Below are positions 1 through 32,619 of a stretch of 32,619 bases of DNA, one piece after another. A program made the position numbers and the translations under genes. Position 1 is the stretch's first letter; every line of letters begins with the position of its first letter. The DNA comes from Chloroflexota bacterium. GTDB taxonomy: Bacteria; Chloroflexota; Anaerolineae; Anaerolineales; Villigracilaceae. The stretch is taken from NCBI GenBank assembly GCA_021795965.1, contig JAJYOU010000021.1, positions 1-32,619 of the forward strand, written 5' to 3'. The notes beneath the pieces are model-generated. The model was given only the letters and a program-made list of their open reading frames with translations, did not search any database and was not told the origin of the DNA.

Positions 1-41
1 GGGAGGAAAATTGGGGGAAAATGCGGTATAATCGCGGACAC

Positions 42-114
42 GCCTTTGTAGCTCAATGGATAGAGCGCCTGACTTCGGATCAGTAGGTTGCGGGTTCGAC
101 TCCTGCCAAAGGCA
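42..114 (+). tRNA. tRNA-Arg (anticodon UCG)
   Basis: The cloverleaf can be folded by eye. The 7-bp acceptor stem pairs GCCTTTG (42-48) with CAAAGGC (107-113), and A114 is the discriminator. The T stem GCGGG (90-94) pairs with CCTGC (102-106) around the loop TTCGACT. The anticodon loop at 73-79 reads CTTCGGA, giving anticodon TCG at 75-77, which reads arginine CGA codons. CCA is not encoded. The gene sits directly left of the AT-rich defence island, and tRNA 3' ends are classic integration sites. Confidence 0.96.
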
Positions 115-198
115 CTATGTGTTTAAGGGGGGAAGGCGCGGGATGGGTGCGCAAGGGGCTAATATTTACAAAATGTTGAAAATTTGAAGGATGTGAAA

Positions 199-615
199 TT
201 ATGTCGGAGTCGTATTTAGACTTCGAAACAATTTCCCTGCAACCAAGGATGGATCTTTTAGTTCATGTTCCCAAATCCTCTCAACTTTCCATCCCCTTTT
301 CTTTAATTGGTCAGAAACAAATTTATCGCGCTCGATATTTTTATGTAGTTTTATTTCCCAAAACTCTCGATTATTTTCTGGTATTTTCGAGTGATCCGGA
401 CAACAATGCCAAAAACAGCCATCCACAAAAAGTGCGAGCCTTTGCCTACGAAAGACAAAATCAGGTTTGCCGAGTAAAGGCTGATTTCTTCGCCACCCGG
501 ATATTTGATATTTACGGAATATATTTATCATCTTCAATTCAGTATCTTTATTCCCCTTGCCTCGAATGCGAGACATCACTTCGGAACGTTTTTCTTTTGA
601 AAATACATCTGCCAT
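199..615 (-). CDS. vsr: Very-short-patch (Vsr) mismatch endonuclease
   Basis: This 138-residue protein has the usual Vsr length. It carries the family landmarks: an N-terminal segment with RSEVMSRIRGKGNKDTE, the KPDFVF strand with the catalytic aspartate, FVDGCFWH followed by CCPDH (zinc-ligand region), NIERDKF, and a C-terminal GWKVERIWEHEL. Vsr nicks 5' of the T in T:G mismatches that arise when 5-methylcytosine deaminates, so it normally travels with a cytosine methyltransferase. Here the methyltransferase stop codon lies one base upstream of the Vsr ATG, implying translational coupling and one transcript running toward the tRNA. The pair probably limits mutation at the methylated site. 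Identification is by family motifs; the recognition sequence cannot be read from the protein. Confidence 0.95.
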   Translation of the reverse strand: MADVFSKEKRSEVMSRIRGKGNKDTELKMINIFRKYQISGWRRNQPLLGKPDFVFRRQRLALFVDGCFWHCCPDHSKIPENNREFWEIKLHKNIERDKFVSDQLKKRGWKVERIWEHELKDPSLVAGKLFRSLNTTPT

Positions 616-616
616 T

Positions 617-2164
617 TTAGTTTATCGTTGAATTATTTAAAATGTTTGCGACAATATGCGCAATTTGATGAGCCAGCAAAGGGGGAACAGCATTTCCTAC
701 TTGATGGTATTGTTGAGTTTTGTTTCCCTCAAAAAAATAATTATCAGGAAAGGTTTGTAAACGAGCAGCTTCCCTTACTGTTAGGCTTCGACATTGAGCT
801 GGGTCGTAATGAATGTAATAATGGCCATCCTTGCTAATATGGGATACAACAGTGGTGGACGGTTTGCCTTGGACTTGAACACGAAAACGATCATTGAATT
901 TTGAACTATTTATGGCTTCTTGAACATTTTTGTGATTTGGAAGTAATTTTTCGGGAAAATTCTTAAGCATTGGCGAACGACCATGTTGTTTGGCATATAC
1001 AGAAGCAAAAAAGTATCTTTGCAAATCTTCATTAATATGCGATCTCGATTCATGGTTACAAACACCTTTTAATTCATTATCAATAAACCATTTCTGGTGT
1101 TTCTTAGGCCTGCAAATTAATGGTATAAATGAACTTCCTCTTGTCAAATTTACACCAATATTTTTAGATTCACTGATTATTGCTTTTTTAAGATCTTCAG
1201 GGAGAGATTCTAACCAATCTTTTTCTGCAATTTTCTTGATTTCATTTCGCCAATTTTTTTCTGAATCAGCTTCCTTGGATAGCCCACTTCGCAATTTTGG
1301 CAAATCGCCTATTACGTTGTCGATTGAAACTCGATCTTTTTTTTTCAAAATTTCCGGGGCATATTTATAAACATCCGATCGGATTCCGAAAATTATAATT
1401 CTATGCCTTGATTGGGGAATCCCATAATCTTCTGAATGAACGATAAAGTCTTCAGGCTTTGTTTCATTATGATTTTCTTGTCTTTTTTTAGAGATCGAGA
1501 ATAAATTGTAGGATAACAACAACCCAGAATTTTTATCAACAGCATTCAAAGGGTTTTGTAAATCGGTTAATATTAAATCAAATGTTTTTTGGAGCCCAAC
1601 TTGGGCCGAAAGCAACCCCTTAACATTTTCCATAACAAAAACAGGTGGCTGATGTACTGCTAAAATTCGCAAATATTCCTTGTATAGAAAATGCCTGGGA
1701 TCTTTTTGATATTTCTCTTCGCCGTTTGCCCCCCGAATTCTGGAACGCCCGACCAATGAATATGCCTGGCAAGGTGGACCTCCAATCAGTGCCCATTTCG
1801 GGAATCCCATTAAAGCATCTTTGATTCGCGAATCCACAATATCATTTGGTATGACACCTAACTCTGCAAGCCATGCCTCACTTTTTGCTTTAAAAGTTTC
1901 ATTTGGATATTTGCCAAATAGCTCTTGCCTGGTTATATTTCCTCGTAGATATTCATAGTAATCATTAGGAATATTTTTGTCAGCAAATTGTCGAAAAAAC
2001 GCCCTCAATTCCAAAGTGCGATGGGCAAAAACATCTTTTTCTATCGAAAGTTTGATTTTAAATTGCGGATATCCCTTGTTTGATTTTGAAGCGGAAAAAC
2101 CTTCACCCAATCCACCTGGACCAGCAAATATATCAATAATGGGAATTTGATCATTCATCGTCAT
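617..2164 (-). CDS. DNA (cytosine-5-)-methyltransferase
   Basis: This 515-residue protein has the C5-methyltransferase motifs in canonical order. Motif I is DIFAGPGGLGEGF near the N-terminus (SAM binding). Motif IV is GGPPCQAYSL with the catalytic cysteine. Motif VI is MENVKG, motif VIII is PQSRHRIIIFG, and motif X is YHQVGNAVPPLL near the C-terminus, preceded by SLTVREAARLQTFP. The variable segment between motifs VIII and IX should hold the target-recognition region. It is the first gene of a two-gene unit with vsr. It diverges from the GHKL-Z1-nuclease-AIPR genes and probably supplies self-protecting methylation for them. No Shine-Dalgarno lies before either in-frame ATG (2164 or 2158). A TATAAT lies only six bases upstream, so a leaderless message is possible. 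Confidence 0.96.
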   Translation of the reverse strand: MTMNDQIPIIDIFAGPGGLGEGFSASKSNKGYPQFKIKLSIEKDVFAHRTLELRAFFRQFADKNIPNDYYEYLRGNITRQELFGKYPNETFKAKSEAWLAELGVIPNDIVDSRIKDALMGFPKWALIGGPPCQAYSLVGRSRIRGANGEEKYQKDPRHFLYKEYLRILAVHQPPVFVMENVKGLLSAQVGLQKTFDLILTDLQNPLNAVDKNSGLLLSYNLFSISKKRQENHNETKPEDFIVHSEDYGIPQSRHRIIIFGIRSDVYKYAPEILKKKDRVSIDNVIGDLPKLRSGLSKEADSEKNWRNEIKKIAEKDWLESLPEDLKKAIISESKNIGVNLTRGSSFIPLICRPKKHQKWFIDNELKGVCNHESRSHINEDLQRYFFASVYAKQHGRSPMLKNFPEKLLPNHKNVQEAINSSKFNDRFRVQVQGKPSTTVVSHISKDGHYYIHYDPAQCRSLTVREAARLQTFPDNYFFEGNKTQQYHQVGNAVPPLLAHQIAHIVANILNNSTIN

Positions 2165-2170
2165 TCTGAA

Positions 2171-2199
2171 ATTATAGCATTGAGATAACCACCTTTAAA
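2171..2199 (-). promoter_or_regulatory. Candidate promoter of dcm-vsr, giving a leaderless mRNA
   Basis: On the minus strand TTTAAA (2199-2194) is followed by a 17-bp spacer and a perfect TATAAT (2176-2171). Transcription would be expected about seven bases further on, at or next to the A of the methyltransferase ATG at 2164. There is no Shine-Dalgarno in the intervening TTCAGA. The -35 match is only 4 of 6, so the -10 box carries most of the evidence. Confidence 0.55.
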
Positions 2200-2425
2200 A
2201 ACAATTTCCATTCGAATTTTTTGAAAGAGTGTTATATTTAAAATATTCTTAATTTGCCATTAAACGTTCAATAAAATGCCCATGCCATTAGCTTCGGACC
2301 CAGTCACCTTGTCATCAATTGACTCTTGAAAACAATATTTGCCAATGGTGAGTTATTAATCAGGTTTCTCGATGTTTTTCTAGGTGCGTTTCTGAATTAA
2401 TCAATCATAACCTATGAGGGTGAGT

Positions 2426-3937
2426 ATGAGTGATTTTGTAAATGTTCCTCCTTCCCCTGCATCATTGATCCAATCTCTTCGCGATATAGGTTACTCAATT
2501 CAAACCGCAATCGCTGATATCATCGATAACAGTATTACAGCCAATTCAACAAAAATAGATATTAAATTTTCTTGGAATTTTGGAAATTCCTGGCTGGCTA
2601 TTATCGATGATGGTGAAGGGATGACTCACGATGAACTAATAAATGCAATGAGATTCGGCAGCAAAAACTCATTGGAAAACCGCGCAGAAAATGATTTGGG
2701 GAGATTTGGACTGGGGCTGAAAACAGCATCTTTCTCCCAATGTCGTCATCTTACTGTATTAAGCAAAAAAAATAAGCTAGTTTCTTGTTGTGCCTGGGAT
2801 TTGGACTTAATTGCCAGAAATAATGACTCGAGTTGGATGCTTAGCGTATTAAATGAAGTCGCGATAAAACAAAATGTAGTACTAAATGAACTTTTTTTAA
2901 AGTTTCTTTCTGATAAAAATAATGGAACGATAGTTTTTTGGGAAGATATTGACCGAATGTATGAAGAAGGGCTTGTCAAGGATAAAGAAAAACTCTTTAA
3001 CGCACTCATTGATGACACCAGGGAACATCTGCAATTGGTCTTCCATCGTTTTTTATCGCCAGAAATCGGATCCAAAAAAGTATCCATATTAATGAATGGC
3101 GATAATTTAATCGCATTTAACCCTTTCAATCCTCAAAACCTTGCTACCCAGGAACTGGAACAACAACAAATAATTATTAATGGCAACAAGATTGTTGCTC
3201 AACCTTATATTCTTCCACATCACAATAAAGTTTCCAGTGAGGAATATGAAAAATATGCCGGTGAGGGTGGTTATCTTCAAAATCAAGGTTTTTATATTTA
3301 CAGAAATAAAAGGTTGATTATTAAGGGAACGTGGTTTAGATTAATAAAGAAAGCGGAATTGAACAAATTAATACGCATCAGGGTTGATATTCCAAACACA
3401 TTGGATCACCTATGGAAAATCGATGTAAGAAAATCTCATGCATCACCTCCCGAAATTGTCAAAGAAGGTTTGCTGCAAGTCATTGAAAAAATAGAGGTAG
3501 CCGGTCGAAAAGTATACAAACAAAGAGGTACAAAACTTGCTTCAAAGGTAACCAATCCGGTTTGGCATCGCAAGGCAATTGCTGGCGAAATAATTTATGA
3601 GATTAATAGAGATCATCCACTGATTTTGGATTTATTAAATAAGGTGTCAAAAGACCAGAAGGATTATCTCCAACAAATTATTACAATGGTTGAAAATAGT
3701 TTTCCGGTGGATTTATTTTATAGTGATTTCGCGGATTCACCTGAACAAATTAAAAGCCCTAGCTTTGATGAGAATGGATTGAAATTATTGCTTGATATGT
3801 TTATTGAAACGTGGGATCCGGGAGGAACCTTAAAGAATCAGCTAAGCAAAAAGTTGCTCACAGTTGACCCATTTTCGTCAAACATGGAATTGACCCAAAA
3901 TCTGTTGAAACATAAAGGATACAAAATTAATGAATAA
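2426..3937 (+). CDS. MORC/GHKL-type ATPase of the defence cassette
   Basis: The N-terminal ~150 residues form a GHKL (Hsp90/MutL/histidine-kinase) ATP-binding domain. Visible are the N box ADIIDNSI, the G1 box IIDDGEGM and the glycine-rich lid GRFGLGLKTASF. The N box has aspartate where MutL and eukaryotic MORC have the catalytic glutamate. The remaining ~350 residues resemble the S5-like transducer and C-terminal region of bacterial MORC-like ATPases, which comparative genomics places in restriction-modification operons. I chose ATG 2426 because GAGGGTG (2416-2422) is a good Shine-Dalgarno for it; the earlier ATG at 2414 lies against that site. The 3' end overlaps the Z1 gene by 8 bases. By analogy with MutL it may clamp DNA on ATP binding and signal to the nuclease; this is inference. 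Confidence 0.88.
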   Translation: MSDFVNVPPSPASLIQSLRDIGYSIQTAIADIIDNSITANSTKIDIKFSWNFGNSWLAIIDDGEGMTHDELINAMRFGSKNSLENRAENDLGRFGLGLKTASFSQCRHLTVLSKKNKLVSCCAWDLDLIARNNDSSWMLSVLNEVAIKQNVVLNELFLKFLSDKNNGTIVFWEDIDRMYEEGLVKDKEKLFNALIDDTREHLQLVFHRFLSPEIGSKKVSILMNGDNLIAFNPFNPQNLATQELEQQQIIINGNKIVAQPYILPHHNKVSSEEYEKYAGEGGYLQNQGFYIYRNKRLIIKGTWFRLIKKAELNKLIRIRVDIPNTLDHLWKIDVRKSHASPPEIVKEGLLQVIEKIEVAGRKVYKQRGTKLASKVTNPVWHRKAIAGEIIYEINRDHPLILDLLNKVSKDQKDYLQQIITMVENSFPVDLFYSDFADSPEQIKSPSFDENGLKLLLDMFIETWDPGGTLKNQLSKKLLTVDPFSSNMELTQNLLKHKGYKINE

Positions 3938-6611
3938 TATCCTTATTGCCATAGAAGATATGGCATCCGCACTACTTTCTCCCAAACCGACATCAGAAGT
4001 AACGAGCAAAATTATAAATGAAGCTGTAAAAAAAACTTCTGAAATCATGTCTGTTGTGGAGGGTGTAAAAATTACCGAAGAAGAGATTGAGGTAATTACC
4101 AGAAGATTGGAGGCTCGGTTTGATATAACAATGACATTGGGAACATTGTTTTCCGAAAATTACAGGCCTTGGCTGGATAATTCAAAAGGTGATATTACTT
4201 GGTATTATTGGGAAAGATATAAACGTTTTTTAAAGTATCCACCACAAGTGGTTCGTAGCTTGGATAGCATCACTGACCAAATCTTGGATCACATTGAAAA
4301 TCCGAAGAAAGAGGGAAAATGGACTCGAAAAGGGATGGTTGTAGGGCATGTCCAATCGGGTAAAACCGGTAATTACATTGGCTTGGTTAATAAGGCTGCT
4401 GATAGCGGATATAAGGTAATAATTATTTTGGCAGGGACTTTAAATTTACTCAGAAATCAAACTCAATTACGCGTTGATAATGGATTTATTGGTAAAGATA
4501 CCGAGTTAAAGATGCCAGTTGGGGTGGGATTGTATTCCAATGAAAAACAGCCAGCTTATTTCACAACCAACACCAAGGATTTTAGAAAATCCATTGCAAA
4601 TCAGATAGGTGTTGGAATTGGAGACCTAAAAGAACCAGTCGTATTGGTAATCAAAAAGAACAAAACCACTCTTGAAAATCTTATCGATTGGCTGAAGCAT
4701 AATAACCGTCATAACTTAAAAAATTATCCGATGCTCCTGATTGATGATGAAGCGGATCAAGCATCAATTAACACGAACAAGGAGGGTGATGAAGCGACAG
4801 CCATCAATAAAAAAATAAGGGAACTTCTACATTTATTTGAACGTTCATCCTATATTGGTTATACAGCCACCCCCTTTGCCAATGTGTTTATTGATCCTGA
4901 AACAGAAACTGAAATGTTAGGAGACGATCTTTTCCCAAGAGATTTTATTATCAGCCTTGATCCACCAAGTAATTATTTTGGATCGGATAAAATATTTTCC
5001 AAAGAAACCAATTCGAGTATTGTTATCGAAGTCGACGATTTCGAAGAATACCTTCCTGCCTATCATAAAATAGATTGGCGTCCTAGTGGATTGCCAGCAA
5101 GCCTTGAAGAAGCAATAAGAGTATTTGTTTTAAGTCGCGCAATTCGTATTCTGCGTGGCGGTGAGAATTTGCATAATTCGATGATGATTAATGTTACCCG
5201 GTTTACAGGTGTTCAATCGCATTTAAAACTATTAATTGACGAATACATAAAAGAAATACGCCAATCCATCATTAACCATTACAAATTGAGTGTTTCTGAA
5301 GCCTTAAAAAACAGTGTGATGAGTGAAATAAAGACGACTTTTGATAAAACTTTTTCAGATTTAGAGTATTCTTGGAGCGAATTACAAGCGATATTAAAAG
5401 AATCAATATCGCCCATAAGTGTTATAGAAGTAAATTCTTCACCAACAACAGATAGGCTCGATTATAGTGAACAAAATTACCCAAATGGACGTTCTGTTAT
5501 AGCAGTTGGCGGGCTGGGTTTATCCAGAGGATTGACATTAGAAGGATTAACGGTCAGTTATTTTCTTCGTAACTCAATAATGTATGATACTTTAATGCAA
5601 ATGGGCCGTTGGTTTGGCTACAGGGAAGGATACGAAGATCTTTGTAGAATATATATGACTTCTGAAGCTGCATCTTGGTATGCCCACATTTCTGATGCAA
5701 CAGAGGAATTGCGTGAAGAATTTAGACGAATGAAAGCAGCAGGAATGTCGCCAAAAGATTTTGGATTAAGTGTTCGAAGCCATCCAGAATCTTTAATCGT
5801 GACTGCACGAAATAAAATGAGAACTGGTCAAAAAGTACTTCGAGGAGTAAGCTTGGAAGGTAGGCTAGTTGAAACTTCAATACTTCTGAAGAATATTACT
5901 TATGTTCAGGACAATAAAGCTTCAACGGAAACACTAATATTCGATGCGAAAAAGGTTGGGGTGGAGATTAAATCAGATTTTGGCCCTTTATGGATGGGCA
6001 TACCATCAAGCCATATCAATCAATTTATAGACCATTTTATTAATCACCCAGCTTCTCAAATTACAGAGAAAGAACCCCTTAAGGATTACATAAATTGGTT
6101 AAATTCACAAGGTATTGATAAATGGGATATTATTATTGTTTCACTAACCCAAGATTATGAGAGGGAATCTACAAGTTGGAACATTGGAGGCTTGGAGATT
6201 AAACCTCAAAGAAGAAAAGTGACCGATTACCCGCATCCAGGAGATGACGGAATTGCATTTTCTAAGCGTAGAGTTGCATCAAGAGGCTTGGAAAAAGCTG
6301 GCTTAACAGAAAACCAAGTAAAACAAGCAGAAACCACCTATAGCGGTAAAAATATACCAGATCACGCATATCGAGGTCAGAGAACCCGCCCGTTGCTTAT
6401 GATACATTTATTGGATTGCAGAGGCGAAAATGAAGAAATTTTGTTCGAAAAGGGAATTATTGCCTACGGAATAAGCTTTCCGGGTATAGCAGGTAGTCGA
6501 AGACCAGTAAAACTTGTGGAATATGTTGTCAATACGACTTGGTGGAAAAATCAATATGCTGATTTAATGGATGATGATGGGGAATCTGAAGATGAAAAAC
6601 CCATGGAATGA
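3930..6611 (+). CDS. Z1-domain superfamily-2-like ATPase
   Basis: This 893-residue protein matches the Z1 (PF10593) proteins found in restriction and phage-resistance operons. Helicase-type motifs are visible in order: Walker A GHVQSGKT (residues 139-146), Walker B LLIDDEAD (269-276), motif III-like YTATPF (311-316), a motif V-like VGGLGLSRGLTLEGL, and motif VI QMGRWFGYR (557-565). It is therefore expected to hydrolyse ATP and to move on or remodel nucleic acid. It overlaps the GHKL ATPase gene by 8 bases and the nuclease gene by 20, so the four rightward genes are almost certainly one translationally coupled transcript. By analogy with the motor subunits of type I/III restriction systems, it is the likely translocase; its DNA target is unknown. 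Confidence 0.9.
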   Translation: MNNILIAIEDMASALLSPKPTSEVTSKIINEAVKKTSEIMSVVEGVKITEEEIEVITRRLEARFDITMTLGTLFSENYRPWLDNSKGDITWYYWERYKRFLKYPPQVVRSLDSITDQILDHIENPKKEGKWTRKGMVVGHVQSGKTGNYIGLVNKAADSGYKVIIILAGTLNLLRNQTQLRVDNGFIGKDTELKMPVGVGLYSNEKQPAYFTTNTKDFRKSIANQIGVGIGDLKEPVVLVIKKNKTTLENLIDWLKHNNRHNLKNYPMLLIDDEADQASINTNKEGDEATAINKKIRELLHLFERSSYIGYTATPFANVFIDPETETEMLGDDLFPRDFIISLDPPSNYFGSDKIFSKETNSSIVIEVDDFEEYLPAYHKIDWRPSGLPASLEEAIRVFVLSRAIRILRGGENLHNSMMINVTRFTGVQSHLKLLIDEYIKEIRQSIINHYKLSVSEALKNSVMSEIKTTFDKTFSDLEYSWSELQAILKESISPISVIEVNSSPTTDRLDYSEQNYPNGRSVIAVGGLGLSRGLTLEGLTVSYFLRNSIMYDTLMQMGRWFGYREGYEDLCRIYMTSEAASWYAHISDATEELREEFRRMKAAGMSPKDFGLSVRSHPESLIVTARNKMRTGQKVLRGVSLEGRLVETSILLKNITYVQDNKASTETLIFDAKKVGVEIKSDFGPLWMGIPSSHINQFIDHFINHPASQITEKEPLKDYINWLNSQGIDKWDIIIVSLTQDYERESTSWNIGGLEIKPQRRKVTDYPHPGDDGIAFSKRRVASRGLEKAGLTENQVKQAETTYSGKNIPDHAYRGQRTRPLLMIHLLDCRGENEEILFEKGIIAYGISFPGIAGSRRPVKLVEYVVNTTWWKNQYADLMDDDGESEDEKPME

Positions 6612-7566
6612 AATTAATCTACCACAAAAAGATGTAACCGCTAGAAGAATTGATCCCGAACATGAACTCGATTTGTATTGGGCGTTGGATCTCTTGGGTC
6701 ATTATCTTTTTATTTTTGAGTTTTCACCAGAGGAAAACCTTCCACCAGTTACTCTTCCTGATCTAGTGGGGATCAAAACTTTTTATGTGCAGTCCGGGAA
6801 CCATATCGCCAAAAATCGACTAATTTTACTCTTGAACGATAAAAACAATTGGGAGATTTTTTTATCTTTATGCAACGATCTTCTTCAGGCTACAAGGAAA
6901 ACGCAAAATTCTTCAAATGCGGTAAGCGTTATTTTGAATAGATTGGAACATTGGCGGAAATTTTTACAAATTAATCAAAGCGGACTTTTAACTGAAGAAA
7001 AAATATTGGGGCTATTAGGGGAATTGTGGTTCTTAAATAAATATCTGATTCCCGTTTTTGGCGCTGGTCAATCAATAACATTTTGGCAGGGGCCAGAAGG
7101 GTTGCCATATGATTTTAATGTCAACGAAAGTGCAATTGAAGTCAAATGTAAATCTGGGGCAAACACTCCATATGTGAGAATTTCTTCTGCAGATCAATTA
7201 TGCCCTCAATTACCAGAAATGTATTTTTTTGTCGTTACTCTTGGGAAAACTCCGAAAAACAACGCAGATAAAATAAATCTTCCCCAATTAATAAGTCAGA
7301 TTGGTGATGCTTTAAAGTCTGAACCTTCAGCTCACTCCCAGAGGTTTTACGATCTTTTGCACGCAATTGGTTATATTGATTCAGATCAATATCTTGATTT
7401 TAGTTATATTGTTACAAATGAAATAATGTTCGAAGTAATTGATGGATTTCCTCGGGTGTGTTCAAAAGATCTTCATCATGGAATCTCCAACCTTACTTAT
7501 TCAATTAGCTTATTGGATTGTGCTCCATTTGAAAAGTGGCCGGATTGGATGCAGGGGATAAAATGA
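6592..7566 (+). CDS. PD-(D/E)XK motif protein (DUF4420-like)
   Basis: This protein of about 324 residues has a recognisable PD-(D/E)XK nuclease core. A helix carries LLGELWFLNKYL (Glu144), followed by a strand with YDF (Asp174) and then AIEVKCKSG, giving Glu183-x-Lys185. This pattern and the length fit the DUF4420 (PF14390) proteins that accompany Z1 and AIPR genes. I prefer ATG 6592 to the in-frame ATGs at 6571-6577 because GATGGGGA lies at a suitable distance before it; this leaves a 20-base overlap with the Z1 gene. The end overlaps the next gene as ATGA. It is the best candidate for the DNA-cutting subunit. The family assignment is from motif and context, and nuclease activity is inferred. 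Confidence 0.85.
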   Translation: MKNPWNEINLPQKDVTARRIDPEHELDLYWALDLLGHYLFIFEFSPEENLPPVTLPDLVGIKTFYVQSGNHIAKNRLILLLNDKNNWEIFLSLCNDLLQATRKTQNSSNAVSVILNRLEHWRKFLQINQSGLLTEEKILGLLGELWFLNKYLIPVFGAGQSITFWQGPEGLPYDFNVNESAIEVKCKSGANTPYVRISSADQLCPQLPEMYFFVVTLGKTPKNNADKINLPQLISQIGDALKSEPSAHSQRFYDLLHAIGYIDSDQYLDFSYIVTNEIMFEVIDGFPRVCSKDLHHGISNLTYSISLLDCAPFEKWPDWMQGIK

Positions 7567-9620
7567 ACTTAGTTGATTATTATGAAGAATTTATGCAAGA
7601 TGTCATCGCTTTATCAGGTTCGGAAAAAGATTTTCATGAAACTGTGTTTACTGAACGCTTATGCGATTTTCTTGTTGACCAGGCAATTGTTGAGGATTAC
7701 ACATATATTGGTTACAAAAAAGTTGCAAAGGGAATTCGCATCGATGCTTGGGACCTCAACAACGATACAGGCGTATTAAATTTATTCGTAACCGATTTTA
7801 GATATACAGCTCAATTGGAAATTCTTTCCAGTACAGATGTTACAAAATTATTTAAAAGAGCGATCAAATTTTTTACAGAAAGCCTAAACAAAAAGTTTCA
7901 CTTTGAATTGGAGGAAACCACGCCAGGGTTCGAATTGGCCCAAACAATATTTGAAAAATCTTTGTTGATTTCAAAAGTAAATTTTTTTGTATTATCGAAT
8001 GCTCAACTTAGTGAGCGTGTGGAAGGCATTGAAAAGAATAAAATAAAGGGGTATCCCTGCACTTATGACATTTGGGATATAAGCCGTTTACATCGAATAG
8101 AATCCTCGAAAAACGCCAGGGAGGATATTCTAATTGATTTCAAAAAGTTTGCTGTGGATGGGACTGGCATCCCCTGTTTACCAGCTTTCACCGGCACTGG
8201 CGATTTTGCTTCTTATTTATTTGTAATGCCAGGAAAGATGATTGCCGAACTTTATGATGATTATGGAGAGAGGCTATTGGAACAAAATGTTAGGACATTT
8301 CTTCAGTTTCGAGGAAATGTCAACAAGGGGATAAGAAATACCATCCAAAATGAACCTGAGATGTTTTTTGCATACAATAATGGATTAAGTTTAACAGCAG
8401 AGCATGTTGAAACTGACAATAAACGCGAAAGAATCATATCTGTAACAAATTTGCAGATTGTGAATGGAGGACAAACAACTGCCTCAATATTTTCAGCGAT
8501 GAAAAATTTCAAAGCAGAACTATCGAAAGTTTATGTTCAAGTGAAACTGACTGTAATCCCCCCAGAAAAGGTCGATGCTATTGTTCCTCGGATTTCCGAA
8601 TATGCAAACACGCAAAATAAAGTAAGTGCTGCCGATTTCTTTTCCAATCACCCATTTCACTTACGAATTGAAGAAATATCAAGACGCCTTTGGGCTCCGT
8701 CACCGGATGGCGGTTTGAGAGAAACACATTGGTTCTATGAACGTGCTCGTGGGCAATATGCAAATGCCCAAGCTAAATTAACACCCGCAAAAATTAAAGA
8801 ATTTATTTCAAAAAATCCTAGAAATCAAATGTTTACCAAAACCGACTTGGCAAAGTTTGAGAATTCCATGGATATGTTGCCAAATATTGTTAGCCTTGGA
8901 GCTCAAAAGAATTTTGCCAGATATGCTGGCGCAATTGGGGAAAAATGGTTTAAAAACGAAAAACAATTTAATGAACTGTATTTTAAACAGTTGGTTGCGA
9001 AAATCATAATATTTCGTTTTCTAGATAACAGTATTATGAAGCAAAATTGGTATGGTGGGTATAAAGCAAATATTATTACATACTCATTGGCAAAACTGGC
9101 CCATATGGTTTCAATTATTGGGACAAATGTGGATTATGACCAAATTTGGAAAGACCAAAAACTTTCACCTGCACTCAAAATGCAACTATTAATGATTGCA
9201 AAAGTTGTAAATGAACAGATTCAAAATACCCCAAGTGATATAACGAATGTAACAGAATGGTGTAAAAAAGAATTATGTTGGAAGATAATAAGAGACCTCC
9301 CGCTATCCATTAATGATGATCTAATCATTGAATTAAAGGATATCGGAGAGATAAACGAAAATAAAAAAGGGGCGGAAAAGATCCAAAAAATGGATAATGG
9401 AATATTTGATCAAAAATATGTTCTCGAAAAAGGGATTGAGTATTGGAAACTGATAGCTCAATTTGGATTGAAGCATTCGCTTCTTAGCCCAATGGAAATG
9501 GAAATACTTGCATTTGTTTGTAAGAATTCGTCAAATGTTCCATCAGAAAAGCAATCACAAATTATGAAGCAAATCGAAAAAAGAGTGAGGGATGAAGGTT
9601 TTTTTGTTGAAAGTGAATAA
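7563..9620 (+). CDS. AIPR family abortive-phage-resistance protein
   Basis: This 685-residue protein contains the AIPR (PF10592) signature in its middle. ENVRTFLQFRGNVNKGIRNT starts at about residue 240, YNNGLSLTAE at 271, and NLQIVNGGQTTASIF around 297-310. An N-terminal ~200-residue segment with GIRIDAWDLN and LNLFVTDF resembles a nuclease-fold or DNA-associated region, but I cannot assign it firmly. The start at 7563 uses the ATGA overlap with the preceding stop and the Shine-Dalgarno CAGGGG. An upstream in-frame ATG at 7536 would only add nine residues encoded inside the previous gene. AIPR is named from lactococcal abortive infection, so this may be the effector or substrate-sensing arm of the cassette. 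Its biochemical activity is not established by the sequence. Confidence 0.9.
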   Translation: MNLVDYYEEFMQDVIALSGSEKDFHETVFTERLCDFLVDQAIVEDYTYIGYKKVAKGIRIDAWDLNNDTGVLNLFVTDFRYTAQLEILSSTDVTKLFKRAIKFFTESLNKKFHFELEETTPGFELAQTIFEKSLLISKVNFFVLSNAQLSERVEGIEKNKIKGYPCTYDIWDISRLHRIESSKNAREDILIDFKKFAVDGTGIPCLPAFTGTGDFASYLFVMPGKMIAELYDDYGERLLEQNVRTFLQFRGNVNKGIRNTIQNEPEMFFAYNNGLSLTAEHVETDNKRERIISVTNLQIVNGGQTTASIFSAMKNFKAELSKVYVQVKLTVIPPEKVDAIVPRISEYANTQNKVSAADFFSNHPFHLRIEEISRRLWAPSPDGGLRETHWFYERARGQYANAQAKLTPAKIKEFISKNPRNQMFTKTDLAKFENSMDMLPNIVSLGAQKNFARYAGAIGEKWFKNEKQFNELYFKQLVAKIIIFRFLDNSIMKQNWYGGYKANIITYSLAKLAHMVSIIGTNVDYDQIWKDQKLSPALKMQLLMIAKVVNEQIQNTPSDITNVTEWCKKELCWKIIRDLPLSINDDLIIELKDIGEINENKKGAEKIQKMDNGIFDQKYVLEKGIEYWKLIAQFGLKHSLLSPMEMEILAFVCKNSSNVPSEKQSQIMKQIEKRVRDEGFFVESE

Positions 9621-10092
9621 CGGAAATATGTTTTTTTAGAGAAGTGATAAATCTTTGAAAATATCCTTGGCTGTGTAAGGATCCAGACCGGTTACCAATG
9701 TAACAGTTGTCGAGCGGATCGGAATTTGAGTATTTATATGTTCGGACAGGCAACGATCGCCATTCATTTCGAGGTTCCATATACAGGGAAGTCCTCCCGC
9801 AGATAAAGGTAGGGATGGAAAATAACAAAATCAATTTCCCATGAATTGGAAAAAGATATCAACGGCCATAGAGAACCTGGGTAGTGTTCGGAATCGCTTT
9901 TTCTTGCGTGTAGCCACTATAACCCGGGACCGTAGGTATGCTCATCCTGGAGGGCAAGCGCGACCACCTGCTCGAGCGGAGTCGAACGCCCGGCTGCGAA
10001 AGCCAGGGTAAAAGCGTTTGGATCGAGTTGAGCGCAGATAGAATTAATTAAATAAAACCGGACACTATCTGCCTTTATTTGTTATGAGTATT
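9621..10092. other. Island/chromosome junction, no gene recognised
   Basis: No convincing gene lies here. Composition shifts from AT-rich to GC-richer DNA between about 9640 and 9950, marking the right edge of the island. A small inverted repeat ATCCTT/AAGGAT (9663-9668 and 9677-9682, 8-base loop) lies 43 bases after the AIPR stop, but no T-run follows, so it is a poor intrinsic terminator. Short open frames here have no recognisable similarity. Confidence 0.6.
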
Positions 10093-10323
10093 CTATGCCG
10101 TTGCATACACGCGGACATGTAATATTTCCTGACGCTGCATTGGTCGAATATCCGATTGCTCCAGCGTCACAACTGCGATGGTTTTCCCTTCGCCCGTGAT
10201 AAATTCCACTTCATACGCCTTGCCGCCTGTATAGCAATGTACAACCGTCCCGACGTCACCGCGCATAAGTTTATGGTCTTTCATGTCGTGCGCCAAAACC
10301 ACAGCATCAAGTTCGTTAAACAT
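10093..10323 (-). CDS. DUF4926 small protein
   Basis: This 76-residue protein has the compact SH3-like pattern of DUF4926. A segment LMRGDVGTVV is followed by AYEVEFITGEGKTIAVVTL and a final SDIRPM. These proteins often sit beside DUF6883 genes in small accessory pairs whose function is unknown to me. Here the upstream partner is an internally deleted DUF6883 remnant ending 15 bases before this start, so this gene may be an orphan half of a former pair. It probably shared its promoter with the remnant. Confidence 0.8.
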   Translation of the reverse strand: MFNELDAVVLAHDMKDHKLMRGDVGTVVHCYTGGKAYEVEFITGEGKTIAVVTLEQSDIRPMQRQEILHVRVYATA

Positions 10324-10338
10324 GTTCTTACTCCTACA

Positions 10339-10458
10339 CTAATCCAGTGGGTGAGCCGTGACCAACCTTGGAATATCAGCGCCTGGCGTCTCTGAAAGCA
10401 AATAATTGGTGAGTTTGCTGACGGACACGTACGCATGAAATTTGTTTGGGAGTTCCAT
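10339..10458 (-). pseudogene. Internally deleted DUF6883 gene remnant
   Basis: A 39-codon frame starts at 10458 and stops at 10339. Its first part, MELPNKFHAYVSVSKLTNYL, looks like the N-terminus of DUF6883 proteins (LPNA..AVV...K..DYLL). Its last part, PRLVTAHPL, looks like their C-terminus (PRLVTAYPL). The roughly 70 residues expected between are missing, so the ends appear joined in frame by an internal deletion. The gene lies immediately upstream of DUF4926, the usual partner. A TATAAT at 10474-10469 lies only ten bases before the ATG. The family comparison is from memory of the conserved ends, so it needs a profile search. Confidence 0.6.
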
Positions 10459-10738
10459 GGTTTCAGAAATTATACACCTTCATAATTCCAATCCCTTCGC
10501 CAATTACGGACTGGCGAAAGGCTGAAAAGCACGGGGGTCGAGCGCAGCGCCTGCCAGTCCCAGCTTCCACCTGATCAATAGTCCAACCGGTCTCCCCCAA
10601 GTGGACTACAAGAATACTCCCCTGACGATGGATGCGCGAGGGGAGTATTCCTTATAAGATGAAACTATGAAGAAGAAGGTTTCAGAATTCTTTTTGCCGG
10701 CTTTGGCAAACTGCTTGTAGGAAATAGGAGAATTTCAA
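10459..10738. other. Intergenic region with stacked hairpins
   Basis: No gene is seen. Three inverted repeats occur. CCTTCGCCA and TGGCGAAAGG (about 10494-10521) pair with one bulge. AGTCCA/TGGACT lies at 10580-10585 and 10602-10607. A perfect 12-bp pair lies at 10612-10650 and is listed separately. A Shine-Dalgarno-like AGGAAATAGGAG precedes the ATG at 10739. Confidence 0.5.
10612..10650. repeat. Perfect 12-bp inverted repeat upstream of the ice-binding gene
   Basis: GAATACTCCCCT (10612-10623) is exactly complementary to AGGGGAGTATTC (10639-10650), with a 15-base loop. No clear T-run follows on either strand. It may be a terminator for leftward or rightward transcription, an operator, or a structured leader for the gene starting at 10739. 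Confidence 0.6.
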
Positions 10739-12097
10739 ATGGACAACGTAAAACATCATCGACTTGGCAGTATATTTCGCTTTTTAGTCATGGCTGCCGT
10801 AATTTTTTCCCTGACGTTGGGCACGGGGCAAGTAGCCCAGGCTTCAACATTCAGGGCACCGGTTAATCTCGGCACCGCATCCCATTTCGCGATTTTGACG
10901 AAGACTGGTATCACCAATGTTCCCGCCTCTGCCATCACCGGCGATCTGGGAGTGAGCCCGGCGGCTGCATCCTACATCACCGGATTTTCATTAATCATGG
11001 ATAGCACGAATACGTTTTCAAAATCATCACAGGTCACTGGCAAAATATACGCTGCCAATTATGCAGCACCCACGCCTGCCAACATGACCACGGCGATCAG
11101 CAACATGCAGACCGCCTATTCAGATGCCGCAGGGCGGACTTTACCCGACTACACCGAGCTGTTTGCTGGAAATCTGAGCGGTCGAACCCTTTCCCCGGGT
11201 CTCTACAAATGGAGCACTGGTGTTCTCGTGAACTCAGCAGTGACCCTTTCGGGACCTGCCGACGCGGTCTGGATTTTCCAGATAGCCGGGAACCTGACCA
11301 TGGGTTCAGGCGCGAAAGTTATCCTGAGCGGCGGCGCCAAAGCCAGTAATATTTTCTGGCAGGTGGGCGGCGGCGTGGGAGTTGAAATTGGAACCACCGC
11401 ACACATGGAAGGAACCCTGCTGGCTCAAAAGGCGATTCATATTCGCACAGGCGCATCGCTAAACGGCAGGGCTTTGTCGCAGACAGCAGTGACCCTGGAC
11501 CACAATACAATTGTTCTCCCGCCTTCAGTCATTAAGGTTGCCTACTTCACTTCCCAGGCTCTTCTGGATGGCTACACCCTTGAATCTGGTGAGAACACCA
11601 ATATGGGCGGATCGCTCAATTCGACGGCTGGCGTCATTGTTGCTGGCGATAACGCCCAGAACAAACAATACCGCTCCATCCTGTCTTTTGATACTTCCAG
11701 TTTGCCGGATCGGGCAGTCGTCACAAGCGCCAGGATTTCGATTATGAAACAGGGAATGGTCGGAACCAATCCATTTACCACCCTTCGCTACCTGTTGGTC
11801 GACATCCGCAAGCCTTATTTCGGCACATCCTCCAGCCTGCAATTGAGCGACTTTCAAGCTTACGCCAATTCTAATTGGGCTGGCACGTTCGGTAAATTGC
11901 CGGTCAACGGCTGGTACAGTGCCAGTTTGAACCCAAGCGGTAAATTGTACGTCAACCGCAGCGGGATCACTCAATTCCGAGTGCGCTTCTCGCTCGATGA
12001 CAATAACAACAACATTGCTGATTACATCAAATTCTACAGCGGCAACTCGCTGACTGCCTCACGTCCACGCCTGGTGATCAGTTACTACGTGCCGTAA
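10739..12097 (+). CDS. Secreted ice-binding-like (DUF3494) protein with C-terminal DNRLRE/CBM96-like domain
   Basis: This 452-residue protein has a Sec signal peptide: a basic start, a hydrophobic stretch at about 14-28, and the cleavage context AQA|S after residue 35. Residues ~41-262 are a DUF3494 beta-solenoid. Recognisable pieces are NLGTASHFAILTKTGITN, SAITGDLGVSP, LSGRTLSPGLYKW, WIFQIAGNLTMGSGAKVIL, and MEGTLLAQKAIHIRTGASLN. Some family members bind ice; many bacterial members are probably adhesins, so ice binding is not certain. Residues ~270-452 form a second beta-rich module with QYRSILSFDTSSLPD and a final SRPRLVISYYVP, typical of DNRLRE/CBM96-like domains in cell-surface proteins. 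A strong terminator follows. No membrane anchor or sorting motif is visible, so it is probably released or loosely attached. Confidence 0.88.
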   Translation: MDNVKHHRLGSIFRFLVMAAVIFSLTLGTGQVAQASTFRAPVNLGTASHFAILTKTGITNVPASAITGDLGVSPAAASYITGFSLIMDSTNTFSKSSQVTGKIYAANYAAPTPANMTTAISNMQTAYSDAAGRTLPDYTELFAGNLSGRTLSPGLYKWSTGVLVNSAVTLSGPADAVWIFQIAGNLTMGSGAKVILSGGAKASNIFWQVGGGVGVEIGTTAHMEGTLLAQKAIHIRTGASLNGRALSQTAVTLDHNTIVLPPSVIKVAYFTSQALLDGYTLESGENTNMGGSLNSTAGVIVAGDNAQNKQYRSILSFDTSSLPDRAVVTSARISIMKQGMVGTNPFTTLRYLLVDIRKPYFGTSSSLQLSDFQAYANSNWAGTFGKLPVNGWYSASLNPSGKLYVNRSGITQFRVRFSLDDNNNNIADYIKFYSGNSLTASRPRLVISYYVP

Positions 12098-12113
12098 CCA
12101 ACAGCTTTGATTT

Positions 12114-12152
12114 GAAAAGGGTCTCGCCGATTTTAGCGGCGGGGCTCTTTTC
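12114..12152 (+). terminator. Rho-independent terminator of the ice-binding gene
   Basis: GAAAAGGGTCTCGCCG pairs with CGGCGGGGCTCTTTTC over 16 positions (three G-T wobbles) around a 7-base loop. The T-run forms the 3' side. It begins 17 bases after the stop codon. Confidence 0.85.
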
Positions 12153-12411
12153 CAATTAAGCTGAGCGTGCCTAATAGCGCGCACAGGTTTCGCGTAGCCA
12201 ATTAAACCCAACCCTGATGAAAGACCCATCGACCGAAAAGATGGACCCGGCTTCATCAGGAATAATTTGATGCGGATCGACGCCCTGGTGCAAAGTGCCG
12301 GGAAGGGATCGAGGTTCCTCGAGTGTATGGCAGGCAGGCACGCTCAGGCAGCCTGCTTTGCTAGCCGAATTGCGCTTCGCCAGTCAGACGCGGGGGTTTC
12401 ATCGCATGACT
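12153..12411. other. Intergenic region with nested inverted repeat
   Basis: No gene is seen. CCTGATGAA (12213-12221) pairs perfectly with TTCATCAGG (12252-12260), enclosing CCATC/GATGG (12226-12230 and 12240-12244), so an RNA could form a nested hairpin. It is not a known riboswitch class that I recognise. A 19-base stretch at 12188-12206 closely resembles one at 20340-20358. Confidence 0.4.
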
Positions 12412-12440
12412 TTGACATTATTCGGCTTCTGCGCTAAACT
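12412..12440 (+). promoter_or_regulatory. Sigma-70-type promoter of the 12470 gene
   Basis: A perfect TTGACA (12412-12417) is followed by a 17-bp spacer and TAAACT (12435-12440), a 4-of-6 match to TATAAT. Transcription would begin near 12447, just before the AAGGAGAGG Shine-Dalgarno at about 12456-12464. Confidence 0.75.
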
Positions 12441-12469
12441 GTCTAAAATCGAATTAAGGAGAGGCACCC

Positions 12470-13057
12470 TTGACCCAAGAACAGTGGCTGGTGATCGGTC
12501 TGTGCGTTGTTTTGATCCTCTGGTACGCGGTTGGTGCGTATGTCAATTACCGGCGTGCCGCCGTGGTGCTGGATTGGCTGAAGGACGGGTTGGACGAACT
12601 GGGCAACCTGAGTGGCATGGGCTGGCTGACGGCACTGCATTCCGCCGGCAGGCTGGTGATCCGCGATGCCAAGGCTCCTTTCCGCATGGTCGAGCTGCTT
12701 TTTGCCCTGGAAGCGCGTGAAAACCTGCCGGTCTGGGCGTTCCGTCATATTTTGGGGCGGCGCGACGAGCTCTACCTGCGGGCTGATCTGCGCAGCCTTC
12801 CCCAGTCAGACCTGGAGATCGTCCGCCGGGCGCGTCCAAACAAGTCTGGCGATTGGTACGATATTAAAGGATACAATCCAAAAAACGATGAAATGCTGGC
12901 GCGCTTCAAGGCATTCCTGGCTTTATACCCGGATTCGGTCCTGAAGGTCTCCATCAATCGGAAAACTCCAAACGCCCTCGTGCGCTTCAACCTGGCAATT
13001 TTGCGGGCGGGCACTGCCAAGGCTTTTTATTCAGCCCTGCAAGGCTGGTTCGGATAG
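12470..13057 (+). CDS. Conserved-looking single-TM protein of unknown function
   Basis: This 195-residue protein starts with TTG at 12470, chosen because AAGGAGAGG lies at good distance and no ATG fits. Residues ~6-27 form one transmembrane helix. The rest is a mixed, basic cytoplasmic domain with motifs such as WYDIKGYNPKNDEMLARFKA and KVSINRKTPNALVRFNL. I do not recognise the family. It is an isolated unit with its own promoter upstream and a terminator 23 bases after the stop. The codon use is like that of the housekeeping genes around it, so it is probably native rather than acquired. Confidence 0.75.
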   Translation: MTQEQWLVIGLCVVLILWYAVGAYVNYRRAAVVLDWLKDGLDELGNLSGMGWLTALHSAGRLVIRDAKAPFRMVELLFALEARENLPVWAFRHILGRRDELYLRADLRSLPQSDLEIVRRARPNKSGDWYDIKGYNPKNDEMLARFKAFLALYPDSVLKVSINRKTPNALVRFNLAILRAGTAKAFYSALQGWFG

Positions 13058-13080
13058 ATCGACGCATTGATGAATGGACG

Positions 13081-13113
13081 AAAAAGTCCGGCACTCGAAA
13101 GTGCCGGACTTTT
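13081..13113. terminator. Bidirectional intrinsic terminator between converging genes
   Basis: AAAAGTCCGGCACT and AGTGCCGGACTTTT form a perfect stem with a CGAA tetraloop, with A and T runs on both flanks. It can end both the rightward gene at 12470 and the leftward ArsA operon whose stop is at 13159. Confidence 0.9.
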
Positions 13114-13158
13114 CATTCCTGTTTCGCTTATGTGTTTTCCGAGGGAGTTTCCGGGCTG

Positions 13159-14136
13159 TCAGGCGAAGAGCAGGTTTGCCGTGCGTTTGAGCATTTCCGT
13201 CCCGCGCACTTCGGTTTCGAATAGCGGCAGGACACAGCGCACCTGTCCATCGAATTCCTTCCAGATGGTTTCCATGTGTTCGTCCTGCATCGAGACGCGG
13301 TTTTTGACAAAATCAGGCGCGTCTTCCTTGACACTGTCTTTATCGATCAGCATGTTCACGATTACGCCGCCGACGGGGATGTTGAATTCCCTGAACCAGC
13401 CGATGAAGCGGGTGATGACTGCGATCGGAAGTGCTTCGGGCAGGGTTACAAAAAAGAATGAGGTCAGGTTTTTATCGGTCAGGAGGGTCTTGGCGTTGCC
13501 CATGCGCTCGCGCAGGTTGAGCAGGTAGTCCATCAGGGGATCTTTTTCCTTTTTCTTGCGGCTGTAGGAAAGCAAATCTTTCATGGAGGCTGCTTCTTCC
13601 CGGCTTTGGACCATCTTGTTGACCCACATCGAATAGACGCTGGTCATGCCCAGCAAACGGCGGGCATTGGCGGTCGGAGCGGTATCGAAGACATAGACGT
13701 CGTACTCGTTATCGAACATCAGGTCGATCATGTTCTCAAACATGGCTGATTCCTCGAAAGACGGGTTCATCGTGGCGGATTCGACAAAATCATCCGCTTT
13801 GGTCTTGATGTCAGCGTATTTAAGGAACCAGGCGATTTTCTCGCGGATTTCGTTCTTGGATTTTTCGATGGTATCGTGAGTGTCGATCTCGTATGCCGTC
13901 AGGTTGGGAATGCCCTCAACGGGGGTTTGCTTGCCGAAGACGTTCTGCCCGAGCAGGCTTGAGAGCGAGTGGACCGGGTTTGTGGAAGCCAGCAGGGTCT
14001 TCCTGCCATGCTGTGCAGCCCAGATCGCGGCTGCTCCAGCCATGACGGTTTTACCGACCCCGCCTTTCCCGCCAAAAAAGATGTATTTCAGCTTGGGGTT
14101 TTCGGTCATGAAACTTTGCATGGATGTCTCGATCAT
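13159..14136 (-). CDS. ArsA/Get3-family ATPase, subunit B
   Basis: This 325-residue protein is an ArsA-family (SIMIBI class) P-loop ATPase. The deviant Walker A GGKGGVGKT lies at residues 22-30. The switch I region reads STNPVHSLSSLL (Asn53 where the family has Asp; Ser60 where the second Asp is expected). The switch II region reads DTAPTANARRLL (the usual GH is AN). Its ATG overlaps the stop of the preceding ArsA gene as ATGA, and it is the last gene of the cstA operon. It has one cysteine, in VRCVLPLF. It therefore lacks both the arsenite-binding cysteine triad of ArsA and the Get3 CxxC zinc site. Function in arsenic export is unlikely. I infer that it pairs with its neighbour as a heterodimer handling the small proteins of the operon. 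Confidence 0.85.
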   Translation of the reverse strand: MIETSMQSFMTENPKLKYIFFGGKGGVGKTVMAGAAAIWAAQHGRKTLLASTNPVHSLSSLLGQNVFGKQTPVEGIPNLTAYEIDTHDTIEKSKNEIREKIAWFLKYADIKTKADDFVESATMNPSFEESAMFENMIDLMFDNEYDVYVFDTAPTANARRLLGMTSVYSMWVNKMVQSREEAASMKDLLSYSRKKKEKDPLMDYLLNLRERMGNAKTLLTDKNLTSFFFVTLPEALPIAVITRFIGWFREFNIPVGGVIVNMLIDKDSVKEDAPDFVKNRVSMQDEHMETIWKEFDGQVRCVLPLFETEVRGTEMLKRTANLLFA

Positions 14137-15113
14137 TTTTTACCTCCAAACATCTCGTTCGCAACCCGTTCGATCATCGGCAGACCGGTGATATCGCGCT
14201 CAAACTCAGGAACTCGCGCCAGGACCTGCCCGGCAAAGACTTCGTCGATTTCTTTCAAATAGGTTGTCTGCATTTCCATGCGGTTGACCAGGTACGCCGG
14301 GATATTCTCACCGCTCAATTCAGCCGGGATGACGCGGTTGACGATGTAACCGGCGAGAGGCACGTCGAATTTGGCAAAAAGGTCGGAAGCTTTCTTGGTA
14401 TCGAGAATGATCATTTCTTCGGGGGTGACGACAAAGAAGAAAGCCGTCTTGAGTTTATCGGTCAGGATGCCGGAGGAGACGTTAATGCGGTGTTTGATGA
14501 ATTGCAGCTCCTTGAGGATCTGGTCCTCTTCGGTTTCCTTGTCCCGCTGCATGACGTTCGCAACCTTCGAATATTCTTCCATCTCGGTTCGCAGCCCGGT
14601 GATCTTATCGATCCACTGGTCGTAAACCGAAGCCATGCTCAGATAATAGAGGGCATGACCGAGGGGGACAAGGTCGTAAATGTAATAGTCGTATTCGTTA
14701 CTACCGACGATATCCACCACTTCATCGAAGATGGCGCTTTCCTCCATGGCAGGTTCGGCAGCCACCGACTGGATGTAGTTTTCGATCTCTTCCGGGATTT
14801 CCGTCATCCCATACATATCGCGGATTTTCTGGCGGATTTCGTCCTGGTATTCCCGGATGCGCTGGTCTGCGTCAATTTCCTGGGCGAACAGGTTGGGCAT
14901 GATTTCGACCGGGCCTTTGCCGAAGATATCGCGCTTGAAGATATCTGAGAGGCTCGCCTGTGGATCGACTGAGAAAACGAGGACCTTAAAGCCCTGTTTT
15001 GCCAGCCAATAAGCCGTGGCGGCGGAGAATGTGGTCTTGCCCAGTCCGCCCTTGCCGCCGTACATGATATATCTTCTATTTGGATTTTGGTCAAAAACTT
15101 CTCGCATTGACAT
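14133..15113 (-). CDS. ArsA/Get3-family ATPase, subunit A
   Basis: This 326-residue protein has Walker A GGKGGLGKT at residues 19-27. Switch I reads SVDPQASLSDIF, keeping Asp50 and Asp57 but losing the usual His. Switch II reads YDLVPLGHALYYL, keeping the GH but losing DTAPT. It contains no cysteine, which argues against metalloid binding. AGGAGC, which overlaps the stop codon of the preceding small-protein gene (TAGGAGC), is the Shine-Dalgarno for ATG 15113. The end overlaps subunit B by ATGA. The losses complement those in subunit B, as expected if the two share composite nucleotide sites. The family includes the tail-anchored protein targeting factor Get3; a targeting or assembly role here is inference. 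Confidence 0.85.
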   Translation of the reverse strand: MSMREVFDQNPNRRYIMYGGKGGLGKTTFSAATAYWLAKQGFKVLVFSVDPQASLSDIFKRDIFGKGPVEIMPNLFAQEIDADQRIREYQDEIRQKIRDMYGMTEIPEEIENYIQSVAAEPAMEESAIFDEVVDIVGSNEYDYYIYDLVPLGHALYYLSMASVYDQWIDKITGLRTEMEEYSKVANVMQRDKETEEDQILKELQFIKHRINVSSGILTDKLKTAFFFVVTPEEMIILDTKKASDLFAKFDVPLAGYIVNRVIPAELSGENIPAYLVNRMEMQTTYLKEIDEVFAGQVLARVPEFERDITGLPMIERVANEMFGGKK

Positions 15114-15122
15114 GAATGGCTC

Positions 15123-15413
15123 CTATGCAAGTGCGTCTGTTAGATCTTTTTCGCGTAACATACGTCGTTTCCAGGTGCTGATTTGAGGAACGACGTAGGG
15201 CAGCAGGCGTAAGCTGTAATAGGGAGGCAGGATGGGAATGCCGAGCAGATCACCCATCGTGATCAGGATAAAGAGGTGCTCCATGCTGCCGCGGGTCTTA
15301 AGCGCGTAACGCGCCATATCGTGACCCGCCATGCCGTACATGACGCTCTTGAAGCCGTCCATCCAGGATGGTTTTTTCCCTTTTACTTCCTCATCATTCG
15401 TTTCATTTGGCAT
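15123..15413 (-). CDS. Small conserved protein, paralogue 2 of the cstA-ArsA operon
   Basis: This protein of about 96 residues belongs to no family I recognise. Its C-terminal half, EHLFILITMGDLLGIPILPP followed by YYSLRLLPYVVPQI and WKRRMLREKDLTD, is nearly the same as in the gene before it. The hydrophobic stretch could be a single membrane-associated segment near the C-terminus, with a positively charged tail after it. AGGAG at 15427-15423 fits ATG 15413 (spacing 9) better than ATG 15419 (spacing 3). It ends 9 bases before the ArsA subunit A start and shares sequence with that gene's ribosome site. Its N-terminal third is polar and differs from paralogue 1. Confidence 0.8.
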   Translation of the reverse strand: MPNETNDEEVKGKKPSWMDGFKSVMYGMAGHDMARYALKTRGSMEHLFILITMGDLLGIPILPPYYSLRLLPYVVPQISTWKRRMLREKDLTDALA

Positions 15414-15468
15414 AATCATGTTCTCCTTTTTATAAGTATAAATCCATCCGCAGGTCTCGAGGTTATCC

Positions 15469-15771
15469 TCAGGTGATTTCCTGGTCACAGAGGTCGGTTA
15501 GATCACGTTCACGCAGCAGGCTGCGCTTCCAACCGTTAATATTGGGAACCACGTAAGGCAGCAGTCGCAGTGTGTAATAAGGCGGCAGGACCGGGATGCC
15601 GACGATATCCCCGAAAACGATCAGGATGAATAAATGTTCGAGATGAGATCTTTCTTTATGCAAGCCCCGAACAATCTCGTAAACACTGGCGCCGTAAACC
15701 ATATCGCCAAATGCCCTGGTGAACCCACCAGCTGTTCGAGTGATTTGTGAAACCGTCAGTTTGAAATTCAT
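15469..15771 (-). CDS. Small conserved protein, paralogue 1 of the cstA-ArsA operon
   Basis: This 100-residue protein starts at 15771, where ATGA overlaps the stop of the thioredoxin-fold gene. A longer in-frame reading from 15948 would lie inside that gene and is not credible. Residues ~44-95 contain EHLFILIVFGDIVGIPVLPP, then YYTLRLLPYVVPNI and WKRSLLRERDLTD, about three-quarters identical to paralogue 2. Gly, Pro and Tyr positions are fully shared, so the segment is functionally constrained. I do not know the family. Two related small proteins next to two related ATPases suggest that each could be an adaptor or cargo for the ATPases, or a subunit associated with CstA. Confidence 0.82.
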   Translation of the reverse strand: MNFKLTVSQITRTAGGFTRAFGDMVYGASVYEIVRGLHKERSHLEHLFILIVFGDIVGIPVLPPYYTLRLLPYVVPNINGWKRSLLRERDLTDLCDQEIT

Positions 15772-16163
15772 GGCAAAACCGCGACGTTCGATTCGGTTTG
15801 GACGACCGCGCCGGCTGATTGCAGCGCCTGCTCCAACTGCTGTGGATCGAGCCCGACGATTTTTTTGCCGCCCGCGATGAACGTTGGGTAGCGGTGTGCT
15901 CCGAATTGGATGGCTTTGATCAGTCCCTGGAGCGAACGCGGATCCCAAATGTGGAACCTGACTGAATCACCGTATCGCAGCGACAGATCAAAGATCGTAT
16001 CGGAGAAGCGTTGAAAATCGTCCTGCCAATCCGGCGGGTATTCATCCAGACCACGATCAGACGGCGCTTTATAAAAATCAGCCTGGGCGATCATCATTTC
16101 GCAGGAAAGACAAATTCCCCATCCTTCCGGTAACGGCATGATTACATCGATCTGGATTGTCAT
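15768..16163 (-). CDS. Thioredoxin-fold protein with CLSC motif
   Basis: This 131-residue protein starts with a beta strand (IQIDVIMPLP), then GWGICLSCEMMIAQADF with a CxxC pair (Cys18, Cys21) at the start of a helix. Later comes RYPTFIAGGKKIVG, like the cis-proline strand of thioredoxins. No signal peptide is present, so it should act in the cytoplasm. I chose ATG 16163 because the conserved-looking protein begins there; an extension to 16250 would be translated from a hairpin-forming leader. No strong Shine-Dalgarno precedes it (GAAAGAAAA). It follows cstA by about 105 bases and overlaps paralogue 1 by four. A redox or metal-handling job for the operon is inferred. Confidence 0.75.
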   Translation of the reverse strand: MTIQIDVIMPLPEGWGICLSCEMMIAQADFYKAPSDRGLDEYPPDWQDDFQRFSDTIFDLSLRYGDSVRFHIWDPRSLQGLIKAIQFGAHRYPTFIAGGKKIVGLDPQQLEQALQSAGAVVQTESNVAVLP

Positions 16164-16187
16164 TTTTTCTTTCGTAATTTCGGGACG

Positions 16188-16249
16188 TGCGGCACACCTG
16201 GTTCCTGCACTTCCTTGAGCTTTGCGCCAGGAAGAAAGTGCGCCGCACA
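16188..16249 (-). promoter_or_regulatory. Nested inverted repeat between cstA and the downstream genes
   Basis: GTGCGGC and GCCGCAC at the two ends can pair, and inside them GCACTT pairs with AAGTGC, giving a 62-base structure in the message after cstA and before the thioredoxin-fold gene. No T-run follows. It may stabilise the cstA message or attenuate the downstream genes. Confidence 0.45.
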
Positions 16250-16268
16250 TCTCATAATCGGAGGTCAG

Positions 16269-18098
16269 CTAGACTGAAGTCTTGACTGGTTTATTTTCGC
16301 GAGCCTTGTTGAAGGCTTTTAAAGCGTCCCAGGCAAGGAAAAGTGCCGCGATCACCAGGTAGATGGCGATCAAACCAGCCAGCCAGTTACCGATGATTTT
16401 ATCAACCGGCAGGTTGGCTGCGCCCAGCTGAGAGAACACACTGAATGCTGTCAGGAGCAGCGCAGCAATGGTGGTCACGAACATGAAGAGGAACGGGATG
16501 AAGGTCCACATGTAGTTCTTGCCGTTGGACATCAACCAGAGGGTGACCAGAAGCAGGGCGAGCGAAGCCATTAACTGGTTGGCGCCGCCGAAGAGCACCC
16601 AAACACGTGCCCAGAAGCCGGTGTAGATCATGAGAGCCGAGAGCAGCAGGGCGATGATCGAGCCGAAGGTGGTGTTTTTGAAGAGCGGAATTGAATCGCC
16701 CAGGAATTCAGCTGAAGCGACGCGCATGAAACGAACCACCAGGTACATGATCGTCAGACCCATCAGGGTCAGAAATACCGAGCCATAGGGCAGACCGAAC
16801 GAGGTGGGCACACCGACTTTGGACATCATCTCGCTCAAGCCGATTGCAAAAATGCCTGCGTTCTTGCCAGCCGCGACCAAGCCAACATAACCCGCAAAAC
16901 CCTTGGTTACGCCAACGCCGACGACTGCCGTCAGGAGGGATAAAGTGGCCAGGAACATTTCGAGGAACATGGCGCCGCCACCAACATAGAGGGCGTCGGC
17001 TTCATTTTCAAGCTGGCGGGCAGTGCCAGATGAAGAAACCAGGCTGTGCCAGCCGGAAACTGCACCGCAGGCAATGGTCACAAAGAGCAGCGGCCACATG
17101 GGTCCGAGCGGAACCATGTTCTTAAGCAGTTTTGGATCGATGCTTGAACAATTAGCTGACGCACACAGGTTACCGTTCCAGTTGGTGAAAGCCGGGAAAT
17201 CTGCGGGGAAAGCCGGGTGCCAGATCAAAAGACCAAGAGTGCCAGCCAGGATGCCCAAGAAAACGATCCAGAAGGATACGTAGTTGATGGGCTGCGCCCA
17301 GCGCCAGATGGGAAGTACTGCGCCGAAATAGCACAGAACCAGCGCCACCAGGCTCCAGATGAACTGCGGGCGTGTCACAGCTCCGAAGACGGTTGCATAG
17401 GTTTGGATCGCCTTGCCATCCGGACCGGTGCCTGCAACTGCGCCGTTAATCACGTTGGTGATAAATCCCTGGACAGGTGCCAGGGTGCCGAGCCAGATGC
17501 CCACAAAAGCCAGGACAACCGTGATCCCACTCGTCACAATGATATCCATCTTCCATTTATAGGTCATTTGACCAGCCAGCAAGCCGACGCCGATTACCAG
17601 CAGCAATCCCAGCGGGACTGCCGGGTTGGTCATCAGGTCGTAACCAACAATCTTGCCAAAGGCTGCCATGATCAAAAGCAGGTAGAAATAGATGAAGGTT
17701 AACAGGATGGAGCGGGAGCGTGGGGAGATAAAGCGATAGGAGAGAGCACCAAATGACTGGCCGTCCTCCCGAACGCCAAGCATGATGCTCGAATAATCCT
17801 GTACCCAGCCGATAAAGAATGTGCCGAAGATGATCCAGAGCAGTGCTGGCAACCAGCCCCATTGAACCGCAACGATTGGTCCGGTGATTGGACCCAACGC
17901 GGCAATGGATTTGAACTGGTAACCAAAGAGCACGTTACGGTTGGCGGGGGTGAAATCCACTCCATCCATGTACATCCTGGCTGGTGTGGCTTTTTTGCCA
18001 TCCGGTTGGATCACTTTCCGATCAATGGTCTTGGCATAGAAGCCATAGCCCAAAAAAATTGCAACAACGCCGATGAATAATGTTACAACAGCATTCAT
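16269..18098 (-). CDS. cstA: Carbon starvation protein CstA (pyruvate/peptide transporter family)
   Basis: This 609-residue polytopic membrane protein has about 16 hydrophobic segments. It has CstA landmarks: a first TM followed by TPARMYMDGVDFTPANRNVL, then FKSIAALGPITGPIVAVQWG, then WVQDYSSIMLGVREDGQSFG. CACGAVSGWHSLVSSSGTA-like sequence (ACGAVSGWHSLVSSSGTARQ) lies further on. E. coli CstA and BtsT take up pyruvate and possibly peptides under carbon limitation. Full length, intact start with AGGAGG just upstream. In enterobacteria cstA is followed by the tiny ybdD gene; here it is followed by a different set of five genes, which is the unusual point. The substrate in this organism is not determined by sequence. 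Confidence 0.95.
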   Translation of the reverse strand: MNAVVTLFIGVVAIFLGYGFYAKTIDRKVIQPDGKKATPARMYMDGVDFTPANRNVLFGYQFKSIAALGPITGPIVAVQWGWLPALLWIIFGTFFIGWVQDYSSIMLGVREDGQSFGALSYRFISPRSRSILLTFIYFYLLLIMAAFGKIVGYDLMTNPAVPLGLLLVIGVGLLAGQMTYKWKMDIIVTSGITVVLAFVGIWLGTLAPVQGFITNVINGAVAGTGPDGKAIQTYATVFGAVTRPQFIWSLVALVLCYFGAVLPIWRWAQPINYVSFWIVFLGILAGTLGLLIWHPAFPADFPAFTNWNGNLCASANCSSIDPKLLKNMVPLGPMWPLLFVTIACGAVSGWHSLVSSSGTARQLENEADALYVGGGAMFLEMFLATLSLLTAVVGVGVTKGFAGYVGLVAAGKNAGIFAIGLSEMMSKVGVPTSFGLPYGSVFLTLMGLTIMYLVVRFMRVASAEFLGDSIPLFKNTTFGSIIALLLSALMIYTGFWARVWVLFGGANQLMASLALLLVTLWLMSNGKNYMWTFIPFLFMFVTTIAALLLTAFSVFSQLGAANLPVDKIIGNWLAGLIAIYLVIAALFLAWDALKAFNKARENKPVKTSV

Positions 18099-18125
18099 TA
18101 CATCCTCCTAAGGTTGAATTATTAG

Positions 18126-18141
18126 TTGATTGGCAAATCAA
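18126..18141. promoter_or_regulatory. Small palindrome upstream of cstA
   Basis: TTGATT-GGCA-AATCAA is a 6-bp dyad about 28 bases upstream of the cstA start. The position and symmetry suit a repressor or activator site, but no regulator is identified. Confidence 0.3.
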
Positions 18142-18227
18142 TTTGTTACGAATTCATGCACCTTTGAGAACCTTTCGAACCATGTCCGTAATGAAATATC
18201 ACCTCCTTTACTTATCTGTAATCTGGA

Positions 18228-18255
18228 TTGACAAACTCAATAAGAGCCGTATACT
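18228..18255 (+). promoter_or_regulatory. Sigma-70-type promoter of the TPR gene
   Basis: A perfect TTGACA (18228-18233) is followed by a 16-bp spacer and TATACT (18250-18255). Transcription should start near 18262, about 26 bases before the ATG at 18288. Confidence 0.8.
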
Positions 18256-18287
18256 AAGACCCAGTTTAATTATCGATGGAGGTTGCC

Positions 18288-18914
18288 ATGTCTTTGCCTG
18301 TCTTGCTATTATTAATCGGTTTTGTTTATATCGTTGTTTTTGGCGGTCTGGCTTTACTCCGGCGCGAGGGACTTTCCCTGCGGTTTGCGCTTGAATCACT
18401 GATCCTGACCGGAGTGGTGGCTGGACTGACCGCTGTGTCCAGCTTCAAAATCGAACCAGTCGTTTTCCTGCTCCTGCTCTACCTGGTGACGATGCGAGTG
18501 CGCCTGTTGGTGGATCTCGGTACAGATTTCGCCAGGCGAGGCAAGATCGTGCGGGCTGGGCGATTCTATGAGTTTGCGGCTCGCCTCTGGCCTGATCAAT
18601 CCGGCATGATCGTGATCGATGTCAACCGCGCAACTGCTTTGCTGCAATCAGGACAATACGATCTAGCCATCTCATTGCTCAAATCAGTCCTGGACAAGGC
18701 AGGGCAGGGTTACCTGGGTGTGAAATATGAGGTTGCTGCGCATTACAACCTGGCGGTTGCATATCTGCGACAAAAGAAAGATTCACAGGCAATTATTGAA
18801 TTCAATGCCGTTTTAGATACCTGGCCTTCTTCTGATTACTCGCGCAGCGCCACGCGGGCTCTGGAAAAACTCCAACACAAAAATTTAGCTGAAAAAGACA
18901 ATCAAGAAGAATAA
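18288..18914 (+). CDS. Membrane-anchored TPR-like protein
   Basis: This 208-residue protein has two N-terminal transmembrane helices (about 3-23 and 37-65, the second region broad) and a soluble C-terminal half. That half carries TPR-like helical pairs, visible as NRATALLQSGQYDLAISLLK and AAHYNLAVAYLRQKKDSQAI. The tail is charged and polar. ATG 18288 is preferred to 18276 because GGAGG (18279-18283) lies between them as a ribosome site. It is transcribed away from cstA and has its own promoter and terminator. TPR domains mediate protein-protein contacts, so a scaffolding role at the membrane is likely; the partner is not known. It might belong with the cstA operon only by divergence. Confidence 0.78.
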   Translation: MSLPVLLLLIGFVYIVVFGGLALLRREGLSLRFALESLILTGVVAGLTAVSSFKIEPVVFLLLLYLVTMRVRLLVDLGTDFARRGKIVRAGRFYEFAARLWPDQSGMIVIDVNRATALLQSGQYDLAISLLKSVLDKAGQGYLGVKYEVAAHYNLAVAYLRQKKDSQAIIEFNAVLDTWPSSDYSRSATRALEKLQHKNLAEKDNQEE

Positions 18915-18943
18915 GCGGGGTTTGGATCGATCATAGGGAAACA

Positions 18944-18982
18944 AAAAGCGCCATTGAGGGACAATCACTCACTGGCGCTTTT
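18944..18982. terminator. Bidirectional intrinsic terminator
   Basis: AAAAGCGCCA (18944-18953) pairs with TGGCGCTTTT (18973-18982), with further GAG/CTC pairing inside. A run of A on one side and T on the other lets it stop both the TPR gene and leftward transcription from 19197. Confidence 0.85.
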
Positions 18983-19196
18983 GCATGCTGGTTTTTCAGC
19001 CACGAAAAATCGTTTGTCGACCAAATCTTTTGAATTGGGGAAGGGAAAGCGGATGACATTTTATCAATGACCCTAGGAAAAAAATATGACTTTAATATAG
19101 CACACTTTTTAAAAAACCTGTTGTCAATTCTATCCCTTATTTGCTTTTATAAGGAAAAGAATTGGTTTGCGGGAACCTAAAATCCACGCTGCTGAA

Positions 19197-20132
19197 TCAC
19201 CCGGTTTGTTTTTGGCGGGCTTTCTGTTCGACCGGCAGCAAAATGGCGTAGGTCAGATCGGCGATGGGTGTTGGCACTCCCAGCTCCCGACCTTTGCGGC
19301 AGATGACTCCGATGACGGCTTCCAATTCTGAGATGTGTCCGGTCTCAAAATCGCGCTGCATCGAAGGTACGATCGTCGGTGCAGAAGCATCGATGAATGC
19401 CAGGGTTTTTTCAACCACATCCGTGTCCAGGATGATATTCTGCGCCCGAGCCACTGCACCAATTTCGCCCATGAGACTGGTCAACACGCGCCGCGTTTCG
19501 GGGACGGAGCGATATTCGCCCATCGGCAAGCGCGTCAGCGAGCCCACCCCGCTAGCGGCTGCAATGAAAAGGAACTTCGTCCAGAGGACCTTGACAATCT
19601 CGCTGCTGATCTCGACCGTGATGCCTGTCGGGCTGAACAGCTCGGAGATGCTTTTCGCACGCGGGGAGATTGAACCATCCAATTCGCCAAAAACGATGCG
19701 CCGGAATGCCGAGACCTGGCGGATAACGCCGGGAGCTTCGATGGCGGAGGAGATCCAGGTTGCCGCGCCCATCAGGTGCGACATCCCAAGGATTGCGCCG
19801 ATCCGTTCCGCAGAATCGACGCCGTTTTGAAAACTGAGGATTGTGGTTTGCTGCGTGATAAGGGGGCGGATGGATTCTGCTGCCCGTTCGGTGTCGTAAG
19901 TCTTGGTGCAAAACAGCACGAGGTCAACCGGACCGATTTGGGCAGGGTCTGCGAAGGCGCGCGCCGGCTGGATGCTGAAATCGCCGTGGACGCTCCTGAT
20001 CTGCAAGCCATCCCTGCGGATTGCTTCGAGGTGTGCCCCACGGGCGATAAAGCTCACTTCATGTCCCTGCTTTGCCAGGAGTCCACCGTAATAACCGCCG
20101 ACCCCGCCGGTCCCAAGTACCGCAATCTTCAT
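19197..20132 (-). CDS. 2-dehydropantoate 2-reductase family (PanE/ApbA)
   Basis: This 311-residue protein starts with the NADPH-binding Rossmann motif AVLGTGGVGGYYGGLLA, followed by IARGAHLEAIRRDGL. Later pieces typical of PanE are LVLFCTKTYDT, LSFQNGVDSAERI, VLWTKFLFIAAASGVGSLT with the catalytic lysine, and a C-terminal HISELEAVIGVICRKGRELG. It would reduce ketopantoate to pantoate for coenzyme A synthesis in the cytoplasm. Many family members act on other 2-ketoacids, and there are no other pan genes nearby, so the specific symbol is withheld. GGAGG before ATG 20132 supports the start. It is a single-gene unit on the minus strand. Confidence 0.88.
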   Translation of the reverse strand: MKIAVLGTGGVGGYYGGLLAKQGHEVSFIARGAHLEAIRRDGLQIRSVHGDFSIQPARAFADPAQIGPVDLVLFCTKTYDTERAAESIRPLITQQTTILSFQNGVDSAERIGAILGMSHLMGAATWISSAIEAPGVIRQVSAFRRIVFGELDGSISPRAKSISELFSPTGITVEISSEIVKVLWTKFLFIAAASGVGSLTRLPMGEYRSVPETRRVLTSLMGEIGAVARAQNIILDTDVVEKTLAFIDASAPTIVPSMQRDFETGHISELEAVIGVICRKGRELGVPTPIADLTYAILLPVEQKARQKQTG

Positions 20133-20550
20133 CTGTTCCTCCGGAATGATTTAAATTGTTTTAAATAAAACACCACCATCCACCAAAAAGTTATCATATC
20201 ACGCCTGCAAATTGCAAAATCAAACTATGAAAAAATGAATGTTTAGGGATGCGCCTGCCATTTCTCGGCGGGTAAGGAACAGCAAACTTTTTGTGGCAAT
20301 CTACGTGCCATGAGCGCAGCAGGAATGCCCTGAATTACTTTTCGTGTAGCCAATTTAAGGAGAAAAGCGGGACAGCGGCAAGCCCGCAGGTCACGTCAAG
20401 CTTGAAAAAGTGGAAAAAATCGAGTTATACATCCAACCGCGGGACCGGTGAAAAGGGGCTTGCAGCATTGTTGTACAATTAATGATGAGCGCGGGGTGCA
20501 ATTAAATGGAAGGATTCAGCAGTTTTCAAAAAACTGGAAGGAGGCTCAGC
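20133..20550. other. Intergenic region, no gene recognised
   Basis: No coding sequence is convincing. Contents are a stretch at 20340-20358 resembling 12188-12206, a TACAAT (20474-20479) that could be a -10 box without a clear -35, and a Shine-Dalgarno GGAGG (20540-20544) that decides the next gene's start. Confidence 0.4.
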
Positions 20551-20931
20551 GTGAATTTAAAAACCATGATGATCATCAAGGCGGTCGTGTGCCTGGTGCT
20601 TGGAGTACCCATTCTCTTCGCGCCGGTCTTCACTTACTCCCTGTTTGGTACAACTCTAAACACTGGCGGAGTTTTGGCAGCCAGGCAGTACAGTGCATCG
20701 ATTTTCGGAAATATGCTGGTCACCTGGTTTGCCCGCAATGCGGTCGATTCGCAAGCCAGGCGGGCGATCATCCTTGACTTGTGCGTTTATGACGCGGTCG
20801 GTTTTGTGATCGCGCTAATTGCACAGTTAAGTGGGCTGCTTGGACCACTGGGTTGGATTGTGGTGGTGGTCTACCTGTTTTTCGCGCTTGGGTTTGGTTA
20901 TTTCCTGCTGCCGCACAAGGAAGCAGCCTGA
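20551..20931 (+). CDS. Small multi-pass membrane protein, unknown
   Basis: This 126-residue protein has about four hydrophobic segments, for example IIKAVVCLVLGVPILFAPV, ILDLCVYDAVGFVIALIAQL and WIVVVVYLFFALGFGYFLL, and a short basic tail. I take GTG 20551 as start because GGAGG lies six bases before it. The in-frame ATG at 20506 would need translation of a non-conserved-looking 15-residue extension without a ribosome site. I do not recognise the family. The neighbours are unrelated in function. Confidence 0.65.
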   Translation: MNLKTMMIIKAVVCLVLGVPILFAPVFTYSLFGTTLNTGGVLAARQYSASIFGNMLVTWFARNAVDSQARRAIILDLCVYDAVGFVIALIAQLSGLLGPLGWIVVVVYLFFALGFGYFLLPHKEAA

Positions 20932-21075
20932 ACATCACCCCGCGCTGGTAGTGGAGCCCCGGCATTTTCTTCGCTGCCCTGCTGCAAATGCTCCAAACGC
21001 TCCAAACACTGCCTTTTCCTTCAGATTTTGTATAGTATAATTTTTATCCTGCCACCGGAAGGTTTTTGAAAAGCG
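20932..21075. promoter_or_regulatory. Candidate promoter region of the aroC cluster
   Basis: A perfect TATAAT lies at 21036-21041 in an AT-rich patch. The -35 position reads CTTTTC, a weak match. It would drive the small frame at 21076 and then aroC, dinB-like and aroA. Confidence 0.45.
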
Positions 21076-21228
21076 ATGGCAGTTCTGGTACAAATGGCTG
21101 CAGATCCCCCTTCTGGTGGCCGAACGACATTTTTATGGGATAAATCCCGGGTCGATCGATCCGTTCCCATTGAACTATCCCCCGAAGAACAGCTTTTTGG
21201 CAAATTCCAGATCACAAAAACTCTTTGA
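21076..21228 (+). CDS. Possible small ORF before aroC
   Basis: A 50-codon frame, starting MAVLVQMAADPPSGG and ending PEEQLFGKFQITKTL, runs from 21076 to the stop at 21226, 15 bases before aroC. It lies downstream of a TATAAT. The ribosome site is poor (CGGAAGG is about 15 bases upstream). I recognise no family. It might be a leader peptide, a small protein or a gene fragment; or no gene at all. Confidence 0.35.
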   Translation: MAVLVQMAADPPSGGRTTFLWDKSRVDRSVPIELSPEEQLFGKFQITKTL

Positions 21229-21243
21229 CTGGAGAAATTTATC

Positions 21244-22425
21244 ATGCAGGGTAATACCTTTGGAAGAGTGTTTCGAGTCACAGCCTCGGGCGAATCCTAC
21301 GGTCCGGCATTGGTTGCGGTTGTGGACGGGGTGCCGCCTGGAGTGCCGATCACTGAGGCTGAGGTGCAGGCAGATCTCAACCGGCGCCGCCCCGGGCAAA
21401 GTTCAATCACTTCTCCGCGCGGAGAAACAGATGTTGTAAAAATCATCACAGGGGTATTCGATGGCTACACCACGGGGGCGCCTGTCACCCTGGTGATTTA
21501 CAATGTTGACACCAAACCCTTTCACGTCCACCAATATGCAAAAGTTATGCAAAAAGTCCGTCCCGGGCATGCGGATTACACCTTTCATATAAAATATGGG
21601 CGTTTTCGCGATTGGCGCGGGGCAGGTCGTTCGAGCGGACGTGAGACTGTCTGCCGGGTTGCGGCTGGCGCCATCGCCAAAAAGATCCTGCAAAGAGAGG
21701 GGATCGAGATCCGGGCTTATGTCAAGGAAATGGCTGGGGTCAAAGCCCCGGATCATATCAGCTGGACCGACATTCAAACCAAGACCGAAACCAACATTGC
21801 CCGCTGCCCGGATGCAGAAGCTTCCAAAAAAATGATTGAAGCGACACTCGAGGCTGCCAAAAACGGTGATACGGTCGGTGGCATTGTTGAAGTGATCGTG
21901 AAAAACTGTCCAGCCGGCTTGGGCGAACCCGTTTTTGACAAAATGACCGCAACGCTGGCGCATGCCATCATGAGCATCGGAGCTGTGAGGGGAATTGAGT
22001 TTGGTGACGGTTTCAAGGAAGCACGTGCCCTGGGAAGTCAGAACAACGACATTCCTTATTATGATCAAAACGGCAAGGTGAAATTCAGGAGCAACCGCAG
22101 CGGTGGGATGCTGGGTGGCATCACGAATGGGGACGATATCGTCTTCAGGCTGGCAGTCAAACCCACCTCCACCATCCGCCTCGACCAGGATACGATCAAC
22201 GTCATCCAGAAGAAAAATGAGCAGTTGAGTGCAGAAACTCGCCGCGATCCTTCCATCGTTCCACGCGTGGTTCCGGTGGTCGAAGCCATGGCTGCCCTGA
22301 CGATTGTGGACCAGCTCATGATGTGGAAAGGCTACAGCGCCCTTTCCCATGGTCTCGAGGACGGCAAACAGTTGGGCGATTATATTGCTGACCCTGTTTA
22401 TAAAGATAAAAAGGATTGGGACTAG
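21244..22425 (+). CDS. aroC: Chorismate synthase homologue with altered active-site residues
   Basis: This 393-residue protein aligns along the whole chorismate synthase fold. It starts QGNTFGRVFRVTASGESYG; VDGVPPGVPITEAEVQADLN, RPGHADYTF (His109), RDWRGAGRSSGRET, and AAGAIAKKIL follow. RSGGMLGGITNGDDIVFRLA and RRDPSIVPRVVPVVEAMAAL lie at the C-terminus. The enzyme converts EPSP to chorismate with reduced FMN. The normally invariant histidine of GESHG is Tyr19 here (codon TAC), and the RHD triplet reads RRD at 333-335. The second catalytic histidine is kept. Thus activity may be altered, or the lineage may have a variant. The downstream DinB-like gene starts two bases after the stop, and aroA follows, forming an operon. 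Confidence 0.88.
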   Translation: MQGNTFGRVFRVTASGESYGPALVAVVDGVPPGVPITEAEVQADLNRRRPGQSSITSPRGETDVVKIITGVFDGYTTGAPVTLVIYNVDTKPFHVHQYAKVMQKVRPGHADYTFHIKYGRFRDWRGAGRSSGRETVCRVAAGAIAKKILQREGIEIRAYVKEMAGVKAPDHISWTDIQTKTETNIARCPDAEASKKMIEATLEAAKNGDTVGGIVEVIVKNCPAGLGEPVFDKMTATLAHAIMSIGAVRGIEFGDGFKEARALGSQNNDIPYYDQNGKVKFRSNRSGGMLGGITNGDDIVFRLAVKPTSTIRLDQDTINVIQKKNEQLSAETRRDPSIVPRVVPVVEAMAALTIVDQLMMWKGYSALSHGLEDGKQLGDYIADPVYKDKKDWD

Positions 22426-22427
22426 AG

Positions 22428-22877
22428 ATGCTTCCTCAAATGAAAACAGCAGGTTCGATCCTCGCGGCACTGCAGGCGGAAATTCTGGGCATTGTTGAAG
22501 CCGTTGGGACGGATGGCATGAACTGGGTGCCGCCTTACCCCGAGACAAATTCAATCTATGCACTAGCGACGCACACGATTCAATCCCAATTGTGGTGGAT
22601 CAAGGAAAATCTTGATGGGCAGAAAATCGAGCGCGATCGTCCAGCCGAGTTCACTGCCAGCGCGACGGATATGCTGCTCCTCAAAAAAAGATTCAGCGAA
22701 ATTCAAGCCCAGACCGTGGAAATCCTGGAAAAGCTGGCAGCGGAGGACCTCGGGAAAACCCGCGAAGTCAAAGGCAAAAATGTGACCGTTGAATGGATCG
22801 TGCTGCATGTGATTGAGCACACCGCCCTTCACCTGGGTCATATGCAGATCACCAAACAACTTTGGGAAGGACGATAG
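22428..22877 (+). CDS. DinB/YfiT-like putative metalloenzyme
   Basis: This 149-residue protein shows the four-helix DinB pattern. The histidines expected to bind a metal are in ALATHTIQSQLWW, and in HVIEHTALHLGHM near the C-terminus (HxxxH type). Members of the superfamily include thiol transferases and many proteins of unknown function. It sits between aroC and aroA, starting two bases after aroC's stop (ATG 22428; an overlapping ATG at 22416 is also possible), so it is co-transcribed. Whether it works with the shikimate-like enzymes, for example in thiol-dependent chemistry, is unknown. Confidence 0.8.
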   Translation: MLPQMKTAGSILAALQAEILGIVEAVGTDGMNWVPPYPETNSIYALATHTIQSQLWWIKENLDGQKIERDRPAEFTASATDMLLLKKRFSEIQAQTVEILEKLAAEDLGKTREVKGKNVTVEWIVLHVIEHTALHLGHMQITKQLWEGR

Positions 22878-22884
22878 TACTTTA

Positions 22885-24183
22885 ATGAGCTCCCTGGTTA
22901 CCCATCCTTTAACAAAACCGCTTGATGGCGTTTTGCTGGCTCCCCCTTCCAAGTATCACACCCACCGCGGCTTAATTCTCGGCGCGCTCGCGCATGGCAC
23001 CTCGACGGTCACCGGCATCAGCAGCTCGCTGGATAATCAATCCACCCTCAACAGCTTATCCATGCTTGGTACCCGCTACGTCCCGGTTCAAAACGGGTAT
23101 CAAATTGAAGGCGGAGGGTTCAAGACCCCCAACAATATCATTGACTGCGGGAATTCCGGTTCAACCATCCATTTTCTACTGGGTCTGGCTGCCACGGCTC
23201 CAAACATGACGGTCTTCACCGGGGATGATTCGCTGCGCTCACGACCACTGGGACCCCATATTGAAGCTTTGAACCGCTGGGGGATCGAAGTCTGGTCAAC
23301 CCGCGCGAATGGTTTGCTGCCGGTGGTGATCCGCCACAAGGATGTCACCCAGCTGCCGGAACGGGTCATGGTCAACGGTTTGATCTCGCAGTGGGCGACC
23401 GGGTTGATTTTACTGGCGCCTTTTACGGGTCACGACGTGACGGTTGAAATTGAAAATGGAAAATTGAATGAAGGCAGTTACACGCTCCTGATGATCAAAA
23501 TGATGAAAGATTTTGGCGTCCAGGTGGAATACCCTGACAAACTTTCTTCCTTTTTCATTCCTGGCAACCAGCACTACCAACCTGCAAATGTGTCCATTCC
23601 CGGGGATATTGCCCTGGCGTCCTTTGGACTGGTGCTGGCGGCAATCAGCAATTCCCGCATGCGCTACACCAACCTCGATCTGAATGTATACCATCCCGAG
23701 GCGAAAATCATCGAAGTCCTCGAGCAAATGGGCGCAGATGTCCGCATCGACCCGGTCGCGAAGACCGTCGAAGTGGTCGGCGGGAGACCGTTGAAGGGTG
23801 TGACAGTGGACTGCAATGATGCTCCCGACATGGTCCCTGTTTTGAGTGTGCTTTTAGCCCTGGCTGAAGGTGAAAGCCGGATCATCCATGCCGAGCAGCT
23901 CCGTTTCAAGGAATGCGACCGCCTGGCTGCCATGATCCAGTTAAATAAATTTGGAGCCGATGTCACTGAGACTGCGGATGGCTTGATCTTCCAGGGCGTC
24001 AGGAAGCTGCATGGAGCCAGCGTCGATTCGTTCCATGATCACCGCGTCCTGATGAGCTTTGCTGTGGCAGGGCTGGTGGCGGATGGTCCTTCGACTATTT
24101 CTGACCCCGGAGCTGCGGCGGTCTCGTACCCGGGCTTCCTGAAGGACATCGGTGCCCTCGGCGCCAGTTTTGAGACGGTTTAA
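22885..24183 (+). CDS. aroA: EPSP synthase homologue with altered substrate-site residues
   Basis: This 432-residue protein is an enolpyruvyl transferase of the AroA family (two inside-out barrel domains). Conserved pieces are APPSKYHTHRGLILGAL, CGNSGSTIHFLLG, FTGDDSLRSRPLGPHIEAL, LISQWATGLILLAPF, NDAPDMVPVLSVL, LRFKECDRLAAM, HDHRVLMSFAVAG and SDPGAAAVSYPGF. EPSP synthase transfers enolpyruvate from PEP to shikimate-3-phosphate. Two usually invariant residues differ. The serine after the active-site lysine is Tyr24 (KYHTHR instead of KS..HR). The arginine of GNSGTTxR is His96. I chose ATG 22885 since the protein fold starts there; an earlier in-frame ATG at 22813 lies inside the dinB gene. 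GGGAAGG at 22864-22870 is a distant ribosome site. Confidence 0.87.
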   Translation: MSSLVTHPLTKPLDGVLLAPPSKYHTHRGLILGALAHGTSTVTGISSSLDNQSTLNSLSMLGTRYVPVQNGYQIEGGGFKTPNNIIDCGNSGSTIHFLLGLAATAPNMTVFTGDDSLRSRPLGPHIEALNRWGIEVWSTRANGLLPVVIRHKDVTQLPERVMVNGLISQWATGLILLAPFTGHDVTVEIENGKLNEGSYTLLMIKMMKDFGVQVEYPDKLSSFFIPGNQHYQPANVSIPGDIALASFGLVLAAISNSRMRYTNLDLNVYHPEAKIIEVLEQMGADVRIDPVAKTVEVVGGRPLKGVTVDCNDAPDMVPVLSVLLALAEGESRIIHAEQLRFKECDRLAAMIQLNKFGADVTETADGLIFQGVRKLHGASVDSFHDHRVLMSFAVAGLVADGPSTISDPGAAAVSYPGFLKDIGALGASFETV

Positions 24184-24514
24184 ATCATTCTGGAGTTAAT
24201 AAAAGGTTCTCGATAAAATGAAAGACCCGGAAGTTAGATTGCGAATCATCCGTTAGAAATAACTCCCTGGAAATTGAGCTTGCCGGGTTGAAATCAAGTT
24301 GTTCCGCTGGTAATGCCATCATTGTGGAAAGTACAAGCCGGTTTGAAAAACCAGCCCCGATCCTTGGGGAACATCACCCGCTTGAGAGAACGTTTTGAAG
24401 ATTTGTTCAAAGAAATTTTCCATTGGAAAATAAGAAAGGAGAACAAAAAAATCACAAAATACCCTGTCAGACTTGAACTTCGAAAGAAATTTAATTTAGA
24501 GGAGAAAAGAAAAA
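24184..24514. other. Intergenic leader of the NitT/TauT-type transporter
   Basis: No gene is seen. A palindrome, ATTTTCCA-T-TGGAAAAT (24415-24431), lies 84 bases before the start of the binding-protein gene and could be an operator. ACCCGG near 24227 and CCGGGT near 24283 could form a long-looped hairpin after aroA. AGAGGAGAAAAG precedes ATG 24515. Confidence 0.45.
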
Positions 24515-25630
24515 ATGAAAAAAATAACTTTGAAGACCCTGTTAATCCTGGTGCTGGTTTCGCTACTGGCAACCGCCTGCGCACCCCAGGCAGCCCCCAC
24601 CGCAGCCCCGGCTGCCACCGAAGCTGCATCGGCAGCCACCGAAGCTCCCGCTGCGACCGCAGCCCCTGCTGCCACCGCAGCCGGGCTCGCCCCGTTAAGC
24701 CCTGTTGAGAAAGTCACTGTCGCTTACGTTCCGATCATGAAATTTGCCGCGTTATATGTTGCAAAACAGCGTGGTTTCTTTGAGAAGCAGGGACTGGATG
24801 TGACCCTCGAATCGGTCAAATCTGGTACGGATGCCATCGCTTTCCTGAGCGATGGAAAAGTGGATGTCGCCGCCGTTTCCATCGTGGCATCCCTCTGGAA
24901 TGGTTGGGCTCAAGGCATGGATATGCGCGTCATTCTTCCAGGCGCCCTCGAACCTTTTGAGAACAGCCCAACCATCTTCATCGTCCGCAAGGACCTGATT
25001 GATGACGGTACGATCAAAACCATGGCTGACCTGAAAGGCAAGAACGTTGCAGTTGCCGGCGGACCTGGCAGCGGCGGTGAATACCTCCTGGCGAAAGCAC
25101 TCGAGCGTGGTAATTTAACCGTTTTTGATGTCACCATGCAAAATCTTGCCAATGCAGACATGCCGGCAGCTTTCCAGAACAAAGCCATTGATGCGGGTCT
25201 GCTGGGTTCCCCCTATGCCGATCAAATCATCAACGCTGGATACGGCGTTGCTTTTGCGAAAGATATCACACCTGGTTTGATGACGGTTGCTTTCGTTGCT
25301 TCCGGCAATTTCATCAACAAGCGCACCGAAGTTGCCCAGCGCTTTGCCCTGGCGATGGCGGAAGCCACCCAGGCAATGCAGGGCGATGCCTATCTCTCTG
25401 ACGAGAACATGGCAGCCTATATGGCTTTCATTGCCAGCACCCCCGACGCGATTAAAAAAGGCGCCCCGGTGGTTTATGATCCCAAGATGGTCATCCCGGT
25501 CTCAGGGCTGGAGGATGAAGAACTCACCAACCTGCACAACGGTCGCTTGAGCTACACCGATCCGCTCGACATGACCAAGGTGGTTGATACTTCATTCGTG
25601 GAATGGGCTCTCGCTCACCTGCCTAAATAA
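24515..25630 (+). CDS. ABC transporter substrate-binding lipoprotein (NMT1/SsuA type)
   Basis: This 371-residue protein has a lipoprotein signal peptide, with lipobox ATAC and lipid Cys22. An Ala/Thr/Pro/Glu-rich linker follows (about 24-60). The periplasmic-binding fold shows VTVAYVPIMKFAALYVAKQR, GFFEKQGLDVTLESV, DVAAVSIVASLWNG, LKGKNVAVAGGPGSGGEYLL, and AIDAGLLGSPYADQII. The pattern fits nitrate/sulfonate/pyrimidine-type binding proteins (NMT1/THI5-like, NitT/TauT class). The ligand cannot be inferred. It starts a three-gene importer operon, with the ATPase gene 113 bases downstream after a long palindrome, a common arrangement for expressing the binding protein in excess. The linker DNA is repetitive (GCNGCNACC units, 24590-24690). 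Confidence 0.9.
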   Translation: MKKITLKTLLILVLVSLLATACAPQAAPTAAPAATEAASAATEAPAATAAPAATAAGLAPLSPVEKVTVAYVPIMKFAALYVAKQRGFFEKQGLDVTLESVKSGTDAIAFLSDGKVDVAAVSIVASLWNGWAQGMDMRVILPGALEPFENSPTIFIVRKDLIDDGTIKTMADLKGKNVAVAGGPGSGGEYLLAKALERGNLTVFDVTMQNLANADMPAAFQNKAIDAGLLGSPYADQIINAGYGVAFAKDITPGLMTVAFVASGNFINKRTEVAQRFALAMAEATQAMQGDAYLSDENMAAYMAFIASTPDAIKKGAPVVYDPKMVIPVSGLEDEELTNLHNGRLSYTDPLDMTKVVDTSFVEWALAHLPK

Positions 25631-25644
25631 CAGTCAAAACCTTA

Positions 25645-25678
25645 CACTAACAGGTGGGGAATTCCCCACCTGTTAGTG
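25645..25678. repeat. Perfect 34-bp palindrome between binding-protein and ATPase genes
   Basis: CACTAACAGGTGGGGAA (25645-25661) is followed directly by its exact reverse complement (25662-25678). In RNA it would be a 15- to 17-bp hairpin. No T-run follows, so it more probably stops RNA decay or pauses transcription after the binding-protein gene than terminates fully. Confidence 0.85.
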
Positions 25679-25743
25679 AATCACCCCCAAAATTCCTGCC
25701 TGCTAGAAAAATTAATGATTAAAACAGGAACCGAGAGCATAAC

Positions 25744-26526
25744 ATGGCAGTAAAAATATTAGCTGAAAATATTTGGAAGACATTTCAAACTGCGGGCGGT
25801 CCAATTGATGCGATCAAAAACTTCAATTTATCCGTGGAAGAAGGCAAGTTTGTATCGATTGTCGGTCCATCCGGCTGCGGCAAATCCACTTTCCTGAGAA
25901 TTTTGGCGGGGTTGGTTCCAGCGACTTCCGGAAATTTGAAAATATTCCCCGGGAAGGATCTGACCAAACCGCTTAATAGTGTTGTGTTTCAAGAATATGC
26001 CATCTTTCCCTGGAGAACCGTGCTGGACAACGTCTCCTTTGGTCCAGAGATGCGTGGTGTTGGCAAGAAGGAACGCCGGGAACTTGCCCTGCACTGGATT
26101 GACGCGGTCGGGTTGAATAAATTCATCGACTGCTACCCGCACCAGCTTTCGGGTGGGATGAAACAAAGAGTGAGCATTGCGCGGGCGCTCGCGAACGACC
26201 CCGAGGTGCTCCTGATGGATGAACCCCTGGGTGCTTTGGACGCCCAAACACGAAACGTGCTGCAGGAAGAGCTCTTGAAATTATGGGAAGCCACTCACAA
26301 AACCGTGATCTACATTACACACAGTATTGAAGAAGCAGTTTTATTGAGTGACGAGGTCGTCTTGATGACCTCACACCCGGGTACCAATAAAATCAACTTT
26401 GACATTAACATCCCGCGCCCGAGGGATTTGAAAATCACGGGCACTCCGGAATTTGCCAGGTTAACTTTGGTCATTTGGGAAGTATTAAGAGACGAAGTGA
26501 TTGCAGCCATGGAGGATCAAAGGTGA
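25744..26526 (+). CDS. ABC transporter ATP-binding protein (NitT/TauT class)
   Basis: This 260-residue protein has all ABC ATPase motifs. Walker A is GPSGCGKST, the Q-loop is VFQEYAIFPW, the signature is LSGGMKQR, Walker B is VLLMDEPLGALD, and the H-loop histidine is in YITHS. It resembles SsuB/TauB/NrtD. It is the cytoplasmic motor for the permease that follows. The stop overlaps the next start as GTGA, so the two are coupled. The gene follows a 34-bp palindrome. The substrate of the importer is unknown. Confidence 0.95.
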   Translation: MAVKILAENIWKTFQTAGGPIDAIKNFNLSVEEGKFVSIVGPSGCGKSTFLRILAGLVPATSGNLKIFPGKDLTKPLNSVVFQEYAIFPWRTVLDNVSFGPEMRGVGKKERRELALHWIDAVGLNKFIDCYPHQLSGGMKQRVSIARALANDPEVLLMDEPLGALDAQTRNVLQEELLKLWEATHKTVIYITHSIEEAVLLSDEVVLMTSHPGTNKINFDINIPRPRDLKITGTPEFARLTLVIWEVLRDEVIAAMEDQR

Positions 26527-27566
26527 ACAAATCCAACCCGAAACAATATTTGATTACCCTTGCTTCCGCATTCCTGATCTTCAACCTGGTTTTCCTGGGT
26601 TTCCGGCTCTGGTATTCCCTTTTCCTGCTCGGATTATTGATTGATTTTATTTTTATCGTGATGCTGGCTGAAGAAGGCTCCAAGTTTATTGCTGCCCGCC
26701 ATGCGACAAAGTTTGAGCGCTCACTGGCGATAGGTTTCCCGATCCTGGTGCTGGTTGGCTGGGAACTGACGGTGCGCGCCGGCATTCTCAACCCCCTCTG
26801 GTTTCCACCGCCGTCCAAGATTGCGGTGGCGCTCTGGCAGTTGATCATCAGCTACAACCAGTTTACCAAAACCAGCCTGATGGGTCGCCCGTGGCTGATT
26901 CCGAGCATGTTTGAGAAACAAGGCTGGGCAGGTATTGCCACGCTGGCACAGGAAAGCGACCTCTTTGGCACTCTCTTCAGGGTTGTGGCGGGGTTCATCC
27001 TGGGATTCATTCCGGGAATTATCCTGGGCGTGGTGATGGGAGTCAGCCGCTCGGTGCGGATCATGCTTAATTCGATCCTCTCGGCGGTTTATGTCCTGCC
27101 AAAAATCATGATCTTTCCGATCATGATGCTGATGTTCGCGGATCCATTTGGAGAAGGCCCAAAAATTGCGGTTGTGGCGATTTCCGCTTTCTTCCTGGTT
27201 GCGATCAATACCATGGCGGGCGTGGCGGGCGTGGATAACGTTTACCTGGAGGCTGGCAGGAACTACGGCGCCAACCGCTGGCAGATGTTCAGGCATGTCA
27301 TCATCCCGGGCGCGCTGCCGGTCATCTTTGCGGGTCTGCGGCTGGCGCTCGGAACTGCCCTGATCGTGGTCGTTTCCATCGAGTTCATCCGCGCCAAAAC
27401 AGGGGTCGGCTACCTGACATTTTATTACTGGGAAATCATGGATACGCCCAAGATGTATGCGGGTCTGGTGCTGGTGATGCTGATCGGCGTTCTGCTGAAC
27501 GAAGTTTTGCAGTGGATCGAGACGGTCACCATGCCCTGGCAAAAAGGGCGTTCTGCTAATAGTTAA
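26523..27566 (+). CDS. ABC transporter permease (NitT/TauT class) with N-terminal extension
   Basis: This 347-residue membrane protein has the BPD_transp_1 domain with the EAA loop EAGRNYGANRWQMFRHVIIP. I chose the GTG at 26523, which overlaps the ATPase stop (GTGA) and follows GGAGG at 26511-26515. SsuC/TauC proteins are usually about 250-280 residues. Here two additional N-terminal helices (about residues 8-27 and 30-47) and a charged loop with EEGSKFIAARHATKFE precede the normal TM set. A second insertion lies around residues 112-140 between the first core helices. The terminator follows about 40 bases after the stop. Confidence 0.9.
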   Translation: MNKSNPKQYLITLASAFLIFNLVFLGFRLWYSLFLLGLLIDFIFIVMLAEEGSKFIAARHATKFERSLAIGFPILVLVGWELTVRAGILNPLWFPPPSKIAVALWQLIISYNQFTKTSLMGRPWLIPSMFEKQGWAGIATLAQESDLFGTLFRVVAGFILGFIPGIILGVVMGVSRSVRIMLNSILSAVYVLPKIMIFPIMMLMFADPFGEGPKIAVVAISAFFLVAINTMAGVAGVDNVYLEAGRNYGANRWQMFRHVIIPGALPVIFAGLRLALGTALIVVVSIEFIRAKTGVGYLTFYYWEIMDTPKMYAGLVLVMLIGVLLNEVLQWIETVTMPWQKGRSANS

Positions 27567-27970
27567 TCCAATTTCGCCCGGAAGCGGGCATCAGGTCTCC
27601 ATTTAAAATCGCGGGCAGTCTGTCCGCGATTTTATTTTCTTCAGAATGGAGCTGTGAAAACCGTCCCTGGGGATTCTTCAGCAAAGGATTTGGTGAAGCC
27701 CCAGGAGAAATTACTGGTTTTTGAAAAAGTCCTGCAGCATCCGTAAGCCAGGCTAAATACACACGGCTTGAGGAAAAATCTTGTAATTATTTGTCTTACC
27801 CCCCAATTAACCCGGACAGACAATCCCCCGAAAGATGGATGCGGCTGGAAATTGTTCGTTATATAATGAAGATGTAACCGTGTAGATTCCTGATCGATTT
27901 AAAGATGGCAATTGATTTGCAGAGTGAAAAGTCCGGGAAATCCTTCCTGGAATGAGGAAAGGTTTTATAA
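27567..27970. other. Intergenic region before the cytochrome gene
   Basis: No gene is seen. It contains the terminator listed separately, then a TATAAT at 27862-27867 without a recognisable -35, and the Shine-Dalgarno AGGAAAGG about nine bases before ATG 27971. Confidence 0.4.
27605..27638 (+). terminator. Rho-independent terminator of the NitT/TauT-type operon
   Basis: AAAATCGCGG (27605-27614) pairs perfectly with CCGCGATTTT (27624-27633), with a 9-base loop and ATTTT after it. Confidence 0.85.
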
Positions 27971-28459
27971 ATGAAAAGAAAAATGAAAAAAATTTATTGG
28001 TTTATTCTAATCGCCAGCGGTTCTTTTCTGCTGGCAGCCTGCGGAGGATTTGCACAGGCGGTGAAAACAGGTGGAACAGCCTGGGGAAACGGCGCTTTCA
28101 GTTCGAACGGCCAGCGCATTTATTTTACTGCCACGAGCGCAAGCGGCAATCCGATCACTTACACAGGCGCGTCGAATTGGGGCAATGGCATGATGGGTGG
28201 AGGGCAGTTAGCCTGCGCTTCCTGCCATGGTCCGGATGGACGCGGCGGGACTCACAACATGGGCATGATGCAGGTCATGACCGCCAAGGATATTCGCTGG
28301 TCAGTACTTTCACCTGAATTTGACTCGGAAAAATTTAAATTGGCGGTTACCAAAGGTCAAGACCCCGATGGCACCCAATTAAAATCAGACATGCCACGCT
28401 GGAACATCGACGACAAAGACCTGGCTGATTTGATCAGTTTCCTCAAAACTTTGCCATAA
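27971..28459 (+). CDS. Lipoprotein-like monohaem cytochrome c
   Basis: This 162-residue protein has a basic start, a hydrophobic segment (about 8-22), and the lipobox LAAC. One haem-c motif, CASCH, lies at 82-86, followed by GPDGRGGTHNMG. MPRW at 141-144 supplies the probable distal methionine ligand, before ADLISFLKTLP. It should be exported, lipid-anchored and carry one covalently bound haem, acting as an electron carrier outside the membrane. Between signal and haem motif, residues ~30-75 include repeated Gly/Asn/Ser (GNGAFSSNGQRIYF, WGNGMMGGG), consistent with a class I cytochrome c with an N-terminal insertion. It is an isolated gene, with no oxidase or reductase gene nearby. Its partner is unknown. 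Confidence 0.9.
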   Translation: MKRKMKKIYWFILIASGSFLLAACGGFAQAVKTGGTAWGNGAFSSNGQRIYFTATSASGNPITYTGASNWGNGMMGGGQLACASCHGPDGRGGTHNMGMMQVMTAKDIRWSVLSPEFDSEKFKLAVTKGQDPDGTQLKSDMPRWNIDDKDLADLISFLKTLP

Positions 28460-28786
28460 AAATGCAAATACGGTGAGACCATTGGGCAAATTTCTGTCTG
28501 GAAGCATGCCGGTTGCAATTTGCTTGCCCTGATCACGAGCTGAAACAATCGAGCGAGACATCTGCCCAGATGCATCTTCCGCCCTCTGGCATTTCCATCA
28601 TCTCCCGTCGATAATCAACCCCTCCTGCCACTGAAATGGTAAAATCAGGACGATTGTCCCCTGTTTCAATTTTTGCTGTAATCCTTGTGAATTCCAAAGT
28701 TCTGCCTTAAAATTCGCCGTCCAGTTTAAACCTGGGCGAAAATTAGATATTGATTTTGACGAAAAAACTCAAGAGGAGAACCAACC
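28460..28786. other. Intergenic region upstream of the oligopeptide-type importer
   Basis: No gene and no convincing promoter are seen. A small palindrome, CATCTG-CC-CAGATG (28559-28572), lies in it. AAGAGGAGAACC before 28787 is the Shine-Dalgarno. Confidence 0.4.
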
Positions 28787-30481
28787 ATGATCAGAACCAG
28801 GTTATTTTCATTGATTGCGCTCGCCGCAATCGCCAGCATGATTTTATCTGCCTGCGGGCAGGCGACCCCGGTCGTTGAGACCCAGGCACCCGCCAGCACC
28901 CAGGCAGCCGTTCTGCCCGCCGCCACCGCAGCGCCAGCGGCGACGGAAGCGCCCACAGGAACCCCGGATAAATCCGGCGGCATCCTGACGTTGGGGATTG
29001 GCTCAGAACCCCAGACCCTCGATCCCGGCGCTGCCGTTTACGTCCAGGAGCAGTTGGTCTTGATCAGCCTGTTTGATTCCCTGCTTTCTGAAGCACCGGA
29101 TGCCAGCTTGCATCCCGGGCTGGCGCTTTCCTGGCAGCCGAATGCCAGCTACACGGAATTTACTTTCAAGCTCCGGCAGGACGTTAAATTCCACGACGGC
29201 ACCCCGTTCAACGCGCAGGCAGTCAAGGCTTCCTTTGATCACATCGTCAGCAAGGATGTGCTTCAATCCGGCGGCAAGACCCTGCTTGTCGATCACAAAT
29301 ATGTTGAAACCAGCATCAGCGGTGATTACGATCTGACCGTTAAATTCGGCGCACCCTATCCAACCTTCCTGTGGGATGCCGCCCGCCAGTGGTTAAGCAT
29401 TTCATCCCCAACCGCGCTGGAGAAATATGGCAAGGATTACGGTCAGCACCCGGTCGGAACCGGTCCGTTCAAGTTTGTAAAATGGGATGCGCAATCGCAA
29501 ATTGTTCTCGAGCGCAACCCTGATTACAATTGGGCGCCAGAATATGCCACCCACCAGGGTCCGGCTTACCTGGACCAGGTTGTCTTCCGCATTTTATCTG
29601 AAGCCGCCACCCGCATGACCGCGCTCCAGACGGGTGAAGTATCCATGGTCGCCGACCCGCCTGCGCTGGACGCGGGCGATATGGTAAAGTCTGGTCAGGC
29701 TGTGATTAAGACCTTTGCACAGCCGGGCATCCCTGCCATCATGATGATCAACACCGAGAAGGAACCCACCAACGATATCAATGTTCGCAAAGCCATGATC
29801 CTGTCGATCAACCAGGATGAGCTGGCAAAAACGGCTTTCAAAGACCTTGGGCTTCCTTCTTACAGCGTGCTTTCTCCGACCACATGGTCATATGATGAAC
29901 AGGCAGCCAGTCTCTACCGTTACAACCTGCAGGAAGCCGGCAAGCTGCTGGATGAAGCCGGTTGGAAGGATACGAACGGGGATGGCATCCGCGAAAAGAA
30001 CGGCAAAAAACTGACCCTCGATTACATCACTTCTCCCACCTGGGAGGAAGCTTTCAATGAACTTCTCTCGGGCTACCTGCAAAAAGCCGGTTTTGAAGTC
30101 AACATGCGCGCGATGGATGACGCGGGAATTGCTTCAGAAGGGGCAGCGGGCAGGTACAGTTTCCTGTACATGTACTGGACGCGCGCCGATCCTTCGCCGC
30201 TCAGAATCCTGTTCCACTCATCCAACATCAACGGCGGTTCAGCTTACACCCGCTTTGTCAATCCTGAACTGGACAAGGTGCTGGCAGATGGCGATACCCA
30301 GACCGATGAAGCCCTGCGGAAACAGGATTATGTGACCGCCCAGCGCATCATCATGGAAAATGCACTGGTGCTGCCGCTCTTCACGATCAACACCGCCTAC
30401 CTGATGCTGCCCAACGTGCAAGGCTACTCGTTCGACCTGGAAGGTTACCCCTGGATCTATGATATTTCTCTAGCCAAATAA
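28787..30481 (+). CDS. Oligopeptide/nickel-type ABC substrate-binding lipoprotein (SBP_bac_5)
   Basis: This 564-residue protein has a lipoprotein signal (LSAC, lipid Cys23) and an Ala/Thr/Pro linker that runs to about residue 63. It then has the DppA/OppA-type fold: GGILTLGIGSEPQTLDPGA, FDSLLSEAPD, the hallmark FKLRQDVKFHDGTPFNAQAV, HPVGTGPFKFVKWD, VRKAMILSINQDELAK, and LLDEAGWKDTNGDGIREKNG. It captures peptides or similar solutes outside the membrane and hands them to the two permeases downstream (28 bases to the first). The family binds peptides, nickel, glutathione and glycosides, so the ligand is not determined. No ATPase genes lie in the window; they may be past its end. Confidence 0.93.
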   Translation: MIRTRLFSLIALAAIASMILSACGQATPVVETQAPASTQAAVLPAATAAPAATEAPTGTPDKSGGILTLGIGSEPQTLDPGAAVYVQEQLVLISLFDSLLSEAPDASLHPGLALSWQPNASYTEFTFKLRQDVKFHDGTPFNAQAVKASFDHIVSKDVLQSGGKTLLVDHKYVETSISGDYDLTVKFGAPYPTFLWDAARQWLSISSPTALEKYGKDYGQHPVGTGPFKFVKWDAQSQIVLERNPDYNWAPEYATHQGPAYLDQVVFRILSEAATRMTALQTGEVSMVADPPALDAGDMVKSGQAVIKTFAQPGIPAIMMINTEKEPTNDINVRKAMILSINQDELAKTAFKDLGLPSYSVLSPTTWSYDEQAASLYRYNLQEAGKLLDEAGWKDTNGDGIREKNGKKLTLDYITSPTWEEAFNELLSGYLQKAGFEVNMRAMDDAGIASEGAAGRYSFLYMYWTRADPSPLRILFHSSNINGGSAYTRFVNPELDKVLADGDTQTDEALRKQDYVTAQRIIMENALVLPLFTINTAYLMLPNVQGYSFDLEGYPWIYDISLAK

Positions 30482-30508
30482 GAGACAAGGGAAATTCCAG
30501 GTCACTTT

Positions 30509-31435
30509 ATGGCCAATTACCTGATCCGGCGTTTGATCACTTCGTTCTTTGTCCTGATTGGAGTCTCAGTCCTGGTATTTTCGATCATCCACCTGGTTCC
30601 AGGTGATGCGGTCACAGCCATCCTGGGATCCCAAAAAGTCAATGCGAGTACGGTTGCCCAGCTGCGCGAGCAGCTGGGCTTGAACGATCCGATCCCGCTC
30701 CAGTACTGGCGCTATTTGAGTCACGCGCTGCAGGGCGACCTGGGGAATTCCATTCGCAATTCCGTTCCCGTCGCCCGGGCAATTCGCGAACAAATTCCAA
30801 GCACACTCGCCCTGGCTTTTTCAGCCCTGCTGCTGGCGCTGGTGATCGGATTTGGTTTGGGTTTGGCGGCGGCTTTGCATCACGGCAGCTGGCTGGACAC
30901 GCTTGCGATGGGTGTTTCGGTCAGCGGTTTATCCATTCCCACTTTCTGGCTGGGGCTGTTGTTGATCCTCTTATTCTCCGTCAGCCTGGGCTGGCTCCCA
31001 AGCATTTCGACCGGTTCCAGTTTGAGGGCGCTGGTGCTGCCCGCGCTAACCCTCGGCTTGCCTGAAGCGGCGGTGGTGGCGCGCATGGTTCGCGCCAGCA
31101 TGCTGGATGTTTTAGGGAAGGAATACATCATGGCTGCCCGAGCCAAGGGTCTGCCGCGGACAAGCGTCATTATGAAACATGCCCTGCGAAATGCCCTCAT
31201 CCCGGTGGTGACTTTTATCGGGCTGCAGATGGCTTACCTGCTGGGTGGTTCGACCATCGTTGAGACCATGTTTGCGCGGCAGGGCATCGGGCGGCTGGCG
31301 GTCACGGCGATTTCCAACCGTGATTACCCGGTGGTGCAGGGGGTGGTGCTGGTGACTGCCGTGGTCTACGTTTTGATCAACACGCTGACGGATATCGGTT
31401 ATACCCTTTTGAACCCCAAGATACGCCTCAAATGA
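30509..31435 (+). CDS. ABC transporter permease, DppB/OppB type
   Basis: This 308-residue protein has the DppB N-terminus (MANYLIRRLITSFFVLIGVS), then LVPGDAVTAILGSQ, LREQLGLNDPIPLQYWRYL, and six TM segments. The EAA loop reads MAARAKGLPRTSVIMKHALRN, and LGGSTIVETMFARQGIGRL follows. It forms the membrane channel together with the next gene. The stop overlaps the next start as ATGA (31432-31435). The Shine-Dalgarno is weak (CAGGTCAC), and the gene is probably translated with the upstream binding-protein gene. Confidence 0.94.
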   Translation: MANYLIRRLITSFFVLIGVSVLVFSIIHLVPGDAVTAILGSQKVNASTVAQLREQLGLNDPIPLQYWRYLSHALQGDLGNSIRNSVPVARAIREQIPSTLALAFSALLLALVIGFGLGLAAALHHGSWLDTLAMGVSVSGLSIPTFWLGLLLILLFSVSLGWLPSISTGSSLRALVLPALTLGLPEAAVVARMVRASMLDVLGKEYIMAARAKGLPRTSVIMKHALRNALIPVVTFIGLQMAYLLGGSTIVETMFARQGIGRLAVTAISNRDYPVVQGVVLVTAVVYVLINTLTDIGYTLLNPKIRLK

Positions 31436-32319
31436 GCGCCGAAATCAGCAAGTCTCCTTTCCAGATGGATTCGCCCGGTCACCGGCTGCTGCGACAAACT
31501 TTTCGAAACCGCAGCGCTCAGGTGGGCGGCGTGCTGCTCTTAATCCTGGTCCTGGCTTGCCTGGCTGCCCCGCTGCTGACCCAGCAAGACCCAAACTCGA
31601 TTGACCCGAGCATGACCCTGCAACCGCCGGGGCTGAAATACCCGATGGGTACAGACGCCATTGGGCGGGATGTCTTTGCCCGGTTTCTCTACGGCGGGCA
31701 GCTATCCCTGCGGGTGGGGCTGGTGGCGATTTCGATTGGCGCCGTGCTGGGGATCACGCTCGGGCTGATCTCCGGTTATTTTGGTGGCTGGACGGACTCG
31801 ATCATTTCCTGGTTGACGGAAATCCTGCTGGCATTCCCGGATATCCTGCTGGCGCTGGCGATCCTTGCCATTCTTGGACCCGGGATCATGAATGCCATGG
31901 TGGCGGTTGGAATTGCTTTTGTGCCATCCTTCATGCGGCTGACCCGCAGCAGTGTCATGTCCATGCGCGAAGCGAGTTTCGTCGAGGCAGCGCGCGCCTT
32001 GGGCGGGTCAGATTTCCAAATTCTGATCAAGCATATTCTACCGAACGCCATGCGGACCCTGCTTGTGCTGATCACGCTCGGGATCGGTTCGTCCATCCTG
32101 GCAGGCGCAGCGCTCAGTTTCCTGGGACTGGGAGCGCAGCCGCCGACCCCCGAATGGGGCGCCATGTTGAATGCCGGTCAAAAATATGTGCGCCAGGCCT
32201 GGTGGCTGACGGTCTTCCCCGGGCTGGGCATTTTCCTGACCATCCTTTCGATCAACCTGATCGGCGATGCCATCAGCGACGCAGTGGCCGGAACGGTGGT
32301 CTTCTCGCGTCCGAAATAA
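31432..32319 (+). CDS. ABC transporter permease, DppC/OppC type
   Basis: This 295-residue protein has an N-terminal cytoplasmic leader (~30 residues) and one TM, the OppC_N region. Then come YPMGTDAIGRDVFARFLYGG, YFGGWTDSIISWLTEILLAF, the EAA loop EAARALGGSDFQILIKHILP, and LSFLGLGAQPPTPEWGAML. These are standard DppC landmarks. It begins in the ATGA overlap with the dppB-like gene. Its partners are the binding protein at 28787 and the permease at 30509; the energy-coupling ATPases are not in this window. Confidence 0.94.
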   Translation: MSAEISKSPFQMDSPGHRLLRQTFRNRSAQVGGVLLLILVLACLAAPLLTQQDPNSIDPSMTLQPPGLKYPMGTDAIGRDVFARFLYGGQLSLRVGLVAISIGAVLGITLGLISGYFGGWTDSIISWLTEILLAFPDILLALAILAILGPGIMNAMVAVGIAFVPSFMRLTRSSVMSMREASFVEAARALGGSDFQILIKHILPNAMRTLLVLITLGIGSSILAGAALSFLGLGAQPPTPEWGAMLNAGQKYVRQAWWLTVFPGLGIFLTILSINLIGDAISDAVAGTVVFSRPK

Positions 32320-32356
32320 CTTACCTATTCTTTGGAACTCCTTTGGCAGGATTAAA

Positions 32357-32619
32357 ATGAACAAGCCCGCTGAACTCCTCATCACCAATGCCCATATTTT
32401 CACCGCGGACAACCGGAAGCCTTTTGCAGAGGCGCTGGCAGTGTCAGGCAACCGCATCGTTTTTGCCGGCAGCCGTTCAGAGGCAGCCGCCTGGAAAGGA
32501 CCCGGCACGAAAGTCATGGATGGTGGCGGCAAGAGCCTCGTGCCGGGCTTCATCGACAGCCATTTCCACATGTTATTTGGCGCGCTCAACCTGGATGGGA
32601 TGCACATCATACGCGCTGA
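32357..32619 (+). CDS. Amidohydrolase (YtcJ-like), 3' end outside window
   Basis: An 87-codon open frame starts with MNKPAELLITNAHIFTADN and runs off the window end without a stop. It has FAEALAVSGNRIVFAG, then VMDGGGKSLVPGFIDSHFHM, in which HFH (the HxH of the metal-dependent amidohydrolase superfamily) follows the PGFIDSH strand. The pattern fits the amidohydrolase_3/YtcJ group. It follows the permease by 37 bases, so it may be in the same operon and hydrolyse the imported substrate. The rest of the domain is not visible. Confidence 0.82.
   Translation, partial: MNKPAELLITNAHIFTADNRKPFAEALAVSGNRIVFAGSRSEAAAWKGPGTKVMDGGGKSLVPGFIDSHFHMLFGALNLDGMHIIRA

Follow-up and report, generated by a model that had tools for sequence, protein, structure and literature searches.

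A six-gene operon running from the carbon-starvation gene cstA to a tandem pair of ArsA-type ATPase genes is confirmed in a Chloroflexota contig, and its arrangement recurs far beyond chance. We tentatively read it as a bacterial cstA-cstX-arsA system, in which an ArsA heterodimer with a single active site would act through two CstX-type small proteins, S1 and S2, to power or gate the carrier CstA. This functional reading is the one we favor, at somewhat less than even confidence.

Organization of the operon

All six genes lie on the minus strand of the window (the whole stretch of DNA analyzed, 32,619 nucleotides) in the order cstA, CxxC protein, S1, S2, ArsA1, ArsA2, from position 18098 down to 13159 (Table 1). 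Every member of the same-strand set from cstA to tandem ArsA described in an earlier note on this DNA was thus located. The junctions are looser than that note had it, with ATGA or ribosome-site overlaps at most of them: judged from the gene coordinates, ATGA overlaps occur at only two of the five (CxxC/S1 and ArsA1/ArsA2), and the other three are gaps of 105, 49 and 9 bases. A longer start for the CxxC protein, at 16250, has no visible ribosome site. Scanning the window for terminators gave eight terminator-like sites against 6.6 (sd 2.7) in shuffled sequence, which is no excess; the hairpin beyond ArsA2, assigned by the scan to the plus strand, is set apart by its 14 pairs from the other seven sites, with at most 10 pairs each. 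No ArsR, ArsB or arsenate reductase was found among the window genes searched, a part of its open reading frames, in agreement with the absence that the note had claimed. The note made no mention of a fixed catalytic asymmetry between the ArsA proteins or of two further associated genes, Y195 and TPR212.

Table 1. Features of the cstA-arsA locus and its flanks (positions in the window).
Feature	Position	Strand	Properties
Y195, N-terminal hydrophobic segment and soluble domain	12470..13057	+	195 aa; no Pfam family
Terminator-like hairpin, 14 pairs	13082..13113	+	between the genes for ArsA2 and Y195, which converge
ArsA2, single-domain ArsA/Get3 ATPase, switch I Asp-to-Asn (STNPVHS)	13159..14136	-	325 aa; PF02374, TIGR00345
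ArsA1, single-domain ArsA/Get3 ATPase, catalytic Asp (SVDPQAS)	14133..15113	-	326 aa; PF02374, TIGR00345
S2, CstX-like / cory-CC-star-like small protein	15123..15419	-	98 aa; NF041419 E 4.4e-8
S1, CstX-like / cory-CC-star-like small protein	15469..15771	-	100 aa; NF041419 E 1.8e-8; S2 paralogue
CxxC (CLSC) protein, predicted thioredoxin fold	15768..16163	-	131 aa; no Pfam/NCBIfam family
cstA, carbon-starvation family transporter	16269..18098	-	609 aa; PF02554 E 1.8e-116; 14 hydrophobic peaks
TPR212, three hydrophobic peaks and TPR repeats	18276..18914	+	212 aa; Pfam TPR; divergent from cstA

The gene set recurs in fixed order

Counting the companions of the small proteins, as the earlier note had proposed, gave ArsA1 at 86, ArsA2 at 80, a nearby cstA at 72 and the CxxC protein at 48 of 89 non-redundant small-protein loci. 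Genes missing from these loci mostly coincide with contig ends. All 80 loci that hold S, ArsA1 and ArsA2 have them in that order, and cstA is upstream and co-directional in 68 of the 70 loci with both cstA and ArsA1; an order limited to one genome, which the note had raised as a doubt, is thereby rejected.

The same association holds at the level of genomes. By raw counts, not corrected for shared ancestry, 400 Chloroflexota genomes include 40 with cstA, 39 with a small protein S and 39 with ArsA2, of which cstA and S have 37 in common and S and ArsA2 38. CstA was likewise present in 21 of 23 S-bearing genomes of a second phylum. Across both groups (37/39 and 21/23), S is without CstA only in G062 (73% complete), G285 (89% complete), G506 and G532. 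The small proteins are therefore not common without ArsA or CstA, the note's other doubt, with one clear exception: at locus L039 a distant S homologue, 28% identical to S2, adjoins SCO1 in a genome with no cstA. The converse is less strict, as CstA occurs without S in 3 of 40 Chloroflexota genomes and 12 of 33 of the second phylum, and CstA as a family therefore does not need the S/ArsA machinery. Two genomes without S, G144 and G223, have cstA genes that stand without an obvious small partner.

Pairwise distances of CstA, ArsA1, ArsA2 and S2 over 57 loci are correlated at r 0.59-0.78, values that shared phylogeny alone could yield.

The ATPase pair is catalytically asymmetric

Each ATPase contains one PF02374 stretch (E 4e-70 for ArsA1, 2.6e-65 for ArsA2) and exceeds the TIGR00345 cut-off. 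The P-loop and signature lysines are kept in 86 of 86 ArsA1 and 80 of 80 ArsA2 proteins, so both ATPases are expected to bind ATP. They part at switch I: the catalytic Asp is present in all 103 distinct readable ArsA1 sequences and the position is Asn in all 106 readable distinct ArsA2 sequences, a split that stays fixed down to 41-46% identity. Left out of these counts were five ArsA1 reading frames and one ArsA2 reading frame without a P-loop, together with the ArsA2 reading frame of locus L212 (43 bits), whose P-loop is present but whose switch I could not be read. The L212 gene is split over two frames, and its pieces were left unjoined. For Get3, a D57N substitution is described as leaving ATP bound but not hydrolyzed (PMC12506534). 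The fixed Asp/Asn asymmetry of the pair looks new.

Among PDB entries, archaeal Get3 relatives (3zq6, 3ug6) match the sequences of both proteins best. With archaeal and eukaryotic Get3 (TRC40) they share family, deviant P-loop, signature lysine and single-domain size. Unlike Get3, they lack the zinc CxxC (in the alignments with these best matches nothing corresponds to the archaeal cysteine pair), they are two different subunits, and in ArsA2 Asn replaces the catalytic Asp (D57 in yeast). Two different Get3-like chains do occur together in one solved entry, that of mycobacterial Rv3679/Rv3680 (PDB 6bs3), which we take to be BagA/BagB; their match to ArsA1 is only weak (E 4e-7 and 5e-6), and we know of no link between them and CstA. 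With no cysteine in ArsA1 and a single one in ArsA2, the lack of metal cysteines reported in the earlier note is borne out.

Small proteins and accessory membrane proteins

That S1 and S2 are paralogues, as first proposed from their sequences, is upheld by two tblastn alignments, one with 58% identity across 74 residues and one with 50% across 86. They had also been credited with a hydrophobic C-terminal half of about 50 residues; only one, moderate segment is found, within residues 44-67 (Kyte-Doolittle maximum 2.0 in S1 and 1.6 in S2), and the tail that follows, with WKRRMLRE in S2, is strongly conserved and includes conserved basic residues. S2 carries the conserved stretch MEHLFILITMGDLLGIPILPPYYSLRLLPYVVPQISTWKRRMLRE, as two alignments show. 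Its AlphaFold2 model is poor (pLDDT 64), and a search of plasmids with S2 gave no match.

Set beside the published description of CstX, a protein of about 90 residues with a single membrane segment that is described as not found without CstA (PMC2963123), S1 and S2 fit by size and by their one hydrophobic peak each, a likeness by description. Both also match the NCBIfam family NF041419 (cory-CC-star) significantly, at 34 and 33 bits under a curated cut-off of 80; Haloferax volcanii, used as a search control, was matched under the cut-off too. The C-terminal Cys-Cys expected from the family name alone is absent, S1 ending in QEIT and S2 in DALA, and a search of the open-access literature found no paper on 'cory-CC-star'.

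The account of E. coli in PMC5847655, where CstA requires the small partner YbdD for pyruvate uptake, resembles the present system in joining CstA to a small partner. It differs in that the YbdD family PF04328 was matched in none of 40 CstA-bearing Chloroflexota genomes, with E. coli and C. glutamicum controls positive; a relationship of S to YbdD is rejected on this profile search. To our knowledge the E. coli CstA system includes no ATPase, and CstA relatives in E. coli function without an ArsA partner.

Two further membrane-segment proteins accompany the core. Y195 is near it at 37 of 87 loci, 29 times on the other strand, and is present in 35 of the 400 Chloroflexota genomes; S accompanies it in 32 of those. 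In the neighborhood count TPR212 is near the core at 43 of 87 loci, 28 times on its strand and 15 times opposite. Their accompanying the core looks new.

These features bear on a reading in which the ATPases do for S1 and S2 what the GET pathway does for its clients. The ArsA heterodimer would shield the hydrophobic segment and deliver S1/S2 to the membrane beside CstA, the TPR protein and Y195 would offer receptor-like docking, and ATP would be spent on delivery and not on transport. The Get3-like PDB matches, the single segment with its basic tail and the recurrence of the TPR membrane protein near the core speak for it. We nevertheless consider it unlikely: the hydropathy of S2 is marginal (1.6), the tail is conserved more strongly than a mere anchor needs, and Asn invariably fills the catalytic position of one of the two subunits, whereas Get3 works as a dimer of identical subunits.

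A predicted thioredoxin-fold protein accompanies cstA

No Pfam or NCBIfam family was matched by the CxxC protein. Its AlphaFold2 model (pLDDT 82) has thioredoxin topology, the CxxC motif and the conserved proline that precedes the second pair of strands, and its top Foldseek matches are mostly thioredoxins (best E 3e-3, with probability 1.00; no match had an E of 0.001 or less). Among 46 relatives C18 and C21 are nearly invariant (at least 90%) and P93 is invariant. The prediction of a thioredoxin fold made from the letters alone thus gains support, and the recurrence of such a protein in cstA-ArsA loci looks new.

Its presence raises the prospect of a switch, in which the ArsA heterodimer and the CxxC protein would respond to ATP or to the thiol state and, by way of S1/S2, open or lock CstA but supply no energy for transport. 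In its favor, all 106 readable ArsA2 proteins have Asn at the catalytic position, and at locus L177, which has cstA apart from the S and ArsA genes, the CxxC gene is still beside cstA. The protein is found by profile at only 48 of 89 loci, however (tblastn adds L059), and we judge such a switch unlikely.

Dispersed parts still co-occur

A shared neighborhood without a shared function would be compatible with the patchy distribution of the system, which could reflect transfer as one block (within the genus, the 10 other genomes gave no match). This reading is largely refuted, and we give it very little credence, by the co-occurrence of unlinked parts: they lie on opposite strands at L118 and L121 and in three genome places in G261, and where cstA is not near the S locus it was elsewhere in the same genome in five of five cases tested. 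Arsenic resistance, as a metalloid pump stripped of its usual genes, has ArsA family membership in its favor but is rejected as most improbable, since two single-domain genes with 0 and 1 cysteine replace the one double-domain protein with three metal-binding cysteines of the ArsA/ArsB pump, and no arsR, arsB or arsC was found among the searched neighbors. That pump likewise joins an ArsA ATPase to a carrier, though one of a different family.

Discussion

The earlier note's idea of a dedicated, non-arsenic system of CstA, an S pair, a CxxC protein and an ArsA pair is supported by the recurring order and co-occurrence. Its statement that no such composition had been described does not hold: a widespread CstA-linked ArsA set was noted, and the general association proposed, in 2010. 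Castillo and Saier (2010; PMC2963123) report 26 cases of CstA with ArsA, CstX being present in 24, as well as two organisms with adjacent ArsA pairs and two with CstX paralogues; they proposed ATP coupling to CstA, linked CstX to it from co-evolving trees, and remarked on Asp or Asn at the switch-I site of single-domain ArsA proteins. The present operon matches those described there in CstA, single-domain ArsA of about 330 residues and the absence of arsR, resembles them in a small protein with one hydrophobic segment, and matches some of those organisms in its adjacent ArsA pair and small-protein paralogues. It differs from the systems as described in PMC2963123 by the fixed Asp/Asn ArsA pair and, often, by the CxxC protein, Y195 and the TPR membrane protein. 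That paper was the only one on the ArsA-CstA association found in the open-access literature, where a search for biochemistry on the ArsA-linked form of CstA found none.

Built on the observed gene content, order, co-occurrence and conserved residues and on the predicted thioredoxin fold, the mechanism that we tentatively favor would run as follows. CstA would be the membrane carrier, with S1 and S2 as CstX-type partners in the place that YbdD has in E. coli. ArsA1 and ArsA2 would form an obligate heterodimer with ATP bound by both subunits, hydrolysis being carried out by ArsA1 alone, through its Asp, and ArsA2 serving to hold ATP. The cycle of this dimer, with its one active site, may be relayed through S1/S2 to power or gate CstA transport. 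Redox tuning of the system may come from the CxxC protein, and Y195 and the TPR membrane protein may dock it.

We counted in favor of this mechanism the near-identical phyletic patterns, the fixed order, the co-occurrence of unlinked parts, the P-loop and lysines, the Asp/Asn split, the behavior of Get3 D57N, the lack of PF04328 matches, the need of E. coli CstA for YbdD and the CstX link drawn by Castillo and Saier from co-evolving trees. Counted against it were that co-occurrence fits energizing, targeting or assembly alike, that NF011590 (CstA relatives) is named a proton symporter, that such relatives in E. coli function without an ArsA partner, and that some CstA-bearing genomes have no S. 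The CstA family is known as one of secondary carriers. We regard the published energization model as at least as likely as ATPases that target or assemble S1/S2. A fuller claim, that in several phyla ATP powers CstA through an obligate ArsA heterodimer whose two sites are one hydrolytic and one D57N-like ATP-trap site, the S paralogues replacing YbdD, seems to us doubtful.

ArsA/Get3 ATPases are best known as motors of arsenite pumps or as membrane-protein targeting factors. The fixed Asp/Asn split predicts a heterodimer in which one site turns over ATP and the other retains it, and the driving or gating of a non-arsenic carrier by ArsA is therefore directly testable. If the mechanism is right, these operons would encode a non-arsenic pump of ArsA and carrier, its asymmetric motor built from two separate chains.

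Composition of the cluster and its published relatives

All six genes that the earlier note had assigned to one operon are present in the window and run in one direction on the minus strand, from the carbon-starvation transporter gene cstA to the second of two ATPase genes. The note gave most junctions either a four-base ATGA overlap or a shared ribosome site; the ATGA overlap is found at two of the five, the other gaps being 105, 49 and 9 bases. In the window's genome (62% complete), ArsA1 and ArsA2 are the only long PF02374 matches, with four further matches each covering 33-57 positions, and there is one CstA.

Features of the window, with coordinates in the direction of reading
Feature	Coordinates	Strand	Remarks
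cstA	18098-16269	minus	over Pfam cut-off
CxxC protein	16163-15768	minus	131 residues; predicted thioredoxin fold
S1	15771-15469	minus	small protein; paralogue of S2
S2	15419-15123	minus	small protein; paralogue of S1
ArsA1	15113-14133	minus	ArsA-family ATPase; over Pfam and TIGR00345 cut-offs
ArsA2	14136-13159	minus	ArsA-family ATPase; over Pfam and TIGR00345 cut-offs
Hairpin	13082-13113	scan entry for plus strand	14 pairs; directly past ArsA2
Y195	12470-13057		a single hydrophobic segment at the N-terminus, plus a soluble domain
TPR212	18276-18914		TPR membrane protein; three hydrophobic peaks
Mza-like defence cluster	617-9620		by matches to Mza proteins
DNRLRE fusion	10739-12097		Ice-binding-protein-like domain (under family cut-off) fused to DNRLRE domain

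The composition, which the earlier note took to be undescribed, already has a precedent. In the sections drawn on here, Castillo and Saier (2010; PMC2963123) list 26 cases of CstA with ArsA, 24 of them with CstX, as well as adjacent ArsA pairs in two organisms and paralogous CstX proteins in two. Their proposal is that ATP hydrolysis by ArsA is coupled to CstA through CstX. Since that work reports the CstA-CstX-ArsA association, the cluster varies a system already published from comparative genomics and does not represent a new kind. A search of mainly open-access literature turned up no experimental work on CstA linked to ArsA; pyruvate uptake in E. coli is reported to require both CstA and its small partner YbdD (PMC5847655).

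S1 and S2 match the cory-CC-star model NF041419 significantly, under the family cut-off, and each has a single hydrophobic peak inside residues 44-67. Across 121 small-protein sequences conservation is strong in the centre and in the tail, and at the 57 loci with all four genes mean identity is 77% for S2, 76% for ArsA1 and 73% for ArsA2, as against 56% for CstA. A low-confidence AlphaFold model shows a long helix over residues 17-59 plus three short helices, weak evidence for a protein that may fold on a partner or in the membrane.

The Mza-like cluster matches MzaB (E 3.6e-89), MzaC (1e-145), MzaD (5.5e-12) and MzaE (3.9e-80), with no MzaA among the hits listed, and adjoins a C5 DNA methylase, for which DrmMII is the top PADLOC match.

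Gene order across loci

Searching relatives with NF041419 gave matches in 13 of 61 genomes, including two weak ones (G011 and G054; E 0.003-0.007), and in none of the ten other genomes of the window's genus. Among eleven relatives' loci, ten have a small protein with ArsA1, nine have ArsA2 (L030 stops within ArsA1) and nine have CstA inside the stretch; four carry a third small-protein copy past ArsA2, and at L029 and L032 it is the second that sits there. We also scanned contigs with the small-protein alignment and took the best 80 of 462 relatives, a sample biased towards the window's S2. Going by record titles, these relatives come from Chloroflexi, Acidobacteria, Methylomirabilota, several deltaproteobacterial groups, Spirochaetes and others. 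With the eleven relatives and the window, less three duplicate records, this gave 89 loci.

In this set, dominated by the best 80 of 462, ArsA1 is found at 86 loci, ArsA2 at 80, CstA at 72, at least two small proteins at 72, and the CxxC protein at 48 by profile, to which tblastn adds L059. The gene order is not peculiar to this genome: small protein, ArsA1 and ArsA2 follow one another at all 80 loci holding the three, and cstA lies upstream on the same strand at 68 of the 70 with cstA and ArsA1. At the two exceptions, the deltaproteobacterial L118 and L121, the small-protein, ArsA1 and ArsA2 genes are encoded on one strand and cstA with the CxxC gene on the other, suggesting that the cluster is made of two sub-units.

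Wherever one of the ATPases is missing, L039 excepted, the sequence breaks off no more than 134 bases from the final cluster gene. The 17 CstA-less loci comprise L039, ten with less than 1.5 kb of upstream sequence and six with 7-10 kb; for the five of these six checked (L109 was left out) CstA is elsewhere in the genome, once on the same contig. L039 holds a distant small-protein homologue (28% identity to S2; 5435-7775) between SCO1/SenC and a DsbA-like protein, with no ArsA model match at the locus and no CstA found in the genome.

Of the flanking genes, Y195 has relatives close to the core at 37 of 87 loci (the 92 minus five duplicate or near-duplicate records), with 29 of them on the opposite strand and eight on the same; TPR212 has them at 43, 28 on the core strand and 15 on the other. 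No Pfam family matched the soluble domain of Y195, which, likened by description, could be the counterpart of archaeal CstY (a single segment, ~210 aa), as portrayed in the sections used of PMC2963123.

A fixed difference between the two ATPases

The P-loop GKGG[LV]GKT is invariant across loci (ArsA1 86/86, ArsA2 80/80); switch I reads SVDPQAS in ArsA1 and STNPVHS in ArsA2. The differing residue aligns with the Asp of STDPAHS in the archaeal Get3 relatives 3ug6 and 3zq6, which is D57 in yeast Get3 numbering. Unlike Get3, neither window ATPase has the zinc CxxC, judging by alignments to 3ug6/3zq6 and cysteine counts. Further ATPases came from ArsA2-matching Chloroflexota genomes, some also among the named loci, and include a clade of four genomes whose ATPases are 41-46% identical to those of the window. 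Counting distinct 60-residue stretches from the P-loop over both samples, we found Asp in all 103 ArsA1 sequences and Asn in all 106 ArsA2 sequences that could be read. The 107th (L212, genome G285) was left out; its ArsA2 is split over two overlapping frames past the P-loop, by a frameshift or an assembly error. Switch II differs between the two as well: it reads DLVPLGH in all 83 ArsA1 having the region and DMPPFGH in the divergent clade; in ArsA2 it is DTAPTAN in 78 of 78 and otherwise DTAAVAN.

Get3 D57 is described as catalytic, D57N binding ATP without hydrolysis (PMC12506534, as excerpted), and in single-domain ArsA only Asn is said to replace this Asp (PMC2963123); the sections of the latter drawn on here do not tie Asp/Asn to ArsA pairs. 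Read most simply, the two would form a heterodimer in which one site hydrolyses ATP and the other holds it.

Co-occurrence across genomes

The small protein is present in 39 of 400 Chloroflexota genomes, CstA in 40, ArsA2 (E 1e-60 or better) in 39 and Y195 in 35. The small protein is found together with ArsA2 in 38 (G190 lacks ArsA2, G158 the small protein), with CstA in 37 (Fisher p 3e-46, uncorrected for ancestry) and with Y195 in 32 (p 5e-37, likewise uncorrected). It occurs without CstA in G062 and G285 and without Y195 in seven genomes; CstA occurs without it in G144, G158 and G223, and Y195 in G158, G340 and G420. The CstA genes of G144 and G223 (L172 and L173) have no recognised partner, the small protein, ArsA2 and YbdD all being unmatched in the searches made of these genomes.

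In 95 genomes of the phylum of G452 (Candidatus Methylomirabilota by the title of its locus L117), the small protein occurs in 23 and CstA in 33, with 21 having both. In these two samples the small proteins are not widespread without CstA, which accompanies them in 37 of 39 and 21 of 23 genomes. Nine of the twelve CstA genes without a small protein in this second phylum may represent another subfamily, since their PF02554 scores (349-366 bits) exceed the maximum of those with one (319 bits). YbdD (PF04328) was found in none of the 40 CstA-bearing Chloroflexota genomes and reached its cut-off in none of 94 second-phylum genomes, with one sub-threshold match.

A possible role for the ATPases

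From the observed composition, co-occurrence and fixed Asp/Asn asymmetry we infer a function for the cluster. We tentatively favour a reading in which an ArsA heterodimer with one active site would act through S1 and S2 to power or gate CstA with ATP. GET-like delivery of S1 and S2 and, close behind it, a regulatory switch seem to us less likely; sequence data alone cannot tell the three readings apart. Taken together, the co-occurrence counts and the lack of PF04328 matches indicate that in the sampled Chloroflexota CstA, with no YbdD relative detected, is nearly always accompanied by the small-protein and ArsA machinery.
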